In this document: positions 1 to 64,000 of the stretch, piece by piece
How the letters are laid out: every line of letters begins with the position of its first letter
Position numbering within the stretch: position 1 is the first letter of the stretch
DNA from: Catellatospora sp. TT07R-123
GTDB lineage: Bacteria > Actinomycetota > Actinomycetes > Mycobacteriales > Micromonosporaceae
NCBI RefSeq assembly: GCF_018327705.1
Contig: NZ_BNEM01000001.1
Span: 3,720,001-3,784,000 of the forward strand
DNA: 64,000 bases
Direction: 5' to 3'
Translations under genes and position numbers: made by a program
The notes under the pieces: generated by a model
Told to the model about the DNA's origin: nothing
Seen by the model: only the letters and a program-made list of their open reading frames with translations
Databases searched by the model: none

Positions 1-3000
1 CGTGGCCTGATCTACTCGGTGTTCGACCACTTCGACAACCGCAACGGCGACCCGAACCTGCACACCCACGTCACTGTCAGCGCCAAGATCCAAGGCGTCG
101 ACGACAAGTGGCGCAGCCTCAACGGCAGGCTGCTGTACAACCTCGCGGTCGCCGCGTCCGAGCACTACAACTCGGCCGTGGAGACCCTCGCCGCGCGGTA
201 TCTGGGTGTGGGGTTCGAGGTCCGCCCGGACACGGTGCGCAAGCGGCATGTCGTGCGGGAGATCGCCGGAATGCCTCTGGAGGTCATCAAGACGTTCTCC
301 TCGCGACGGGCCCAGGTCGAGGCCGAATACGACCAGCTGATCGTCGACTACCGCCGCGCCCACGGCCGCGACCCGGACAAGGAGGTCGCATTTGCGCTGG
401 CCGAGCGGGCCAACCTGGCCACCCGCGGCCCCAAGCCCGCACCCCGGTCACTGGCCGGACTGCGCGCCGGATGGCGTGACCGGCTAACCAACGATCACGG
501 ACGCAAAGCCATCAAGAAGGTCATGGCCGTGGTGCCAGCGACCACCCCAGGGCGGGTTTCCACAGCCGTATTCACAGAGTTGTCCACAGGCGACATCTCG
601 GCGCTGGCGCAGCTCACCGCCGGCCGTACGGCGATGTCCCGATCGACATGGACCGTATGGAACCTACGCGCCGAGGCCGACCGCACGCTGCGCCAGCCGC
701 CCGACGGAATGTTTCCTGACGGGCTCGTCTTCGCCACCGTCGAACAGCGCACCGCCGTGCTGGAGCAGGTCGTAGCCCAGGCTGTCGAGCAGCACTCCAT
801 CCCCGTAACCGCCCACCATGATCTGCCCGAGCCGGCGATGCTGCGCCGCGTTGACGGCACCTCCGTGTTCGTCGAACATGGTTCCACCCGCTTCACCAGC
901 CAGGCGATCCTCGACGCCGAACAGCGCCTCCTCGCAGCCGCCACCACCCCTGGCGCACGCACCGCCGAACTGGCGTTCGTCACCGCCGTACTCGACGGGT
1001 ACGAAGCCGTTCACGGCAAGACCCTGGACGCCGGGCAGCGGGCCATGGTCGTCGAGTTCGCCACCAACCCGAACATGATCACTGTCGGGCTCGGTCCGGC
1101 CGGTGCTGGCAAGACCACCACCATGCACGCCTACCAGCACGTCCTGGCCGCCAACGGGCAGCGCCTCATCCCCCTGGCCACCTCGGCGGCAGCCGCCGCC
1201 GTGCTCGCCAACGACCTCGGCGTGGCAGCGGAGAACCTGCACAAGATGGTCATCGAGCACATGGTCCACGGGCAGCCCGACCCGCAGCGCGCCGGGCGCG
1301 ACTACGCCAAACGCGCTTTCTTCCGCGTCGAACCCGGCGATGTGATCTTGGTCGACGAGGCCGGTCTGGCCGGCACCCGCAACCTCGACACGCTGCTGGA
1401 CATCGCCGCCCGCCACGGCGCGTCCGTACGGCTGCTCGGCGACTACCGGCAGCTGTCGGCCGTCGAGTCCGGCGGCGCCCTGCGCCTGCTCGCCACCGAA
1501 GTCGGGGCAGTCGAGCTCACCGAACTGCACCGCTTCACCACGCCGCAGGAGGCCGACAACACGCGCCGTCTACGGGAGGGAGACACCGCCGCCCTGGACT
1601 ACTACGCCGCTGGCGGGCGCATCCGCGGCGGGTCCGCCGAGGCGATGATCGAGCAGGCATACAACGGCTGGCACGCCGACATGACCGCCGGGCTGCGCAC
1701 CATCATGTCGTCGTCGACCACCAGCGGCGTCACCGCACTGTCGGCCCGCGCCCGCACCGACCGTGTCGCCGCAGGCCAGGTCGACCGAGACGGCGTGCAG
1801 CTGCACGACGGCAACCTCGTCGGGACCGGGGACTGGATCGTCACCCGGGTCAACGACCGCCGCATGACCTGCAACCGCGGCAAAGACTGGGTCCGCAACG
1901 GCGACGCCTGGACCGTCACCAAACGCCACCGCAACGGCTCGCTCAAGGTCCAGCACCAGCGCCACGGCGGCACCCTCACCCTGCCCGCCGACTACGTGAC
2001 CGCCCACGTCGAACTGATGTACGCCACCACCACCCACCGCGCCCAGGGCTCCACCGTCGACACCGCCCACGCCCTCGTCACCGATGACATGAGCAGGGAA
2101 AACCTGTACGTCGCGGCGACCCGTGCCCGCATCCGCACCATCCTGTACGCCGTCACCCACCAGATCCTTCCGCTGGACGAGGACGCGCGGCTGGACCGCA
2201 GCATCTACGACCCCTACCACCAGGCCGCCCGCGAAGTCCTCGAGAATGTGCTGGCGCGTGAAGGCACTCAGCTGTCGGCCACCCAGACAATCGCGGCCGA
2301 GCAGGAGCACGCCCGCAGCCTGGCCGCCATCCTGCCCAGGATGCGCTACGCCGCAGACCTCGCCACCCAGGACCGCATGCGCGAACTGGTGGTCCAGGCG
2401 TTCGGCGAGCACGCCACCACGATGCGTACCGATGAGTCGTGGTCGAGCGTGGTACGCGCGCTGCGCTCGGTCGAGGCGCAGGGCTGGGACCTGAGCCAGG
2501 TTCTGGCCGGCGCCGCCCGCCGCGGACCCCTGCCCACCGACGAAGACCCGTCCAAGGTCCTCGCGTGGCGTATCCGCGACCACGTCGACGGCCGCACCCC
2601 AACCCCCGCCATGGCCCAGCCCACCACCGCAGACGCCGCCCGCTACGCAGCCCTGCTGCACCCGATCCTGCCCCAACAGCTCGGCCTCGACCCGCACGCC
2701 GCCGTGGGGCGTCCGCGTGCCCTGCGCACCGACATCACCATCGCCCAGGCCGACAACCAGAAGAGCCTCGCCGCTGTGCTCGGCGACCACGACGCCCGCC
2801 GCGCCACCGATGAAGCCGCGTGGCCGGCACTGACCGCAGCCGTACGCCGCGCCGAAAACGCCGGCTATGACCCCGCCCGCGTCCTCACCGCCGCCGTCCT
2901 CCAGCGGCCGCTACACGATGCCGACTCCATCTCCCAGGTCCTGGCCTGGCGCATCACCCACACCCTCGACACCCGGCCCACCCCGGCCGAAGACAGCAAC

Positions 3001-3843
3001 AGCGACACCTGGCGCACGCTGGCCTGGACCCTCAAGGCCGCCGAAACCAACGGCACCCCCGCCGGACAACTACTCGCTGCGTCGAAGCCCGGCACCAGCC
3101 TCGACGGGCTGCTCCAGCACGTCCAGACCCTGACCGCCCCCGCGCCCGCCGCCGGTGTCCTGCCATGGCTGGCACCCAACCCCGCCACCACCAACACTGA
3201 CCTGACCGACTACCTCACCCACGCCGAGCAGCTGGCCGCCGCCCGCGTGGAACACCTCGCCCTTACCGCCCTGGCCGGGCAGCCCGCCTGGCTGGCCGGG
3301 CTCGGCACCACCCCGACCTCCGCCACCGCCCACGCCACATGGATGGGGCATGTCGGCGTCGTGGCCGCCTACCGCGACCAGCACCAGATCACCACCGACG
3401 ACCCCACCCAGCCGCTCGGCGCCTACGTGCCCGCCGACCGCGCAGAACACGACGCCTACCTGCACGCCGCCGACGCAGTCCTGGCCACCCGCCACCCCGG
3501 CCTGCCCCGCCTCGACACCATCACCGCACGGATCACCGCCGACATCTATCTCGCGCTGCCGGAGGCCGAGCGTGACGCCATCTCCACCGATCTCGCCGCG
3601 CGCCTGGGCGGCGACTGGCTCGGCCCACGCGGGGGCGACGCCGACACCCTGCTCACCGCACCCGCCTACACCGCGCACCTGCACGCAGTACTCGTCCACT
3701 GCGGCCACCTCACCGCATCCGAACCCCACACCAGTTCCATCCCCCAGCCCCGCACGGAGCCGCCTCTGGTCCGAAACCCCCTCACCCTCGAAGCCCCGAT
3801 GGAATACACCCAACCCTCCCCGGGCACAGAAATCACCTGGTGA
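1..3843 (+). CDS. MobF-family conjugative relaxase-helicase (TraA/TrwC-like), 5' truncated by window
   Basis: The reading frame is open at base 1, so the N-terminus, including the catalytic tyrosine, lies outside. The first visible residues contain the relaxase metal-binding histidine motif (NLHTHV), with a conserved FDHFDNRNGDP just before it. A superfamily I helicase follows: Walker A GPAGAGKTTT near residue 360, Walker B ILVDEAGLAG near 447, then GDYRQLSAVESGG, and a late motif TTHRAQGSTVDTA. The last ~500 residues are Ala/Thr/Pro-rich with two recurring blocks around VLAWRI, a usual low-complexity tail in actinobacterial TraA. Such proteins nick oriT, stay bound to the 5' end and unwind the transferred strand. 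It would work with the coupling protein and secretion genes at 32-43 kb. Family assignment is firm; the exact name is not. Confidence 0.93.
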   Translation, partial: RGLIYSVFDHFDNRNGDPNLHTHVTVSAKIQGVDDKWRSLNGRLLYNLAVAASEHYNSAVETLAARYLGVGFEVRPDTVRKRHVVREIAGMPLEVIKTFSSRRAQVEAEYDQLIVDYRRAHGRDPDKEVAFALAERANLATRGPKPAPRSLAGLRAGWRDRLTNDHGRKAIKKVMAVVPATTPGRVSTAVFTELSTGDISALAQLTAGRTAMSRSTWTVWNLRAEADRTLRQPPDGMFPDGLVFATVEQRTAVLEQVVAQAVEQHSIPVTAHHDLPEPAMLRRVDGTSVFVEHGSTRFTSQAILDAEQRLLAAATTPGARTAELAFVTAVLDGYEAVHGKTLDAGQRAMVVEFATNPNMITVGLGPAGAGKTTTMHAYQHVLAANGQRLIPLATSAAAAAVLANDLGVAAENLHKMVIEHMVHGQPDPQRAGRDYAKRAFFRVEPGDVILVDEAGLAGTRNLDTLLDIAARHGASVRLLGDYRQLSAVESGGALRLLATEVGAVELTELHRFTTPQEADNTRRLREGDTAALDYYAAGGRIRGGSAEAMIEQAYNGWHADMTAGLRTIMSSSTTSGVTALSARARTDRVAAGQVDRDGVQLHDGNLVGTGDWIVTRVNDRRMTCNRGKDWVRNGDAWTVTKRHRNGSLKVQHQRHGGTLTLPADYVTAHVELMYATTTHRAQGSTVDTAHALVTDDMSRENLYVAATRARIRTILYAVTHQILPLDEDARLDRSIYDPYHQAAREVLENVLAREGTQLSATQTIAAEQEHARSLAAILPRMRYAADLATQDRMRELVVQAFGEHATTMRTDESWSSVVRALRSVEAQGWDLSQVLAGAARRGPLPTDEDPSKVLAWRIRDHVDGRTPTPAMAQPTTADAARYAALLHPILPQQLGLDPHAAVGRPRALRTDITIAQADNQKSLAAVLGDHDARRATDEAAWPALTAAVRRAENAGYDPARVLTAAVLQRPLHDADSISQVLAWRITHTLDTRPTPAEDSNSDTWRTLAWTLKAAETNGTPAGQLLAASKPGTSLDGLLQHVQTLTAPAPAAGVLPWLAPNPATTNTDLTDYLTHAEQLAAARVEHLALTALAGQPAWLAGLGTTPTSATAHATWMGHVGVVAAYRDQHQITTDDPTQPLGAYVPADRAEHDAYLHAADAVLATRHPGLPRLDTITARITADIYLALPEAERDAISTDLAARLGGDWLGPRGGDADTLLTAPAYTAHLHAVLVHCGHLTASEPHTSSIPQPRTEPPLVRNPLTLEAPMEYTQPSPGTEITW

Positions 3844-3957
3844 CTGGTCAAATTTGCCGTGCCGCCCCGATGCACCAACCCGATGTGATTGATCAGCACC
3901 GGTGCCCACCCTGGCGCCCAGACCCGCTCCATGCCCCCGGATAGTTAGGAACAGCCC

Positions 3958-4302
3958 ATGGCACGACGCGAAATCGTGGTCCTCAGCGATGACCTCGACG
4001 GCACCGACAACGACGTACGAACCGTCGCGTTCGCATACGACGGCGGTGCCTACGAGATCGACCTGTCCCCCGCCAACCACGACAAACTCGCCCTGGCGCT
4101 CGCGCCGTTCATCGCCGCCGCCCGCAAGAGTCCGGCCCGCGGCCCACGGTCCCAGCCCGCCGCACCACTCACCGCCGCCGACCAGCGCGCGTTCAACCAG
4201 CGCGTGCGCGACTGGGCCAAGGCACAGGGCAAGCAGGTCAGCGACCGCGGCCGAGTCCCGGCCGACATCGTCGACGCCTACCGGGCAGCCGGACTGCGCT
4301 AA
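3958..4302 (+). CDS. lsr2: Lsr2 family nucleoid-associated protein
   Basis: This 114-residue protein has the two-part Lsr2 layout: an N-terminal oligomerisation domain (VVLSDDLDGTDNDVRTVAF, then YEIDLSPANHDKLALAL), a basic Ala/Pro/Arg linker, and a C-terminal DNA-binding domain (VRDWAKAQGKQVSDRGRVP followed by ADIVDAYRAAG). Lsr2 is the actinobacterial H-NS analogue; it binds AT-rich DNA in the minor groove through an RGR-type loop (RGR visible) and silences acquired genes. An AGGA lies about 9 nt before the ATG. It lies 114 bp behind the relaxase gene, as often seen on conjugative elements, where a private Lsr2 may quiet the cargo or the host response. A degenerate copy of its 3' end lies at 5670-5731. 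Confidence 0.93.
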   Translation: MARREIVVLSDDLDGTDNDVRTVAFAYDGGAYEIDLSPANHDKLALALAPFIAAARKSPARGPRSQPAAPLTAADQRAFNQRVRDWAKAQGKQVSDRGRVPADIVDAYRAAGLR

Positions 4303-4318
4303 CCACAAATACCAACCA

Positions 4319-4358
4319 GCGCCGCCGGGAACCCGCCAGGGAACTTACCCGGCGGCGC
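4319..4358 (+). terminator. Hairpin terminator after lsr2
   Basis: A perfect 11-bp stem (GCGCCGCCGGG at 4319-4329 and CCCGGCGGCGC at 4348-4358) with an 18-nt loop starts 16 nt after the lsr2 stop. There is no U tract, which is normal for GC-rich actinobacteria. Confidence 0.75.
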
Positions 4359-4728
4359 GCCCCATCACCGCCGGCCACCACCGCACAGCACAAACACCCT
4401 CTGCACCAGCCCCCGTATACAGCCGCGAGGTCGGTGCCACCGTGGGCGATCAGGACCTGCCCCGACTCCGTGCACTCTGCACTCCCTGCGGCTGAACCTG
4501 CCAAGCCGCCTGTCGAGCCGCCGTGACTCCACCCCGGTTGCCCGCTACAGTCCCAGTCGGCGGCTCGGAGCCAGCCGCCCGCTGCTGACATCCGATGCCC
4601 GGACATCGATGCTCGACGCAGTTCAAGGGTGGTGCCCGCGGCTCCGTCTAACCCAAAGCAATCTCCATGCCAATTGACCGAAAGCCGCGGCGTGGTCCGG
4701 GACGTCGGCCGTGCATGGAAGGTCAGTC
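4359..4728. other. Intergenic stretch without convincing gene
   Basis: About 370 bases between the lsr2 terminator and the next gene. I see no coding frame with good codon use and no clear repeat. A possible ribosome binding site GGAAGG lies about 8 nt before the ATG at 4729. Confidence 0.5.
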
Positions 4729-5646
4729 ATGAGAGGGACCAACCCGAGCCGCTGGAAGCACCGCCGGGACATCACGAAGGAGCCGAGCGCCCTCGCCCGG
4801 CGAGGAATTCCGCAGCGCGGAGATCTACTGAAGCAGCCGACGGGCCAGCAAGTCCTCCAAGCCACCCTGCTCGAGATCTTCGCCCATGGCAGCCGTAACC
4901 ACCCGTGGAATCCGACAGGTCGATCGTTGACCGAACTGTTCGAGTGCTACGGATCATGGATCTCACCGCAGCCAGACCGCATCATCATGGGCTCCACCCT
5001 CGCCACACGGATGGCCAGCTACCTCCTCCCCTATGTCAACGAGCGCAACGGCTGGCCTGAGTGCCGAGGCATCCCCGGACTTCGACACCACGGCCTCACC
5101 CGCCACGGGTACGAACTGCTGCACCTGCCCACCAAAACCGTAATCGAGATCCGCGACCGCCACCGAGCCCGTCTACATCTTCTCGAGTTCGAGGTCCAAG
5201 ACAACCGCGACAACAAGGGGTACAAGCCGGTCTGGCGTTCCAGCGGCCTCACCGATCTCGAAGACCGATGGGCCCACGTCTGGTTGCCTACCTCGCACAC
5301 CAGCCTCTACAGCGCGTTCTTCCCGCTTCTACCCGTGCTCGATAGCCGTCTGAACGCCCGCGACGCGGCCTTTATCCCTGCCCCTGCCGAGACGGCACGT
5401 GCCCACCTGAGCTGGTGCGGCATGACGACACCGACGGAGGCGGTCGCCTACCTGAACGACCTAAGCATTGACGTGTACGGCGAACCGCTCGCCATCACCT
5501 CGCAAGCCCCCGGATTCGCCATCGCCAGTGCCGGAGGCATCAGCATGGAACTGCACCAGCGCGCGGCCTGCATCGAATGCCAACGCCCACGTTCCAAGTG
5601 GGAAGGCCGACCCTCGGCCCGAGAGGAACGCCGACAAGCAGCATAG
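4729..5646 (+). CDS. Hypothetical protein, unknown family
   Basis: A protein of about 305 residues that I do not recognise. The ATG at 4729 is preferred because GGAAGG stands just upstream; an in-frame ATG at 4711 is also possible. The protein is soluble, rich in Trp, His and Arg, with no transmembrane segment. The middle (FEVQDNRDNKGYKPVWRSSG) and the segment WAHVWLPTSHTSLYSAFFPL look like a structured core. One CxxC pair near the C-terminus (CIECQRPRSKWEG) could bind metal or be structural. It stands alone on the plus strand between lsr2 and a region of broken genes, so context gives no function. Codon use is typical of a real gene. Confidence 0.7.
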   Translation: MRGTNPSRWKHRRDITKEPSALARRGIPQRGDLLKQPTGQQVLQATLLEIFAHGSRNHPWNPTGRSLTELFECYGSWISPQPDRIIMGSTLATRMASYLLPYVNERNGWPECRGIPGLRHHGLTRHGYELLHLPTKTVIEIRDRHRARLHLLEFEVQDNRDNKGYKPVWRSSGLTDLEDRWAHVWLPTSHTSLYSAFFPLLPVLDSRLNARDAAFIPAPAETARAHLSWCGMTTPTEAVAYLNDLSIDVYGEPLAITSQAPGFAIASAGGISMELHQRAACIECQRPRSKWEGRPSAREERRQAA

Positions 5647-5669
5647 GCAAGCTACCCAGCGGTCCGCGA

Positions 5670-5731
5670 AGCGACCGCGGCCGAGTCCCAGCCCAGATCA
5701 CCGCCGCGGACCGCGCAGCGGGCTGCACTAG
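5670..5731 (+). pseudogene. Duplicated, degenerate lsr2 3' end
   Basis: The bases encode SDRGRVPAQITAADRAAG, closely matching the end of the intact lsr2 (SDRGRVPADIVDAYRAAG), and end with a stop in the same place. Nothing of the lsr2 N-terminus precedes it; the preceding sequence is the end of the 4729 gene. The match continues into the downstream terminator, so a piece of the lsr2 3' region was duplicated or left from a lost second copy. Confidence 0.75.
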
Positions 5732-5743
5732 CCCCTGCCAGCC

Positions 5744-5784
5744 GGCGCCGCCAGGAACCCGACAACGGCTCTCCCGGCGGCGCC
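5744..5784 (+). terminator. Hairpin, second copy of the lsr2 terminator
   Basis: A 9-bp perfect stem (GGCGCCGCC at 5744-5752 and GGCGGCGCC at 5776-5784), placed after the lsr2 tail fragment exactly as the intact terminator follows lsr2. It probably ends transcription of the 4729 gene. Confidence 0.65.
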
Positions 5785-5833
5785 GCCACACTGCCCACCA
5801 CTTGGCCGCATTGACGCCACCCGCTGGCAGTGG

Positions 5834-6003
5834 TCAGCGCATGGCGGGCAGCACCGACATCCCCAGCCCGGCGTAGTCGCCGACCGCGACGTACTCGTTG
5901 ACCAGCAGCGGCATGCCGTCGACCAGAGTGACCCGATCGGCGCCGGTCCGAGCGTCGATGATCAACGGCCCGTTGCGGGTGGCGGCATACACCGCGCCGT
6001 GGC
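5834..6003 (-). pseudogene. 3' fragment of a possible beta-propeller (PQQ-like) protein gene
   Basis: On the minus strand the frame reads AVYAATRNGPLIIDARTGAD and continues to LVNEYVAVGDYAGLG and PAMR, then stops at 5834. The pattern of a short strand followed by DARTG is like the last blades of PQQ/BamB-type propellers. Upstream of about 6003 the sequence switches to an HD-hydrolase-like frame on the other strand, so only the last ~55 codons remain. Family assignment is tentative. Confidence 0.4.
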
Positions 6004-6019
6004 ACGCCGCGCCCAGGAC

Positions 6020-6332
6020 CGCAGGTCTCGCAGCGCTGGTTGCCCATCACACCGGAGCGAGGTTCGAGGCAGCCGAACGCAACCTGACGCGGGAGCTGGC
6101 CGAGTTCTCGTACGAGGACAGTGCCGTGATGGACGCGCTCGTCACAGCGGACCTGACGACCGGCCCCGCCGACCAGTTGCTGGAGGTGCAAGATCGACTC
6201 GATGAGATACTTCGGCGCTACCCTCTGACGACCTACGTACACAGGGCGGTTCTCAAGGCGAGACCGTCGCTCGAAGCACATGCCCTCAGGACGATTGCCC
6301 GGTTCGAGCAAGGCGACGCTGGCGTAGTCTGA
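6020..6332 (+). pseudogene. Truncated HD-domain phosphohydrolase gene (C-terminal half)
   Basis: The frame encodes AGLAALVAHHTGARFEAAER, then LTTGPADQLLEVQDRLDEI, and a helical end. This matches the C-terminal half of small actinobacterial HD-domain hydrolases, where the AHH stretch follows the HD motif. The N-terminal half with the first metal ligands is absent; the bases before ~6020 belong to the opposite-strand fragment at 5834-6003. An open frame with a start at 5898 spans the junction but is chimeric. It is probably non-functional. Confidence 0.6.
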
Positions 6333-6437
6333 GCTGAGGATGGCGGCCACGACCCCGTTCGCCAACTGCCACCCAGTGCCCACCAGGACAGCGTCGAAGG
6401 CTCGGTGCCCCCCTACACCGGTGCCACTCGTGTCCAG

Positions 6438-7430
6438 TCACGCGGTCCTCGGGCCGTATTCCAGGCGCTTGCGGAGCCAGCCGAGTGCGGCCAGCCCGCA
6501 CTGGTAGCGGCTGGTATTGAAGTGCGGCGAGGACGGCACGGGAGGCTGGCTGCCTGCGACAAGGAGGTATCCAGACCAGGACGCAAGCTGAGCCTCGACC
6601 GCAAGGTCGGGCATCTCCTGCGCGCTCGGATGGGCAGCCAGTAGCGCGTCCACGTCGTGTCCGTAGGGAGCGGCGCTGATGAGAAGGTTGATCGTGTCCA
6701 CCCAGACGGGGCCATGGTCAAGTCGCGCCCAGTCGCAGACGGCGGCCTGACCGCTCCCCCTGGCAATGATCACATTATCCGGCCTCAGGTCGTAGTGGAT
6801 CATTCCGGTCGCGGAGGCGCTCACCAGGGGTAGTAGGGCCTCGAGCTGCGCCAGTTGCCCGATACGCTCGACTGCCCAGGCAGGTATCGGCGGCATCGGA
6901 AGATCCCCTGCATCGATCCGCTGCCAGCAGGTGTGGCTCTCGGCGATCTCACGGGAGAAGGTGGTGGTAGCCAGCTGCGCCAGAGCCGGCGGCGGCACGG
7001 TGAGTGCGCTGGCGATGGCGGCCAGCGCCGCCAGCGCCGCCAGCAGCTCGGCAGGCTCCCACGACTGCTGTGGCAGCTCCCCGGACACCGGATCGAAGCA
7101 GAGGATCACGTGTCCGGCCAGCTCAGTACTCCACCTGAACCCCGGGACTGGCAGGCCAGTCGGTAGGGCTGCGTTGACAGCAGCCTCCCTACGGCACCAC
7201 TCGGCAAGATGCGAGCTTGCGGGTACCGCCTTGACGAAGGCGGCGCCGTGATCACGGGTGTAGAGCACGGAGGCCATCCCCTGGGTGAAGCCGCCATTCT
7301 GCGATCGAGCGTGCAGCACCCGACCACCCAGTTGATCCTCGATCGCGAGCTTCAGATCATCCGAGAGGTCCTGCCATAACAGCCGCTGCGCGGTCTGCCC
7401 GTGGGGTAGCTGCTCGTCGCCGGCTGTCAT
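6438..7430 (-). CDS. Aminoglycoside phosphotransferase (APH) family kinase
   Basis: A 330-residue protein with the APH fold. The catalytic loop is clear: MIHYDLRPDNVII (HxDxxxxN), followed by the metal-binding segment VCDWARLDHGPVWVD. The N-terminal lobe has GFTQGMASVL as nucleotide loop and AAFVKAVP with the ATP-binding lysine. Members phosphorylate aminoglycosides, homoserine, choline, macrolides and other small molecules, so the substrate cannot be read from sequence. It is transcribed away from the lysyl-tRNA synthetase gene, from the same 340-bp intergenic region. In this setting it could be a resistance or tailoring kinase, but that is inference. Confidence 0.88.
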   Translation of the reverse strand: MTAGDEQLPHGQTAQRLLWQDLSDDLKLAIEDQLGGRVLHARSQNGGFTQGMASVLYTRDHGAAFVKAVPASSHLAEWCRREAAVNAALPTGLPVPGFRWSTELAGHVILCFDPVSGELPQQSWEPAELLAALAALAAIASALTVPPPALAQLATTTFSREIAESHTCWQRIDAGDLPMPPIPAWAVERIGQLAQLEALLPLVSASATGMIHYDLRPDNVIIARGSGQAAVCDWARLDHGPVWVDTINLLISAAPYGHDVDALLAAHPSAQEMPDLAVEAQLASWSGYLLVAGSQPPVPSSPHFNTSRYQCGLAALGWLRKRLEYGPRTA

Positions 7431-7769
7431 AATCCGCCTATCGGGTTGACCTGGGGCTATAGGTGGTGGCTATAGGCGTAGCCGCACGAAGCGGCTCGGA
7501 GGCATACAGGGCCACGAAGCCAGATCGACATGAGTTCCGCGCGACGGGAGTTCTGCGAATCGATGTCGACTTTCGCGGTCAGGACCACCGATCCGGAACT
7601 CCGACTTACCAGGAGACTTACCAGGAGAGATACGAGTGATGCTGCCTTGCCGCAGGCCGTGCCATTTTGCGTTGGCGGTCAGGACGTTTATGAGCAGGCC
7701 GGGCCGCCCTGGTACAGATAGTCTTCGCTGGACCTGTCCGACTACCTGCTGAGCCGAGGAAGCTGCTCC
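7431..7769. other. Divergent intergenic region between APH kinase and lysS
   Basis: It must hold both promoters. It contains copy 1 of the short repeated element (7563-7636). No T-box or riboswitch was recognised. GAGGAAG lies about 7 nt before the lysS ATG. Confidence 0.5.
7563..7636 (+). repeat. Short dispersed element, copy 1 (12-bp period), probably frameshifted small ORF
   Basis: Starts with ATG-Ser-Thr-Phe codons, then TTCGCGG, GGAACTCC and two tandem 12-mers CTTACCAGGAGA. Related copies are at 9405-9488 (inverted) and 25603-25701 (direct). Compared with those copies it has one extra base before GGAAC, so the frame that gives Gly-Asp/Glu-Leu repeats elsewhere is not joined to the ATG here. 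Confidence 0.65.
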
Positions 7770-9305
<1,536 letters not shown>

Positions 9306-9316
9306 TCGCCCAGAAA

Positions 9317-9378
9317 CCGGTAACACCGCAGGCTGGAGTCGCGTCATCAGACGCGGTTCCAGCCTGCGGTGTTACCGG
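9317..9378 (+). terminator. Strong compound hairpin terminator after lysS
   Basis: A perfect 21-bp stem (9317-9337 with 9358-9378, starting CCGGTAACACCGC) encloses a second small stem GCGTC/GACGC. It begins 12 nt after the lysS stop. The stop codon of the minus-strand small ORF at 9372 lies in its right arm. Confidence 0.85.
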
Positions 9379-9488
9379 GCCGGACGAGCCGCATCCTGCG
9401 CGAGCGCCAAGTCTCCTGCTATCTCTCCTGCCATCTCTCCCGGTAAAGCGGCGTTCCAGCCGCAGGGATAGTCCACGAAGGTGGACAT
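9372..9488 (-). CDS. Possible small protein of 38 residues (short dispersed element, copy 2)
   Basis: The minus-strand frame starts MSTFVDYPCGWNAALPG and continues with EMAGEIAGDLALAQ to a stop at 9372. The DNA repeats AGGAGA-like cores at 12-nt spacing (9412-9441 on the plus strand). Copy 3 (25603-25701) shows the same plan in an intact frame, with D/E and L/M/I swaps at matching positions, which would fit a translated peptide. There is no strong ribosome binding site, and a non-coding repeat element is the alternative. Confidence 0.35.
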   Translation of the reverse strand: MSTFVDYPCGWNAALPGEMAGEIAGDLALAQDAARPAR

Positions 9489-9579
9489 GCGGCAACATCG
9501 ATAGGCTTCGCCCCCTCCGGGCGCCATCGGGTAGCCGCCACTGCCGTACGAGATCAGGTTGGCGAGAGGTGGCTGCACC

Positions 9580-10317
9580 ATGTCCGCTCCGTATGGCGCC
9601 CTGGCGAAGGTCTATGACCGCTGGGTCGCCGACAACGACTACCAGCGCTGGGTCGAGTTCATCCTCGATCGGCTTCCTTCCCCACCCTCAGCGCGGCCGC
9701 GAGTGCTCGACGTCTGCTGCGGCACGGGCACCATGGCTGGCCTGCTCACCGAGCGAGGCTGTGAGGTCACCGGCGTGGACGCGTGCGAGCCGATGCTCGA
9801 GATCGCGCGGCGTGCCGCGCCGAAGGCCCGGTTCGTCCGCGCCGACGTGCCCGACATGCCGCTCGGTTCCGGATCGTTCGACGTCGCGATCTGCACCTTC
9901 GACAGCCTCAACTACTTGGTCGCCGACGGCATGGTCTCGCAGGCGCTTCGCCGCATGGCCGAGGCGAGCAGGCCCGGCGCGCTGCTGGTATTCGATGTCA
10001 ACACGCAGCGCAAGCTTCACGACGTCTTCGCCGACACCCACTACGGCGACGACCTCGACGACTTCGCCTACGTCTGGCGCAACCACACCGACGCGGCGGC
10101 TCGGACCACGCAGTTCGACATCACGCTGTTCACCCGGAAGGGCGGCGCCTTCACTCGGGAGTCGATCCGCCACCACCAGCGCTGGTTCGACCGCGACGAA
10201 CTGGCGGCGTACGCCGCCGACGCGATGTACGCGGTCGAGGAGATCCGGGACGACTACGGCAGCATGCCAGCGACGGAACAGACGCTGCGCGAGACCTGGG
10301 TCCTGCGACGGAAATGA
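9580..10317 (+). CDS. Class I SAM-dependent methyltransferase
   Basis: A 245-residue protein starting MSAPYGALAKVYDRW. The SAM-binding motif I is VLDVCCGTGTMAG near residue 45, with GVDACEPMLEIA as motif II and a later DSLNYL. This is the small-molecule methyltransferase type with a DUF-like C-terminal half (FDITLFTRKGGAFTRESIRH). GAGAGG lies upstream of the ATG. Its stop overlaps the next gene's start (ATGA), so the two are probably translated together. The substrate is unknown. Confidence 0.88.
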   Translation: MSAPYGALAKVYDRWVADNDYQRWVEFILDRLPSPPSARPRVLDVCCGTGTMAGLLTERGCEVTGVDACEPMLEIARRAAPKARFVRADVPDMPLGSGSFDVAICTFDSLNYLVADGMVSQALRRMAEASRPGALLVFDVNTQRKLHDVFADTHYGDDLDDFAYVWRNHTDAAARTTQFDITLFTRKGGAFTRESIRHHQRWFDRDELAAYAADAMYAVEEIRDDYGSMPATEQTLRETWVLRRK

Positions 10318-11351
10318 GGAGTGGTCTCAAGCAGGCAGCCGCAGGAAGTGCATCCGCTGAGCCGGTGCTGCCTCGTCGGCTCAGGCGGGGTGACCTGGTG
10401 GCCGTGGCCACACCCTCGGGGCCGGTACGCACGCCGCGCCGCCTGGCCCGCGGCGTCGATGCCCTGCGCCGGATGGGCTTCGAGGTGATCGTGGGACCGC
10501 AGGCCAGTCTGGTCGGCGATTACGAGCGGCGCGCGACGGCGCGGGCCGACGAACTGAATAAGTTCATACGCGCCCCGCAGGTGAGGGCAGTCATCGCCAC
10601 GATCGGGGGATACAGCGGCAACGCCGTACTTCCGCATCTCGACTACGACGCCCTGCGGGCCGATCCGAAGATCATCTGCGGATACAGCGACATCACCGCC
10701 GTCCTCCTCGCCTGCTACACCAAGGCGCGGATCGTCACCTTCCACGGCCCCACCCTCCTTCCAGAGGTTGCCGAGCAGCCCTCCATGCAGGATTACACCG
10801 CCGATCACCTACTGCGGGCGGTCTGCCAGCCCATCCCGATCGGCCGGCTAGTTCCGGCGAAGGCCTGGACCGACGAATTCTGCCCATGGGACACCGACGA
10901 TGACGGCCCGCGCACCGTGCGGCCGGGTACCGGATGGCACTGGGTCTGCGAGGGAACCGGGAGCGGACCCCTGCTCGGCGGAAATATCGACACCTTGAGC
11001 GCGCTCGGCGGGTCGCAGTACCTGCCGGACTTCACCGGTGCCGTCCTGTTTCTCGAGACGGCCAGCAGCACGCTGGACGAGATCGAGCGCTCGCTGACGC
11101 ACCTGGAGATGCTCGGACTCTTCGATACGGCGGCAGGTGTCTTGTTCGGGCGGCTGTTCCGCTCACCGCCGGAACTTGCCGCCCGTGTCGCGTCGAGCTT
11201 GCGACGGCGTCTCGATGTGCGGCAGATACCGGTCGTCACCGACGTGGATCTCGGGCATACCGACCCGATGCTGACGCTGCCGATCGGAGTCCAGGCAGCA
11301 GTCGACAGCACCTCCGGCAGCGTCGAGATCACCCGTGCTGCGGTGTGGTGA
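10314..11351 (+). CDS. LD-carboxypeptidase, S66 family (MccF-like)
   Basis: The ATG at 10314 overlaps the methyltransferase stop (ATGA) and gives 345 residues. The S66 Ser-Glu-His triad is recognisable: nucleophile Ser in IICGYSDITAV, Glu in LFLETASSTLD, His in DVDLGHTDPMLTLP; PLLGGNIDTLSALGG is also typical. S66 enzymes are either murein LD-carboxypeptidases or MccF-type immunity enzymes that hydrolyse the amide between an amino acid and a nucleotide in microcin C-like aminoacyl-nucleotide inhibitors of tRNA synthetases. No signal peptide is visible, so it acts in the cytosol, which favours an MccF-like role. Being next to a tRNA synthetase gene is suggestive but not proof. Confidence 0.88.
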   Translation: MRSGLKQAAAGSASAEPVLPRRLRRGDLVAVATPSGPVRTPRRLARGVDALRRMGFEVIVGPQASLVGDYERRATARADELNKFIRAPQVRAVIATIGGYSGNAVLPHLDYDALRADPKIICGYSDITAVLLACYTKARIVTFHGPTLLPEVAEQPSMQDYTADHLLRAVCQPIPIGRLVPAKAWTDEFCPWDTDDDGPRTVRPGTGWHWVCEGTGSGPLLGGNIDTLSALGGSQYLPDFTGAVLFLETASSTLDEIERSLTHLEMLGLFDTAAGVLFGRLFRSPPELAARVASSLRRRLDVRQIPVVTDVDLGHTDPMLTLPIGVQAAVDSTSGSVEITRAAVW

Positions 11352-11409
11352 CCGGCGCTGAGCCGCCAGCCGCCGCAGCGCACGACCAACCTATGAGTGG
11401 GAGAGGGCG

Positions 11410-12024
11410 ATGCCCAGGATCTTCATCTACGGGGCGCCGGGGGCCGGCAAGACGTCCACGAGCAGGCGGCTCAAGCTCCTGCTCAACTACCCGCTGCTGG
11501 AAGGCGATTATCTCAAGTGGTGCATCGCCACCCTGGTGAAGTCGCAGGCCGAGGACCCCTTCCTTCATCTGGGCACCAAGGAGGCGTGGACCCGGTTCGG
11601 CCAGCTGACTGAAGAGAACGTTGCAAGGGGCCTCCTGGCCGTGCGAACGAGCATGAAACCGTTTCTCGACAACGAGCTGGCGCTGTACGGCGACGATCTG
11701 ATAGTCGAGGCTTCCTTCCTCGACCCGGCCTACTCGTGGTCCGGAAGCGCGTTCCTCGTGGTGAGCGCCGACGCCGCCCAGCACCGCAGCCGGTTCTTCC
11801 GCGAACGGGAGTGCGACGCCCAGGGCCTGACGGACTTCATCGCCGCGAGGCTCCTGCAGCGCCACCTCATTGACGAAGTGCGGAATCTCCCCATCTCCGC
11901 GGTCGCGAACGACAGCGATCCGGAGTCCCTGGCCGCAGCGATCCAGGCAACCCTCACCGACCGCAGGCGTGTCACGGCCGACGCCGCCGCGAGCCTGCCC
12001 CCACCATCTCCGAGAGGTCACTGA
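11410..12024 (+). CDS. P-loop NTPase, kinase-like
   Basis: A 204-residue protein with Walker A IYGAPGAGKTST at residues 5-16 and a lid-like Arg-rich helix (RSRFFRERECDAQG). The layout matches small AAA/adenylate-kinase-like P-loop kinases such as 2-phosphoglycerate kinase-like proteins. A good ribosome binding site (GGAGAGGG) stands before the ATG. Its stop overlaps the next start (TGATG). The substrate is unknown; it probably phosphorylates a small molecule in the pathway of its neighbours. Confidence 0.75.
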   Translation: MPRIFIYGAPGAGKTSTSRRLKLLLNYPLLEGDYLKWCIATLVKSQAEDPFLHLGTKEAWTRFGQLTEENVARGLLAVRTSMKPFLDNELALYGDDLIVEASFLDPAYSWSGSAFLVVSADAAQHRSRFFRERECDAQGLTDFIAARLLQRHLIDEVRNLPISAVANDSDPESLAAAIQATLTDRRRVTADAAASLPPPSPRGH

Positions 12025-13451
12025 TGCGCGACTACGGCAGCTTCTACATCGGGGGGCGGTGGGTCGCACCCGACAGCCCGTCCTCCATCCAAGTGATCAA
12101 TCCGGCGACCGAGGAGATCGCCGGGCAGGTGTCCGCCGCCACGCCGGACGATGTCGACCAGGCGGTCGGCGCTGCGCGGCAGGCATTCCCGTCATGGTCG
12201 CAAACGAGTCCGGCCGAGCGCGCCCTCGTGCTCGACTCGATCATCGCGGAATATCTGAGGCGGGCCGATGACCTTGCCGCCGCGATCACCGAGGAGATGG
12301 GCGCCCCCACCTGGCTGACAGCGGCAGCCCAGGTCGGCCGCGGGCAGCACCTCAGCACCGCCCGAGATGCCATCAGGGACTACCGGTTCCAGCAGAAAAG
12401 CGCCAGCACCCTGGTGCTCCTCGAACCGATAGGAGTATGTGCGCTGATCACGCCGTGGAACTGGCCACTCAACCAGATCACGTGCAAGGTGGCCCCAGCG
12501 CTGGCGGCCGGCTGCACGATGGTGCTGAAGCCGTCCGAGATCGCTCCGCTGTCCGCCTACCTCTTCGCGGAGATCATGGATGCGGCGGGAGTGCCTCCGG
12601 GCGTCTTCAACCTGGTCAACGGGGACGGCCCTACGGTAGGGGCAGCTCTCGCCGGGCACCGCGACGTCGACATGGTGTCCATCACGGGCTCGACCCGCGC
12701 TGGGATCGAGGTCGCCCATGCTGCCGCATCCACTGTCAAGCGAGTGCACCAGGAACTCGGCGGGAAGAGCCCCAACATCATTCTCGACGACAGCAGGTTC
12801 GCTGCCGGCGTGCGGAGTGGCACCGAGTCGGTCATGGTCAACTCGGGCCAGTCCTGCGACGCCCCTACCCGAATGCTCGTACCGGCCCGGCGGATGGACG
12901 AGGCTATCGAGATCGCCCGGCAGATGGCGAACGACACCACCGTCGGAGACCCGCTCGATGAGCCTGACATGGGACCGCTCGCATCGAGCGCGCAGTGGGA
13001 CCGGGTCCAGGAGTTCATCAGGCGGGGCATGAAGGATGGCGCAACGCTCATCGCCGGTGGGCTCGGCCGGCCGGCCGGGCTGGACAGGGGCTTCTACGCC
13101 AGGCCGACTGTCTTCGCCAACGTCCGCAACGACATGGCGATCGCGCGGCAGGAGATCTTCGGACCGGTGCTCTGCCTCATCGGGTACGACTCCGTCGACC
13201 ACGCGATAGACCTGGCCAACGACACTGAGTACGGACTGGCGGCTTACATCAACGGCGAAGATCCCGAGCGGCTCGTCCGAGTCGCGGGACGCCTGCGAGC
13301 TGGCCGGGTCAACATCAACGGCGCCGCGATCGATTTCAACGCTCCGTTCGGCGGGTACAAGCGTTCGGGCAACGGCCGGGAGTGGGGCGAGCGAGCGTTC
13401 GCCGAATTCTTGGAGACCAAGGCCGTCCTGGGGTATCCGTTCGCGTCCTGA
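12024..13451 (+). CDS. NAD(P)-dependent aldehyde dehydrogenase
   Basis: A full-length 475-residue ALDH. Cofactor and catalytic elements are present: ITPWNWPLNQITCKVAPALA, the glycine motif SITGSTRAGIE, general-base Glu in QELGGKSPNIIL near residue 247, catalytic Cys in NSGQSCDAPTRML near 281, and EIFGPVLCLI plus PFGGYKRSGNGREWG near the C-terminus. It oxidises an aldehyde to the acid. It is translationally coupled to the P-loop gene and is the last gene before a terminator, so it belongs to the group starting at the methyltransferase. The aldehyde substrate is not known. Confidence 0.93.
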   Translation: MRDYGSFYIGGRWVAPDSPSSIQVINPATEEIAGQVSAATPDDVDQAVGAARQAFPSWSQTSPAERALVLDSIIAEYLRRADDLAAAITEEMGAPTWLTAAAQVGRGQHLSTARDAIRDYRFQQKSASTLVLLEPIGVCALITPWNWPLNQITCKVAPALAAGCTMVLKPSEIAPLSAYLFAEIMDAAGVPPGVFNLVNGDGPTVGAALAGHRDVDMVSITGSTRAGIEVAHAAASTVKRVHQELGGKSPNIILDDSRFAAGVRSGTESVMVNSGQSCDAPTRMLVPARRMDEAIEIARQMANDTTVGDPLDEPDMGPLASSAQWDRVQEFIRRGMKDGATLIAGGLGRPAGLDRGFYARPTVFANVRNDMAIARQEIFGPVLCLIGYDSVDHAIDLANDTEYGLAAYINGEDPERLVRVAGRLRAGRVNINGAAIDFNAPFGGYKRSGNGREWGERAFAEFLETKAVLGYPFAS

Positions 13452-13470
13452 GGACCCCACCCAAGCTCAG

Positions 13471-13503
13471 GCTCCGCCTGAGGAAGAGAGCAGCAGGCGG
13501 AGC
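13471..13503 (+). terminator. Terminator after the aldehyde dehydrogenase
   Basis: A 10-bp stem (GCTCCGCCTG at 13471-13480 and CAGGCGGAGC at 13494-13503), followed by TGCTTTGTT, 20 nt after the ALDH stop. Confidence 0.75.
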
Positions 13504-13697
13504 TGCTTTGTTCGCCACTTCTTACGGCGCCAGATGTCGCCGAGCTTCAGTGCCAGCGAGATCTGATCGGTTTCGATGTTCGAGTTTCGGCGCCATCCCG
13601 GATGCCGGTTTCAGCCCGGTCGTCGCCCTAGCAATCCGCTTACGTACGGTGACGATTCGTGCGGCCAGGCCTGCGCGCATCGCGCAAAGACGCTTTA

Positions 13698-14213
13698 CTA
13701 GCCCGCTTTGCCACCTACGAGTTTGAGTCGGAGGGTGTTGGTTAGCTCCTCGGTCAGCTCGCCCTCCGCGCCGACCGAGATTGTGCCCTGGTCTGTGACC
13801 CCGAAGACAAGCTCGACCGTCGCGGTCTCCAGGACGAGGGGGTCGTCACCTCCGGCACCGGCGGCGACCGCGGACCGGACTATGGTGATCGCCTCGACGA
13901 GAGCCTCCTCGACGGCGTTGTTGCGCAGCTCGTACCGGTCCTGTAGATCCTCCGGGACGAGCGTGAGGTCGATCGTGTGGGCCCGCTGCCGGGATCGACT
14001 GCCACCTACCTTCACCTTCCAGCCGATCACCGGAACCCGGAAGTCGAGACCGCCGCCGACCTTCGTGGTGACGACCACGTTCAGGGTCAGCTGGACCGAC
14101 CTGATCCGTAGGTCCCGTCCCGCGTCGGTGGTCGAGATGCTGGCCTGCTTGACCGCGTCCTTCACCGCCGCGACCAACTCTTCGACGGGCACGCTGTAGT
14201 CGATCACGTCCAT
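13698..14213 (-). CDS. trypco2-domain protein of a CHAT/TIR conflict module
   Basis: A 171-residue protein. The N-terminal MDVIDYSVPVEELVAAVKDA is like the trypsin-co-occurring domain 2 (trypco2) found beside or fused to caspase-like, trypsin-like and NTPase effectors. The rest (QLTLNVVVTTKVGGGLDFRV, then ATVELVFGV) is beta-rich. AAAGGATCC precedes the ATG. It lies 12 bp behind the TIR-CHAT gene on the same strand, so the two form one unit; it may be a sensor or adaptor that controls the protease. The label is by recognition of pattern, not a search. Confidence 0.65.
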   Translation of the reverse strand: MDVIDYSVPVEELVAAVKDAVKQASISTTDAGRDLRIRSVQLTLNVVVTTKVGGGLDFRVPVIGWKVKVGGSRSRQRAHTIDLTLVPEDLQDRYELRNNAVEEALVEAITIVRSAVAAGAGGDDPLVLETATVELVFGVTDQGTISVGAEGELTEELTNTLRLKLVGGKAG

Positions 14214-14225
14214 GGTTGGATCCTT

Positions 14226-16970
14226 TCAGGCAGCGGTGGCGAACGGGTCGCCGTAGACGGTGTACGCCAGCCAGGTCGGATCGAGCGGATCCTCTTGCTG
14301 CTCGGTCCGTGCGACGAGGGCTGCGGTGCCGAGGGTGGCGCCGTCTGCCAGGGAGCGGTAGAAGGCGGTCGCGAAGCGGGCCGAGCTTTCGGTACGAACG
14401 GCCCACAGCGTTCCGACGAACGCGCCGGCGCCGGACGACATGAACTGCTGGGCCCAGCCGAGCATCTTCGTGTACGTCGGCGCCGCGCCGGCGCTGCGGC
14501 AGGCATTGATGAAGACCAGAGGGCTGGTCTGCTCCAGGGTCTTGCGGATGGCGGCCTCGGCGAGCAGGGCCGGCTTGAATCGGCCGCCGTCCATGTCGAT
14601 GAAGGAGCCGTCCGCGGAGAACGTGTTGTGGCAGGCGAAATGGGTGGCGCCCATCTCCCCCGAGTTGATCAGGGCGAGCAGCTCGTCGGCCGTGGTGATC
14701 GGGTCTCCGTGGGCCGTGCCTAGGATCGCGCTGATGGCCGCGACCTCGTCGTACACGCCGGTGGGCGCCTTGGTCGGCACGACGAAGCGTGGACTTCCGA
14801 GCCCCACCGTTGGGGTACGGCGCTGACCGTAGGTGCGGCGTACCACCGGGACCTGCTCGACCAGGAAGCCGGCGTCATTGCTCGCGTTGAGCGGGTAGAG
14901 CAGCTCCCACGGGACCAAGTCGTAGTCGGTGGCGATGGTGAAGGCGCTCATGTCCGCGCCGACCTGCCAGAACTGGTCGCGGATGTCGGCCGGCACCATC
15001 TCCGACCACAGCTGGATGCCAGCCGACCGGACCACCTCGCGGGTCATCGTGGCGCTGTATCGGGAGCGGGAGCTACCGCCGGCCAGCTGCTGCAGCTCCT
15101 TGATGGCGTTCTCCACGGCGGCGTTCGGCGTGTTCGCGACCGACTCGACGACTGGGGCGAACAGCGCCGCGTCCGATCGCAGCTGAAAGGTGTACTGGCT
15201 GCCGTTGAACCGCACCTCCATGGTGACCTCGCCGGGCCGCGCGCTCGCCGCGCCCAGCGACGCAGCCTTCGGCTGCCCGTCGCGGAACGCCCCGCCGACG
15301 TCCGCGGAGACCTCGACGGAGACCTCGGCTAGGAAGGTGCCGCCGGCCCAGGCCGTCACATCGATGCGATGCAATCCAGGGGTACGCGCACCGAACCCGA
15401 ACCGGATCGGCGGCGGATCCTCCGCCAGCTTGAGCAGCACGGTTTGCTGCAGCGGTCCCTCCGCGTGCAGCCCCGGCGGCACGTGGACCGTCAGGGTGAC
15501 CCGCGTGCCATCATCGGTCACAACGAAGCTGGCCATCCTGGACATGACAGCGTCGAGAGGAACCGAGCGCCCCGCGCTCACGATCCGGACCTCGACACTC
15601 AAATCCTGACCCACCGGCACCTGGGTGGGTGCTCGAGCCACCAGCAGCCGCTCCGGCTGCCGCCCGGTCCCCAGAGCGGACTCAATCGGCGGGATGTCCG
15701 AGAGCTTAACCACGTTGCGATTGAACAACTCCACTAACACCCGATGCACGCGGTCGTCGAAGCTGCCTTCGCGCTTGGCAAGCAGCTCCAGCACCTCGGC
15801 GGCATCCTCCGGGCGATGGTTCAGATATAACTGCAACAGCTCTGTGGGGTTCGCGTTGAGGACCTCGGGCTCAGACGCATGGCGTAGCTCATGGCTTCGC
15901 TCCGCCAGAAGCCGTCCGGTCTCGTCGTCGAGCGTCAGCCGTGAGCGCACCGAGTGGATCGTGATTCCACCAGGGATGAGAGTGTTCCGATCAACCTCAC
16001 CGTTGATGGCCAACTCGGCCTGTCCGACCTGCTCGACCGCGAACTGCCGGGTGATCGACCGGCACTTGTCCAGCAAGTAGTCACGGACTGGGATCAGGGC
16101 GTCCCCGACCGACTCCCGGACGACCTGCTCGGGTTCAGTGACCTGGAAGGTCACCTCGAGGGAAGCCGTGAAGTCGTAGCCGACGTTGTTGCTGGGCATC
16201 CTCGCCGTAAGGACGGCTTGGTGCTTCCGGACGTCGACCTCGTAGCGCGTTGAGTACCTGCCGCCCATCAGATCGGACGGCCGCATCGGCCGGCCGCTGT
16301 CGAAGACCTCCAGGTCACCGGCAGGGGTCGCGTAGACGACCGCTGTCGACGGTCGCGTCGGCACCCTGAGGCTGAACACGGGCACCGACGCTTCGCCGAG
16401 AATCAGCGGGACACCGGCTGGGGCAACGGGCACGCGCATCTGCAGGCTGGTGGCAAGACTTTCGACCAGCTGGCGGAGGTCCGCCTCGGCGGTGCGAGCG
16501 CCGAGGCGCCGGTACTGTAGCTGGCTCAACGGCCGCAAGGACGCCGGCAGGTCGCTGTCGCGTGGCAGTTCTACTCCGCCAACCAGCACGGGCACGACCG
16601 TGATCTGGCGCTCCATTGCAAATTCGATCTCGCGCCGGATGAAGTCCGAAGGATCATCCAGCCTTCGGCGAGAAGTCTCTCTGAGCCAGCCCTGCCCGAT
16701 TACGACGATGAGCGCCCTCGCCCCCGCGAGCCGTTGCCTCAGCTCGGCCGACCAATTCACACCAGGCGGAGTCGACCGTCTGTCCCGGAAGACGCTGTCG
16801 CCGCCGAACCGGTCGGTCAGGGCATCGTCGATTAGCCGCGCCGCGAACTCCTCGTCGCCAGCGCGGTAGCTCAGAAAGAAGCTGACCATCATCCGCAACG
16901 TATCGGAGATCTCAGCGGAAGTCACCGTACCGCCGGTGCGTCGCGTGCGGCTATCGGCTGGGCGGCGCAC
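14226..16970 (-). CDS. TIR - linker - CHAT protease conflict effector
   Basis: A protein of up to 914 residues. A TIR domain begins at VSFFLSYRAGDEEFAARL (about 28-170; FRDRRSTPPGVNW and VVIGQGWL are typical). The middle (about 200-680) is beta-rich, with a part resembling trypco2-like partners (VDLS/ELRHASEPEVLNANP) and Ig-like segments. The C-terminal CHAT caspase-like domain has the catalytic pair His in THFACHNTFS near 778 and Cys in VFINACRSAGA near 823, and ends with the usual WLAYTVYGDPFA. TIR domains bind or degrade NAD-type nucleotides and CHAT domains cleave proteins, so this is probably an infection-triggered killing protein. The start is uncertain: MMVSFFLSYR at 16892 or the GTG just upstream are likelier than 16970. 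Confidence 0.85.
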   Translation of the reverse strand: MRRPADSRTRRTGGTVTSAEISDTLRMMVSFFLSYRAGDEEFAARLIDDALTDRFGGDSVFRDRRSTPPGVNWSAELRQRLAGARALIVVIGQGWLRETSRRRLDDPSDFIRREIEFAMERQITVVPVLVGGVELPRDSDLPASLRPLSQLQYRRLGARTAEADLRQLVESLATSLQMRVPVAPAGVPLILGEASVPVFSLRVPTRPSTAVVYATPAGDLEVFDSGRPMRPSDLMGGRYSTRYEVDVRKHQAVLTARMPSNNVGYDFTASLEVTFQVTEPEQVVRESVGDALIPVRDYLLDKCRSITRQFAVEQVGQAELAINGEVDRNTLIPGGITIHSVRSRLTLDDETGRLLAERSHELRHASEPEVLNANPTELLQLYLNHRPEDAAEVLELLAKREGSFDDRVHRVLVELFNRNVVKLSDIPPIESALGTGRQPERLLVARAPTQVPVGQDLSVEVRIVSAGRSVPLDAVMSRMASFVVTDDGTRVTLTVHVPPGLHAEGPLQQTVLLKLAEDPPPIRFGFGARTPGLHRIDVTAWAGGTFLAEVSVEVSADVGGAFRDGQPKAASLGAASARPGEVTMEVRFNGSQYTFQLRSDAALFAPVVESVANTPNAAVENAIKELQQLAGGSSRSRYSATMTREVVRSAGIQLWSEMVPADIRDQFWQVGADMSAFTIATDYDLVPWELLYPLNASNDAGFLVEQVPVVRRTYGQRRTPTVGLGSPRFVVPTKAPTGVYDEVAAISAILGTAHGDPITTADELLALINSGEMGATHFACHNTFSADGSFIDMDGGRFKPALLAEAAIRKTLEQTSPLVFINACRSAGAAPTYTKMLGWAQQFMSSGAGAFVGTLWAVRTESSARFATAFYRSLADGATLGTAALVARTEQQEDPLDPTWLAYTVYGDPFATAA

Positions 16971-17338
16971 GCCGTTCGGCCCTGCAAGCTACGATGCCGA
17001 TCGGGCGGCCTTGCGGATCAGCTCGGCGGCGATTCGCGGCTGGAAGATCATTGCGATGTCCGAGCCCTTCACCTAGTGATTTGGGCGCGCGCCCGCCGCG
17101 CCATGTAGCGCTGGGCGGCGGCCGGATCAGAATCTCGTCTCGGACGACCAGATAATAGGCGGGATTGTCTTCAGGGCCGGTGCGCCTGCGAGCGACCTCA
17201 AGCCCTCGCCACCGCAGCTCGATACATAACCAACCGGGTTCCTGACATCTGGCGGCCGAGCTATTGACAACCCCTGGCCATCCCCACCGACATCTGGTGC
17301 CCACATCGCTGACCGCCTAGTGACACTGACAGATGCCG
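16971..17338. other. Intergenic region; possible 27-residue remnant ORF
   Basis: No full gene. On the minus strand a GTG at 17072 opens 27 codons (MKGSDIAMIFQPRIAAELIR and 7 more) ending at 16989. The composition looks protein-like and could be the remains of a lost gene, but it has no support beyond that. Confidence 0.3.
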
Positions 17339-18466
17339 CTACCTGCTGCGGAACTTCTTGATGAACAGTTCCGTTCCCATGCCGCCGGTCATGAGGCGGT
17401 CCGACCTGTCGTTCGTGATCATTGTCAGCCACGTGTTGGTGCCGATGTCGACCAGCGGAAAGGTCTCGCCCAACTCGTTCGATGCCGAGATCTTCACACA
17501 GGCGTCCTCGTAGTAGCCCATGCCGGCGTGCCGGTCGAGGTCGACCACGATGTTGGTCTTTGCCGCGCCGGGCCTGTCCTCCAGGGCATTCCGTGTCGGC
17601 TCGAAGACGGTCTCCAGGTACCGAAGGGCGCGGCGGAGGTAGGTGAACTCGGACGGCAGATCGGCGGTGAGCGCCGGAAGCTCGTCGAGGCGGACCGATC
17701 TGGGGAGGGGGATGCCGAAGCGACCCATGACCGAGAACCCGGGTGTCTGGGTGTGCCGCATGATCGCAGCCCGATCGAGGCGTTCGTTCCGGATGACGAG
17801 TTCCAGAATGCGAAGGTTGGACAGGGCCACCGTCACGGACTCGGATCGGTACCCGAGGGATGTCGTCTCATCGAGGATGTCCAGGTAAATGCCGACATGG
17901 CGGGCGAAGTGGGCGGCTTTGAATGCCGTGCTGTCCCGGGTGCTCTCCGTACTGACGAGGCTGAGCGCCCGGAAGTGGGAGGTGAAGCCCGGCTGCTCGT
18001 GGGCCTGGGTACGCAACTCTCGGTGGAACGTGCCCAGCATCGTGCCGTTCCAGTACGCCGCCTGCCGCCTCTCCTCGGCGGCGAGCAGGGCCAGGACCAC
18101 CACGCCGTCCGCCACGACCTCGGTGTTGCGGATGGTGCTGAGTACCGTCTTCTGGCTGATCCCTGTCAGGCTGGAGTGGGCGGCGAAGGCGGTGACCGGC
18201 GAGAGCTCGACCATCCGCGCGCCGAGGGGTATGACGTCCATCGCGCATCGCTCGAACTCAAGGACCGCCCGCTGGTCCAGGTCGCTGGGTCGGCTGAACG
18301 GGTTCGCCGCGAACTGCCCGTGCACGTCGGAGGGACTCAACTTCGCGGCACGCGCGGCATGTGCCTCGATGAGGACGCTCTGCTGCACCCGCGTGGCGGC
18401 TTGGTCTACAGCGACACGGAGGCTGCTGGCCTCAGGTGATCTGTTCGAGAACTCGGTGTACGGCAT
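17339..18466 (-). CDS. Conserved-looking hypothetical protein, faint HisRS/HisZ-like features
   Basis: A 375-residue soluble protein with a very good ribosome binding site (GGAGGAAGG) before its ATG. I do not recognise a named family. Two segments stand out: GISQKTVLSTIRNTEVVAD near residue 103 and, at the C-terminus, GMGYYEDACVKISA followed by PLVDIGTNTWLTMI and LMTGGMGTELFIKKF. GYY-x-x followed by a strand and later GG-x-G is faintly like the second signature and motif 3 of histidyl-tRNA synthetase and HisZ. This would make it a class II synthetase-fold protein without a tRNA-binding domain; this is inference. It is the last gene of the leftward operon, 37 bp after the nucleoside phosphorylase family gene. 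Confidence 0.6.
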   Translation of the reverse strand: MPYTEFSNRSPEASSLRVAVDQAATRVQQSVLIEAHAARAAKLSPSDVHGQFAANPFSRPSDLDQRAVLEFERCAMDVIPLGARMVELSPVTAFAAHSSLTGISQKTVLSTIRNTEVVADGVVVLALLAAEERRQAAYWNGTMLGTFHRELRTQAHEQPGFTSHFRALSLVSTESTRDSTAFKAAHFARHVGIYLDILDETTSLGYRSESVTVALSNLRILELVIRNERLDRAAIMRHTQTPGFSVMGRFGIPLPRSVRLDELPALTADLPSEFTYLRRALRYLETVFEPTRNALEDRPGAAKTNIVVDLDRHAGMGYYEDACVKISASNELGETFPLVDIGTNTWLTMITNDRSDRLMTGGMGTELFIKKFRSR

Positions 18467-18503
18467 CGCTGCCTTCCTCCGGCAAGCTCGGATTGAATCT
18501 TGG

Positions 18504-19142
18504 TCACCAGCTGGCGTTCGCGTGTGCTGTCGCAGCTCTGAGCCGAGCCGCTACGTCCTCGTACGCCGTCTCGAAGACAGCTCCGCCCTGGTTGCCGTCG
18601 GTTACGGCCAGGACCGCCCGGACGTCGCAGCGCGCCACCAGTGCGGCGGCGAACACCCAGGCGGTCTCCATATCGACGAAGTCCGCGTCGCGGCGGAGTT
18701 CTGCGTGTGCCGCGCTGGACTGCCCGAGGTGGCCCACCGTGCGGACGTGCCCGCCCAGTGCCACTACCGGCCCGGTTGTCCACCGTCGCCGACCGCGTGT
18801 GCCGTCGAAGGCTGTGGCACGCTCAGGCTCGACGAGGCTCCTGCCTGGTAGCGGCGTGGCGGCAGTCAGCGTTCCGCAGGTTCCAATAAACGTGACCTGG
18901 TGTCCCGGCTCCAGTGCGAGGACGGCGTCAACGCAGACGCTGCCCTGCGGAACCTGGATAACGCTGACCTCCTTGGCATGGCGGACTGGCCACCAGCCGG
19001 AGTCTTCGTCCGCGCCGGTGAACTCTTCACGGACCGCGGCGAAGGGCGACAGCACCACGCGCCGGCGGAGCTGCTCGGTTCCGAACAGCGCCCGCCGCGC
19101 CTTGCGTCGCCACTCTTCCGTGGGCCTGGTGATACCGCTCAC
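18504..19142 (-). CDS. Purine nucleoside phosphorylase / nucleosidase superfamily protein
   Basis: A 212-residue member of the PNP/UDP phosphorylase (MTA/SAH nucleosidase-like) fold. The base- and ribose-binding signatures are visible: VTFIGTCGTL and DADFVDMETAWVF (the Met-Glu that holds the ribose). It starts with GTG overlapping the stop of the radical SAM gene (GTGA), so they are coupled. The family cleaves N-glycosidic bonds of nucleosides. Next to a radical SAM enzyme and a methyltransferase it may remove 5'-deoxyadenosine or S-adenosylhomocysteine products, or process a nucleoside intermediate. Confidence 0.75.
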   Translation of the reverse strand: MSGITRPTEEWRRKARRALFGTEQLRRRVVLSPFAAVREEFTGADEDSGWWPVRHAKEVSVIQVPQGSVCVDAVLALEPGHQVTFIGTCGTLTAATPLPGRSLVEPERATAFDGTRGRRRWTTGPVVALGGHVRTVGHLGQSSAAHAELRRDADFVDMETAWVFAAALVARCDVRAVLAVTDGNQGGAVFETAYEDVAARLRAATAHANASW

Positions 19143-20083
19143 GTGGTGAGGAGAGGCAGGGGGCAGTACTGGTAGCCCATGAACGTCTGGTTCTGCGCTC
19201 GCAGGTCGTCCAGCAGCTGCCTGAAGGGTGTGTCATGCAGGTTGCCGATCCCGTACCGGTCCGGGTCGAGCTTGTAGAGCCAGGAGCAACCGCTGACCGC
19301 GCCATCAGCGGAGACGTAGAACACCTGGGAGCCCGCCGGGCAGCCCCGTGGCCCCTCTTCGGTGACCGGGCTGTCGCCCAGGCTGTAGTCGAGTTCGACA
19401 CCGTTCTCGGCGCATACGGCCCGCAGTGCAGAGAGCCGGATCTCGAGATCGGTCGTCTGCTGCTCGTTCAGCAGGAGATGGGGGTATCGGGCTGCCCGGC
19501 CGGCCGGGAACATCGTGCTGACCACGATGCCGGTGACACCGAGCGGCAGCATCTGGTGGACGAAGTCCTCGACCTGGTGAACGTTGGGCGCAGCGACCAC
19601 GTGGGAGATCCGCACCGGGATACCGGCGTGTACGAAGTGCCCGACCGCCCGGACGGCCCGGTCATACGAACTCGGTTTGCCCCGCAGGATCGCGTGCACA
19701 TCCCGGGTCGCGCCGTCGATGCTGACGGTTACGCTGCGCAGAGCGGTGCCCGCCAGCTGTGCGGCGAGTTCCTGGGTGACGTGGTAGCCGTTGGTGTTGA
19801 CGAAGACGTCACCCTGCTGCGGGTCGACCGCTGAGATGATCTCCACCAGGTCCTTCCTGGTGAACGGCTCCCCGCCAGAGAAGAAGAACTCGCGCATGCC
19901 GCAGGCGGTCATGTCGGAGATCGCTTCGATGATGGCGGCAGTGGGCAGGTCCCGGTCGGTCGGGACGTCGGGGTCGGAGTCGGTGCAGCAGTGCACGCAC
20001 GCGAGGTTGCAGTACCGCGTCAGCTCCCAGATCACCATGGAGCCGGTGGTTGCAGGCCTGAACCGGCAGAGTTCCTGAGTCAT
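19139..20083 (-). CDS. Radical SAM enzyme with SPASM-like C-terminal cysteines
   Basis: A 314-residue protein with the radical SAM motif CNLACVHC (Cys25, Cys29, Cys32) and the SAM-binding FFFSGGEPF near residue 67. Toward the C-terminus, GCPAGSQVFYVSADGAVSGC and the final YCPL carry cysteines spaced like a reduced SPASM/twitch auxiliary Fe-S site. Such enzymes modify peptides or small molecules by radical chemistry. GAGGAG lies 7 nt before the ATG. It is coupled to the downstream nucleoside phosphorylase gene and follows a methyltransferase gene by 76 bp. No precursor peptide gene was recognised next to it, so a small-molecule substrate is at least as likely. Confidence 0.9.
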   Translation of the reverse strand: MTQELCRFRPATTGSMVIWELTRYCNLACVHCCTDSDPDVPTDRDLPTAAIIEAISDMTACGMREFFFSGGEPFTRKDLVEIISAVDPQQGDVFVNTNGYHVTQELAAQLAGTALRSVTVSIDGATRDVHAILRGKPSSYDRAVRAVGHFVHAGIPVRISHVVAAPNVHQVEDFVHQMLPLGVTGIVVSTMFPAGRAARYPHLLLNEQQTTDLEIRLSALRAVCAENGVELDYSLGDSPVTEEGPRGCPAGSQVFYVSADGAVSGCSWLYKLDPDRYGIGNLHDTPFRQLLDDLRAQNQTFMGYQYCPLPLLTT

Positions 20084-20159
20084 CTGGCGCTCCTCGAGGG
20101 GTGCGAGCTGGAAAGCCGTGCAGCCGTTGTCGAGCCGCTGGAGGGTGGAGTCGGCGAGT

Positions 20160-21011
20160 TCACGCCTCTGCCGGCCGTTCGATGTAGATCATGAGGTTGA
20201 CCCCGCGCTCGGCCCAGCCAGACTGCTCGGACGCCGCCAGCTCGAGTTCGAGAGCCTGCGCGAAGTAGGCAGGGTCCTCGAGGCGTCGCGAAATGGCGCT
20301 GATCGTGTCGTACGGGTAGCCGAAGTCCTCGGGTCCGGGGTGCACGACTGAGGTCACGCCGAAGGCGCCGCATACCCGGAAGCCGGCCGCCGCGGCGAGG
20401 TCGCGCAGGTTCTCGACCGAGTAGACCCGCAGGCGCGGTACGTGGGGCGCCCACCGGACGGTTCCGGTGGCGAGGATGTCCGCGAGTTCCGCTGCGTCGG
20501 CGCCGTCGCGATTTACCTTGGAGTGCAGCGCGTTCGACAGTGAGTGGCTCATCAGCAACGCCCGCCCACCGGGCTTGAGTACCCGGTAGAACGTCCGGAA
20601 GGCGGCGGCGGGATCCTCCAGGAAGCTCAGCACGCCGTAGGTGCTGACGATGCCGTCGAACTCCGCGTCACCGAGCGAGGGAGCGTCGCACAGGTCGCAC
20701 TCGACCATCCGGGGAACGCGGATCGGAGCGGCCGCCTCCATGGTGCGCCGCGCCTCCTCCAGCATCTGCGGGGACTTGTCGGCGATCGTCACATCGACGT
20801 CCAGGGCAGAGGAGTACCACACGGCCCACCGTCCGGTGCCACCGCCGGCGTCCAGCAGTCTTCCGCCTGGCAGCATCCCCAGGTGCCGCCGGACCAGCGC
20901 CTTGATCAGCTCGTCGGCCAGGCGCCAGTACGACGCCTCGTAGAAGCCGGCGACGTTCCTCGCGTACGGCTCGAAGAACTGGTCGAACTCGGTTCGCGTC
21001 ATAAGTCCCAT
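20160..21011 (-). CDS. Class I SAM-dependent methyltransferase
   Basis: About 283 residues, starting MGLMTRTEFDQFFEPYARNV. Motif I is RLLDAGGGTGRWAVWY near residue 55, motif II TIADKSPQMLEEARR, and motif IV-like DGIVSTYGVLSFL with LKPGGRALLMSHS. The C-terminal half (VYSVENLRDLAAAAGFRVCG) is typical of UbiE/COQ5-like small-molecule methyltransferases. The ATG at 21011 is chosen because the conserved part starts there; a longer frame to 21119 is unlikely. It lies between the synthetase-like gene and the radical SAM gene in one operon. Substrate unknown. Confidence 0.88.
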   Translation of the reverse strand: MGLMTRTEFDQFFEPYARNVAGFYEASYWRLADELIKALVRRHLGMLPGGRLLDAGGGTGRWAVWYSSALDVDVTIADKSPQMLEEARRTMEAAAPIRVPRMVECDLCDAPSLGDAEFDGIVSTYGVLSFLEDPAAAFRTFYRVLKPGGRALLMSHSLSNALHSKVNRDGADAAELADILATGTVRWAPHVPRLRVYSVENLRDLAAAAGFRVCGAFGVTSVVHPGPEDFGYPYDTISAISRRLEDPAYFAQALELELAASEQSGWAERGVNLMIYIERPAEA

Positions 21012-21069
21012 GTCAGTGGCTCTCACTTTCGTCTGGCGGAGGTCATCGTCGGAGCGGGCACCGGCGGTT

Positions 21070-22092
21070 TCACGGCAGGATGGTGCGGCCGTTCTCGCGC
21101 GGCAGCAGCTGAAGATCACGGATGTCGTCGTGCTGGAGCAGCCACATGAAGAACCGCTCGACCCCCAAGCCGAAACCGGCGGTCCTCATGGGCCTGAGAT
21201 CCTTCATGGCCACGTACCACTCGTAGCCATCGCTGGCGACGTCGTGCAGCTTGAGCGCATCGCGGACCTGGTCGCCCGTGGTGTGCCGCTCCCCGGCGCC
21301 GACCACCTCGCCCGGCCCGAACAGGAGATCGGCGTTGCGCGCACGACCGTCGCCGTCGAATGCCTGGTAGAAGGGCACAGACAAGTGGTCCCAGCGGGTG
21401 ACCCAGACGAACTGACCGAGGCGGTCCATGAGCCGCTTCTCACCGGCCCGCGTGAGCGATCGCCATCCGCCTACCTCATCGGTCTGAACGCTCTCCGGCT
21501 CGGGTAGATGCACCACCGCCTCGTCAAACGTCAGCCGCCGGAACCCCGCGGGTTGGGCGAGGAGGCTCTCGACGTGCGCGACGCCACCGGCCATACGCGC
21601 GATCCAGTGCCCGGCCTGGACGAGCAGGTGTTCGGCGAGGTGGCGGATGTAGTCCTCGACCAGGCGCATCACGTCGTCGAGGCTGCCGGGTATCTCGGCC
21701 TCGCTGTGGAAGAACTGGCAAAGGTGGGTCGGGTCGGCGGCCTCGCCTCGGAAAGACGGCATGACGTAGTAGGCGCCGTTCCTGCTCAACCTGCACATGT
21801 ACTCCAGGGAGAACTGCATGGAGTCGGCGAGGAAGGTGGGTACGCCGTGCAGGTCCACCTGCACGGGCAGGCTGTCGCTGCCGAGGCCCATGGGCGAGGA
21901 GACGGAGCCGGTGGTGATGGGCAGGTGGCTGAACCGGAGCCCTCGCGCCGTCCAGAACTGCGTCGTCGCCGTGGTGAGCGTGTCCTGGAGCAGGACAAGC
22001 CCTCGATACCAGTCGCTGTCCATAGCGATCGCGAAATGCGAGTCTGGCGTCATCCAGGAACGTGGCGGACTGATCCGGTCTGTGGTCGTCAC
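21070..22092 (-). CDS. Class II aminoacyl-tRNA synthetase core (AsnRS/AspRS type), no anticodon domain
   Basis: A 340-residue protein with the catalytic core of the Asp/Asn/Lys synthetase group. TFLADSMQFSLEYM, motif 2 VMPSFRGEAADPTHLCQFFH and motif 3 GFGLGVERFFMWLL are clear, followed by LQLLPRENG. The N-terminal OB-fold that reads the anticodon is absent. Stand-alone cores of this type are known as amino-acid-activating enzymes, for example the AsnRS-derived asparagine synthetase of archaea, so it may make an amide or aminoacyl ester of a small molecule rather than charge tRNA. The GTG start has AGGAGAG upstream. It leads into the methyltransferase gene 58 bp away. Confidence 0.85.
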   Translation of the reverse strand: MTTTDRISPPRSWMTPDSHFAIAMDSDWYRGLVLLQDTLTTATTQFWTARGLRFSHLPITTGSVSSPMGLGSDSLPVQVDLHGVPTFLADSMQFSLEYMCRLSRNGAYYVMPSFRGEAADPTHLCQFFHSEAEIPGSLDDVMRLVEDYIRHLAEHLLVQAGHWIARMAGGVAHVESLLAQPAGFRRLTFDEAVVHLPEPESVQTDEVGGWRSLTRAGEKRLMDRLGQFVWVTRWDHLSVPFYQAFDGDGRARNADLLFGPGEVVGAGERHTTGDQVRDALKLHDVASDGYEWYVAMKDLRPMRTAGFGLGVERFFMWLLQHDDIRDLQLLPRENGRTILP

Positions 22093-22162
22093 TGTCTCTC
22101 CTACTCGAATCCGTCAGTGCTGGGCGAGGTCAGCGCGGGCAGTGGCGCCGCGGCGGGGCCGG

Positions 22163-22777
22163 CTACCGGCTCGTTGGACTGGGCACACGTCGCATGGCCC
22201 AGATGGGCGGCCCGTCGTCAGGTAGGTGGAACGGCGAGCCGGGCAGATCGGTGTAGCCGTGGCGCAGGTACAGCCGGTGGTTGCGGGCGTTGCTGGCTTC
22301 CAGGTAGGCCGGCGTGCCCTCCCTGTCGAGGTCGGCATGGCGCTGCTGGAGGAGCCTGCTGCCTACGCCGGCGCCCTGGCGTTCGGGCGCTACGCCCAGG
22401 AAGCCGAGATAGTGATGTGGCTCGTGGATGTGGTGCTTGGCGAAGGTCTCGTCGATCTGCGCGAAGCGTGGTGTCCACGGCCCGCAGGCGGCGGCCAGTC
22501 GTTCCTGGTAGTCGGCTGGTTCGACGTCCTCGTCGGTGCGCGGGTACCAGATGGCCGCACCGGAGAGGTTGTCGGTGACGTGGACGAGGCCTTGGTGGAG
22601 GCCGTCGTCGACGAAGATGCGGAAGTAGTCGACGTACACCTTGCGCCGCTCGCCGATGTCGGGGATGAGCCAGTTGCCGACCGGACTGATCAGGAAGGCG
22701 TCGGCGAGCAGGGCGCTGATCCAGTGCGCCTCGTCAGGTCGGGCGCTGCGGATCGGTGCGGGTGGGGTGCGGTCCAT
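22163..22777 (-). CDS. GNAT family N-acetyltransferase
   Basis: A 204-residue GNAT protein. The acetyl-CoA binding motif A is LGVAPERQGAGVGSRLL near residue 128, and motif B is the later LEASNARNHRLYLRHGYTDL. The ATG has GAGAGG/CGGAG upstream. It is in the same orientation as the permease before it (21 bp) and the synthetase-like gene after it (70 bp). It probably acetylates an amine on a small molecule, possibly for modification or self-protection. Confidence 0.88.
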   Translation of the reverse strand: MDRTPPAPIRSARPDEAHWISALLADAFLISPVGNWLIPDIGERRKVYVDYFRIFVDDGLHQGLVHVTDNLSGAAIWYPRTDEDVEPADYQERLAAACGPWTPRFAQIDETFAKHHIHEPHHYLGFLGVAPERQGAGVGSRLLQQRHADLDREGTPAYLEASNARNHRLYLRHGYTDLPGSPFHLPDDGPPIWAMRRVPSPTSR

Positions 22778-22798
22778 GGCTCCGGGGCCTCTCGCTTG

Positions 22799-24286
22799 TC
22801 AGGCGTGCGCGGTGGCGGGCGTGGGGCTGTTGGCGCCCAGGCCGATGGCGGCGTAGGTGCTGGGGCGGCCCAGCCGGAGGGCGAGGGCCCAGGCCGCGCT
22901 GGACGCGGCTGTGACGGCATAGGCGATCGGGAAGATCCACTTCAGCAGCGAGTCGGGGCCGACGCCCAGCAGGAGGTGGAACTGGTCGAGCGTGATCGCG
23001 AGGACGGCGCCGAGGGCGAGGAAGGACGACAGCGGCGCGATGATGCGGCGCCATGGGTTCTCGCCGACCGGATTGCGGCGGAAGTAGCCGAGGACGGCCA
23101 GGGAGGTAGCGACCATGAGGATGAGCACGCCCAGGCCGCCCGCGACGGTGAGCCAGAAGAACAGCTTGACGATCGGGTCCCAGCCGTTGACCGCGTAGAC
23201 GGTGATCACGGCGAAGGCGAGGGCGGTCTGGATGAGGGAGCCGAGCTTGGGCGCACCGCTGCGGCGGCTGGTGCGCCCAAGCGCGGCGGGCAGCACGCCT
23301 TCGCGGCCGAGGGCGAACAGGTAGCGGGCGACGGTGTTGTGGAAGGCCAGCAGCGCGGCGAACAGGGAGGTGATGAACAGGATATGGCCGATGTCGATCA
23401 TGGCCTGCCCGACGTGCGGGGCGACGAGACTGAAGATGAGCTCGGTGCCCTGCGCCTGGGCGGCGGTGACGATGCCGTCGTGGCCGGTGGGCACGGACAT
23501 GGCCCAGGCCGAGAGGCCGTAGAGCAGGCCGGTGACGACCAGGGCGAGGTAGGTGGCTCGAGCGACGGTGCGCTTGGGGTCCTTGGTCTCCTCGCTGAAC
23601 ACGACGCCAGCCTCGAAGCCGACGAACCCGGTGACCGCGGTGACCAGAGCTGCGCCGATACCCGAGGCGAACAGGTAGGAGGGGGCCAGGGTGTCGTAAT
23701 CCACGCCGCCACGGGCGGGATGGCCGATCATCACAGCGTCGTAGACAACCGCGATGGCGATCTCCGCGAGGAGCAGGACGGCCAGGACCTTGCCATTCAG
23801 GTCGACGCGCAGCACGCCGAGCACCGCCACCAGGGCCCAGCCGATGAAGGCGCACTCCCACCAGGTGATGCTCATGCCGAAGCGGGTTTCGAGGTAGCCG
23901 GCCAGCACAGCACCGAACCCGCCGTACAGGCCGACCTGCATGGCGTTGTAGCCCAGCACGGCGACACCCGCCGCACCGACGCCGGTGATCTTGCCGAGCC
24001 CGTGGCTGATGTAGGTGTAGAAGGCGCCGGCGTTGACGATGTGGCGGCTCATGGCCACGTAACCGACAGAGAACACGGCCAGGATGATCGCGATGGCGAA
24101 GTAGGAGACCGGGATGCCCAGCGTTCCGGTGACCGCAAAGCCGGTGGTGGCGCCGCCTGCCACGACGGTCAGCGGTGCGGCGCCGGCTGCGGCGAAGAAG
24201 AACACGCTGGGCACGCCCAGACGCGACTGCGCCAGGGTCCGCGAGACGTTACTCGCCCGGGTCGGTTGGCTGGTGGAGTGGGTCAC
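22799..24286 (-). CDS. APC superfamily amino-acid permease
   Basis: A 495-residue membrane protein with about 12 hydrophobic segments. The N-terminal VFFFAAAGAAPLTVVAGG and GAFYTYISHGLGK, and the middle GFVGFEAGVVFSEETKDPKR, are hallmarks of the amino acid-polyamine-organocation family. AGGAG precedes its GTG start. It would import or export an amino acid or related compound through the cytoplasmic membrane by secondary transport. Being the second gene of the operon with a synthetase-like enzyme suggests it moves a substrate or product of that pathway. Confidence 0.9.
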   Translation of the reverse strand: MTHSTSQPTRASNVSRTLAQSRLGVPSVFFFAAAGAAPLTVVAGGATTGFAVTGTLGIPVSYFAIAIILAVFSVGYVAMSRHIVNAGAFYTYISHGLGKITGVGAAGVAVLGYNAMQVGLYGGFGAVLAGYLETRFGMSITWWECAFIGWALVAVLGVLRVDLNGKVLAVLLLAEIAIAVVYDAVMIGHPARGGVDYDTLAPSYLFASGIGAALVTAVTGFVGFEAGVVFSEETKDPKRTVARATYLALVVTGLLYGLSAWAMSVPTGHDGIVTAAQAQGTELIFSLVAPHVGQAMIDIGHILFITSLFAALLAFHNTVARYLFALGREGVLPAALGRTSRRSGAPKLGSLIQTALAFAVITVYAVNGWDPIVKLFFWLTVAGGLGVLILMVATSLAVLGYFRRNPVGENPWRRIIAPLSSFLALGAVLAITLDQFHLLLGVGPDSLLKWIFPIAYAVTAASSAAWALALRLGRPSTYAAIGLGANSPTPATAHA

Positions 24287-24310
24287 GTACAGCTCCTCTT
24301 TCAGGGTGGG

Positions 24311-24937
24311 TCAGGTGCGGTGGGCCAGGACGGCGTTGCCGATGGCCGTACGCGTGTGGTGCAGCAGGTCCTGCATCGGGGGCCAGAGGGTGCCGATCTG
24401 GTTGCGCATGTGCTCGTAGGTGGCTGGGGGCGCGCCCTCGATCACGTAGGAGTCCAGGCCGGTGACGTGGCACAGCCCGGCCAGGCAGAGCTGGTGGTAG
24501 TCGAGGGGTCCGTGGCGGCGCAGCTGGTTCGACAGCAGCGCCCAGGGCTTGGCGGCGGTGTTCATGTCGGTGGGGACCCAGACCGTGCCGGCGGTGCGCA
24601 GCAGCCGACGGCCCGCCTCGGCCCGAACGTGCCCCGCGCGCTGCAGCCGACCTGCGACCTGGGCCGTCGCCTGCTGGCTGAGGAACGCCAGCCACGTCTG
24701 CATGGTGTGCTGGCGCGGCTCGTCGACGAGCTGGTCGAGGACCGCGTGGGTGAGAGAGTCCGATGGCGGCGTGCGGTCGGTGATGGTGAGCTGGCCGTCG
24801 GCGAGGGTGATGCGCCGCTCGGCGAGCAGCTCACCCAGCAGCGACGCCGCCAGGCCGATCGCCACCGCGCGGCTGTGCAGGCGCGGTTTCCCGGTGACGT
24901 CGTGGTGGGCGATGCGGAAGAAGTCGTCGGCGATCAC
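24311..24937 (-). CDS. GPP34 (Golgi phosphoprotein 3-like) family protein
   Basis: About 208 residues. IADDFFRIAHHDVTGKPRLH, AVAIGLAASLLGELLAERR and the later all-helical part match bacterial GPP34 proteins, whose eukaryotic relatives bind phosphatidylinositol 4-phosphate. Bacterial members are common in actinomycete secondary-metabolite regions and their role is not known. The GTG at 24937 is preferred because GGAAGG lies 10 nt before it and the conserved region begins at once; 24955 is an alternative. It is the first gene of the leftward operon that runs to 17339. Confidence 0.82.
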   Translation of the reverse strand: MIADDFFRIAHHDVTGKPRLHSRAVAIGLAASLLGELLAERRITLADGQLTITDRTPPSDSLTHAVLDQLVDEPRQHTMQTWLAFLSQQATAQVAGRLQRAGHVRAEAGRRLLRTAGTVWVPTDMNTAAKPWALLSNQLRRHGPLDYHQLCLAGLCHVTGLDSYVIEGAPPATYEHMRNQIGTLWPPMQDLLHHTRTAIGNAVLAHRT

Positions 24938-24964
24938 GGCTTGCCCGCCTTCCACTCGGTCTGT

Positions 24965-25010
24965 GGCTGGCGTGGATCACCGCTTGCCGTGACGGTGATC
25001 CACGCCAGCC
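24965..25010. terminator. Strong hairpin upstream of the GPP34 operon
   Basis: An 18-bp perfect stem (24965-24982 with 24993-25010, GGCTGGCGTGGATCACCG and its complement) and a 10-nt loop. It lies only 28 bp upstream of the GPP34 start, inside what would be the leader of the operon. It could be a bidirectional terminator or an attenuator. Confidence 0.7.
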
Positions 25011-25815
25011 CGGTACGCCCCGAGCTGGCTGTCACGCGTACTGCTGGGGAGTTCTGTCCGCAGCGCGTGGTAGCAGGGACGTACTTGATGAGGCGGGGTA
25101 CCCCCCTGGCTGGGCGCGGCCGGTGCGCCCTGGGCCTGGCCCCCGCCTCGTCATCGGACACCGTGTCGGCACTCGATGCCGTCCGGCACTCAGGCCGGTT
25201 CAGTGTGGGTCGGCTGCTCGAACGGGGTGCACGCGGCGGGAAGGTACGGTCGCGTGCACCCCGCCGAAGCCCAGCCAGGTCTCCCACCGCCACCGTCATA
25301 TCAAGGCAGGTAGCAGCGAGGACTTCCGGCAAGTTGTCGCCCGTGACGGACAGACGACCTTCCGATGCCGCCCAGCCCGTTCTCGGAACGACAGCGGTGC
25401 GTACAGCAGCTGCGCGAGGGACCGGAGCGCTGCGTGCGGCCGGCAGAGCGGGTACCGTCATGGCCTGCCTGCCGATGGGAGTACCGCAGCCCGTATCGGT
25501 GATGGCCATGTCGCCCCCTTGTCTGCCGGGTGGTGGGGAGGATGCGATGGACCGCATGCCCCCTGGCCGACTTGGCGCCAGGAAGTCGATGCATCGCTCG
25601 TCGTGAGTACACCTTCACGGACGGTCCCCGGTGGCGGGAACGCCACTTTGGCAGGAGACATGCCAGGAGACTTGGCAGGAGACTTGTCTCCCACCTGCTG
25701 AAACTCACCGCACTGTCCAGATCGGGCGTCGTCAGCCGTCGATTTTGGGGTTACTGTCTGTGCGCATCGGCGGGTTGCCGCCGTCGGTCACCGAGCCGAG
25801 TAGAGGCAGAACACC
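25011..25815. other. Long divergent intergenic region
   Basis: About 800 bases between the leftward GPP34 operon and the rightward regulator genes. Long open frames exist on both strands but show composition expected of GC-rich non-coding DNA, and the strong hairpin lies inside one of them. The only structured item I see is the short element at 25603-25701. Confidence 0.5.
25603..25701 (+). CDS. Possible small protein of 32 residues (short dispersed element, copy 3)
   Basis: The frame starts at GTG (MSTPSRTVPGGGNATLAG) and continues DMPGDLAGDLSPTC to a stop. The DNA has AGGAGA cores at 25653, 25665 and 25677, exactly 12 nt apart, after GGAACGCC. It matches copy 2 (9488-9372, minus) in start (Met-Ser-Thr), Asn-Ala, and the repeated Pro/Ala-Gly-Asp/Glu-Leu/Met/Ile unit. 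It is 114 bp upstream of the regulator gene and could be a leader peptide or a non-coding repeat. Confidence 0.35.
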   Translation: MSTPSRTVPGGGNATLAGDMPGDLAGDLSPTC

Positions 25816-26688
25816 ATGATCAGTCCCTATGTGCGCCGCCGGCGCCTGGCCGCTGAGATCACGCGGCTGCGCGACGACCACGGATACTCGGCGGACCGGC
25901 TCGCCAGGTCGATCGGGGTCGCCCGTCAGCGCATCTCACGCCTGGAGAACGGCCATGTACGCCCTGATCTCGACGAGATCATGCGCATCCTGGCCGAGCT
26001 GGGCGTCGGCCAGCCACGCTGGAACACGATCATGGCGATTGCCCGCGAGTCGCAGGAGCGCGGGTGGTGGGAGAAGTTCGCCACGCAGATGGGCCCGCGC
26101 CAGGCCTTGTACGCCAACCTCGAGGCCGGAGCCAGCACCATCAGCGAGTACCAGCTGACCCTTTTGCCCGGTCTTCTGCAGATCCCCACCTTCACGCAGG
26201 CCCGCGCCCGCGTAGACCACTCAGCCCACGGCCAGGAGTTCGACCGGGAGCGCGCCGTCGAAGCGCGAGCCGCCCGCCAGCAGGTCATGCAGCGCCCGGG
26301 CGGACCGACCTACGAAGTGATCATCGACGAGCTGGCCGTGCGCCGGCTTGCCGCACCGGGCAATGTCGTCTGCAGGCAACTCGATCACCTCATCGACCTC
26401 GGCCACAACAACTCGAAGATCACCATCCGGGTGCTGCGCGTCGGCGCACGAATCGCTGATCACGCCGTAGCCCGGTCACCGTTCTCGGTCTACCGCTACC
26501 CCGACCCCGACGACCCGGTCGTCGTCGCGGTGGACACCGTCACCTCGGACCTGGTCTTGACCGACGCCGCAGAGGTCGACTACTACCTGGCCCTGTACGA
26601 CCGCCTCCGCGAAGCCGCCCTGGCACCCCTGGACAGCCTTGACCTCCTCGCCGCAGTAGCCGAGGAACTACGAGAGAAGGACCGCTGA
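25816..26688 (+). CDS. XRE-family HTH regulator with DUF5753 domain
   Basis: A 290-residue protein. The N-terminal helix-turn-helix (SADRLARSIGVARQRISRLE at about 25-44) is followed by the DUF5753 domain typical of actinomycete regulators (WWEKFATQMGPRQALYANLE, ISEYQLTLLPGLLQIPTF, YEVIIDELAVRR). Its stop overlaps the start of a DUF397 gene (TGATG), the standard pairing seen many times in actinomycetes, where DNA-binding and small partner protein act together in development and antibiotic control. It starts 114 bp after the short repeat element. Confidence 0.93.
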   Translation: MISPYVRRRRLAAEITRLRDDHGYSADRLARSIGVARQRISRLENGHVRPDLDEIMRILAELGVGQPRWNTIMAIARESQERGWWEKFATQMGPRQALYANLEAGASTISEYQLTLLPGLLQIPTFTQARARVDHSAHGQEFDRERAVEARAARQQVMQRPGGPTYEVIIDELAVRRLAAPGNVVCRQLDHLIDLGHNNSKITIRVLRVGARIADHAVARSPFSVYRYPDPDDPVVVAVDTVTSDLVLTDAAEVDYYLALYDRLREAALAPLDSLDLLAAVAEELREKDR

Positions 26689-26891
26689 TGGAGCACACGA
26701 CGCTCACCAACTGGCGCAAATCGACCCGCAGCGGTGGCGGTGACAACTGCGTGGAAGTCGCCACCAGCGAGGACGGCAGTCACGTCGGAGTACGCGACTC
26801 GAAAGACCCGAACGGCGGGATCCTGGCCTTCCCGTCAGTTGTATGGCAGGAGTTCCTGGCCGGCATCCGACGCGGCGACTTCGACCTGTAG
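26688..26891 (+). CDS. DUF397 protein
   Basis: A 67-residue protein with the full DUF397 pattern: NWRKSTRSGGGDNCVEVAT, GVRDSKDPNGGILAF and the final WQEFLAGIRRGDFDL. It is coupled to the XRE/DUF5753 gene by a TGATG overlap. DUF397 proteins are small partners, probably antagonists, of the adjacent DNA-binding protein, as in the BldB/WhiJ-type systems. Confidence 0.95.
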   Translation: MEHTTLTNWRKSTRSGGGDNCVEVATSEDGSHVGVRDSKDPNGGILAFPSVVWQEFLAGIRRGDFDL

Positions 26892-27017
26892 GCGCTGCCG
26901 CTCGTTGCGGGTGGGCCACCGCCAGCAGTCGCGGCGGTCACCTGAGTGAGGGTTACGCGAACCGTCCTGACACGTGCGTCGTGTCCTGTCATCCTGATAT
27001 AGACGAAGGGAGGATCC

Positions 27018-28700
27018 GTGGGTGCGGGAAGAGTGTTGTCGCCGAACACATTGCTCAATCGAGCAAGACGCCACCTTGTGTCACCGTCAGGTTCGGGTCG
27101 GCCGATGTCGCGACAAGAACTTGCTGAGGCTGTCAACGGATATCTTCTCATCACCCATGGGCAGCGATCAGAGCTGGACGAGACGTACATCGGCAAACTG
27201 GAACGTGGGGAGCATCGCTGGCCCAACAGCAAGTATCGCGAAGCTTTTCGATCAGTGTTGATGGTCGAAGGCGACGCTCAGCTCGGGTTCTACGTCATCC
27301 GAGCGTCAGCTACCGCCACGACGCCTGCGGGCATCGCTGCCAACAACAACGAGCCACGGCCCAGCGACCTCACCGTCTTTCCGCACCCCTTGACCTATGT
27401 ACGCTACGAGCGGGGCTGGAGCCAGCAGGACCTCGCCAATCTCATCCTTCGTAGAACCCAGGCGACATTTCACGCAGGCGACGTCAGCAAGTGGGAGAAC
27501 GGCGGCGTGTCACCCGATCACGCCACCCAGCTCGCCATAGCGGCCGAGCTTGGCGTTGACACTGGCACGGTGTCGGCGCTGGGTTGGCCGTACTGGCTAC
27601 CGGCAGGTGTACGGATCGATACGACGTTCGATTGGACCTGGGACCAGGCGCTGGCGGCGCTTGGCCGGGAAGCGGAGTCGGCCATGCTGGACAGACGAGC
27701 ATTTCTCACTCTCGGCGGAGTTGCGGTCGCTACGCTGACGGATCGATGGCTTGGCACCGACGCCCCCCGCCTCATACCAGCGATGCGCGGAGGCCGGCTC
27801 GACACAACAGTCGTTGACTGCCTTGAGCAGCGCCTGCCAACCATGCGTTCGCTGGATGCGAGCCTCGGCGGTGCCGGTGTCCGCGGGATCGTGGACTCGG
27901 AACTACGTCTAGTCACCAATCTGCTTCTCGCCAGCCGCTATGACGAACCCACCGGCCGCAGGATGGCCGCCATCGCTGCAGAACTCGGACGGCTTGCCGG
28001 CTACGCCAGTTTCGACGCCGGGTTCCACACTGCGGCTGAGCGCTATTGGATCGCTGCCCTACGCGCATCGCACGCCGCTGATGATCGCATGCTCGGCGCC
28101 AACATCCTCAAGTGCATGAGTCTGCAACGGGTAGACCTCCGCCAGACCGCTGACGCACTGTCAATCGCAAGCTCGGCACTTGCCAGCGCCCAGAATGCCC
28201 ACCCCCGCGTAGTTGCCATGCTCACCATCAGGCTTGCCCGGACGTCCGCGGCCGCAGGCGACCGGACCAGGGCTGAGCGCCTACTCGCCTCGGCGGACAC
28301 GGCTATGGGCCGAGCACCCGACCACGCTACGGCTGCACCCGCCTGGGCAGGCTATTTCGACGAAGCCGAATACTATGCGCAAGCCGCCGCGTGCTACCGG
28401 CTTGTCCATCGGCCAGCCGAAGCCGAGGCCTGGCTAGCCAAGGCGCTGGAACTCCAACCGGCATCGCGGGTCCGCGACCGCGCGACGTACCGCATCTGGC
28501 GTGCCGAAAACCTCATCGACCTTCGAAATGTCGAGCAGGCCTGCGACTTGACGAGATCCGCACTGGGCGACCTGCAGACCTCACGCTCCGCCCGCAACAC
28601 CGGGCGCATCCGTCGCCTTCGCAATCGTCTCGCTCAGTACGATGGGATCTCCGATGCCCGCACACTCGTCGAGCAGATCGACAGCATGGAGTTCATCTGA
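27018..28700 (+). CDS. Regulator with two HTH-like segments and TPR-type C-terminus
   Basis: A 560-residue protein. The N-terminus resembles an XRE domain (MSRQELAEAVNGYLLITHG, ETYIGKLERGEHRWPNSKYR), and a second appears near 125-185 (YERGWSQQDLANLILRR, VSKWENGGVSPDHATQLAIA). The rest (about 230-560) is helical repeats of the tetratricopeptide kind, with AEAWLAKALELQPASRVRD near the end. This architecture is common for actinomycete signal-responsive transcription factors. GGGAGGA lies 5 nt before the GTG. The stop overlaps the SDR gene start (TGATG), so the regulator is made together with the SDR/PLP genes and may control them. Confidence 0.83.
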   Translation: MGAGRVLSPNTLLNRARRHLVSPSGSGRPMSRQELAEAVNGYLLITHGQRSELDETYIGKLERGEHRWPNSKYREAFRSVLMVEGDAQLGFYVIRASATATTPAGIAANNNEPRPSDLTVFPHPLTYVRYERGWSQQDLANLILRRTQATFHAGDVSKWENGGVSPDHATQLAIAAELGVDTGTVSALGWPYWLPAGVRIDTTFDWTWDQALAALGREAESAMLDRRAFLTLGGVAVATLTDRWLGTDAPRLIPAMRGGRLDTTVVDCLEQRLPTMRSLDASLGGAGVRGIVDSELRLVTNLLLASRYDEPTGRRMAAIAAELGRLAGYASFDAGFHTAAERYWIAALRASHAADDRMLGANILKCMSLQRVDLRQTADALSIASSALASAQNAHPRVVAMLTIRLARTSAAAGDRTRAERLLASADTAMGRAPDHATAAPAWAGYFDEAEYYAQAAACYRLVHRPAEAEAWLAKALELQPASRVRDRATYRIWRAENLIDLRNVEQACDLTRSALGDLQTSRSARNTGRIRRLRNRLAQYDGISDARTLVEQIDSMEFI

Positions 28701-29398
28701 TGCGCAGAGTCGCCGTCGTCACCGGCGCCAATCGAGGGCTTGGGTTCGCGATCAGCGAGGCTCTCGCCACCCTGGGTCTGCACGTCGTCCTCACCGGCCG
28801 AGATGAACGAGCTGTCGTAGACGCGGCGAACAAACTGCTTGCCGCCGGACTCGACGTCAGCGCGCACCAACTCGACATCACCGACCCAGCCAGCGTCGCA
28901 CGGGCGATCGCCGACATCGGCTTCGAACACGGCAAAATGGACGTGCTCGTCAACAATGCCGCCGTCGCCATTGATCGTGCCAGGCCAGCACACTCTGCGG
29001 ACATGGAAATCGTCGCGGCGACGATGAACGCCAACCTGCTCGGCGCCTGGCGGTGTTGCATAGCGGCCATCCCGCAGATGCGCCAAGGCGGCTACGGACG
29101 CATCGTCAACGTGACCAGCCACATGAGCCTGCTGTCGACGATGAAAACGGGCAGCGCCGCGTATCGCATCTCTAAGACCGCCCTCAACGCCTTGACGTGT
29201 GTGCTCGCAGACGAGGTCGCCGGGGACAACATTCTGGTGAATGCCGCGTCACCGGGCTTGATCGCCACCCGCTTGGCGTACGGCAAAGCAGAACACGCGC
29301 CGGCAGAAGTCGTCGATACCTTCACGTGGCTGGCCACGCTGCCCGACGACGGGCCACGCGGCCAACTTTTTCACGAACGTCGACCGCTTCCTTGGTAG
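28700..29398 (+). CDS. Short-chain dehydrogenase/reductase
   Basis: A 232-residue classical SDR: NAD(P)-binding TGANRGLGFAIS at residues 8-19, NNAAV near 95, catalytic Ser in VTSHMSLLS and Tyr/Lys in YRISKTALN, then NAASPGLIATRL. The end LFHERRPLPW is like the usual end of carbonyl reductase-type SDRs. The ATG at 28700 overlaps the stop of the TPR regulator gene, which fixes the start. It is followed by the double-PLP fusion gene after 10 bp, so both probably act on the same amino-acid-derived compound. Confidence 0.92.
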   Translation: MRRVAVVTGANRGLGFAISEALATLGLHVVLTGRDERAVVDAANKLLAAGLDVSAHQLDITDPASVARAIADIGFEHGKMDVLVNNAAVAIDRARPAHSADMEIVAATMNANLLGAWRCCIAAIPQMRQGGYGRIVNVTSHMSLLSTMKTGSAAYRISKTALNALTCVLADEVAGDNILVNAASPGLIATRLAYGKAEHAPAEVVDTFTWLATLPDDGPRGQLFHERRPLPW

Positions 29399-29408
29399 AT
29401 GATCCTGC

Positions 29409-31955
29409 ATGACCCAGACCACCGGCCGACGCTCCGCGTTTGACGTAATCGCCGACCAGGTCGACACGGCCCGCACGATCATTGCCCCATATGTTGTGAA
29501 TACGCCCACCATCCGGCTGCCATGGCTGGACACCCCCGACGGAGAAGTCTGGGCCAAGCTGGAATGCTGGCAACGCAGTGGCAGCGTCAAAGCCCGCTCC
29601 GCCTTCCATGCCCTGTTGTCCCTCGACCCGGCTCAACGCTTCGTGACAGCGCCCGGCGGGAACCACGGACTCGCGATTGCCGAGGCCGCGCGTATTCTCG
29701 GCCACTCATGCGTAGCATTCGTTCCGATCAACGCCTCTGCCGTACGTACCAGACGCATCAGGGAACTCGGCGCACATGTCGAGGTCGCCGGGGCCGACGG
29801 CAACGATGCCACCAGCTACGCCGTTGCCTACGCGCAGCGACACAGCCTGCCGTTTCTTCCGTCATCCGGCGACCTACGCGCAGCAGTCGCACTCGCCACC
29901 TGCGCTGCTGAGGCATTCGAAGACGCAGGTCCTTTTGACAATCTCATTGTCCCTCTAGGCAGTGGCACGCTTCTCGCCGGCTGCGGCGAATACGCAACTG
30001 CTGCCGTCGCCGACATCCGGCTCGCCGCGGTCCACCCAGCCGTGTTCCGGCGCCCCTTCGGGCAACTCCCATTGACGAATTGCCTGGCCCAAGCGTATGC
30101 GCCCACGCTCGCTGACAGCCTCGCGGTCCTGACTCCAGACCCACACCCGCTGGCTGAGGTCTTGAACCGGCTGTCGGTCGCGCTCCACGAAGTCGACGAG
30201 CCGACCATCGCACTGGGGGTCTTCGCCCTACTACATCGGCAAAACCTGCTCGTTGAAGGCGCGGCAGCTGCGGCAGTCGGGGCGCTAATGACCCCGCCAG
30301 GGCCATCGACGTCTGGCCGGTCACTGGTCGTTCTCACCGGTAGCAACATCAACTCCTCGGACGTCGCTCGAGCGTTCACCACCGATATCCCCGATCCGAA
30401 CCTGCGTCGTCGGCTCGGCCTTCGCCGACGCACACCCGTTCTGAGCCGCCCCCCGACCCTCGCGCAACAGCTGCCCGCAACGCACGGCGACCGGTCGATG
30501 ACGGCTACACCGCCGAACCTACCGTCCGCCGGTTCACCTCCGAGGTCGCAACTCGACGCTGCGGCATCTGTTCTGACGGCGCACCGACGCTATGTGCAAG
30601 ACTCGGATCTTCGCGTAAGCCCCGTCGCCCACGAGGCGCTTGACGTCGTTCTCAGCATCGCCCAGCGCTTACGCAACCACGTCGCCAGTAATACAACCGA
30701 GCACCACGAGGACGAACTGCGCTTGCTTCACCGACTAACGGGCTTCATACATCAGTCGATGGAATGGGCTAGTCCCGCACATGACCAAAGCCAGAGAATC
30801 AACTTTTTCGATCCCGCCGCACAGATGCCCGACATCGCGAACTATGCCCGGTACGGCAACGCCGCCCTACTCGACCTCGAGCTGTGCCTCGCCGAGATGC
30901 TCGGATTCGCAAACCACGACGTCGAACTGCTGGCAACGTCGAGCGGAATGGCCGCCTACCAGCTCATCGAGTCTTACCTGCTACGGCACGTGCTACAACC
31001 GGGCGATACGGTTGCGTGCACGCCCTACATCTATTTCGAGGCTCGCGAACAGTTGACGAGCCTACCCTTCGTAAGACACGTCCAAGCTGCGAGCTTCCAC
31101 CCTTCCGACCTCGTACAGATCGTCGAGCAGAATGACGCTCGCGTTCTGTTCGTCGACCCCGTGGCCAACATAGCGGGACTCCCCTCGGTCGACCTCCGCG
31201 AGCTCGCCAGCATCACCGTTGGCAATCCGGCATGGTCAGACCGCTGGCTGGTCATCGACGGAACCATGGTCTCAGGCGGCATCGACATCTTTCGCCTGTT
31301 CCCCCCGGGCACGACCCCCCGCGCCCTCTACTACGAGAGTGCAAGTAAATACGCACAACTCGGCCTTGACCTGCAAATGGCCGGTGTTTGTGTCATACCA
31401 ACGGCCCTCTCTACTCACTTACGGCTGCAGCGCCGCAACACTGGTACCGTTCTGTATCCCGAGGCTGTCGCTCGCTTTCCCAGGGCAGATCGCGAAACGT
31501 TCCTGGACAGGATGCAGACAATGTCCGCCAACGCATCCGCATTCGCGCATTCTCTACGCCTCGTGCCATGGCTTGGTAAACGCCTCGCAGTAGGCGTTGT
31601 CGACGACTGGACGCACAACGACTGGTCGCACGGCGGCGGCGTGGTCACCCTGAAGTTCCACGAGACAGGTCTGAACAATCGCGACGTCCTGGAATCGCTG
31701 ATCGAGCGCCTGATGAAAATGGCCAGATTACGCGGCATCCCGCTGGTCAGGGGCGTGAGCTTCGGGCTCTCGACCACCCGTGTGTCTGCAACCTCGTCGA
31801 CCGCAGAGTTCCATGATCCATTCCTGCGCTTTTCCATCGGCACAGAGGCAACCGAGAAGGTGGGCGAGATGGCGGACATCTTAACCGAGACCATTGCTCA
31901 GCACCTCGATGTCTTCGCCCATCGACCATTACCCACCAACCGCGCTGCGATCTAG
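29409..31955 (+). CDS. Two-domain PLP enzyme: threonine-dehydratase-like (fold II) fused to Cys/Met-metabolism-like transferase (fold I)
   Basis: One 848-residue frame with two complete PLP domains. Residues ~15-320 are fold type II, like serine/threonine dehydratases: LECWQRSGSVKARSAFHA carries the PLP lysine, PGGNHGLAIAEAARILGH the asparagine loop, and VPLGSGTLLAG the phosphate-binding region. Residues ~380-840 are fold type I, Cys/Met gamma-lyase or gamma-synthase-like: LLATSSGMAAYQL, the aspartate in LVIDGTMVSGG, and the lysine in YYESASKYAQLGLDLQMAG. A Pro-rich linker joins them; an in-frame ATG at 30498 lies in it and could start a separate second half. I know of no common enzyme with this order. 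It probably does elimination and replacement on an amino-acid side chain in one chain. Confidence 0.88.
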   Translation: MTQTTGRRSAFDVIADQVDTARTIIAPYVVNTPTIRLPWLDTPDGEVWAKLECWQRSGSVKARSAFHALLSLDPAQRFVTAPGGNHGLAIAEAARILGHSCVAFVPINASAVRTRRIRELGAHVEVAGADGNDATSYAVAYAQRHSLPFLPSSGDLRAAVALATCAAEAFEDAGPFDNLIVPLGSGTLLAGCGEYATAAVADIRLAAVHPAVFRRPFGQLPLTNCLAQAYAPTLADSLAVLTPDPHPLAEVLNRLSVALHEVDEPTIALGVFALLHRQNLLVEGAAAAAVGALMTPPGPSTSGRSLVVLTGSNINSSDVARAFTTDIPDPNLRRRLGLRRRTPVLSRPPTLAQQLPATHGDRSMTATPPNLPSAGSPPRSQLDAAASVLTAHRRYVQDSDLRVSPVAHEALDVVLSIAQRLRNHVASNTTEHHEDELRLLHRLTGFIHQSMEWASPAHDQSQRINFFDPAAQMPDIANYARYGNAALLDLELCLAEMLGFANHDVELLATSSGMAAYQLIESYLLRHVLQPGDTVACTPYIYFEAREQLTSLPFVRHVQAASFHPSDLVQIVEQNDARVLFVDPVANIAGLPSVDLRELASITVGNPAWSDRWLVIDGTMVSGGIDIFRLFPPGTTPRALYYESASKYAQLGLDLQMAGVCVIPTALSTHLRLQRRNTGTVLYPEAVARFPRADRETFLDRMQTMSANASAFAHSLRLVPWLGKRLAVGVVDDWTHNDWSHGGGVVTLKFHETGLNNRDVLESLIERLMKMARLRGIPLVRGVSFGLSTTRVSATSSTAEFHDPFLRFSIGTEATEKVGEMADILTETIAQHLDVFAHRPLPTNRAAI

Positions 31956-32069
31956 AGTCGTCGATCACCCTTGCTGGGAAGCTCACGCGGAAGATGTATC
32001 AAGAGCCTCGCTGGACGCCCGGGCCCAATGCCGTCGACACCCAAAGTCCCCTGGCGGTTGGAGTTCGAT

Positions 32070-32345
32070 CTAGGACCATAGGGCTCCGTCGGTTAGCCGC
32101 CGATGCCACGTGTCGAGCTTGATGTTGTGGGCGGGGTTGGTGATCTGGGTGTAGCCGTCACGGTCGGCGATCCACCATGTGCCGTCATACCTGACGTACA
32201 TGCGGTGGCGTTCGTCGGCTGACATGGGTGCCGCCTGGCCGGCTGCGATGAGGTGGCGCATCTGGTCGTGGCTGAGGTGCCGCTGCGCCTGGGGCTGGCC
32301 GGTGGTGGCTGTGTTGGGCGTGGTCATCGTCGGTCGTCCCTTCAC
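32070..32345 (-). CDS. Small hypothetical protein of the conjugation operon
   Basis: Up to 91 residues, starting with GTG overlapping the stop of the DnaB-N gene (GTGA) or with the ATG at 32327. The C-terminal YVRYDGTWWIADRDGYTQIT followed by NPAHNIKLDTWH resembles the end of the DUF4913-like protein upstream (YTNIDGTWWTRADDSTTWLR then TDPAHHAHLDT). The two thus share a small module, roughly a beta-hairpin with a WW pair. It is the last gene of the type IV secretion operon. Function unknown. Confidence 0.7.
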   Translation of the reverse strand: MKGRPTMTTPNTATTGQPQAQRHLSHDQMRHLIAAGQAAPMSADERHRMYVRYDGTWWIADRDGYTQITNPAHNIKLDTWHRRLTDGALWS

Positions 32346-33325
32346 AGCTCGATGGGCCGGTCGGCGGAGGGCTGGGGCATTTGGTGGGCTTCGAGCCTCA
32401 CCTCGATGTGGGCCATCTCGACTGTGTGCCCGCGGTGGAGGGCGCGTTCGGCTGCGGCGGCTGCGCTCAGGGCGAGGGTCGCGGCGACGTGGGCTTCGAC
32501 GAGGCTGTGGCCGACTGTCACGGCGGTGCCGACTGCTACGGCGGTGGTCAGGAGGCGGCCGATGTAGGTGTAGTCGGGTTCAATTCGTGGGTCGGGTAGT
32601 TGTGGCCGGTGGTGGTGTAGGAGGTTGAGGCTGCGGTTGCGTTCGACTTCCCAGGCCAGGATGACGGGGTCGATGGGGTCGCCGTGGTAGGCGGTGGAGA
32701 TCGCGACCTCGAACGTGAGCCGTCGCTGCTCAATGGTGAACACGTCGGAGTGCAGCCAGGAAGCGACGGCCTTGGCCTGCTCGGGGTGCTGGAGGATGTC
32801 GGCGATGACCGCGTCCTCGCGGTGCAACTCCAGCGCCGCGCCGGTCGGGGCCGTTAGCTGGATGTCCTGTTCGGGGTCGATCGCGGCGGCGGGTGCGAAC
32901 GCGGCGGCGCGGGCGTCGAGTGCTGCCGCGACGCGGGCCAGGTGTGAGCGCTCCTGTGGGTCGGCGGTGGTTTCGGCGGCGGCGTGGTAGGGCAGGGCGA
33001 GGTCGGCGGTGTCGCGGTCGAACGCGGCTTGCATGACGATCTGGGCGTAGGGGCGGACGTCGGCCCCGTCGGGTGCGGCGGCCGCAAGTTGCTGTAGCCA
33101 GGTGGCGTCGACGTCGGGCCGGTCGACGACCGCGGCGACTGCGGTGGTCAGGGTGTTGGTGTCGTAGCCGGCGTATTGCAGGTCGAGGATCGCGCCGTAG
33201 ATCGCGGCGTGGGCGGGGTGGCCGAAGTCGTCCGCAGTCAGTGTGTTGGTGATGAGGTCTGCCTGGTCGCCGGTCAGGAGAGCGCCGAGGATGCCGTGTT
33301 CGGCGCGCATGATCAGGTCCGCCAT
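32342..33325 (-). CDS. DnaB N-terminal-domain-like protein (conjugation operon), copy 2
   Basis: A 327-residue helical protein without a helicase motor. Two segments look like the DnaB N-terminal domain: AEHGILGALLTGDQADLI then DDFGHPAHAAIYGAI, and later LHREDAVIADILQHPEQA then FTIEQRRLTFEVAIS. Stand-alone proteins of this kind are frequent in actinobacterial conjugation operons and may contact the relaxase or primase. GAAGGAGA precedes the ATG. It resembles the protein encoded at 35827-36696, so the operon holds two. Confidence 0.75.
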   Translation of the reverse strand: MADLIMRAEHGILGALLTGDQADLITNTLTADDFGHPAHAAIYGAILDLQYAGYDTNTLTTAVAAVVDRPDVDATWLQQLAAAAPDGADVRPYAQIVMQAAFDRDTADLALPYHAAAETTADPQERSHLARVAAALDARAAAFAPAAAIDPEQDIQLTAPTGAALELHREDAVIADILQHPEQAKAVASWLHSDVFTIEQRRLTFEVAISTAYHGDPIDPVILAWEVERNRSLNLLHHHRPQLPDPRIEPDYTYIGRLLTTAVAVGTAVTVGHSLVEAHVAATLALSAAAAAERALHRGHTVEMAHIEVRLEAHQMPQPSADRPIEL

Positions 33326-33338
33326 GGTCGGGTCTCCT

Positions 33339-34046
33339 TCAGAGGTTCAGGTTGTCGCGGGCGGCTTCGGCGGCGCGCATGCGTGCGGCGGTGGTGTCGA
33401 GGTGTGCGTGGTGGGCGGGGTCGGTGCAGCGAAGCCACGTGGTGCTGTCGTCGGCGCGGGTCCACCAGGTCCCGTCGATGTTGGTGTAGAACGGCATGCC
33501 CTTGCTGTGCACCATGGCCCGGCCGTTGGCCAGGGCGTCGGCCATCGCCGCATCGCTGATCTCCCGCGCGCCGGCGGTCGGTCCCGTGACGGTGGGCCTG
33601 CCGGGGGTGGCCGGGGGTCCCGCTTCGTGCCAGGCCTTGGCGAGTTCCGGGTGGGCGTCGGTGAGCACGGCGGCGTCGGTGTGGCCGGCGCGGCAGGACG
33701 GCGCCCAGAACGAGGCGGTGGCGGCGATGGTCTGGCGAAGTTCGCCGTGCCAGGACCGGGCGGTGTGCGCGGGTGCGTCCGGGGTGCCGTAGACGGCTTC
33801 GCGCCAGACTTTGAGGCTGCGCAGTTCCTCGACCAGTCCCGGGTGTCGCGGCCAGCACAGTGGCAGGCGTTCCTCGCGGGACAGTTCGTACAGGTCGTGG
33901 ATCCAGATGACCCAGTCGACGAGGTCGGCCCATTCGGTCTGCTGCTCGTCGGGGCTCAGGGTGTGCCACTCGCGGATGACGGGCTTGACCTCGTACCCGC
34001 CGCCCAGATGTAGGGCGGGCGCCGGGCGTGGTTCGGGTGTGCTCAT
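33339..34046 (-). CDS. DUF4913-like protein of conjugation operon
   Basis: A 235-residue protein whose ATG overlaps the stop of the coupling-protein gene (ATGA), fixing its start. WADLVDWVIWIHDLYELSR and WPRHPGLVEELRSLKVWREA are the pattern I know from DUF4913 proteins, often encoded in actinomycete conjugation loci. The C-terminus holds the IDGTWWTRADDSTTWLR module shared with the protein encoded at 32070. Soluble, no catalytic motif seen. Role in transfer unknown. Confidence 0.72.
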   Translation of the reverse strand: MSTPEPRPAPALHLGGGYEVKPVIREWHTLSPDEQQTEWADLVDWVIWIHDLYELSREERLPLCWPRHPGLVEELRSLKVWREAVYGTPDAPAHTARSWHGELRQTIAATASFWAPSCRAGHTDAAVLTDAHPELAKAWHEAGPPATPGRPTVTGPTAGAREISDAAMADALANGRAMVHSKGMPFYTNIDGTWWTRADDSTTWLRCTDPAHHAHLDTTAARMRAAEAARDNLNL

Positions 34047-35830
34047 GTGGCGGCTCCGGTGGTGTGGCCCATCAGGGTGCGGGCTTCGGCGGTGGCGCGG
34101 GTGTAGTCCTTGGCGTGGGCGCTTTCGTAGTGGCGCACCATGCGGGTCTTGACGGCCGGGGTCGTGGCGTGGATGACCAGCGCTTGACGGTCCTGCTCGT
34201 CGAGGGTGCGGATCGCTTCGGGCGACATCGTCTTGCGATCGACGACCGTGGCCTGGGTGGTCACGCCTTGCGGGTTGCGCTGCGGCACGAGCAGGGTTTC
34301 GCGGTAGGTGCCGGCGAGTTGGGAGAAGTCGTCGAGGTCGTCGCCGGCCAGACCACCGAGAGCGATCTTGATGGTGGCGTTGGCCCACAGCATCCGCCGG
34401 CCGACGGCCCGCCAGCGCCGCTCTGCGGCGGCAAGGTTCTGCAGCACGCCGACGATGAAGACGCCGAAGCCTGCTGCGTACGACATCTGGTCGGGCAGGT
34501 CGGGCAGGGGAACGACGTTGGTGACCTCGTCGAGGATCATTCCCAGGGGCGGGTCGAGGCGGCCGTTGGGTGAGCGTTGCGCGAGGCGTTTGGCGGTGAT
34601 GGTGATCTCGTTGACGAACGTGGTGACCAGCGGCGCGAGTGCGGCGGCCTGGCTCTCGTCGACGAGCAGATAGATCGTGTCGGTGCCACCGCGCAGGAAC
34701 GCCTCGATGTCGAACGAACGACTGACAGGTCCGCAGAACACAGCGGTGGCCGCTTCGCCGAACAGGCAGCTGGTGCCGGTCTGCACGGTGGTCCACAGGT
34801 TCGAACGCGTGGTGGTGGGCTGGCGGTAGAAGCTGTCGAGCATACGAAGCACGCCGTCGCGGGCACCGTGGGCGCCGCGCAGGAGTTTGACGGGTTCGTC
34901 GTTGGTGTCGTCGGTGGACCACATGAGGACGTCGGTCATGGTGCGGCCGGTCAGCGCGGCGGTGTGCAGCCATGCCGCCATCAGGTTGGTGGCGGTCAGG
35001 CCGAAGAACCCGGAGTTGGACGCGTCGGCGGACTCCTGCTTACCGACGGCGATCATCACGTCGGCGCGTTTGCGGGCTGTGTCGTAGCTTTCGCAGCCGG
35101 CAATCGGGGTCCACTGGATGCGATGGGGCCAGGTCAGGTCCCCGGTCAGTTCCATCACATACGCGGTGCCCGACCGCAGCGTGGCGGTGGCCTCTAGGAC
35201 GTCGTGGCGTACCGACGTCACGACCGCGGCGCCGGGGAACCCGCGCAGCCACGGGATGATCACCTGGGAGGTCTTGCCCTGCCGTGGCGCGGCCACCAGC
35301 AGCACCGAGGACTCCAGGCTCGCGTACAGCGGCATCGACCCTGCCGTGCCGAGCTCCACAGCCACATCGGCCAGCTGCGGCTTGCCGACCAGACCCGGCC
35401 GCAAGCGAGCCGCCTTGCCGAGCACCGCGCGCGCGGACAGGGTCTTGTCGAGCTGGCGCGGGGAGGCCATGCCGCGCCGCTGCACACCCCTGCCCCACCG
35501 GCGCCAGAGCGCCACGGCAAGGCCCCCGATGGCAGCCAGGACCAAAGCCATGACGAGGTACACCCCGGCCGGCCCGGGTAGCTGGTCGCGTGCGGCTAGC
35601 GGCCAGGCCTGGCGCGGGTCGTCCAGATGTTGCGGCAGGGCCAGGGCGATGGTGAACGCGTCACCTGGCGACGCGGCGGGCCAGGTGAACGTGAACAGCA
35701 GCCCGGCCAGTTGCCCGGACAGCCACGTGCCGACGCCGGCGAACCCGGCGGTGGCGATCAGGGTGAGGATTGCCGTGTCCGAGCCGCTGCTGGTGATGCC
35801 GCCGCCGACGCGGGTGGTGTTGGTGCTCAC
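34043..35830 (-). CDS. VirD4/TraG-type type IV coupling protein
   Basis: A 595-residue ATPase. The GTG at 35830 overlaps the stop of the upstream gene. Two N-terminal hydrophobic segments (about 20-45 and 85-110) anchor it in the membrane. Walker A is LLVAAPRQGKTSQVIIPWL near residue 190, Walker B LGMILDEVTNVVPLP near 425, with TIYLLVDESQAAALAPLV before it. Coupling proteins dock the relaxase-DNA complex to the secretion channel and pump DNA. It matches TraG/TraM-recognition-domain proteins of actinobacterial elements. The relaxase at the left edge of the window is its likely client. Confidence 0.93.
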   Translation of the reverse strand: MSTNTTRVGGGITSSGSDTAILTLIATAGFAGVGTWLSGQLAGLLFTFTWPAASPGDAFTIALALPQHLDDPRQAWPLAARDQLPGPAGVYLVMALVLAAIGGLAVALWRRWGRGVQRRGMASPRQLDKTLSARAVLGKAARLRPGLVGKPQLADVAVELGTAGSMPLYASLESSVLLVAAPRQGKTSQVIIPWLRGFPGAAVVTSVRHDVLEATATLRSGTAYVMELTGDLTWPHRIQWTPIAGCESYDTARKRADVMIAVGKQESADASNSGFFGLTATNLMAAWLHTAALTGRTMTDVLMWSTDDTNDEPVKLLRGAHGARDGVLRMLDSFYRQPTTTRSNLWTTVQTGTSCLFGEAATAVFCGPVSRSFDIEAFLRGGTDTIYLLVDESQAAALAPLVTTFVNEITITAKRLAQRSPNGRLDPPLGMILDEVTNVVPLPDLPDQMSYAAGFGVFIVGVLQNLAAAERRWRAVGRRMLWANATIKIALGGLAGDDLDDFSQLAGTYRETLLVPQRNPQGVTTQATVVDRKTMSPEAIRTLDEQDRQALVIHATTPAVKTRMVRHYESAHAKDYTRATAEARTLMGHTTGAAT

Positions 35831-36696
35831 CGTGCCGCGCCAGCCAAACCGTCGCCGTCGGGGAACAGGGTTCCCGCAGCGGTGACGCAGTCGACCACGC
35901 CGACCCGAGTCGCGTATAGCCGGGTCAGCCGCCCGTCGAGCGCGACGATGTCGTCCAGGTTCGTGTCGACTTCCCCGCGGACGTGTAAGCGCAGGACCAC
36001 TTCGGTGACCTGGTCTGATGTCGGCCGGCGGGGTGGGGCGGGCAGCTCGCCGTGGGTGAGGGCGTGGTAGACCGTGCGGTGCAGCGGATCGATGAAAGCC
36101 GCCTCGGGCAGGTTCGCGATCACCCAACCCGCCTGCGGCGTGCGCAAGAGTCCAGCCAGCACGGTGTGCTCTGCTGCGGCATGGTGCTCGTTGTCGCCTA
36201 CGGGGTTGTAGCCGTAGTGGTGTTCCAGCCAGCGCTCCTGCATGCGCGAGCCGTCCTCGCTGGGCTGGATGTGCTCGGCGCGGTGTAGGGCCAAGCCGAG
36301 ACGGGCGTAGGCGGCCATCGCCTGCGCGTGGCTGCGCATGACGCCGATGACCTTCAGCTCGTTCTCGATGGCGCTCGCGCTGCCGTACCAGGCGACCTGC
36401 GCATACGCCGCCGCCCGCGTCTCGGGCGTGGCGGCGCGGGCGTCATCGGCTAGACGCAGCAGCAGTGCCGCGGTGACGCCTGCCGTCGTGTGCCGGCGTG
36501 CGCCTACCGCCGCGATCTTCGTGGTGTCCCACCCGGGCTGCGCCGCGCCGATGTGCAACAGGTCGGCATACAGTCCGCCGGTGAACGGGAACTCGAAGTC
36601 GTCTGCCTGCAGATAGGCGGCGTTCGCGGGTTCGTTGACGCCGGCCAGGATCGTGCCGATCACGAGGTGCTCGAACCGGGCGCGTATCCAGTCCAC
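35827..36696 (-). CDS. DnaB N-terminal-domain-like protein (conjugation operon), copy 1
   Basis: A 289-residue protein with two DnaB-N-like segments: FEHLVIGTILAGVNEPAN followed by DDFEFPFTGGLYADLL, and AEHTVLAGLLRTPQAGWVI followed by FIDPLHRTVYHALTHG. No motor domain. It starts with GTG one base after the VirB4 stop and overlaps the coupling-protein start, so it is tightly coupled to both. Related to the protein encoded at 32342-33325. Confidence 0.75.
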   Translation of the reverse strand: MDWIRARFEHLVIGTILAGVNEPANAAYLQADDFEFPFTGGLYADLLHIGAAQPGWDTTKIAAVGARRHTTAGVTAALLLRLADDARAATPETRAAAYAQVAWYGSASAIENELKVIGVMRSHAQAMAAYARLGLALHRAEHIQPSEDGSRMQERWLEHHYGYNPVGDNEHHAAAEHTVLAGLLRTPQAGWVIANLPEAAFIDPLHRTVYHALTHGELPAPPRRPTSDQVTEVVLRLHVRGEVDTNLDDIVALDGRLTRLYATRVGVVDCVTAAGTLFPDGDGLAGAAR

Positions 36697-36697
36697 G

Positions 36698-38191
36698 TCA
36701 GGCCACCATGCGTTCGTTGGTGTAGAACAGCTGCCGTTCCCGCTGGCTGAGTACGGTCTGTACGATCTGGGACGGCTGGCGGCCGACCTTCCACAGCGCC
36801 CGGCCGACGTGCTCGCCGGACCAGGCGGCGATGTGGGCGCACTCGGTGTCGGTGAGTCCGATGGTCTCCTTGGTCATGGCCAGGGGTGCGGTGTCCTGGC
36901 GCAGGCAGACCCGCACGTCGCAGGATGCGATGAGGTTGCGGGCGATCGTCACCTCCTCCGACCCCTGCTCGCCGACGGCTTCGAAGTCGGCCAGGCGGTG
37001 GGTGGACAGGACCTGGATGGTGCCCTGCGCCCGGGACAGCCGCAGATCAGAGTCGATCTTGCGGATCATCGCGGGCACGCGCATCGCCCGCCACAATTCG
37101 TCGCGCACGACCATGCGCACCGGGCCGCCGGGCTCGTCGATCGCGGCCTGGCCCCAACTGCTCACACACGCCAGGGTCATGGCCACGGTCTCGTCACCGC
37201 GGCCGTCGATGCGTGACAGATCCACGGTCTGGATGGGGGCGTCAAAGTCCAGGCGGATGCTCGTGGGGCCGTCGAACAGCCCGGACAGAGAGCCTTGGAC
37301 CATGTTGCCCAGCGCGTCGGCGACGGGGCGGATCATCTCGCGCAGCTCGGCGACGTCCGCGCCTCGCACCCGAAGTTCGGTGGCCATGTCGGTCAGGGGG
37401 TCGCGTAGTAGCGCCCACACCGCCGGGATCGTCGGGTCGACCAGGTCGGTCGCGGCGGTCGCTTGGCCGGAGGCGTGCTTGATGGCGAGGGACAGCGCCG
37501 CCTCCTCCGTCGGGGACAGTGCCCGGCCCAGCCGCATGACCAGCAGCGAGGACAGCAGTGTGATGCGCCGGCGGTGGATCTCGTCGAGGCGCTCGCGCAG
37601 CAGCGCCGGGTCTGCGGGCAGGTTGCGGCCGAGGGGGCCGGAGTCCAGGGGGTTGAGCCGGTTGCCCAGCCCCGGCCCGAGTTCGACCGGCTGCACGCCG
37701 AGGTGGCGGGCCAGGGCGGCGTACTCGTTCTTGATGTCGCCGACGATGAAACTGCGCACGCCGTAGGCCATGAGCCGGTAGCACAGCAGTTTGATCGTCG
37801 CGGACTTCCCGGAGCCCGGCACACCCGTGATGATCATGTTGGGGTTGGTGATCAGGCCGAGTTTCAGCCACTCGATCGGGTGGCAGGAGAACGAGCCGCC
37901 CGACTGGGTGTCGATGCCGATGTACGTGCCGGCCGGCGGCATGCTCTGCCCGTACAGCCACGGGTACAGACCCTGGATCTGCCCAGTCGAGCCCCGGAAC
38001 ACCGGCACCGCCGGGGGCCTGGCGGCGCGGCCAGCGAACGGGCGCGGCCAGCCCAGGCGCGGCGGTACGGGCTCACGGTGCCGGCGTTCGCGCTTGGCCT
38101 TCGGTACCGCTTTGACCGGGCTGGGAACGTGCCCGAGGACCTCGGTGATGTCGACCTGGGGCAGGTCGATGCCTTTCTTACGGCGCAGCAT
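36698..38191 (-). CDS. VirB4/TraC-like conjugation ATPase
   Basis: A 497-residue ATPase. Walker A is IITGVPGSGKSATIKLL near residue 120, followed by SFIVGDIKNEYAALARHLG and NPLDSGPLGRN; the Walker B region is MVVRDELWRAMRVPAMIRK near 368, then QVLSTHRLADFEAVG. This is the motor half of VirB4; the long N-terminal half of classical VirB4 is missing, which fits actinobacterial operons where the preceding SCO6880-type gene product supplies it. VirB4 powers pilus or channel assembly at the membrane. The gene begins 4 bp after the SCO6880-type gene. Confidence 0.92.
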   Translation of the reverse strand: MLRRKKGIDLPQVDITEVLGHVPSPVKAVPKAKRERRHREPVPPRLGWPRPFAGRAARPPAVPVFRGSTGQIQGLYPWLYGQSMPPAGTYIGIDTQSGGSFSCHPIEWLKLGLITNPNMIITGVPGSGKSATIKLLCYRLMAYGVRSFIVGDIKNEYAALARHLGVQPVELGPGLGNRLNPLDSGPLGRNLPADPALLRERLDEIHRRRITLLSSLLVMRLGRALSPTEEAALSLAIKHASGQATAATDLVDPTIPAVWALLRDPLTDMATELRVRGADVAELREMIRPVADALGNMVQGSLSGLFDGPTSIRLDFDAPIQTVDLSRIDGRGDETVAMTLACVSSWGQAAIDEPGGPVRMVVRDELWRAMRVPAMIRKIDSDLRLSRAQGTIQVLSTHRLADFEAVGEQGSEEVTIARNLIASCDVRVCLRQDTAPLAMTKETIGLTDTECAHIAAWSGEHVGRALWKVGRQPSQIVQTVLSQRERQLFYTNERMVA

Positions 38192-38195
38192 CGGT

Positions 38196-39731
38196 TTACC
38201 ACCGCTTCTTGGGCAGGCCGAACCCGAGCGGTAGGGCGCCCATGGCGAAGCCGATGTCGTGGGCGTACCACATGCGCCGGATCTCGATCCGTGCCGCCGC
38301 CGCGTCGGCTTCGAGGGCGGCGCACGCGTCCTCGAGTTGGCCGGGCTCGGTGACGGTCAGGGTGACGTAGCCGGTGAACCGGACCAGGCCGTGCCCTGCG
38401 GCGAGTTCGGCGTCCTGCGCCTCTGCGCGCTGCAGGGCGACGCGTTCGTGTTCGGGGACGATCTGCTTGGTGCGCTGGCGCATCCCGACCGCGACGCTGC
38501 GCTTGGTCCGCTCCCCCATCACCTCCCGGCTGGCTTCGCGCGGGCCGAGGGGTTCGATGTGCAGGCTGAATGCACGCCGGTGGGCGCCCTCGCCCAGCAG
38601 CGGCGCGAGCACCGTCGAGTACACCTGGCTGCGCGGCCAGTCATGCACCCAGTAGGTCACCGAGTGCGCGCCGTCGTGGGCGTACGCGTCGGGCTTGCTC
38701 TCCGCCGCAGCCGGGCCCGCCATGGCCGGGTCCACGCCGGCGGGTAGGCCGTCGGCGCCGATGGCCGCGGCATTGGCACGCCGCTCCGACAGGTGCCGCC
38801 CGGCGTGGGGGTCGAACGCGGTCCGGATCACCTCCGCCAGATCCCGTGGGCTCAACCACGACTCGATCTGCAGATCCGCGCCCGCGATCGACGCCGCCAT
38901 GGCCCGCAGGTGCCGGGTCAGCACCGCCGCGGCGGCGGCGCTGCCGCCACCGGCGCTCTTGATCGCCGCGCTCGCCCGCCGCTCGTCGAGGGTGAACGAC
39001 AGATACGCCTCCCGCTGGCTGGTGGCCAGCGTCGCCGTGGACAGCAGGCCCGCCGTCACGGCTACAGCCTGCTCCGGCGCGCCCGCGGTGATGTGGTCGT
39101 TGTGCCAGCGCCGTAGCGCCGCACCTGATTCGGGCACGATGCGCTGCAGCGCCTGGACCCGCACGATCTGGTTGCCCTGAACACACAAGCCGGCCAGTAG
39201 CGCACCCCACCCGGCCACCCGCTGATCCCGGCGCCCGGAGTCGACCAGGCTGATCCCGGAGTAGCGGACCTTCGCCACCGCCGTGTAGGTGCGGTCCAGG
39301 CGGTGGTAGGCGATCGCCAGGGGTCCGCCGCCGGGCATCTGCCCGCCCAGGATCTTCACCGGGGCGAGGACACCGGGCAGGTCCATCGGCTTCGGGCCCG
39401 TCGCGTCCGCCGACGTGTCGGGAGCGAACGCGGCCGACAGGAACTTGTGCCGGTTACGTGCCCGGTTGGCGTGGTAGGACACGAACGCCGCTGCCCACTC
39501 GTCGACCGTGCGCCCGCCCAGCCGCAGGAACGCCAGCGTGGCCAACGCCGCGGCGACCGGCCACAACACCACACCCGCCTGCGGCCGCGACGCGGCCACC
39601 GGCCAGATCCCGGCAAGCACCGCAGCAGCGACCATCGCCGCCCGCTGCGCCGACATCCCGAACAGGAACGCGACCTTCTCCTGCTGCCAACCCATATACG
39701 TACGCGGGCCGGACTCACTGCTCGTCGTCAT
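38196..39731 (-). CDS. SCO6880-type conjugation protein (PrgI/VirB3-VirB4 N-terminal-like)
   Basis: A 511-residue protein. The ATG overlaps the stop of the VirB6-like gene (ATGA). The N-terminus has two membrane segments after WQQEKVAFLFGMSAQRAAM, like VirB3/PrgI; the rest (IAYHRLDRTYTAVAKVRYSG, QREAYLSFTLDERRASAAIK, EVMGERTKRSVAVGMRQR) is like the N-terminal part of VirB4. It is a membrane subunit of the actinobacterial secretion apparatus and probably binds the VirB4 motor encoded next to it. Confidence 0.85.
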   Translation of the reverse strand: MTTSSESGPRTYMGWQQEKVAFLFGMSAQRAAMVAAAVLAGIWPVAASRPQAGVVLWPVAAALATLAFLRLGGRTVDEWAAAFVSYHANRARNRHKFLSAAFAPDTSADATGPKPMDLPGVLAPVKILGGQMPGGGPLAIAYHRLDRTYTAVAKVRYSGISLVDSGRRDQRVAGWGALLAGLCVQGNQIVRVQALQRIVPESGAALRRWHNDHITAGAPEQAVAVTAGLLSTATLATSQREAYLSFTLDERRASAAIKSAGGGSAAAAAVLTRHLRAMAASIAGADLQIESWLSPRDLAEVIRTAFDPHAGRHLSERRANAAAIGADGLPAGVDPAMAGPAAAESKPDAYAHDGAHSVTYWVHDWPRSQVYSTVLAPLLGEGAHRRAFSLHIEPLGPREASREVMGERTKRSVAVGMRQRTKQIVPEHERVALQRAEAQDAELAAGHGLVRFTGYVTLTVTEPGQLEDACAALEADAAAARIEIRRMWYAHDIGFAMGALPLGFGLPKKRW

Positions 39732-41179
39732 CGCTGGACTTCCTCGATCGGGCTGACATGGGCACCGGGCTCGTATGCCGGAGCGGGTTCGATGAAGCGG
39801 GTCTCGGGCATCAGCCCAGCAGGACCAGCCTCGGCAGGCGCCGGCACGGGTGCGGGGGCGGCACGTTCCGGCTGCTGCGCAGACGGCGACGGGACAGGGC
39901 TGGACCACTCACCCGCGAACTGCGGATGACCCGCCGGACGCCCATGAGGCTGCGCGCCCTGGATACCGGCATGGCCGGCCATCTGCTCCATCCGGCCCGA
40001 CAGCGAGTTCACCGCCCGCTGCGCCATGTCGATACCCGCCGCCGCGACCGCGACCGGCCACACCGCCGCACCCAACACACCAGCAGCACCAGTGCCGGCA
40101 CCGGCACCGGCACCGGCTGGGCCGCCTACGGCCAGGCCGCCCTGGGCTCCGGCGGACGCCATCGTGCGCGCCTCCGACACCTGCGCGAACTGCGCCGGGT
40201 TCACCCCCACCGGGCCGCCACCGCTGTTCGCGCGGCCCGCGGCGAAGCCGAGCAGGCCCGCCATCCCGCCGGAGCCGACGTGGACCGTGGTGAACGTGAA
40301 GAACCGGGCGATCACCGGCCACGCCACCACCGCCATCAACAAGATCAGCATTCCGGCCAGCAGCGTCGTCAGATCCTGCACCTTCACCGGCTCCGACGGG
40401 CCGGTCCCGGCAGGAGGGCTGAGGACACCGAACCCGATCGCGAACACCAACGCGATCACCGGCTTCAACACGATCAACTGGATCGTCGCGGCACACATCT
40501 TCGACCACCACGACCGCGTCGACTCCGACACCAACCCCGCCGCCGCGATCGGCGCTGTCGCCAGCAGCACCAGGATCGCGCCCTGACGCAGCAGCATCTC
40601 GAACCACAACGCCAGCGTCAGCACGATCCCGACCAGCGACAGGATCAACATCAACGACCCCGACACGACAAGGGTCTGGTTAGGGTTCGGACCACCCCAC
40701 TGGAACAGCAGCGTCAGCCGCTCCTTCAACCCGTCGGAGTCGCCGAACGACCGACTGATGATCCCCTCGGTGATCTCATCCGCGGCCTCCAGACCGGCCT
40801 GGGCGATCCACAACGTGAACGCGAACGCCAGCGCCGCCTTACCCACACCGACCACACCGGTCGCCAGTGCCGACCCGTCATGCGTCACCGCCGTGCGCAC
40901 CACCTGCACCAGTAGCAGCAACGCGATCAGGGCGATCCCGACCCACTTCGCGATCCCGTAGGGACCCTCCAGGGCCATCAAGTCGATCTTCGGAAACGCC
41001 GCGAAAGCGCCCGCGAAACCCTTCATCAGCGACACCGCGGCATCAGCGAAGCTCTTACACACCGACTCCCACGCGTTCAGCGCCGCGCCCCCGATGACGT
41101 CATCGATGATGTCGCCCGGGCACCCCGTCGGGTTGTTGATTAGATCGCACTCGGTCCTCAAGGCCGGAGCTCCAGCCAT
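39728..41179 (-). CDS. VirB6/TrbL-like integral membrane channel protein
   Basis: A 483-residue protein with about seven hydrophobic helices in residues 70-310 (WVGIALIALLLLVQVV, LILSLVGIVLTLALWF, ILLMAVVAWPVIARFF) and a long Pro/Ala/Gly-rich soluble tail with a short Gly-Ala repeat near 350. This is the layout of TrbL/VirB6-like proteins that form the inner-membrane channel. The first ~40 residues contain three cysteines (Cys12, Cys20, Cys41). The gene overlaps its upstream neighbour by 22 bp and the next gene by 4 bp. Confidence 0.82.
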   Translation of the reverse strand: MAGAPALRTECDLINNPTGCPGDIIDDVIGGAALNAWESVCKSFADAAVSLMKGFAGAFAAFPKIDLMALEGPYGIAKWVGIALIALLLLVQVVRTAVTHDGSALATGVVGVGKAALAFAFTLWIAQAGLEAADEITEGIISRSFGDSDGLKERLTLLFQWGGPNPNQTLVVSGSLMLILSLVGIVLTLALWFEMLLRQGAILVLLATAPIAAAGLVSESTRSWWSKMCAATIQLIVLKPVIALVFAIGFGVLSPPAGTGPSEPVKVQDLTTLLAGMLILLMAVVAWPVIARFFTFTTVHVGSGGMAGLLGFAAGRANSGGGPVGVNPAQFAQVSEARTMASAGAQGGLAVGGPAGAGAGAGTGAAGVLGAAVWPVAVAAAGIDMAQRAVNSLSGRMEQMAGHAGIQGAQPHGRPAGHPQFAGEWSSPVPSPSAQQPERAAPAPVPAPAEAGPAGLMPETRFIEPAPAYEPGAHVSPIEEVQR

Positions 41180-41868
41180 CCCTTTGCCGCAGCCTCGGAT
41201 GACCCGGGCGTGGTCGCGAGCGAGCTAAAGTCGGTGGCTTTGGTGGTGCCCGGCTTGAGCGCTTTCCAGTCGCTGTTCGCCCAGTGCATCTCCATGGGGA
41301 AGACACCGATTTTCGAGATCAGCTTGCCGTCGGAGCCGACCATGGACAGATACCCCAAGATCAGAACGACGACAGCGTCTTCGCTCGGCGAACGCAACTG
41401 GTAGGCAGCAGGACCCAGCGTCAAACTCGCGTTTGCAGGGATCGGGCCGGCCAGTGGAAGACTCAGCCTTTGCCGGGAGTTGACCGGCCCCTGCGCGAAG
41501 TAATCACGAGCGTTCTCGAATGAGGGATCTGCGATAGCGCCAGCGATCATGCGTGCGCGATCGGGATCCAAGGTAGATCCGATCTGAGTCGCGTACTCGG
41601 CGGCCGCCGACACCGCCCCCGCGACGGTGTGGGGGTAACCGACCGAGACGCCGTCGACCGTGTATGAGCCCTTGATCAAGGTCAGCGGGCCGGTCGGTAC
41701 CGACAGGGTCGGCTGGACACTCGGCTCGGGCTTCGGGTCAGGCGAGGTGTTGGCCACGACGATCACGATTGTGGTTACCGCGATGGCGATCACGGCGAGT
41801 GCCGCGATGATGATCAGGATGGGTCCGGTGCGGCGGGTGCGTCCGGTCTCCAGGAAGCTGTTGCTCAT
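41158..41868 (-). CDS. Membrane-anchored conjugation protein, VirB8/TcpC-like candidate
   Basis: A 236-residue protein with one N-terminal membrane helix (ILIIIAALAVIAIAVTTIVI at about 16-40) and an extracellular domain of about 190 residues after a Pro-rich stretch. Size and topology fit VirB8/TcpC-type proteins; the fold cannot be read from sequence. Segments GYPHTVAGAVSAAAEYATQI and YLSMVGSDGKLISKIGVFPM are typical for the protein encoded after the pilin-like gene in actinomycete conjugation operons. The ATG at 41868 is chosen because the hydrophobic helix follows at once. Confidence 0.7.
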   Translation of the reverse strand: MSNSFLETGRTRRTGPILIIIAALAVIAIAVTTIVIVVANTSPDPKPEPSVQPTLSVPTGPLTLIKGSYTVDGVSVGYPHTVAGAVSAAAEYATQIGSTLDPDRARMIAGAIADPSFENARDYFAQGPVNSRQRLSLPLAGPIPANASLTLGPAAYQLRSPSEDAVVVLILGYLSMVGSDGKLISKIGVFPMEMHWANSDWKALKPGTTKATDFSSLATTPGSSEAAAKGWLELRP

Positions 41869-41878
41869 CGGCGCGCGT

Positions 41879-42199
41879 TCAGCTCGCGGCACCGAAGACC
41901 GTGTTAACCAGGGGGATCGCGATCGCCGTGGCGATGACGCCGCCGATGGCCCACACGAACGCGGACTTGCCCTTCTCCGCGGTGTCCGGTCGGTTGGACA
42001 GCTTGCCGATGGCCATCATGCCGCCGGAGGCCAGCGCCGCGATCGCGCAGGCGATCAGCGCGCCCCACTTGACGTAGGACAGCAGCAGCGACACGCCACC
42101 ATTGCCGCCGGTCGGGTCTACCGGCGCCGGGTTGGGCACATCAGCCAGGACATCAGCCGCATAAAGGGCATGGTTGAGCAGCGTTGCGGAGATGGACAT
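41879..42199 (-). CDS. Small pilin-like membrane protein (TrbC/VirB2 type)
   Basis: A 106-residue protein with two hydrophobic helices (LSYVKWGALIACAIAALASG and FVWAIGGVIATAIAIPLVN) separated by a short charged loop, and a Pro/Asn-rich start. This is the size and topology of VirB2/TrbC pilins. It is the first gene of the leftward operon; CGGAG lies 8 nt before the ATG, and the 375-bp region upstream must carry the operon promoter. Confidence 0.75.
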   Translation of the reverse strand: MSISATLLNHALYAADVLADVPNPAPVDPTGGNGGVSLLLSYVKWGALIACAIAALASGGMMAIGKLSNRPDTAEKGKSAFVWAIGGVIATAIAIPLVNTVFGAAS

Positions 42200-42574
42200 G
42201 GTTGCTCCGGGGGTGTCACGGCAAAAGGGGGTGAGACGCGAACCGGATGCCGCGGAGGAACCGGCCTCCTGCCTGCGGACATCACACTCGGTGACCGCGT
42301 CGGCTCACCAACCTGCCATTCGCCCCCGGCCGAGGTCAAGCCAGGTCAGAGCACTTACGTAAAGTTTCTCAACTAGGTCGTCTCGGCTTGCGCCGCAGGT
42401 CAGAGGCCACGTAGCCTCACGTCCGCATCGCGTGTCACTGCGCGCCTCCTCGGCCGCGCAGACCGGCTGTCACGCTGCCCGGCCCACGATCCCCCGATCG
42501 CAACCCAGGCAGAACGGACACCCCATGCCCCCACAGCCTCATCCGGCTCCCGCGCGCCCGCCCCGAGCTCGCCG
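42200..42574. promoter_or_regulatory. Divergent promoter region of the conjugation operon and the M23 hydrolase gene
   Basis: It separates the leftward secretion operon from the rightward peptidase gene and so should hold both promoters; I cannot pinpoint -10/-35 boxes. At 42525 an ATG opens a 17-codon Pro/Arg-rich frame whose TGA (42576-42578) overlaps the GTG start of the peptidase gene. This may be a translational coupling leader. Confidence 0.45.
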
Positions 42575-43654
42575 GTGAACCTCAAACACCTCGGCATCGC
42601 CGCCGCGCTCGCCCCGGTCCTGCTCGCCCTCGGCGTTGCCGTCAGCGCCACCGCCAGCGGAGCCCTAGACCCCGTCGCCTCCACCGGCTGCCTACCCGCC
42701 ACCGGCACCGACCCAGCCACGGCCCTGGCACTCAAAGAGCTCAGCCCTGTTCAGCTCGCCCACGCCAAGACCGTCTACCAAGTGTCGGCCGGGCTGAAGC
42801 TCCCACCCCGGGCGGCGGTCGTCGCCCTAGCCACCGCGCTACAGGAAAGCCGGCTGCGCAACCTCGCCAACACCAACGTGCCGAACTCCCTGCTGCTGCC
42901 CCACGACGGCGTCGGCACCGACCACGACTCCGTCGGACTGTTCCAGCAGCGCCCCTTGCCCCCCGACGGGCAAGGCGGGTGGGGCACCGTGAAAGAACTA
43001 ATGATCCCGCAGACCGCGGCCACCAAGTTCTACCGCAAGCTGACCACCATCAAAGACTGGCAACAGCTCCCGGTCACGGTCGCGGCCCAGCAGGTACAGG
43101 TGTCGGCATTCCCGGACGCCTACGCCAAGCACGAACCCCTCGCCACCGCCATCACCCTGGCCATCGGCGGGGACAACCTCGCCTGCACCATCAGCAGCGG
43201 ACCGATCTCGGCCATGGGCTGGACCAAACCCGTCAACGGCCGCTTCGCCAGCGGCTTCCACACCCCGGACCGGCCAACCCACAACGGCGTCGACGTCGCC
43301 GCCCCCAAAGGCACCGCCATCTACGCCGCAGCCGCCGGCAAGGTCACCGTCGCCAAGTGCGGCAGCGCAAACTGCGACATCGACGGATCACTAAACATGC
43401 CAGGCTGCGGCTGGTACGTCGACATCACCCACCCCGACCACACCCTCACCCGCTACTGCCACATGCTGCGCCGCCCGTACGTCACCGTCGGCCAACAAGT
43501 CGTCGCCGGACAGCAGATCGGCGTCGTCGGCACCTCGGGCCACAGCACCGGACCCCACCTGCACTACCAGACCCACATCGGCGGCCCCTCAAACAACCTA
43601 GCCGTAGACCCCATCATGTTCATGGCAGCGCGAGGAGTAGACCTAACCAAATAG
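42575..43654 (+). CDS. Secreted M23 endopeptidase with N-terminal lytic-enzyme-like domain
   Basis: A 359-residue exported protein. A signal peptide or anchor (GIAAALAPVLLALGVAVSA) is followed by a helical domain (ALQESRLRNLAN, DSVGLFQQRPL) like the lysozyme-type domain that precedes M23 peptidases in actinomycetes; the ALQESR glutamate could be catalytic. The C-terminal M23 (LytM) domain has both zinc motifs: HNGVDVAAPKG (HxxxD) and GPHLHYQTHI (HxH). It cuts peptidoglycan so that the secretion channel can pass the thick wall, the usual VirB1 role. It is transcribed away from the secretion operon. Confidence 0.92.
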   Translation: MNLKHLGIAAALAPVLLALGVAVSATASGALDPVASTGCLPATGTDPATALALKELSPVQLAHAKTVYQVSAGLKLPPRAAVVALATALQESRLRNLANTNVPNSLLLPHDGVGTDHDSVGLFQQRPLPPDGQGGWGTVKELMIPQTAATKFYRKLTTIKDWQQLPVTVAAQQVQVSAFPDAYAKHEPLATAITLAIGGDNLACTISSGPISAMGWTKPVNGRFASGFHTPDRPTHNGVDVAAPKGTAIYAAAAGKVTVAKCGSANCDIDGSLNMPGCGWYVDITHPDHTLTRYCHMLRRPYVTVGQQVVAGQQIGVVGTSGHSTGPHLHYQTHIGGPSNNLAVDPIMFMAARGVDLTK

Positions 43655-44039
43655 TTTCAAAGTATGACTATTAGACCATAATGGTGCTTTATCGGATCAC
43701 GCTTTACAAGACGCCTTCCCGCCAGGCTTAGCGAAGCCTGTTTCATAGGTGCTAGTCCGCAGATAAGTCGAGGCGGCTGAGCGTTCGAGGTGTGATCGGA
43801 AGCCGACGCAACACTGCTTGAGAATGTACGCTTTTGGCCCGATCCTGGCCGCGCCCGCTTCGGGACCCGATTGTCGCTCGCCATAGGTCGGCCTAGACAA
43901 GCGACCCGGCGAGATCGTGGCTAAAGCTCGCTTCGCTCGCACCACGATCTTTCCGCCGGGCCGCTTGCTGTCCGCCCTACGGCGAGCTTTCAGCGGCTCC
44001 GCCAGCGGGTGCTGGCGCGATGGCGATCGGAGCGACCTG
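43655..44039. other. Intergenic region at the left border of the defence island
   Basis: No gene seen. GC falls here compared with the secretion operon. It contains the large hairpin at 43899-43966. Confidence 0.5.
43899..43966. repeat. Large imperfect inverted repeat
   Basis: Left arm AAGCGACCCGGCG-AGATCGTGG (43899-43920) pairs with CCACGATCT and CCGCCGGGCCGCTT (43942-43966) with a 3-nt bulge and one mismatch, enclosing a 21-nt loop with its own GCTCGC/GCGAGC-type symmetry. It lies at the junction between conjugation genes and the defence island. Terminator, oriT-like site or recombination scar are all possible. Confidence 0.65.
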
Positions 44040-44417
44040 GTGGAAAATTCTCAGGATCCTGCCCAGCGAGTCACTGTGCAGATGAAGCTGGAGGTCGACC
44101 GCAAAAATCTAGTCGAGCTTGCCTTCGGGGCCGACATTAGCGAGAGGCCCACCGTGGGAGAGGTGCGGAGTGCGGTGGTCAATCGCATGCTCACATACGG
44201 GCTCGACGGATGTCGGCGCTATTACAGGCTTGCCGAGCGGGACGCCCACGAGCGGAGCGCAAACGATCTTCATAATCGGCGGCTTGAGTGGTACCGCCAG
44301 CAGATTGACCGTGCCTGGCCCGCTCGAACCACTCGGTCACGCTCCGGTGTTGCCGCGCGCACGTTGCTTGAGGTTCTGGCGACACCCGTGGAGAACAGCA
44401 AGCCGCTTGACGAATGA
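44040..44417 (+). CDS. Small protein of unknown family, paralogue of that encoded at 59331
   Basis: A protein of about 125 residues, unknown family. The GTG at 44040 has GGAG 8 nt upstream, and similarity to the paralogue starts at RVTV just after it. Shared positions include FGAD, PT-x-x-EVR-x-AV, the segment YGLDGCRRYYRLAERDAHE and RRLEWYRQQIDRAW. The two proteins lie on the same strand at the two ends of the phosphorothioation block (44.0 and 59.3 kb). The Cys and the Trp-Tyr pair are kept. It could be a small regulator or DNA-binding protein; nothing in the sequence proves this. Confidence 0.72.
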   Translation: MENSQDPAQRVTVQMKLEVDRKNLVELAFGADISERPTVGEVRSAVVNRMLTYGLDGCRRYYRLAERDAHERSANDLHNRRLEWYRQQIDRAWPARTTRSRSGVAARTLLEVLATPVENSKPLDE

Positions 44418-44653
44418 AACCGATGGTTCCTCGCGGCCCACAGTCGCTACTTGCATGCCGATCAAGTGGAGGGCCAGAGTCCAACCTAACGGCTAACCGG
44501 CTGCCGTCGTCGGGCCTGTTTGCTGGGCCACAACTATGGGACGCTCTCTAGCATACCTGCTCAAATCCGCTCATTCAGTTTCGATCAGAATCTCAAAAAG
44601 GGGTCTCCCGAGCGTCGCTCGCCAACGGTACGCTTTCGAGCGATCAACCGAGG

Positions 44654-46990
44654 GTGACCGATGGGGGCCGTATGGAAGCACGTGAGATCTTCGACGCAGC
44701 ACCACTGGCGATTTCACAGTTCTTGAGTGAAACTGGTCAGGGTTTGTATATCCCGCCTTACCAGCGTGCGTATAGCTGGGAACAGACCAAGGTGCGGCGA
44801 CTGTTCGAGGACATAGCTCATGGCTTAACCCAGCTCACTCAGTTCGAGGATTCGATCTGCTTCCTGGGTACGGTCATCGCCCTTCGTGACCTTAGCTACG
44901 TGACGGTCGAGCCGATTCATCGCTCTCAGGTCCCCCCCAAGGTGATGACCATTATCGATGGACAGCAGCGACTGACCACCGTGTTGATCTTGGCAACGAT
45001 CCTGCATGAAGAGATTCGGCTAAGGAGCGAGCAGATCCAAGCGGATCAGACCGCTCGTTGGCTGTACAACCAAGCTCTCGACATCGTTGGTCGACTCGCT
45101 CCCACCTTCGAAGAAGACATGCGCTACGGTGACAACAACTTCCGGTATTACCCCCGCATGATTCGCTCCTATCATGACGCGTGGTCCCGGATGACCGGCG
45201 AGGCACGTTATGAATCGCCGATCGGTTTCTACCTTCATAGCTACGGCGCTCACGCACGAAGCTCCGATGCTTCGAAGCCATACAAGCATGTCGCGCTTGA
45301 AGCTGAGACTGAGCCAAGCAATCGCGAGGCCCACAACCATCTCTCACGTGTCAGGGAACACATCCGCAAAACCGTTCGGCAACAGGCGCGTGCAGATAGT
45401 TCCGACGATGGCGACGACAACTCCTTTCCTAGCCTTTCGACTGTGCTGAGTTCAGCAAAGCTGCAGAGCGCACTCTTCAACAGTGACAACGCTATCCCGG
45501 TTGAAATTCAGGAATCAATAGAGGACAAGCCTCGCTGGGCAGAGCTTCTGAGACTTATCGTCTTCGCGAACTACCTCCTGCGTCGCGTAACAGTTGCTGT
45601 CGTTACGGCCAAGCGCGAGGACTACGGCTTCGACATGTTCGAAGCCTTGAACACCACCGGTGAGCCGTTGACCGCACTGGAGACCTTTAAGCCGAAGGTC
45701 ATTCAGGCTGAGGGGCTAAAGGACTGGGAGAAGTCGCCGTCGAAAAGATCATTTGACGTCATCGATGCATTTTTGACCCGCGAGGGCGATACGGCCGACC
45801 GAAAGCAGTCGGCCACGAGCAACCTACTAGTGCCGTTTGCCTTGATCCAGAGCGGCACGAAGCTGAGCAAACGCCTCAATGATCAGCGGCGCCACCTTCG
45901 CGATCAGTTCGACAAGCAACCGGACCTGTCAACTCGCCGAGACTTCCTGGCAACACTTGAGCAGCTTGTTCAATTCACTGACGGTCCATGGAGGCATCCA
46001 GAGCAGCTCGAGGCTTATAATTCTGCGCTTAGCGGAGATGCCTCACTTGCTTTAGCAGTTCTGGGATCCGCCAAGCATGACATAGTCCAGGCGCCGCTCA
46101 CTCGTTTCTACGCGGCCTATCGCCTGTCGCCGTCGGACGAAGTGGATCGCCGAGTGCAGCATTTCTTGAGCGCTGCGCGCATGTGCGCCGCGTTCTATGC
46201 GCTCTGGCGCGGTGCTCATGGCTCCACCGCCGGCATCGATGACATCTACAGGAAGTTGATGCACCTGGGCGAGCCAGACAGCGCAGTCCCCCCGTTGGCG
46301 CGCGACCAACGGCAGCTCGCGGCCGAGATCGATGTCGACCTCCTACAGAAGTATCTGCTCAAACAACTGGGCAAAGGGGGCCTCGACGATAAGGCGAAGT
46401 GGATCACGCGTGCCGCCAGCGTGCCTGTCTACACTGCCGCCCGACCACTGGCTCGCATACTGCTGCTGGCCGCCAGCCACAACTCGTCCCCTGACGTGGA
46501 ACGGCCGGGCCTAATCAGGTGGGGTCGGGATGGGCTGCTTGAAACCATGACGTTGGAGCGCTGGCGTGACGATGCAACCCTCACCATCGAGCATGTAGCC
46601 CCGAAGGAGGCGAACGATGGCTGGGATTCGCGCATCTATGACGGCGATAACACTCAGCACACCCTGGGCAACCTCACTCTGATGCCTTCCATCGAGAACT
46701 CTTCCGCCAGCAACCGACCGTGGCCGGTTAAGAGAACGATGTATAGAGCATTTTCTGCCCCCACTATCGATGACGCGGAGAAGCTGATTAAGGAAGCGGC
46801 CGACCAGGGTTTGATTCTGGGCAGCAACGCCAACCAGATCATGTTGCAGGCACGTCACCTACCTCTCGTTGCTGCACTTGGGCAGCGCGAAGAGGACTGG
46901 TCTGTCGAGTTTGTTCACGAACGGTCCGAACGGCTGGCGTCATTGGCTTGGGACACTCTGGCGCCCTGGCTTGGGCTGCCAAAATCGTGA
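44654..46990 (+). CDS. sspE: SspE: phosphorothioate-sensing restriction protein (DUF262 + DUF1524)
   Basis: A 778-residue protein (772 if the ATG at 44672 is used). The N-terminal DUF262 domain has IPPYQRAYSWEQTKVRRLFE near residue 33 and the DGQQR motif (TIIDGQQRLTTVLIL) near 102. The C-terminal DUF1524 HNH-type nuclease has IEHVAPKEAN near 645, GNLTLMPSIENSSASN near 672 and WPVKRTMY. In the characterised Ssp system the N-terminal part senses phosphorothioate DNA and hydrolyses nucleotide, and the C-terminal part nicks phage DNA lacking the mark. It faces sspD-sspA, which supply the mark, separated by a perfect palindrome. GC is clearly lower than in the conjugation operon, suggesting separate acquisition. 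Confidence 0.9.
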   Translation: MTDGGRMEAREIFDAAPLAISQFLSETGQGLYIPPYQRAYSWEQTKVRRLFEDIAHGLTQLTQFEDSICFLGTVIALRDLSYVTVEPIHRSQVPPKVMTIIDGQQRLTTVLILATILHEEIRLRSEQIQADQTARWLYNQALDIVGRLAPTFEEDMRYGDNNFRYYPRMIRSYHDAWSRMTGEARYESPIGFYLHSYGAHARSSDASKPYKHVALEAETEPSNREAHNHLSRVREHIRKTVRQQARADSSDDGDDNSFPSLSTVLSSAKLQSALFNSDNAIPVEIQESIEDKPRWAELLRLIVFANYLLRRVTVAVVTAKREDYGFDMFEALNTTGEPLTALETFKPKVIQAEGLKDWEKSPSKRSFDVIDAFLTREGDTADRKQSATSNLLVPFALIQSGTKLSKRLNDQRRHLRDQFDKQPDLSTRRDFLATLEQLVQFTDGPWRHPEQLEAYNSALSGDASLALAVLGSAKHDIVQAPLTRFYAAYRLSPSDEVDRRVQHFLSAARMCAAFYALWRGAHGSTAGIDDIYRKLMHLGEPDSAVPPLARDQRQLAAEIDVDLLQKYLLKQLGKGGLDDKAKWITRAASVPVYTAARPLARILLLAASHNSSPDVERPGLIRWGRDGLLETMTLERWRDDATLTIEHVAPKEANDGWDSRIYDGDNTQHTLGNLTLMPSIENSSASNRPWPVKRTMYRAFSAPTIDDAEKLIKEAADQGLILGSNANQIMLQARHLPLVAALGQREEDWSVEFVHERSERLASLAWDTLAPWLGLPKS

Positions 46991-46993
46991 AAA

Positions 46994-47025
46994 TGCAGGC
47001 CTGCGGTCGCGACCGCAGGCCTGCA
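46994..47025. terminator. Perfect 32-bp palindrome between convergent sspE and sspD
   Basis: TGCAGGCCTGCGGTCG is followed at once by its exact reverse complement. It starts 4 nt after the sspE stop and lies about 100 bp behind sspD, so it fits a bidirectional terminator. Confidence 0.85.
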
Positions 47026-47125
47026 CCCCAGGGCACTACAGGCGAAACAAGCTCTAGATGTAGATGTTTGACCGCGACCCGTCACAAACGCACTGGCACG
47101 GATGAACGGCGGGCCCGATTTGGCG

Positions 47126-47962
47126 CTACAAATGGCAGACCGCGCATCCCGCCTCGTCGCTTTCCTCATCGAGGGCGTCAGTAAGAATATCGATGAGAGG
47201 CAGGTTGGGTCGACTGCGTTGGGCCGCTCTCACCAGGGCTTCTTCATGCTTGCGCTCGATTTCGTCGCGCCGGCCGATCAGCTCCCGCAATGACTCGCCC
47301 TGTGACCAGGTGTACTTGCGACCCCGGGATGCGGTGGCCTCGAAGTTGACTTTGTCTTCGTATTCCACTGCACGTTCGAACAGATCAGGGTGACGGTCGG
47401 CCAGCCCAACCCATTCGTGCTTGCGTTGAAAGAAGCAGAAGTAGCAACCTGACCTTGTACGCCATTCGTAGTAGTCCGGGAGGCCGATTCCAGCCTGGTC
47501 GAGGATGCGGTTCACGCCGTCTAGATCGACTCCGTCCTCCCTGAAGGGGAACACGGCCGTGATGTTGGTTTTAGTGCTGATGTAGCCCAGCCTGTTCTCG
47601 TCCGCCCTGATGGCCACGTATGAGATTGCTTGGTCATCTCCCAACCAATCCTCGAGTGGCTTGAGCTTCAGTTGCCTGGTGCACCATCGCATGCTGGCGC
47701 TCGGTAACGTTCCCTGGTAGATCTGCATCCAGTGGTCGAAGTCGCGGGCCGCATTAAGCCGAACGATTTGTTTGCCGAGCGCCCCTTCGAGACGACTCAG
47801 GAAGTCGTAGGTCTCGGGCAGTTCGGCACCGGTGTCGCAGAAGAAGTACTCCATCTGCGGCACCTTGTCTCGCATGTGTACAGCTAGCGCCGAGGAATCT
47901 TTGCCGCCAGAGATGCCCAGGACGTGTCGGATTGGCTGGGCAGTCTGCACCGGGATGGTCAT
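47126..47962 (-). CDS. sspD: SspD: PAPS-reductase-like ATP pyrophosphatase
   Basis: A 278-residue protein of the PAPS reductase/DndC type. The PP-loop SGGKDSSALAVHM is at residues 18-30, then FFCDTGAELPETYDFL. WCTRQLKLKPLE, SGCYFCFFQRKHEWVG and the final CAVC carry cysteines that could hold an Fe-S cluster as in DndC. With ATP it would activate the DNA backbone and receive sulfur from the desulfurase in the single-strand phosphorothioation reaction. It is the last gene of the leftward sspABCD order; sspC ends 43 bp before its start. Confidence 0.88.
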   Translation of the reverse strand: MTIPVQTAQPIRHVLGISGGKDSSALAVHMRDKVPQMEYFFCDTGAELPETYDFLSRLEGALGKQIVRLNAARDFDHWMQIYQGTLPSASMRWCTRQLKLKPLEDWLGDDQAISYVAIRADENRLGYISTKTNITAVFPFREDGVDLDGVNRILDQAGIGLPDYYEWRTRSGCYFCFFQRKHEWVGLADRHPDLFERAVEYEDKVNFEATASRGRKYTWSQGESLRELIGRRDEIERKHEEALVRAAQRSRPNLPLIDILTDALDEESDEAGCAVCHL

Positions 47963-48005
47963 CCTACGCCTTCTTTCGCGGGGGTATGTCTGGCATCGTG
48001 CGGGG

Positions 48006-51000
48006 CTATGCTTCGCTCTGCTGGTCAGAGAGGACTTCTTGGGCTAGCAGAGCAAGCAGGATTCGCGCGCCGTTGGCTCCCAGGGCCTCTCGCGCTTGCC
48101 GAGCCACATCGCTTGCGAGTGATCTACCTCGCTCGATTTTGGCGTCGGGGACATGAACTATTGCCCTGTCCTCATCGCCGGAGCCGCTGGTCAGGGTGAT
48201 CACGTGGGATGTCACCGCCTCGTCGGCGGCAAGCGTCTTTCGGTCTTCGAGGATATGGCTTACGCGATCGACGGAGCGAGCGAGCGCTCGTGCCTGCTGA
48301 ACGAAGGTCTCCTCGTCTGTGTCGCGCCACTGGTTTATGCCGCGACCTGCGATCCGGAGGACAAGCGGGTCGAGCCACGATTCGTCGTCGAGTTCAGTGT
48401 TGGTGGCAAGGTTGACCAGCCCTTGAACGGAGGGCTCCAGGCCACCCACGCCTTGAAGACCCGCTACGTTACGAGCCAGGTCTTTGCGGAACTGCGTCAG
48501 ATGTGGGTCAGCCTGGAATGCCTCAGCAGCCGTCGCAACGACGCGTGATGCGAGCTCGTCTTGTAGCGACGCCAGTTCGTCCATAACTTCGGCCAGCCGG
48601 CGCGCGTAGGTGTTGATCATCGCTTTGTCCGTGCGGCCTTCGCGGTTGATCGGCTCTAGGCCCAGCGCCTGCGGCAGCTGAACGAAAAGCAGCCCGTCTA
48701 TCTCCTGGGCTGTGCTCAGAGCCGCGCGGACCTGTTGTGCCTGCGCGCTGGTGCGCCGCGTGGACACGGCATAAGGGGTGAGCGCCCTGTACCGATCGAG
48801 CAGCGCGCGGGCTACCGCTACCGGCGCCGCGTTGCGGATGTTGGCGGCAACTGCTCGGTCATTGAGTCCTAGCGCGGCGGCCAGGGCGGTCAGGGCAGCT
48901 TTGCGAGGTCCTGAATCTGTCGCCATGGACCGGATGGCGAACCGGCCGGGGGCTTTGGTGATTCTCTCCGCAAGGTCCGCTGTGACCCGCGGTTTGAACG
49001 ATCCCTCCTCGAACACTGCAAGATCTCTGTCGCCTAACAGCAGCGCGGTCAGGATTACGACTGGCGCGATGCCCTTCTTCACGCCGTACGGCGGCTTGGC
49101 GAGCAGGTCGAACAGCTCCTGCACGGAAACCGACCTGTCTTCCTTCCTCAGGGCAGCGTGAAGCGCATTCCAAGCCGGGGCCAGGGTGGAGCCGGGCTGC
49201 GGGGGGCGGAAAGCGAAGCGAACGATCTCGTCTGCGTCGCTGTCCGGCTCGGTGTCGTCGATGTCGTGTATGCCGAGGTAGTGCAGCACCCCGCTATACA
49301 TGGCCCGTTCCGGGCCGTAGCCCTCGACACCGAGGTGACGCTCTCGCGGATGATCGATCATCGCGGTCATCAGCTCACGCCGAGCCTTGGCGCCTTGGCT
49401 GGTCAGCTCATGCCGGCCAAGCATCTCGTTGCGGATGCGGGGGGACTCGGTGAACACAGCATCGCAGGCTGCCGAAACGATGCTGGCCATGCTGCGGCCT
49501 CGCAGAACGATGCTTTCGCTGGTCTGATCCTCGGTGTTCGGCTTGACGAGGTGCCACGTTGTGCCGTCCGCCGTCGGCGAGAACGCCGTGGCGATCTTTC
49601 CCGCGACGTCGGCGCTGACTTGTGCGCTTCTCTCGGTGAGTTCCCTGCGTGCGACGCTGTCGAGGGTGACATCCCTTAGCAGTTCTTCGATGGCGACGAA
49701 CTGGCCTGCCGCTTGGAGGAGTTCGGCGAGTGCTGTGGTGGTGCCCACCACCACCGGTAGTTCGGAAGAGATGCGCGGGACTGTCAGCGGCTCGCCGAAA
49801 TGGAAGATGAGCGTGCCGTCTGCGGCGTCTTCGACTGTCGGCAGCGATTCAAGTCGAGTCTGGGGGTCTGTTGCTTTCGTGACGAAGTGGCGGAGAATGC
49901 CGGTCTGCTGGCTGTGCTTGCCTGCGACAACAGCTCCGGGCAGGAAGCGGCTGATACCAGTGACCTTGCTGTGATCGTCCAGCTTGTCGACGATCTCTTT
50001 GATGCGCGCTCCCAGGTCGACGTCACTTCCGCGCCAGACACGGTACTCATCGCTGAACTCTCGGTAGACCAGGAAGTCCCCCTGGTCGACGAGCTCGTCG
50101 AGTCGTTCCTTCAGGCGGTGGCGTCGGCTGGAGTCGTCAAGCTCGTCCGGCTCCGAGATGGCGAGGTAGATCATTTCCTCGCTGGCACGGAGCGCCCCTG
50201 AGGCATCGATCAAATTGAGGACGCCGATCGTCTTCAGCAGTTTCTCGTCTTCAGACGACAGGCCGTGCGCCTCGTTGATCCGCGAGTCAATCTCGATCCA
50301 TCGACTGGCATTGCTTGAGGCCAGCACCGACGTCCTGCCTGCGGTGAGGAAGTAGTCGTAGACGTCGGAGATGTGAACGGTGGACGCAATCTTCGGCTTG
50401 GCGGTCTCATGATCGGTGATGAACCGCCGCACGGTGTGCGGTTCATCGCTGGCCAGAAAACCCGTGATGCTCCGGTCGTGCTGACCAATCTGCGCTGCCA
50501 GCAGTGGTGCGACAACCGCCGTGATCGGGTGTAACGGGTACACGCTAGAGAAAAGGGCGTCGTCTGCGGGCAGGACCCCATCGAGACCGTGGTCCTGCCA
50601 GGCGCGTGCCGCTACCGCCGCGTACTTGATGATGCGTTTGCGCCCTGTTGCGTCAACGCCGGAGCTGTCAAGCGTTCGAGCCATGAGCTGGATCGCGTCG
50701 CCGATGTGGGCGGTGAGGGTGACGTCTTCGAAGCGTCCTTGGATCTTCGCCCACTCGCGTGACTGCAGCCCGGATGAGTGAGCAGCGTAGTCCTGGAATG
50801 ACATGTGCTGCAGCGTCATGAGGAACAGCGGCAGCCCTTGAGCTCCTGCGCCCGACTCGGCGATCTCCTGAAGCAGGAACACGTCGTCCTTGGCTTCGGC
50901 ATTGTCACCGCGGAACGCCAGGTGTTCCAATGACTTGCCGAACTCGTCGATGACGAGCAGCACAGGCGCGTGGTCGCAGATGCAGGCCAGAGCTTCGAGC

Positions 51001-51554
51001 ACTTCCGTGCTCGCCGCGTTGTCGCTCTCCAACCTTGCGAGGGCCTTGGCCACCGGCCGAGGCATGGTCCGAGTCGTCCAGTACCGGTCTACTCCAAGAC
51101 GCAGGGCTCGCGCGACGGTAACGACGAGAGGCTCTCGCCGCGCGGTGGTCACAGCGGTGAGCATGCCTTTCGGGACCTGTCGCTCACGTGCGGCAGCGAA
51201 CCTTTGCGCCAATGTCGCACTGACTGCAGACACGCGCTTGTCAGCTTCTGCCTGCCGATCCGGGTCAGGACCCAGCAGCGCTTGCAGGAGCAGGGCAAGG
51301 GTCGACTTACCCATTCCGTAGGGGCCGGTCAGCGACCAGGCCCGGGTACGGGTGGCGTCGTCGAGCGCCGCCGCCACCCGTTCGATCATGTCTTGAGCGC
51401 GGGCGCCTACATGGATGTGGTCCAGTGGTGCGCTACTCGCGTCACGGTCGAGGTTCGTGGATCTCAGCTGGCTGGATACGATCTGTACGCCAAGCGGCAG
51501 CTCGGGCTTGCCAGCGTCGCTGACCTTCTTCGACGTCTTGGCCACCGGGCTCAT
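48006..51554 (-). CDS. sspC: SspC: large P-loop ATPase of the phosphorothioation system
   Basis: A 1182-residue ATPase. Walker A is GPYGMGKST at residues 77-85; VLLVIDEFGKSLEHLAF near 205 is Walker B-like, followed by FLMTLQHMSFQDYA. The central and C-terminal parts are long, mostly helical, without other motifs I can name. Its ATG overlaps the sspB stop (ATGA). In the known system SspC is an ATPase needed together with SspB and SspD to place the sulfur. Identity rests on the order desulfurase - DUF4007 - large ATPase - PAPS reductase, which is that of sspABCD. Confidence 0.87.
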   Translation of the reverse strand: MSPVAKTSKKVSDAGKPELPLGVQIVSSQLRSTNLDRDASSAPLDHIHVGARAQDMIERVAAALDDATRTRAWSLTGPYGMGKSTLALLLQALLGPDPDRQAEADKRVSAVSATLAQRFAAARERQVPKGMLTAVTTARREPLVVTVARALRLGVDRYWTTRTMPRPVAKALARLESDNAASTEVLEALACICDHAPVLLVIDEFGKSLEHLAFRGDNAEAKDDVFLLQEIAESGAGAQGLPLFLMTLQHMSFQDYAAHSSGLQSREWAKIQGRFEDVTLTAHIGDAIQLMARTLDSSGVDATGRKRIIKYAAVAARAWQDHGLDGVLPADDALFSSVYPLHPITAVVAPLLAAQIGQHDRSITGFLASDEPHTVRRFITDHETAKPKIASTVHISDVYDYFLTAGRTSVLASSNASRWIEIDSRINEAHGLSSEDEKLLKTIGVLNLIDASGALRASEEMIYLAISEPDELDDSSRRHRLKERLDELVDQGDFLVYREFSDEYRVWRGSDVDLGARIKEIVDKLDDHSKVTGISRFLPGAVVAGKHSQQTGILRHFVTKATDPQTRLESLPTVEDAADGTLIFHFGEPLTVPRISSELPVVVGTTTALAELLQAAGQFVAIEELLRDVTLDSVARRELTERSAQVSADVAGKIATAFSPTADGTTWHLVKPNTEDQTSESIVLRGRSMASIVSAACDAVFTESPRIRNEMLGRHELTSQGAKARRELMTAMIDHPRERHLGVEGYGPERAMYSGVLHYLGIHDIDDTEPDSDADEIVRFAFRPPQPGSTLAPAWNALHAALRKEDRSVSVQELFDLLAKPPYGVKKGIAPVVILTALLLGDRDLAVFEEGSFKPRVTADLAERITKAPGRFAIRSMATDSGPRKAALTALAAALGLNDRAVAANIRNAAPVAVARALLDRYRALTPYAVSTRRTSAQAQQVRAALSTAQEIDGLLFVQLPQALGLEPINREGRTDKAMINTYARRLAEVMDELASLQDELASRVVATAAEAFQADPHLTQFRKDLARNVAGLQGVGGLEPSVQGLVNLATNTELDDESWLDPLVLRIAGRGINQWRDTDEETFVQQARALARSVDRVSHILEDRKTLAADEAVTSHVITLTSGSGDEDRAIVHVPDAKIERGRSLASDVARQAREALGANGARILLALLAQEVLSDQQSEA

Positions 51555-52654
51555 GCCTGTCCTCCCACAGTCGCAAGCTGACGGCCGCGTCCGGCCTGCC
51601 GTGTCTGCAGGGCGTCATGAGCTCCAGGATGGTCTGCGTACCACTGCCGCGCCGTAGGAGTCGGGTGCTTCTTCCGAATTCCGCCGTAGTGCGCGTCGAG
51701 CAGATCCCACGCCAGGGCTTTAGGGTCTGTTTTGAAGGTGAGGCTGCGCTGGCCGAGTCCCTCGGTGAGTGTCACATTCTTGTGCCGTGCTGCGGCCTGT
51801 TCCAGCGCGGCGGCGATCTCCGGCTCTCGAACCCGGAACGCACGCCCGGGTCCGCCTGGTTCATGGGCGAGCCGGGCCAGCGATATCGAGCCGCCCTTGG
51901 CGAAGCCGTCGTTGCGCGCCGCGTAGTCAAGGCAGGCGTAGGCCAGGACAAGGGCCGGCAGCGAGCTTCGCGCGGTGGTGGTGAACTGCCAGGCGCGGGG
52001 CGTTTTCGAGTGCTCGTTGACATCGGCTGCGACAGCTTCGAGCAGGCCAAGCTCCCTGAAGGGGCAGTCCAGTAGGTCTTCGAAGCTGCCCGGTGACAAC
52101 GGGTTGGTCCGCCGCCGGGCGTACATTTTGGTCAGACAGTCCACGTCGCGCTCGATTGATGCCAGAGCTGGCGGCTCCCACCCGGCCAGCCTGACGTTTC
52201 GCACCACGATCTCTGTCAGGGACGCCTCAGTAAACCGTGAGGTGGGCATGGCGTGAAAGGCGATCCACCACGTCGGCACGTAGCATGGCGGCGCCAATAG
52301 CCACCAGTGCAGCAGCCAGAGGCTGGCGGTATCTTCCAAGTACGGGTCGGCACCTTCTTCGTCGAGCAGCCAGCGAGCCTCCCACAGGGGGCTGGACTCG
52401 AACGCTCTGATGTTCGCCGCCTTAGGGTACTCGATGGACACCTTGAAGGCGTTGGACCAGAAGCGGATCGCGTTGACCATGTTCTTGCCGACACCGAGCA
52501 CGACCGGTGCGTCATTACGCAGGAAGACCTCTGCCCCGACATTCGGGTCGGTCAATGAGCTATAGGCTTTGTGAAGCCAGCCGAACCGTGGGGCGAATGT
52601 CTCGTGGCGGGCGAAGGAAAATTCCGCCACGTCCCTCAGCTTAGTGTCGATCAT
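51551..52654 (-). CDS. sspB: SspB: DUF4007 protein, strand-nicking subunit
   Basis: A 367-residue DUF4007 protein: FSFARHETFAPRFGWLHKAY, then VVLGVGKNMVNAIRFW and later FREWGLL-like FRELGLLEAV are typical. Known SspB is a nickase that opens one strand at the site to be modified. The gene is coupled to sspC by overlap and lies 69 bp behind sspA. A GAGAGG stands 9 nt before the ATG. Confidence 0.88.
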   Translation of the reverse strand: MIDTKLRDVAEFSFARHETFAPRFGWLHKAYSSLTDPNVGAEVFLRNDAPVVLGVGKNMVNAIRFWSNAFKVSIEYPKAANIRAFESSPLWEARWLLDEEGADPYLEDTASLWLLHWWLLAPPCYVPTWWIAFHAMPTSRFTEASLTEIVVRNVRLAGWEPPALASIERDVDCLTKMYARRRTNPLSPGSFEDLLDCPFRELGLLEAVAADVNEHSKTPRAWQFTTTARSSLPALVLAYACLDYAARNDGFAKGGSISLARLAHEPGGPGRAFRVREPEIAAALEQAAARHKNVTLTEGLGQRSLTFKTDPKALAWDLLDAHYGGIRKKHPTPTARQWYADHPGAHDALQTRQAGRGRQLATVGGQA

Positions 52655-52723
52655 GTGGGTGATACCTCTCGTGCCACCGTCGGTGGCGGCTTCTACGGTT
52701 GCGGGTTGGCAAGATGAAGCGGG

Positions 52724-53896
52724 TTAGCTCATGGCTGTACGAACCCGCCTCACCGCATCGCCTACCTGCATGATCGCTTCCTCGATTTCTGCGGCGGTCG
52801 TGGCGTGGCCGAGCGAGAAGCGTACTGTCGACTCCGCGTGTTCGCGGCTGCGGTGCATGGCGAGCAGAACGTGGCTTGGCGTCAGCGCCCCAGAGGCGCA
52901 GGCGCTGCCGTCTGAGGCGGCTACACCGGGCATAGCGCTGAGCAGGGCGTCTGCTGGAATTCCGCGGAAGGCGAGGCTGCTTACGCCGGGAAGTCGGAAG
53001 TCAGGGTGCCCATTGCGTTCGACCCCGTTGACCGTGGCGAGAATTCCCGCTTCAAGGTGATCACGTAGTGTCATCACCCTCCGCCGCTCGACCTCCAGTT
53101 GGTCGGCTGCGGCACGGGCGGCAGCTCCCATGCCCACGACGCCGGCCACGTTCAAGGTGCCGGAACGCCAGCCGCGCTCTTGGCCCCCTCCCCTCAGCAG
53201 AGGCTCGAATGCCACGGGGCATCCACGTCGCAGAAACAGCGCGCCGACGCCTTGCGGACCGCCGAACTTGTGAGCAGACAGCGACAGCAGGTCGATGTCG
53301 AGCAGGCTCAGGTTCATCGGAAGCTTGCCCACGAGTTGGGTCGCATCAACATGCAGTAACGCGCCAGCACGCCGGGTGATCTTGGTGATGGCGGCTAGGT
53401 CGGTCAGCACTCCGGTCTCGTTGTTGGCCGCCATGACGGACACGACGCTCCCGCCCGAGCCGGCCACAGCGTCCTCCAGCTCGTCCAGGAGCAGCAGTCC
53501 GTCTTCGTCGACCCCGATGATGCGAAGATCTGCGACAGGCAGTGCTCGGGCGGCTTCGAGGACTGCCGGGTGTTCTACCGCGGAGACCACGACACGCTGT
53601 GCTCTGACTGCCGCCGCGTGCAGGGCCAGGTTATTCGCTTCGGTGGCACCGGAAGTGAAGATGATCTCGTTCGGTGCGGCCCCGATGAGGTGCCCGACCT
53701 CGTTGCGCGCGGACTCGGCGCGCTCGGAAGCCCATCGCCCCAGCGTATGGGCACTTGAGGCGTTCCCCACCCGAAGAAGGGCCTCGCTCATGGCGGCCCA
53801 CGCTTCCGGCCTGAGCGGCGCGGTGGCGTTGTAGTCGAGGTAGATGACCTCGCTCGCCTCTCTGCTGAGGCCCTGCACGTCATCCTCCCGCGGCAC
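52724..53896 (-). CDS. sspA: SspA: cysteine desulfurase
   Basis: A 390-residue IscS/NifS-like PLP enzyme. PLP lysine is Lys210 in SLSAHKFGGPQG; catalytic Cys333 is in SDGSACASGALTPSHVL; His109 (SAVEHP) and Asp184 (LHVDATQ) are in place. YLDYNATAPLRPEAW at 19-33 is the usual N-terminal signature. It takes sulfur from L-cysteine and passes it, as a persulfide, to SspD for the DNA phosphorothioate. A dedicated desulfurase in the cluster means the system does not depend on the host IscS. First gene of the sspABCD set. Confidence 0.92.
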   Translation of the reverse strand: MPREDDVQGLSREASEVIYLDYNATAPLRPEAWAAMSEALLRVGNASSAHTLGRWASERAESARNEVGHLIGAAPNEIIFTSGATEANNLALHAAAVRAQRVVVSAVEHPAVLEAARALPVADLRIIGVDEDGLLLLDELEDAVAGSGGSVVSVMAANNETGVLTDLAAITKITRRAGALLHVDATQLVGKLPMNLSLLDIDLLSLSAHKFGGPQGVGALFLRRGCPVAFEPLLRGGGQERGWRSGTLNVAGVVGMGAAARAAADQLEVERRRVMTLRDHLEAGILATVNGVERNGHPDFRLPGVSSLAFRGIPADALLSAMPGVAASDGSACASGALTPSHVLLAMHRSREHAESTVRFSLGHATTAAEIEEAIMQVGDAVRRVRTAMS

Positions 53897-54098
53897 CCCT
53901 AGACTCTAGCCGAGGCTCCTGGATGGCCGCGACCGCCCGTCGCGGCGTTCGTCCAGTAGTCGACCGCCGCCGGAGATCATACGTCGCGAAGCAAACACCT
54001 GTTCGAAAAATCATCCTTTCGGCTGATGGGCTCGACCGATCGCCCCACCCCGCGATGATGGCCCGCAGCGGGGTGGGGGCGTCGACTACGGTGGGGCC

Positions 54099-54515
54099 CT
54101 ACCCGAGAGCTGCCGGGTCGAGTCTGTTGAGGATCGTGACCGAAGGTTCGACATCGCCGATGAGGCACTCGTTGATCAGCCACTCGAGGCCATAGTTGGC
54201 GTAACTGGAGGCGATCGCGATGACCTTCGTCGGGTGTCGGAGCACCTCTTCACCTTCTGTGGCCAGGGCGAGCAGCTCGAGATGGACGATGCGCCATGGA
54301 TCTCGACCGAAGATGGTTCCGTCCATGAACTTCGTCGTCTTGGCGCCGGGTTCCATCGGTCGGCGTTGCGAGGCCTTGACTCCCACACTGATGGCGAGCC
54401 ACCACGCGTCGATCTGCCGTTCGAAGGGTTTACCGGCCCCCGTGGCATCCCTAATGTGGCGGTGCAGCTGCTCGGGCATGTATAGGTCCACCGCGGCATA
54501 GCGATTCGAGATCAT
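54099..54515 (-). CDS. Small protein of the second phosphorothioation-linked module (SspF-like candidate)
   Basis: A 138-residue soluble protein. AVDLYMPEQLHRHIRDATG, QIDAWWLAISVGVKASQRR and KVIAIASSYANYGLEWLINE suggest a mixed alpha/beta fold with a Trp-rich helix. I do not know the family. It follows the SMC-like gene by 13 bp and precedes sspA by about 200 bp on the same strand, so it belongs to the same transcription unit. By position in the block it could be the small member of an SspFGH set, which is a guess. Confidence 0.55.
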   Translation of the reverse strand: MISNRYAAVDLYMPEQLHRHIRDATGAGKPFERQIDAWWLAISVGVKASQRRPMEPGAKTTKFMDGTIFGRDPWRIVHLELLALATEGEEVLRHPTKVIAIASSYANYGLEWLINECLIGDVEPSVTILNRLDPAALG

Positions 54516-54528
54516 CGCACGTACTCAC

Positions 54529-56661
54529 TCACTGTCGCTCGACATAGCTCAAGCCCAACTCGTTGTCCTGCTTTCGAGCGCACACGCGGCACTGCTGCAG
54601 GTGGGAGCAATCACAGACGACCGAGACCGGGCCTTCGACGGGCCAGGGGTTAACGATCTCTGTCGGGTAGTGGTGGCTGCAGGAGAGCGTCGAGTAGGCC
54701 CCGGCCCGTGCCGTGATGAGGTCTTCGACTCCCGCCATCTCGGAGCGCGTCAGCAGCAGCACAACCTGGAAACCGGTGCCCGTGGCCCCAGGGGGGCGGG
54801 TGATCGCCTCCACCATGCGCCGTTTGGTCTCGCCGGAGACCATGCCGAGCGGAGTGTCGATGAACCGGGGTGCTTCGACGCCGGCAACCTCCATAAGCGA
54901 CCAGACGAACGACAGTGTGAGCGCGCGCTGCGATGCTCCGTTGACCTCGAAGTCAGGGTCGAGACTCGTTCCGTGTTGGCTCGATATGGTGATGTCGAAG
55001 TTGCTGGTGATCGAGACGTCGGTGAAAACGCTCTTGCTGGGATCGCTGTCAGTGCCGACGATCCCCATGAACATGCCGCCGAGCTGGTCGGAGACGCGCT
55101 GGACGTAGTCGGTCTGAAGACGGTCCTGCACGGCCGTGGCCAGTGTTAGCAGGTCTTCGCTGACGCTCTTCTTCAAGACTTGATCGCGGCCGACGTCAGC
55201 CTCGCGCTGGGCCTTGTCGACCTGTTGCTGCTTGTCATCAAGGGCGCGCTTCTCGTTGGTGATCTGGTTCTCAAGGTGGATCTTGTGAGCGAGAGCTTCG
55301 TTGAGCTTCTTCTCCAGGTCAGCGAGATCCTCTGCCAGCAAACGCACCCGTTCGTGGTCGATGAGCTTACGTCTGTCGAGGGCGAGGTTGAGTGAGACCG
55401 CCTTGGTCCGATGGTCTGCGGTAATGGCGGAGTATTCCTCGAGCAGCTCAAGTCTGGCCGCACGGTACGCCTCGCCGTCAGGCGTCAGATCCCGAAGCGC
55501 CTTACTCTGGTACCGCAGCTGGGAAAGATGGTCGATGATCTCGGACTGCTCACGCTGCCTACTCAACAGCTCGGCGACGTGCGACCGAAGGTCTGAGCCC
55601 TCCTCTAGCGATTGCCCGCAGATGCAGACGCCCATCTCCAGCCGGTCGGCAAGGACCTGCACCGCCGTACTGGGGATGATGTTCTTCTCTGCCAACCCTT
55701 CCAGCCGAGCCATGCCGCGGCTCAACAGATCTGCTCCCAGCGCCCAAGACAGCGGCTCGCCGGCGTAAAGTTCGCGCATCTTGCGTAGACATTTGTCCTT
55801 GCGCGTTCTCAGTCCCTCGATATCACGCTCGAGGTTGCCGATCTCCATGTTGATCGAGTCGAGATCGCCAATGCCTCGGATCGCGTTGAGCTCTCGCTGC
55901 TTGGTCTCCTTGTCGTGTTCCATGACCCGTCGCCTGGCAACGGTCTTCTCAAGGTCCGCGCTCAGCCGCCCGACCGCCAGCTGAAGGTCGTCACGCTGGC
56001 TGATGAGGTTTTCGACCTTCGACCCCGCCAGCCGCGCGACCTTGCGCTCGAACTGCTGCTGTACTGCTTTGATGTCGGACACGGCGTCGGCCAGCATGCT
56101 GATGCCTAGCAGGTTCTTGATGGCGCGATGCACCTTCTCCTGGCGCTCATGCGTGTCCACCTTGCCTGTGATGAACTTCTGCACATCGTCGCCATTGGTG
56201 AAGAAGACGTCTGCTAGCCGGTTGGGCAACAAACGCTCCACCCATGCCTCAGGCGAGGCAACCTGCTTATCACCGGCGCTTTCATGCCGCCACAGCGTCA
56301 ACGTCTCCCGTCCCCGGCTGACCTCTCCGTGCCCTGGAGTCTCGCGCACGCTGCGGCGCAGGGTGTAAGTCGCTGTGTCATTGTTCTGGTCAGTCACCTC
56401 GAATGTGATCTCGACATCGACATCGACGGACGTGCCCGGCTCTAGAGCCGTCGATGTCAAACGAAGGCGATCGACACCAGAGATGACCTTGAGCCGCTCG
56501 GCGCCATAGAGACCCCAGAGCAGCGCATAGTGAAATGAGGTCTTCCCAGAACCGTTCTCAGCACGCACCACGGTGAGCGGACGGTTCCGGTCGACCGAGA
56601 ACTCGATCTTGACGTCTCGCAGAAGCTTGAAGTTGCGCACATGGACGCCCAGTAGGCGCAT
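54529..56661 (-). CDS. SMC/DndD-like ATPase (SspG-like candidate)
   Basis: A 710-residue protein with ABC/SMC heads at both ends and a coiled coil between. Walker A is AENGSGKTSFHYALLWGLYG near residue 34; the signature region GASQRALTLSFVW and Walker B PRFIDTPLGMVSG are near 590-630. A CIC pair (VCICGQSLEEG) lies at the middle of the coil where DndD/Rad50 have a zinc hook. The C-terminus carries a Cys-rich end (Cys683, 685, 691, 694) likely to bind zinc. DndD-like ATPases act in phosphorothioation systems and in the restriction arm of some. It starts with an overlap to the 71-residue protein gene (TGATG). Confidence 0.8.
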   Translation of the reverse strand: MRLLGVHVRNFKLLRDVKIEFSVDRNRPLTVVRAENGSGKTSFHYALLWGLYGAERLKVISGVDRLRLTSTALEPGTSVDVDVEITFEVTDQNNDTATYTLRRSVRETPGHGEVSRGRETLTLWRHESAGDKQVASPEAWVERLLPNRLADVFFTNGDDVQKFITGKVDTHERQEKVHRAIKNLLGISMLADAVSDIKAVQQQFERKVARLAGSKVENLISQRDDLQLAVGRLSADLEKTVARRRVMEHDKETKQRELNAIRGIGDLDSINMEIGNLERDIEGLRTRKDKCLRKMRELYAGEPLSWALGADLLSRGMARLEGLAEKNIIPSTAVQVLADRLEMGVCICGQSLEEGSDLRSHVAELLSRQREQSEIIDHLSQLRYQSKALRDLTPDGEAYRAARLELLEEYSAITADHRTKAVSLNLALDRRKLIDHERVRLLAEDLADLEKKLNEALAHKIHLENQITNEKRALDDKQQQVDKAQREADVGRDQVLKKSVSEDLLTLATAVQDRLQTDYVQRVSDQLGGMFMGIVGTDSDPSKSVFTDVSITSNFDITISSQHGTSLDPDFEVNGASQRALTLSFVWSLMEVAGVEAPRFIDTPLGMVSGETKRRMVEAITRPPGATGTGFQVVLLLTRSEMAGVEDLITARAGAYSTLSCSHHYPTEIVNPWPVEGPVSVVCDCSHLQQCRVCARKQDNELGLSYVERQ

Positions 56662-56876
56662 CAGGCCCTCCCGCTGAGCTGGATCACCCTAGATCCGATC
56701 GTCTCGACCAACCTTGCGATGTGGTCTTGACGCTGGCGAGGATCGGACGTGGGCTGCTCTCGGATCAGCGTGTCCAAGGCCATGACCAGCTCGCCGTGAT
56801 AGCCGGTACAGCGGTCGTCGAGGGATACCACCTCCTGGCGTGCCACTTCCAGGATTCGGGGTGTGGTGGCTGACAT
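56661..56876 (-). CDS. Small protein, unknown, coupled to SMC-like ATPase
   Basis: A 71-residue mostly helical protein (RQEVVSLDDRCTGYHGELVM, QDHIARLVETIGSRVIQL). It lies between the helicase gene (14 bp away) and the SMC-like gene (1-nt overlap). The tight coupling says it is a partner of one of them. No known family recognised. Confidence 0.65.
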   Translation of the reverse strand: MSATTPRILEVARQEVVSLDDRCTGYHGELVMALDTLIREQPTSDPRQRQDHIARLVETIGSRVIQLSGRA

Positions 56877-56890
56877 CTGTTCCTTTCGCC

Positions 56891-59215
56891 CTAGAGCATC
56901 CGTTCAAGGTTATTGATCAATACGCGGGGGCCGTCAGGGTCGTACTCATTATCGGCGGTCCCGGCGAACTCGCGCACCCGCGCCAACTCGCCGAGTAGCA
57001 GCGAGCGGCCTTCTCTCGTTCCTGGTTCCGGCGGAACCACGAAGAAGTCATGCAGGTGAGCGAGGTCCTTGCCAGCCGCGCGCCGCAGGATCCGGCCGCG
57101 GCGCTGCACCCACTCTCGCCGAACCGTGCTCGAGGCCAGCAGGTAGGCGGTGTCGGTTTGTGGAATGTCGATGCCCTCGTCGAGCACCTTCATCGCCGTA
57201 AGTACCTGGTAGTCGCCGTTTCCGAACGCCTCTAGATATCGCTGAGAACCGCGCTGTGACGTCTCTTCGCTGGTGAACTCATGAAACCGGACACTCAGTG
57301 ATCGCAGCATCGCATTAACATCGTCGATCTGTCGGCCGCCCCCCAGCGTTGACGGCTTCGCCGAGGCGTAGATCAGCGTTCTGCTGATATTGCGAGCGCC
57401 GGTGCCGGCAAGGAGGCTGCGCAACTTGGGAAGCTTCGCCTCTGCGTGTTCCAGGATCGCCCGACGCTTACGCAGCAGGTGCTCGACCTGGGCGTCAACG
57501 CCCGACTCCTGTCCGTCGTCGGCACGGAGGAAGCCCTTACGCTGCAGCTGACGGGTGAGATCGACATAGGCCGCCATCTCATGCTCGGCCAGAGGCACCT
57601 CGTGCAGGTAGTAGTTGTAGGGGGTTAGGCATCCGGCCCTGATGGCGTCTTGAATTCCGAACTCGAAGACCTGGTCGCCGAAGAACTCAAACAGCGTCGT
57701 GCTGCCCGTTGGGTCGTACTGCCGCTGAGGGGTGGCCGACAGGCCCAGCCTGACCTCGAACCGGTCAGGCTGCCTCTCCAGGAATCCTCTCGAACCTAGG
57801 TTGTGGACCTCATCGCCAACGAGCATGGTCAGGACCCGCTCAGGCAGCTGTTCGATGAACTCTCTGAACGTGGCGTCACCGACGAAGAGCTTCTGGGTAC
57901 AGACCGCCACCACAGTGCGCTGTACGTCGCCGGCAAAACCTGCCCGAATCTCCTGCAGCCGCGCCTGCCGCTTCGCGCTGGCAAGTTCGCTGGGCAGGAA
58001 CGGGTCTACCCCGAATATCGAAACGACTTCGGCCCACTGACGCATCAGCGGCGCACCGGGCACGATGATCAATACGAACATCGGGCCTCGGTGGCGGTCC
58101 TGCTCCAAGACCGCAGTAATCATGGCTGTCTGCGTCTTGCCCCCACCTGTAGCGATCGCAAGGATGCCCCTTGAACCAGCCTCCCGGAAGCTGTCTACGG
58201 CCAGCCCTTGATGCGCGAAGCGCCCCGTCCGCCATTCAACGCCCTCCGGTATGGCCAGCAGCCGGGGCGCTGCCACCTCCAGGCCCGGCGGCAAAGGCGG
58301 CTCAAGGCCACGGACATGGTCGGCGTGCCATGCTCGCCAGAAGTCATCGACCGTGGGCATCTGCGGCGCCCCGGACACGCCTGCAGTAAGGCGAAGCCCT
58401 TCGGCCAGTTCGATCGTCAGCAGATGCGCGCTGCGATTGTGCCAGTCACGATCCCAGCCAGCGATCAGCTTCTCGACGCGCGCCTTGGCAACAGGCCCGT
58501 CGCTCCACGCACGGTCGACGGTCATCTGCTCCCCGTTCACGAGGAGCCCGCGAGTGGTCGCGTTGCCGGATCCGTGGACTACCGCCCAGTCGTCACCGGA
58601 ACGCAGCAGCCACTGCTTCTTGTGGTACTGGCCGACCTTCATCAGCGCGAACCTGACCCGCAAGCGCCGAGACGCGACGAGGTATGCCAAACAGTCAAGA
58701 GTGTGATGTACCAGCGCCCGATCCGACAGATGGGCATCCTCCAGCAACTTGTCCGCAGCCTCCTGAATGACCACCTCGGCAGTCTTCAGCCCGCGCTCCA
58801 TGGCGTCCCGATCGGCCGCATCGATCGCCGGGCTGATTAACAGATGAAGAGCGCTGTCGGAGCTGCGCAGGAACGACGCGAGACCCGGGGCAATCTGCGC
58901 AAAGCAGTGAGAGGTGAAGAATCCGGCGCCGATTCGCACCTCTTCCGACGCCGCCATGGCGGGTACCAGAACCTCACCAACAAGATCGTCTTCTGGTATC
59001 TCGTACACGGGCGCTGACGCACGGAGAGCGTCACGAAGCGTCTCGTTCACGGGCCAGCGGCCCGGGTCGCCCGCAAGCAAGTGGGGCAGGCGGATATCAG
59101 CACACGCACACCAACGGCTTTCACAGCTATTAGCCCAGGTCAACCCGAGCTTCTCTCCGATCGGACCCGAGCCCGGGTCCACTCCATACATGAGTTTACG
59201 GAGCGGCACCGACAA
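56891..59215 (-). CDS. Superfamily II helicase with N-terminal PLD-like domain (SspH-like candidate)
   Basis: A 774-residue protein. The N-terminal part (about 60-250) is phospholipase D-like: GQYHKKQWLLRSGDD and VVHGSGNATTRGLLVNGE resemble the HKD and GSxN motifs, in weakened form (His-Lys-Lys). A full SF2 helicase follows: AIATGGGKTQTAMI (motif I) near 350, VGDEVHNLG (motif II) near 470, LGLSATPQR (III), LDEGIDIPQTDTAYLL (V) and QRRGRILRR (VI). Such PLD-helicases are found in several defence systems. As the promoter-proximal gene of the set leading to sspA, it is a candidate restriction nuclease of an SspFGH-like module. Confidence 0.8.
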   Translation of the reverse strand: MSVPLRKLMYGVDPGSGPIGEKLGLTWANSCESRWCACADIRLPHLLAGDPGRWPVNETLRDALRASAPVYEIPEDDLVGEVLVPAMAASEEVRIGAGFFTSHCFAQIAPGLASFLRSSDSALHLLISPAIDAADRDAMERGLKTAEVVIQEAADKLLEDAHLSDRALVHHTLDCLAYLVASRRLRVRFALMKVGQYHKKQWLLRSGDDWAVVHGSGNATTRGLLVNGEQMTVDRAWSDGPVAKARVEKLIAGWDRDWHNRSAHLLTIELAEGLRLTAGVSGAPQMPTVDDFWRAWHADHVRGLEPPLPPGLEVAAPRLLAIPEGVEWRTGRFAHQGLAVDSFREAGSRGILAIATGGGKTQTAMITAVLEQDRHRGPMFVLIIVPGAPLMRQWAEVVSIFGVDPFLPSELASAKRQARLQEIRAGFAGDVQRTVVAVCTQKLFVGDATFREFIEQLPERVLTMLVGDEVHNLGSRGFLERQPDRFEVRLGLSATPQRQYDPTGSTTLFEFFGDQVFEFGIQDAIRAGCLTPYNYYLHEVPLAEHEMAAYVDLTRQLQRKGFLRADDGQESGVDAQVEHLLRKRRAILEHAEAKLPKLRSLLAGTGARNISRTLIYASAKPSTLGGGRQIDDVNAMLRSLSVRFHEFTSEETSQRGSQRYLEAFGNGDYQVLTAMKVLDEGIDIPQTDTAYLLASSTVRREWVQRRGRILRRAAGKDLAHLHDFFVVPPEPGTREGRSLLLGELARVREFAGTADNEYDPDGPRVLINNLERML

Positions 59216-59330
59216 CGCCCGGCGCCGGGTAAATCGACCGCGCCCGCACTCCTAGGGAAAGTTCCAGCCAGGTGGAAAACAGCAGCGTGGCATTTGCCAG
59301 ATAAGTCGGATTTCAGACAGTATCGCACTT

Positions 59331-59663
59331 ATGCGGGTAACACTTACGGTCGAACTTGAACCGCGAACGCTCTCCCACATCCTGTTCGGTGCGGATCTTG
59401 ACAACGACCCGACCCCGGCGGAGGTACGACGCGCCGTCCAAGATCAGCTTGCACGTCATGGCATCGATGGCTGCGAACATCGCTATCGCCTTGCAAGACG
59501 CGATGCCGAGGAGTCCGGACACCTCGATGCGCACTCCCGACGCATGGCGTGGTACGCGGAGCAGATCGCCAACGCATGGCGCGAACAGTCCCCGAGGCTT
59601 AAGCTGCCCACCACACCGCGCCCCCTTCTGGAGACACTGTTTACGGACGACTCAAGCGTTTGA
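59331..59663 (+). CDS. Small protein of unknown family, paralogue of that encoded at 44040
   Basis: A 110-residue protein. MRVTLTVELEPRTLSHILFG at the start and the segment HGIDGCEHRYRLARRDAEES match the protein at 44040, as do PTPAEVRRAV and RRMAWYAEQIANAW. It is divergent from the helicase gene at 59215. Both copies are rightward while the block between them is mostly leftward. Function unknown. Confidence 0.72.
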   Translation: MRVTLTVELEPRTLSHILFGADLDNDPTPAEVRRAVQDQLARHGIDGCEHRYRLARRDAEESGHLDAHSRRMAWYAEQIANAWREQSPRLKLPTTPRPLLETLFTDDSSV

Positions 59664-59886
59664 CGACTGAGCGCTCGACGCCGAAATTCAGGTCCTCGCA
59701 GATCTGCCGTCCCAGCGAGACCGGCTTGCTGGCGGGTGACCGCCATGTATAGCGACCGAAATGTAGTGCTGGTGACCCTGCCATGATCGCGGTATTCGAT
59801 TCCGACGAAACCGAGTCCGCCCAGCGCGGCATGTACGTCGACTACCTGTTCGCGGCAGATATGACTAACGTTTCATTGACGCTTGA

Positions 59887-61626
59887 TCATCTCGCTGCCT
59901 TCAGCGATAGGGATAGGCGCTTGCGTTGGAGGTCCACAGATAGGACTTTCACCGTCACCTTGTCACCGATGCTGACGATCTCCGAGGGGTGCCCCACACG
60001 GCGCTCGGCCAGCTCGGAAATGTGCACAAGGCCGTCCACACCGCCCACCTCGACAAACGCACCGAAGGTCGTCAGGGTCTTCACGCGCCCTTCAAGAACC
60101 TGTCCGGCGGATAGTGCGGAGAGCGCATCCTCCCGCCTAACGCCCTTGGGCTCCGCTGGGCGCTTCGGCGGGCGAGCAGCCTGCGTGGCGGGTCTGGCTA
60201 CCATCGTTGGCTCGGCGATCTGCCACGGAACCTCGGTGGAGATCAGACCGAGGAACCTGGCCGGGAGGCTCCCAACCACCTCGGTCGCGAGACCGCAGTT
60301 CTCCCTCATGAATTTGTCGTAAGCCGCATCGGCAAGGGTCCTCTCCCGGACCAGGTCGCCTTCGTCTTGGAGGAACTTGCGGGAACCGTCACCGCGAAAG
60401 GACAGCCAGTTGAAGCTGGTCTTGATGTAGGTGTCGTCGGAGACCAGAACCTTTGCCCGGATATCGTTGACCTTGATGATGCCCAGGCGCCCGGATCTGC
60501 GGGCGGCCTCATTCAGGGCTTCTAGGCACGACTGATCGGTTTCGCTGTTGTCGCCGGATCCCCAGACGATCGTGACGTCTGCCGTCCGGGCGAGGTCCTG
60601 GACTTGCCTTATCCAGGCGGCGTTCACCACCGCCTGCCGGATCGCCGGGGTGACTATCAGTAGCCGGTGCTGCGTGTTCGCGAGCGCGTCCTCGAGCTGT
60701 TGAGGGTGTTCGTAGATGCCCAGCCAGCGGATCGCGGCCTGCTCCAGGGCGTCGCTCGCGTCTTGCTCGGCCACGTCGCCGCCGACCGTCTGGAGCGCCA
60801 CGACTTGATCTTTACTGAGCCGTTCGCCGCTGTGCTCGATCGGCTCGTACGGCGCTTGCGCAGGTCCCGTGGAGAGGCCGAGGCGGTCCACTGCGCCGAT
60901 GGTTTCGAGTGCAGCTACGTGGGCCTCGCTCCAGCCGCCGTCGATCTCGACTCCGAGCCGGAGGGCATCCGATTCGAGGTCTTTGAAGATCAGCAATATT
61001 CCGTCATGATGGAAGTTGCGATTTTCGGTGACACCGCTGATACCCAGGATGCCAACCCCATCACGGGTTCGGTGGTCAAGCGTTGACGACACCGCGGAGA
61101 TGCTGAGATCGGCGACTTCCACATGCCTGCTGGTGGCAGGCGGCAACACGATCCGCCCATCGACGCGTGCCTGGGAGGCGCGGCGCAGAGCGTTCTTATG
61201 CCACGTCGTGACCTTCTCGGTCAGCCGGTCGTACACAATCTGATACGTCGTGGCCTTCGGGCGGCGCACCTGCGCGTCACGCGCAGCCTCCCGGCCGGCA
61301 GGAAGTAGCTGTAGTCGCCTGATGTCACCCTCGGCCACCGCGCGGTAGTCGATGTACTCGGCGTTGAGCAGGCCCGCGAGGGCGCGAGCGGTGTCGCCGA
61401 GGTCCAGACCGAGGAACAGTTGCAGGTCTTCGACGGTGTCGATGCCGTAGAGCAGTGCGCGTAGAGCGTACTTTTGAGCCGATTCCAGGTTCTCTGCCCG
61501 TTCGACGAGGACGTCGACGGTGAGTACCGATGACGGAACCGCGCAAGGCACGGCGGCCAGAAGGATGTGGCCGGGCAATGCGTGTGCGTGCCGCCTGGCG
61601 GCCTGGGCGAAGATGTCCCGGGTCAC
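59887..61626 (-). CDS. PLD-like protein with C-terminal S1 RNA-binding domain, partner of SF1 helicase
   Basis: A 579-residue protein. The N-terminal ~200 residues are helical and may hold a winged helix (YGIDTVEDLQLFLGLDLGDT). Residues ~320-440 look like a PLD-type fold (RLLIVTPAIRQAVVNAAWI, IKVNDIRAKVLVSDDTYIKT, SFNWLSFRGDG), with the usual His replaced in the visible motif. The last 75 residues are an S1 domain (LEGRVKTLTTFGAFVEVGGV, DGLVHISELAERRVGHPSEI, then KRLSLSLKAAR). The ATG overlaps the helicase stop (ATGA), so the two are coupled. I know no defence system described with this exact pair; RNA or ssDNA binding is likely. Confidence 0.75.
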   Translation of the reverse strand: MTRDIFAQAARRHAHALPGHILLAAVPCAVPSSVLTVDVLVERAENLESAQKYALRALLYGIDTVEDLQLFLGLDLGDTARALAGLLNAEYIDYRAVAEGDIRRLQLLPAGREAARDAQVRRPKATTYQIVYDRLTEKVTTWHKNALRRASQARVDGRIVLPPATSRHVEVADLSISAVSSTLDHRTRDGVGILGISGVTENRNFHHDGILLIFKDLESDALRLGVEIDGGWSEAHVAALETIGAVDRLGLSTGPAQAPYEPIEHSGERLSKDQVVALQTVGGDVAEQDASDALEQAAIRWLGIYEHPQQLEDALANTQHRLLIVTPAIRQAVVNAAWIRQVQDLARTADVTIVWGSGDNSETDQSCLEALNEAARRSGRLGIIKVNDIRAKVLVSDDTYIKTSFNWLSFRGDGSRKFLQDEGDLVRERTLADAAYDKFMRENCGLATEVVGSLPARFLGLISTEVPWQIAEPTMVARPATQAARPPKRPAEPKGVRREDALSALSAGQVLEGRVKTLTTFGAFVEVGGVDGLVHISELAERRVGHPSEIVSIGDKVTVKVLSVDLQRKRLSLSLKAAR

Positions 61627-64000
61627 AGGTATACCACCCTCCCCGTTGCGCTGGCGCTGATGTGGGTCACCGCTCGCTTCAGGGGACCTTCCTTACTACT
61701 GCAGAACTCGGAGTCACCGACGATCCATAGGATCTCGCGGGCACGCGACAGGGCGACGTTGACCCGCCCCGTCCCGTGCTGGTCGGCAAGGAAGCCTAGG
61801 TCTCCCGCGAGGTTACTTCTGGTGACTGAGAAGATCACGACGTCGGCTTCCCGGCCCTGCACGGCATCGACTGTTTTGACCTGAACCGACATATGGCTAA
61901 GGCGGAGCCGTCGAAGCGCTCGGGTGATCTCGGTGCGTTGCCGCTCGTAACCGCTAAGTATCAGCACTTCCAGCGGGTTGCCGTCGATACGGGCCAGGCG
62001 GCCGGCTATCCTGTCAGCGTCGATCCTGGATACCAGGGCGACGACGTGATCGACCTCTAGCTTGTTCGAGCTTGAGCGGCCTTGGCGCCGCGGTTCCTCA
62101 TGCCGACCGCTGCGCCGGCTGGTGGAGAACCAGACCAGCCTGTCCTCGTCGTCGATCGTGTCCGCCCGCAGCATAGTGACGGGCTCGTGGATGAGCGCGC
62201 CTTCGTAGAACGTCTGTGAGATCAGTTCGCCGATCGGCTCAGCCATACGGTGCTGCGTCACGAGGCTGGTTCTGCACTCCTGCGGCGCCTCGCCCAAAAG
62301 TGTGCTGAAAAGCGACGATGTCAGGAACACCTTGTCGAGTTCAAAGGTCTCGACAAGATCCTTATACTCGAAGATCTCCTCGACCATGGGTGGCAACTGC
62401 TTGGTGTCGCCGACCATGACCCATCGCTTTGAGCGCGTCATCGGTACCAGGAGTTCCGGTGCGGTGGCCCGCGATGCCTCATCGATGATGCACAGATCAA
62501 ACTGCATTTCCTGGATATGGGCGTTGGTCAGGAACCCCATGCAGGTGCCCGCGACCACACTCTGCGTCGGCAGGAACATTGGTTCGGCGCTGCGCGGATC
62601 GTTGAGGCTGGCCAGCCAGTCACCCTGCGTTTCTACCAGTTGCCGAACGCGCATCTCGGCCCCAGGCATGGTAAGACTCGCATCGACGAGTTGCTGGAGT
62701 TCCGACTCTCCGAGATCCGCCGCCAACGTAATGCCTAGCTCATGAGCAAGTACCTTGACGTGCCGTACGGCAGAGTCGGCGCGATCCACGGCCCGCAGGT
62801 AGTCCGCGAGGAGTTCGGCGCGTTCCTCCGCCAGATCCTCGTTGTCGAGCCGATCGCCTTCGTCGAGTGGCCCCAGGGCGTCGGCGGCTTCCGTCTGTCG
62901 CCGAAGCGTGGCGAGGGCTTCCTCCGCCCGGATCGCCAGCGATAGATGCTCGACGTTCAGGCCTTCGCGTTCGGCAAGCACGGCCATGCCGCTGCGGGCA
63001 CGTTCCCTGATCTCGTCCGCCCAAGCGGCGATCTTGTTCGCGAGCAACAATGGCGCGGCCTCGGAGTCGACGCGATCATCTCGGCTCGACAGCCTGACAA
63101 CCGAGCCAACCCCGGATCGGTGCAGGCGGGTCACCGCGTTGTCGATAGCTACATGCATCTGACTGACGAGGAGCACCTTGTCACCAGGCCGCGCCTTCAG
63201 ATACTGGCGGATCAGCTCGCAGATGAACGAGGTCTTCCCCGTTCCCGGCGGCCCTTCCACCAGGAAGATATCCGGCGCGCCCAGCGCCTTGGCGACGGCG
63301 ATCTTCTTGTCCTCATCCATATCTGGCGTCAGGGGCGTGAACGCCACCGGCTCGGGCGCTCTGGCAACCGACGGATCAAGGACGAGATCGCGAAGATGCG
63401 GCCGGGCTGCGCTTCCCTCTCGTAGCGCCGCCAGGGCGTTCTTCTGCCGGCGGATGGAGGTCTGCGTGGCTGTGCGGTCCCGAACCAGGACACCTTCGGC
63501 AGGCAGGTCAGGACCGGCGTTCTCCGCTCGCACGACGAAGTCGGTGCCCTCAACCTCGACGATCGTCACTGCTGTACCGCGACGGTTCGTATCTTCGAGT
63601 GGGCGCGCCAGCCGGTCCTGATCCAGGTGCGCACTGCTCAAAGGTGTTGGTGTTTCTAGTTCGAACTCTGCGCCAGACCGGTTGATCTTCACGTACCGGA
63701 TGGGCTCTTCGAGACGACGTTCCAGTTGTTCCTTCGCATCGATCAGCGTTGACCAGCTGTTGAGCCGGGCTTGTTTGAAACGGTCGCTGAACCTGTCACT
63801 GGCGTCCTGGACACCCTTCTCCAGGATGGCGCGCAGTTCTGTGGCGGCCTGTGCTGATTGCTGAGGGTTGATCGGCGAGCCCGCGGTCCAGGCGTAGTCC
63901 CGCGCATCGAGCATGATGGCGTCCTCGTGCTGCCGCCAGCGCTCAAGCTCGTCGAACTCCTTCAGCTCGGCCCACTTACACAGCATCCGGTATGGGCCTG
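61623..64000 (-). CDS. Superfamily I helicase (UPF1/DNA2-like), 5' end probably outside window
   Basis: The frame is open to the right edge; an ATG at 63986 exists but has no ribosome binding site, so the protein is probably longer than 787 residues. Motif I is LVEGPPGTGKTSFICELI near residue 250, motif II LCIIDEASRATAPELL near 500, motif III GDTKQLPPMVEEIF, and the C-terminal VDAVQGREADVVIFSVTRS with GRVNVALSRAREILWIVGD. This is the DNA2/NAM7/UPF1 group of helicases, which often move on RNA or ssDNA and are common in defence islands fused to nucleases. It is coupled by overlap to the S1/PLD-like protein gene. Confidence 0.85.
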   Translation of the reverse strand, partial: GPYRMLCKWAELKEFDELERWRQHEDAIMLDARDYAWTAGSPINPQQSAQAATELRAILEKGVQDASDRFSDRFKQARLNSWSTLIDAKEQLERRLEEPIRYVKINRSGAEFELETPTPLSSAHLDQDRLARPLEDTNRRGTAVTIVEVEGTDFVVRAENAGPDLPAEGVLVRDRTATQTSIRRQKNALAALREGSAARPHLRDLVLDPSVARAPEPVAFTPLTPDMDEDKKIAVAKALGAPDIFLVEGPPGTGKTSFICELIRQYLKARPGDKVLLVSQMHVAIDNAVTRLHRSGVGSVVRLSSRDDRVDSEAAPLLLANKIAAWADEIRERARSGMAVLAEREGLNVEHLSLAIRAEEALATLRRQTEAADALGPLDEGDRLDNEDLAEERAELLADYLRAVDRADSAVRHVKVLAHELGITLAADLGESELQQLVDASLTMPGAEMRVRQLVETQGDWLASLNDPRSAEPMFLPTQSVVAGTCMGFLTNAHIQEMQFDLCIIDEASRATAPELLVPMTRSKRWVMVGDTKQLPPMVEEIFEYKDLVETFELDKVFLTSSLFSTLLGEAPQECRTSLVTQHRMAEPIGELISQTFYEGALIHEPVTMLRADTIDDEDRLVWFSTSRRSGRHEEPRRQGRSSSNKLEVDHVVALVSRIDADRIAGRLARIDGNPLEVLILSGYERQRTEITRALRRLRLSHMSVQVKTVDAVQGREADVVIFSVTRSNLAGDLGFLADQHGTGRVNVALSRAREILWIVGDSEFCSSKEGPLKRAVTHISASATGRVVYL

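Follow-up and report, generated by a model that had tools for sequence, protein, structure and literature searches.

A Catellatospora phosphorothioation island in which SspABCD adjoins two putative effector arms, SspE and PbeABCD

Which restriction-type module accompanies the phosphorothioation genes of Catellatospora sp. TT07R-123, and could it use the same phosphorothioate (PT) mark as SspE? In the window, the whole 64,000-nucleotide stretch that was analysed, the original prediction placed a complete sspABCD set with intact catalytic residues, an sspE gene (DUF262 + DUF1524) facing it and four further same-strand genes beside sspA, which it assigned to SspFGH. All of these genes were found where it had placed them, as indicated by PADLOC and Pfam matches, coordinates and orientation (Table 1); the assignment to SspFGH did not hold.

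Composition of the island

Table 1. Genes of the island, with positions in the window and the matches on which each assignment rests.
Gene	Product	Position	Strand	Evidence
sspE	DUF262 + DUF1524 protein	44654..46990	+	PADLOC SspE 3.5e-291; Pfam GmrSD_N, GmrSD_C
sspD	PAPS-reductase-like ATP pyrophosphatase, PP-loop SGGKDS	47126..47962	-	PADLOC SspD 5.6e-115; PF01507 2.2e-09
sspC	Large P-loop ATPase, Walker A GPYGMGKS	48006..51554	-	PADLOC SspC E 0, 1170 bits
sspB	DUF4007 protein	51551..52654	-	PF13182 2e-82; PADLOC SspB 2.3e-106; solved SspB 6juf 6.1e-120
sspA	Cysteine desulfurase	52724..53896	-	PADLOC SspA 4.2e-124; Aminotran_5 5.3e-68
pbeD	DndE-like protein, 138 aa	54099..54515	-	TIGR04062 dnd_assoc_4 8.6e-07 (below NCBIfam cut-off)
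pbeC	CxC-type ABC-ATPase, 710 aa	54529..56661	-	PADLOC PbeC 5.6e-49; TIGR03185 DndD 1.9e-32 (below NCBIfam cut-off)
pbeB	Small protein, 71 aa	56661..56876	-	Position and size; homologues in L023-L025
pbeA	HKD nuclease fused to SF2 helicase	56891..59215	-	PADLOC PbeA 5.5e-170; TIGR04095 dnd_restrict_1 1.3e-102 (below NCBIfam cut-off)

The four-gene SspABCD set (cysteine desulfurase, DUF4007 protein, large ATPase and PAPS-reductase-like protein) is complete. As read from the sequence, SspA keeps Cys333 and Lys210, and its PADLOC score with the DndA model is near that with the SspA model (3.3e-118 vs 4.2e-124). SspB is a DNA nickase in characterised systems. A sequence search of SspD against the PDB gave no match. 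Within the Ssp block, SspA and SspB are 69 bp apart, SspB and SspC overlap by 4 bp, and 43 bp separate SspC from SspD; sspE is convergent with sspD, with 135 bp between them. Within the Pbe block, the PbeA-PbeB gap is 14 bp, PbeB and PbeC overlap by 1 bp, and PbeC and PbeD are separated by 13 bp, while PbeD and SspA lie 202 bp apart. We detected no tRNA gene in the 64-kb window and no direct repeat of at least 25 bp within its 43.6-60.0 kb segment. A Mokosh-like gene pair adjoins the island.

SspE aligned with the solved Streptomyces SspE over residues 7-775 of 778 (E 1.9e-293). In the numbering of the solved protein it retains Y30/Q31/R32, R404/R408 and N676, along with the His of EHVAP, thereby preserving PT-sensing, NTPase and nuclease (DUF1524 HNH) residues; a DGQQR motif lies at residues 102-106. 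Mutants at Y30, Q31, R100, R404/R408 and N676 are described in PMC9646914. The five genes with their key residues thus resemble the SspABCD-SspE system represented by Streptomyces yokosukanensis SspE (structure 7DRS; PMC9646914), and the SspE and SspB of the window match solved Ssp proteins nearly end to end; the gene block differs in adding a second effector module, pbeABCD.

Identity of the second module

Judged by its families and gene order, the second module is pbeA-B-C-D and not SspFGH. Profile comparison of the four proteins favoured Pbe and DndD-type families in PADLOC and NCBIfam over SspFGH, and no SspF, SspG or SspH model appeared among the PADLOC matches listed for the island proteins (25 of 67 for PbeC). 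Of the original proposal that two effector arms share one island, the presence of SspE and of a second restriction-type arm therefore stands, with the second arm reassigned to PbeABCD.

PbeA retains intact helicase motifs and the HKD residues H198, K200, S216 and N218, as read from the sequence; its true start is likely the GTG at 59050, because homologous ORFs begin near residue 56-58. PbeB gave no family match in Pfam, PADLOC and NCBIfam scans, and a homologue occupies the equal place in L023-L025. PbeC carries a CICG hook at residues 346-349, and its structure model is Rad50-like. The structure model of PbeD (pLDDT 93.7) had DndE chains as its top four Foldseek matches, weakly, at E about 1, and a sequence search against the PDB returned one weak, apparently unrelated match.

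The gene order (HKD nuclease-helicase, small protein, CxC ABC-ATPase, DndE-like protein) equals that of the archaeal DndCDEA-PbeABCD system of Haloterrigena jeotgali A29 (PMC6459918). The four pbe genes correspond, PbeD tentatively, and the sizes are similar, PbeB and PbeD having 66 and 152 aa there vs 71 and 138 aa in the window. The systems differ in that the modification partner here is SspABCD, SspE is also present, and PbeC bears a four-cysteine tail found in none of the Dnd-paired PbeC examined. The same core of CxC ABC-ATPase, DndE-like protein, HKD-SF2 helicase and small protein defines the CxC ABC-ATPase-anchored systems of Rakesh et al. (2024; PMC10853773), which are tied there to Dnd genes and methylases; the Ssp passages of that paper do not mention an Ssp pairing. 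The pbeA-D genes were surveyed alongside dnd and ssp genes in PMC7464106, and we found no description of an Ssp-Pbe pairing in the open-access literature searched.

A genome-wide search for dndC (TIGR03183) gave no match, which speaks against Dnd modification elsewhere in the genome. The PADLOC SspF model PDLC02793 had no match in this genome either, a soft absence because the model matched no control genome. From these searches, the Pbe arm here adjoins single-strand (Ssp) and not double-strand (Dnd) phosphorothioation.

Recurrence of the pairing and the PbeC tail

Named PbeA loci were ordered by similarity to the window and the best 80 of 134 relatives taken. Ssp-type neighbours occurred at 30 of these 80, a figure that is not a prevalence, given the ranking and a query alignment (A1) that included, besides the window, two PbeA paired with Ssp and two with Dnd. 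One of the 30, L047, also encodes BrxL and a protein resembling PglZ; type-4-BREX-like describes it better, which makes the strict count 29/80. At 23/80 loci the neighbour was dndC, and at 27/80, many of them interrupted by contig ends, it was neither. The SspD label was applied only where no dndC match was present, since the iterated SspD profile drifted into DndC, and SspE counts comprise matches above 600 bits, excluding weaker DUF262 matches near Dnd loci. A search of 396 genomes of the phylum gave 15 with a PbeA-like match (E up to 1e-20; several to the helicase part only) and nine with DUF4007; in three the two lie side by side. Six of 398 genomes from the phylum of the Moraxella genome that holds L090 had a PbeA match (E up to 1e-30); one was ssp-paired (G617, whose contig is that of L036). 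Of 50 non-ssp genomes searched for dndC, 33 carry it at some place, and of 50 such genomes searched for DUF4007, five do. One genome, G263, has Pbe paired with dnd and, on a separate contig, a DUF4007 gene, and thus Dnd- and Ssp-kind systems can share one cell. Separate Ssp-Pbe cases were located on plasmids. As gauged by gene neighbourhood, the Ssp-Pbe partnership recurs in many other bacteria.

In a quick PbeA tree, the window belongs to a supported 28-row clade, in which 26 rows have ssp neighbours, two carry no partner label and none has dndC. Neither unlabelled row has an ssp gene in the stretch covered: in L040, PbeA is close to the end of its contig and the genome carries DUF4007 on others, and the draft genome from which L045 comes gave no DUF4007 match. 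The PbeC tree recovers this clade. The SspC tree, which like that of PbeC was built with FastTree only, conflicts with the PbeA tree; in the SspD tree the L066 branch is very long. Across loci, the ssp genes occur on either side and either strand of pbe. The conflicting trees and variable gene order look as if the Ssp and Pbe modules had been repeatedly re-paired, with linkage kept while order and partners changed.

The tail cysteines of PbeC, C683, C685, C691 and C694, are invariant in 25 aligned rows. The tail was present in 27/27 rows of the ssp-linked clade vs 0/54 outside it, counted over 81 of 87 rows; L043 (in the clade), L062, L071, L085, L099 and L102 were excluded, the sequence being absent or of insufficient length. 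In L086, L092 and L101 the tested ORF comes directly after dndC and is probably DndD, which makes the count outside the clade strictly 0/51. Sixteen later loci were added after L135 was dropped as a duplicate of L036. By best match two belong to the clade, L139 with the tail and L155 without any PbeC; the tail was found in 0/14 of the others, strictly 0/12, because the ORF tested in L145 and L146 is not the adjoining PbeC. Among the Ssp-paired loci, seven others lack the tail, so it is not required for pairing as such. From its distribution, the four-cysteine tail appears to be the best candidate for the feature that fits this Pbe lineage to either the Ssp proteins or the single-strand mark. 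PbeC had no match in the phage collection, and phage-borne copies were thus not supported.

A possible two-arm defence and its alternatives

We consider it likely, from these sequence comparisons, that the island combines SspABCD phosphorothioation with two effector arms, SspE and PbeABCD, using one mark. SspA-D would put sulfur on one strand of the host DNA, presumably at the CCA motif of characterised systems. SspE would bind PT on self DNA, hydrolyse GTP, release and nick invading DNA, as shown for a Streptomyces relative. By analogy with the archaeal system and from their domains, PbeC (Rad50-like ATPase, CxC hook) and the DndE-like PbeD may scan DNA, PbeA (SF2 helicase, HKD nuclease domain) may halt phage DNA replication or cut DNA, and PbeB is probably a regulator or bridge. 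PT dependence has been reported for archaeal PbeABCD (PMC6459918) and for SspE (PMC8092258, PMC9646914), and DNA cleavage by archaeal Pbe is disputed (PMC6459918, PMC10853773). Each arm is expected to require PT, whose loss would leave both idle and not, as with SspFGH and DndFGH, toxic; toxicity in the absence of PT is a property of SspFGH and not of archaeal PbeABCD (PMC8092258, PMC6459918).

The two-arm reading draws on the family matches, the gene order and the genome without a dndC match; on recurrence, the ssp-linked clade, the PbeC tail and the linkage kept despite changing order and partners; and on the plasmid cases, the PT dependence of archaeal PbeABCD and SspE, and the intact HKD and helicase residues. 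Against it stand the Pbe loci beside Dnd or neither partner, the seven Ssp-paired loci without the tail, G263 with both kinds, and the dispute over cleavage by archaeal Pbe. Clustering also counts against it: defence genes, including those of unrelated systems, gather in islands, and the Mokosh-like pair is next door. PbeABCD might on this ground be a chance neighbour, serving another modification or idle, with SspE as the sole partner of SspABCD; 320 of 553 PbeAC lacked dndCD, and 155 of the 320 were near methylases (PMC6459918). We regard this as unlikely, since the Ssp-paired clade has no dndC neighbour in any of its 28 rows, linkage persists through many arrangements and the tail is specific to the clade.

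Still less probable is a role for PbeC and PbeD in modification, as DndD-DndE paralogues steering SspABCD to more sites or to the second strand. The likeness of PbeC to DndD, the weak likeness of the PbeD fold to DndE and the scanning role given to the ATPase-DndE pair in PMC10853773 would suit it, but archaeal single pbe deletions each impaired protection, archaeal modification is credited to DndCDEA (PMC6459918), and Ssp systems produce PT without a DndE cognate (PMC10853773). A divergent SspFGH, which would take missing PT as the sign of foreign DNA and damage what is unmodified, seems barely conceivable. Its position beside sspABCD and sspE would fit, and a single SspABCD can serve both SspE and SspFGH, as originally stated and as reported in PMC8092258. 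Published SspFGH, however, comprises three genes; SspF has a Walker A motif, and the SspH C-terminus resembles FtsK/SpoIIIE (PMC8092258). The gene count of four, the PbeA, PbeC and DndD-type matches, and a Pfam scan finding no FtsK-like domain in the island rule it out by family at the sequence level, with the soft absence of SspF pointing the same way. SspABCD-SspFGH of Vibrio anguillarum FF-93 (PMC8092258) remains a precedent for two arms on one mark, joining Ssp modification to an extra multi-gene effector, albeit one of another family.

With somewhat less assurance than for the two-arm island itself, we favour the view that SspABCD-PbeABCD is a distinct, widespread PT defence, in which a separate Pbe lineage evolved the four-cysteine, probably zinc-binding PbeC tail to read single-strand PT or dock Ssp proteins. 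If so, Ssp would have three restriction arms, Pbe joining SspE and SspFGH, and some of the PbeAC genes described as solitary (PMC6459918) would be explained. PbeABCD was previously described as a partner of double-strand Dnd marks; a Pbe lineage linked to the single-strand marks of Ssp would mean that PT effector and modification modules are interchangeable, and the clade-specific tail makes the effector's choice of PT mark testable. Two arms that are expected to need PT, neither attacking DNA that lacks PT, would make a safe arrangement for a mobile element.

An Ssp module and its probable second arm

The gene block spans nine genes in 44.6–59.2 kb of the window. The complete sspABCD set with sspE was confirmed, as each of the five proteins is a strong match to its own PADLOC Ssp family. 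SspB and SspE align to solved Ssp proteins over almost their entire length, and Y30/Q31/R32, the DGQQR motif, R404/R408, and N676 of solved SspE are all kept in the window SspE. The SspA residues named in the original prediction, Cys333 and Lys210, are correct by sequence. A whole-genome profile search found no dndC, the marker of the double-strand phosphorothioate (PT) system Dnd, in the host's own genome. Neighbouring minus-strand genes overlap by up to 4 bp or are separated by up to 202 bp, the maximum being between pbeD and sspA, which makes one or two operons likely.

Features of the window
Feature	Position	Strand	Remark
TrwC relaxase	19-3843		left of block
TIR-CHAT protein	14226-16970	-	TIR domain and CHAT protease domain
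T4SS coupling protein	34043-36127		left of block
TrbL-like protein	39728-41179		left of block; weak match
M23 peptidase	42575-43654		left of block
Small protein	43917-44417	+	related to 59331-59663
sspE	44654-46990	+	faces sspD-C-B-A
sspD, sspC, sspB, sspA	47126-53896	-	
pbeD	54099-54515	-	138 aa; fourth in transcription order; upstream of sspA
pbeC	54529-56661	-	710 aa; third
pbeB	56661-56876	-	71 aa; second
pbeA	56891-59215	-	774 aa; first
Small protein	59331-59663	+	related to 43917-44417
MkoB, Mokosh-like	59887-61626	-	4.5e-51; C-terminal S1 domain
MkoA, Mokosh-like	61623-63986	-	1.8e-146

The second module had been read as SspFGH-like; this half of the interpretation did not stand, since by sequence the second arm is PbeABCD. 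Among the profile hits listed, three of the four upstream proteins matched PbeA, PbeC, and dnd-type families rather than SspFGH: PbeA to PADLOC PbeA (5.5e-170) and NCBIfam dnd_restrict_1 (1.3e-102, below cut-off), PbeC to PADLOC PbeC (5.6e-49) and NCBIfam DndD (1.9e-32, below cut-off), and PbeD to NCBIfam dnd_assoc_4 (8.6e-07, below cut-off). PbeB gave no family match in the profile scans; a 71-aa homologue occupies the identical position at three other loci (L023–L025). The PbeB and PbeD of H. jeotgali PbeABCD measure 66 and 152 aa, against 71 and 138 aa here (PMC6459918). SspFGH, as described in PMC8092258, differs in gene number, families, and its FtsK-like SspH end.

In PMC10853773, the four proteins are interpreted as an HKD nuclease plus SF2 helicase (PbeA), a small disordered protein (PbeB), a CxC ABC-ATPase (PbeC), and a DndE cognate (PbeD). 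The window PbeA (HKK and GSGN nuclease residues, helicase motifs) and PbeC (CICG hook) agree with this reading. The predicted structure of PbeC is Rad50-like (mean pLDDT 81.9). The top four Foldseek matches of the PbeD model (pLDDT 93.7) were DndE chains, although at E about 1, so that the modelled link to DndE is suggestive only.

Genomic setting

GC content is 0.57–0.65 from 44 kb onward, compared with 0.66–0.73 at 32–44 kb (2-kb steps), in a host genome of 9.17 Mb in two contigs. A search of 10 further genomes from the genus gave no PbeA match at E up to 1e-30, which fits horizontal gain. The conjugation-type genes left of the block, from the relaxase to the M23 peptidase (19-3843, 32342-43654), raise the possibility that a conjugative element carries the defence genes; one intact element is not claimed, because ordinary-metabolism genes also lie between the relaxase and the coupling protein. 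The Mokosh-like pair stands to the right of the block, followed by an acyl-CoA dehydrogenase gene past the window end. The TIR-CHAT protein is possibly a further defence gene.

The Ssp-Pbe block has a small protein on either side; the two are related, sharing 42% identity across 103 aa, and the genome gave no further copy. They matched 5 of 151 relatives' genomes, including their own, and had no match in plasmid records or in the other loci compared. These proteins could mark cassette edges.

Recurrence and apparent exchange of the modules

Named genomes were scanned with a PbeA alignment, and neighbours were called from local profiles. Among the best 80 of 134 relatives, ranked by likeness to the window, ssp-type genes adjoined 30, dndC adjoined 23, and neither adjoined 27; six further loci, taken from members of the phylum outside this named set, divided into two of each. 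The nearest named PbeA relatives, among the matches listed, are Streptosporangiaceae, which points to an actinomycete as the likely host. The PbeA tree, of 87 rows, places the window in a 28-row clade (SH-aLRT 100) with 26 ssp members, two without a partner label, and no dnd. The ssp rows of the clade span Actinomycetota, Chloroflexota, Pseudomonadota, Acidobacteriota, Verrucomicrobiota, Planctomycetota, Rhodothermota, and Candidatus Poribacteria. Elsewhere in the tree, ssp partners occur in marine gammaproteobacteria (L059, L068, L069, L074), Bacteroidota (L091, L096), and Treponema (L066), and the ssp/dnd label requires three changes once rows without a partner label are dropped. A tree of PbeC recovered this clade too (27 rows, support 100).

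Outside that scan, 27 plasmid records had a match; the pairing was present in two of the eight plasmid loci examined among them: a Sphingomonadaceae OTU29MARTA1 plasmid carries an integrase, sspA-B-C-D, and pbeA-B-C-D in a single row, and in a Rhizobium indigoferae plasmid sspD-C-B-A is faced by pbeC-D-A. Ssp and Pbe are accompanied by SspE (>600 bits) at five further loci (L028, L029, L035, L059, L074); the window-like set therefore has relatives.

The partner of the window group is L026/L027 (Dehalococcoidia, Arenicellales) in the PbeA tree but L017/L018/L039/L041 in the SspC tree (support 100 each), where L026/L027 join a separate, largely proteobacterial group. L043 combines a clade-type PbeA with a marine-gamma-type SspC. 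The position of ssp relative to pbe also varies (upstream or downstream, same or opposite strand). The Ssp and Pbe modules appear to swap: they stay linked although gene order and partners vary, which favours function over inheritance of one frozen block.

Several loci carry additional genes. In L047, a member of the ssp set, pbeA-B-C-D share one row (1367-14732) with a cysteine desulfurase and with SspC/BrxC-like, PglZ-like (below cut-off), and BrxL proteins; with BrxL and the PglZ-like protein present, it looks like a PT-type BREX, with PbeABCD beside a type-4-BREX-like set. An approximately 780-aa protein matching sigma-70 region 4 lies directly upstream of pbeA in L026 (7625-9955) and L027 (7605-9977, below cut-off), and proteins named sigma-factor-like HTH adjoin pbe in plasmid loci L141, L143, and L144. 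DndB-family genes (PF14072) occur between pbeD and sspD in the Ssp-Pbe loci L031 (6414-7676) and L037 (15022-16278).

The PbeC tail and a proposed mechanism

The clade PbeC ends in C-x-C-x(4-7)-C-x2-C in 27 of 27 members and in 0 of 54 proteins outside (strictly 0 of 51, as the L086, L092, and L101 ORFs directly follow dndC and are probably DndD). The four cysteines are invariant across 25 sequences of the PbeC alignment, and the tail, modelled at pLDDT about 75–90, may be a zinc-binding adaptor. In a further set of loci, it occurred in the sole clade member with a complete PbeC and in none of 12 others. None of the seven Ssp-paired loci outside the clade carries it; the tail thus characterises the clade lineage and cannot be generally required for Ssp pairing.

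In the proposed mechanism, SspABCD would mark host DNA, SspE would sense the mark and nick foreign DNA, and PbeABCD would provide a second block on top of SspE. Archaeal PbeABCD protects only with PT and stops viral replication with no visible cleavage, according to PMC6459918; PMC10853773 disputes this no-cleavage view on account of the HKD domain. Each PbeA row that has a residue at these sites keeps H198, K200, S216, and N218, so DNA cleavage by PbeA stays possible. No description of an SspABCD-PbeABCD pairing was found in the open-access papers searched, and the interest of the block moves from the known SspE-SspFGH pairing to that of SspABCD with PbeABCD.
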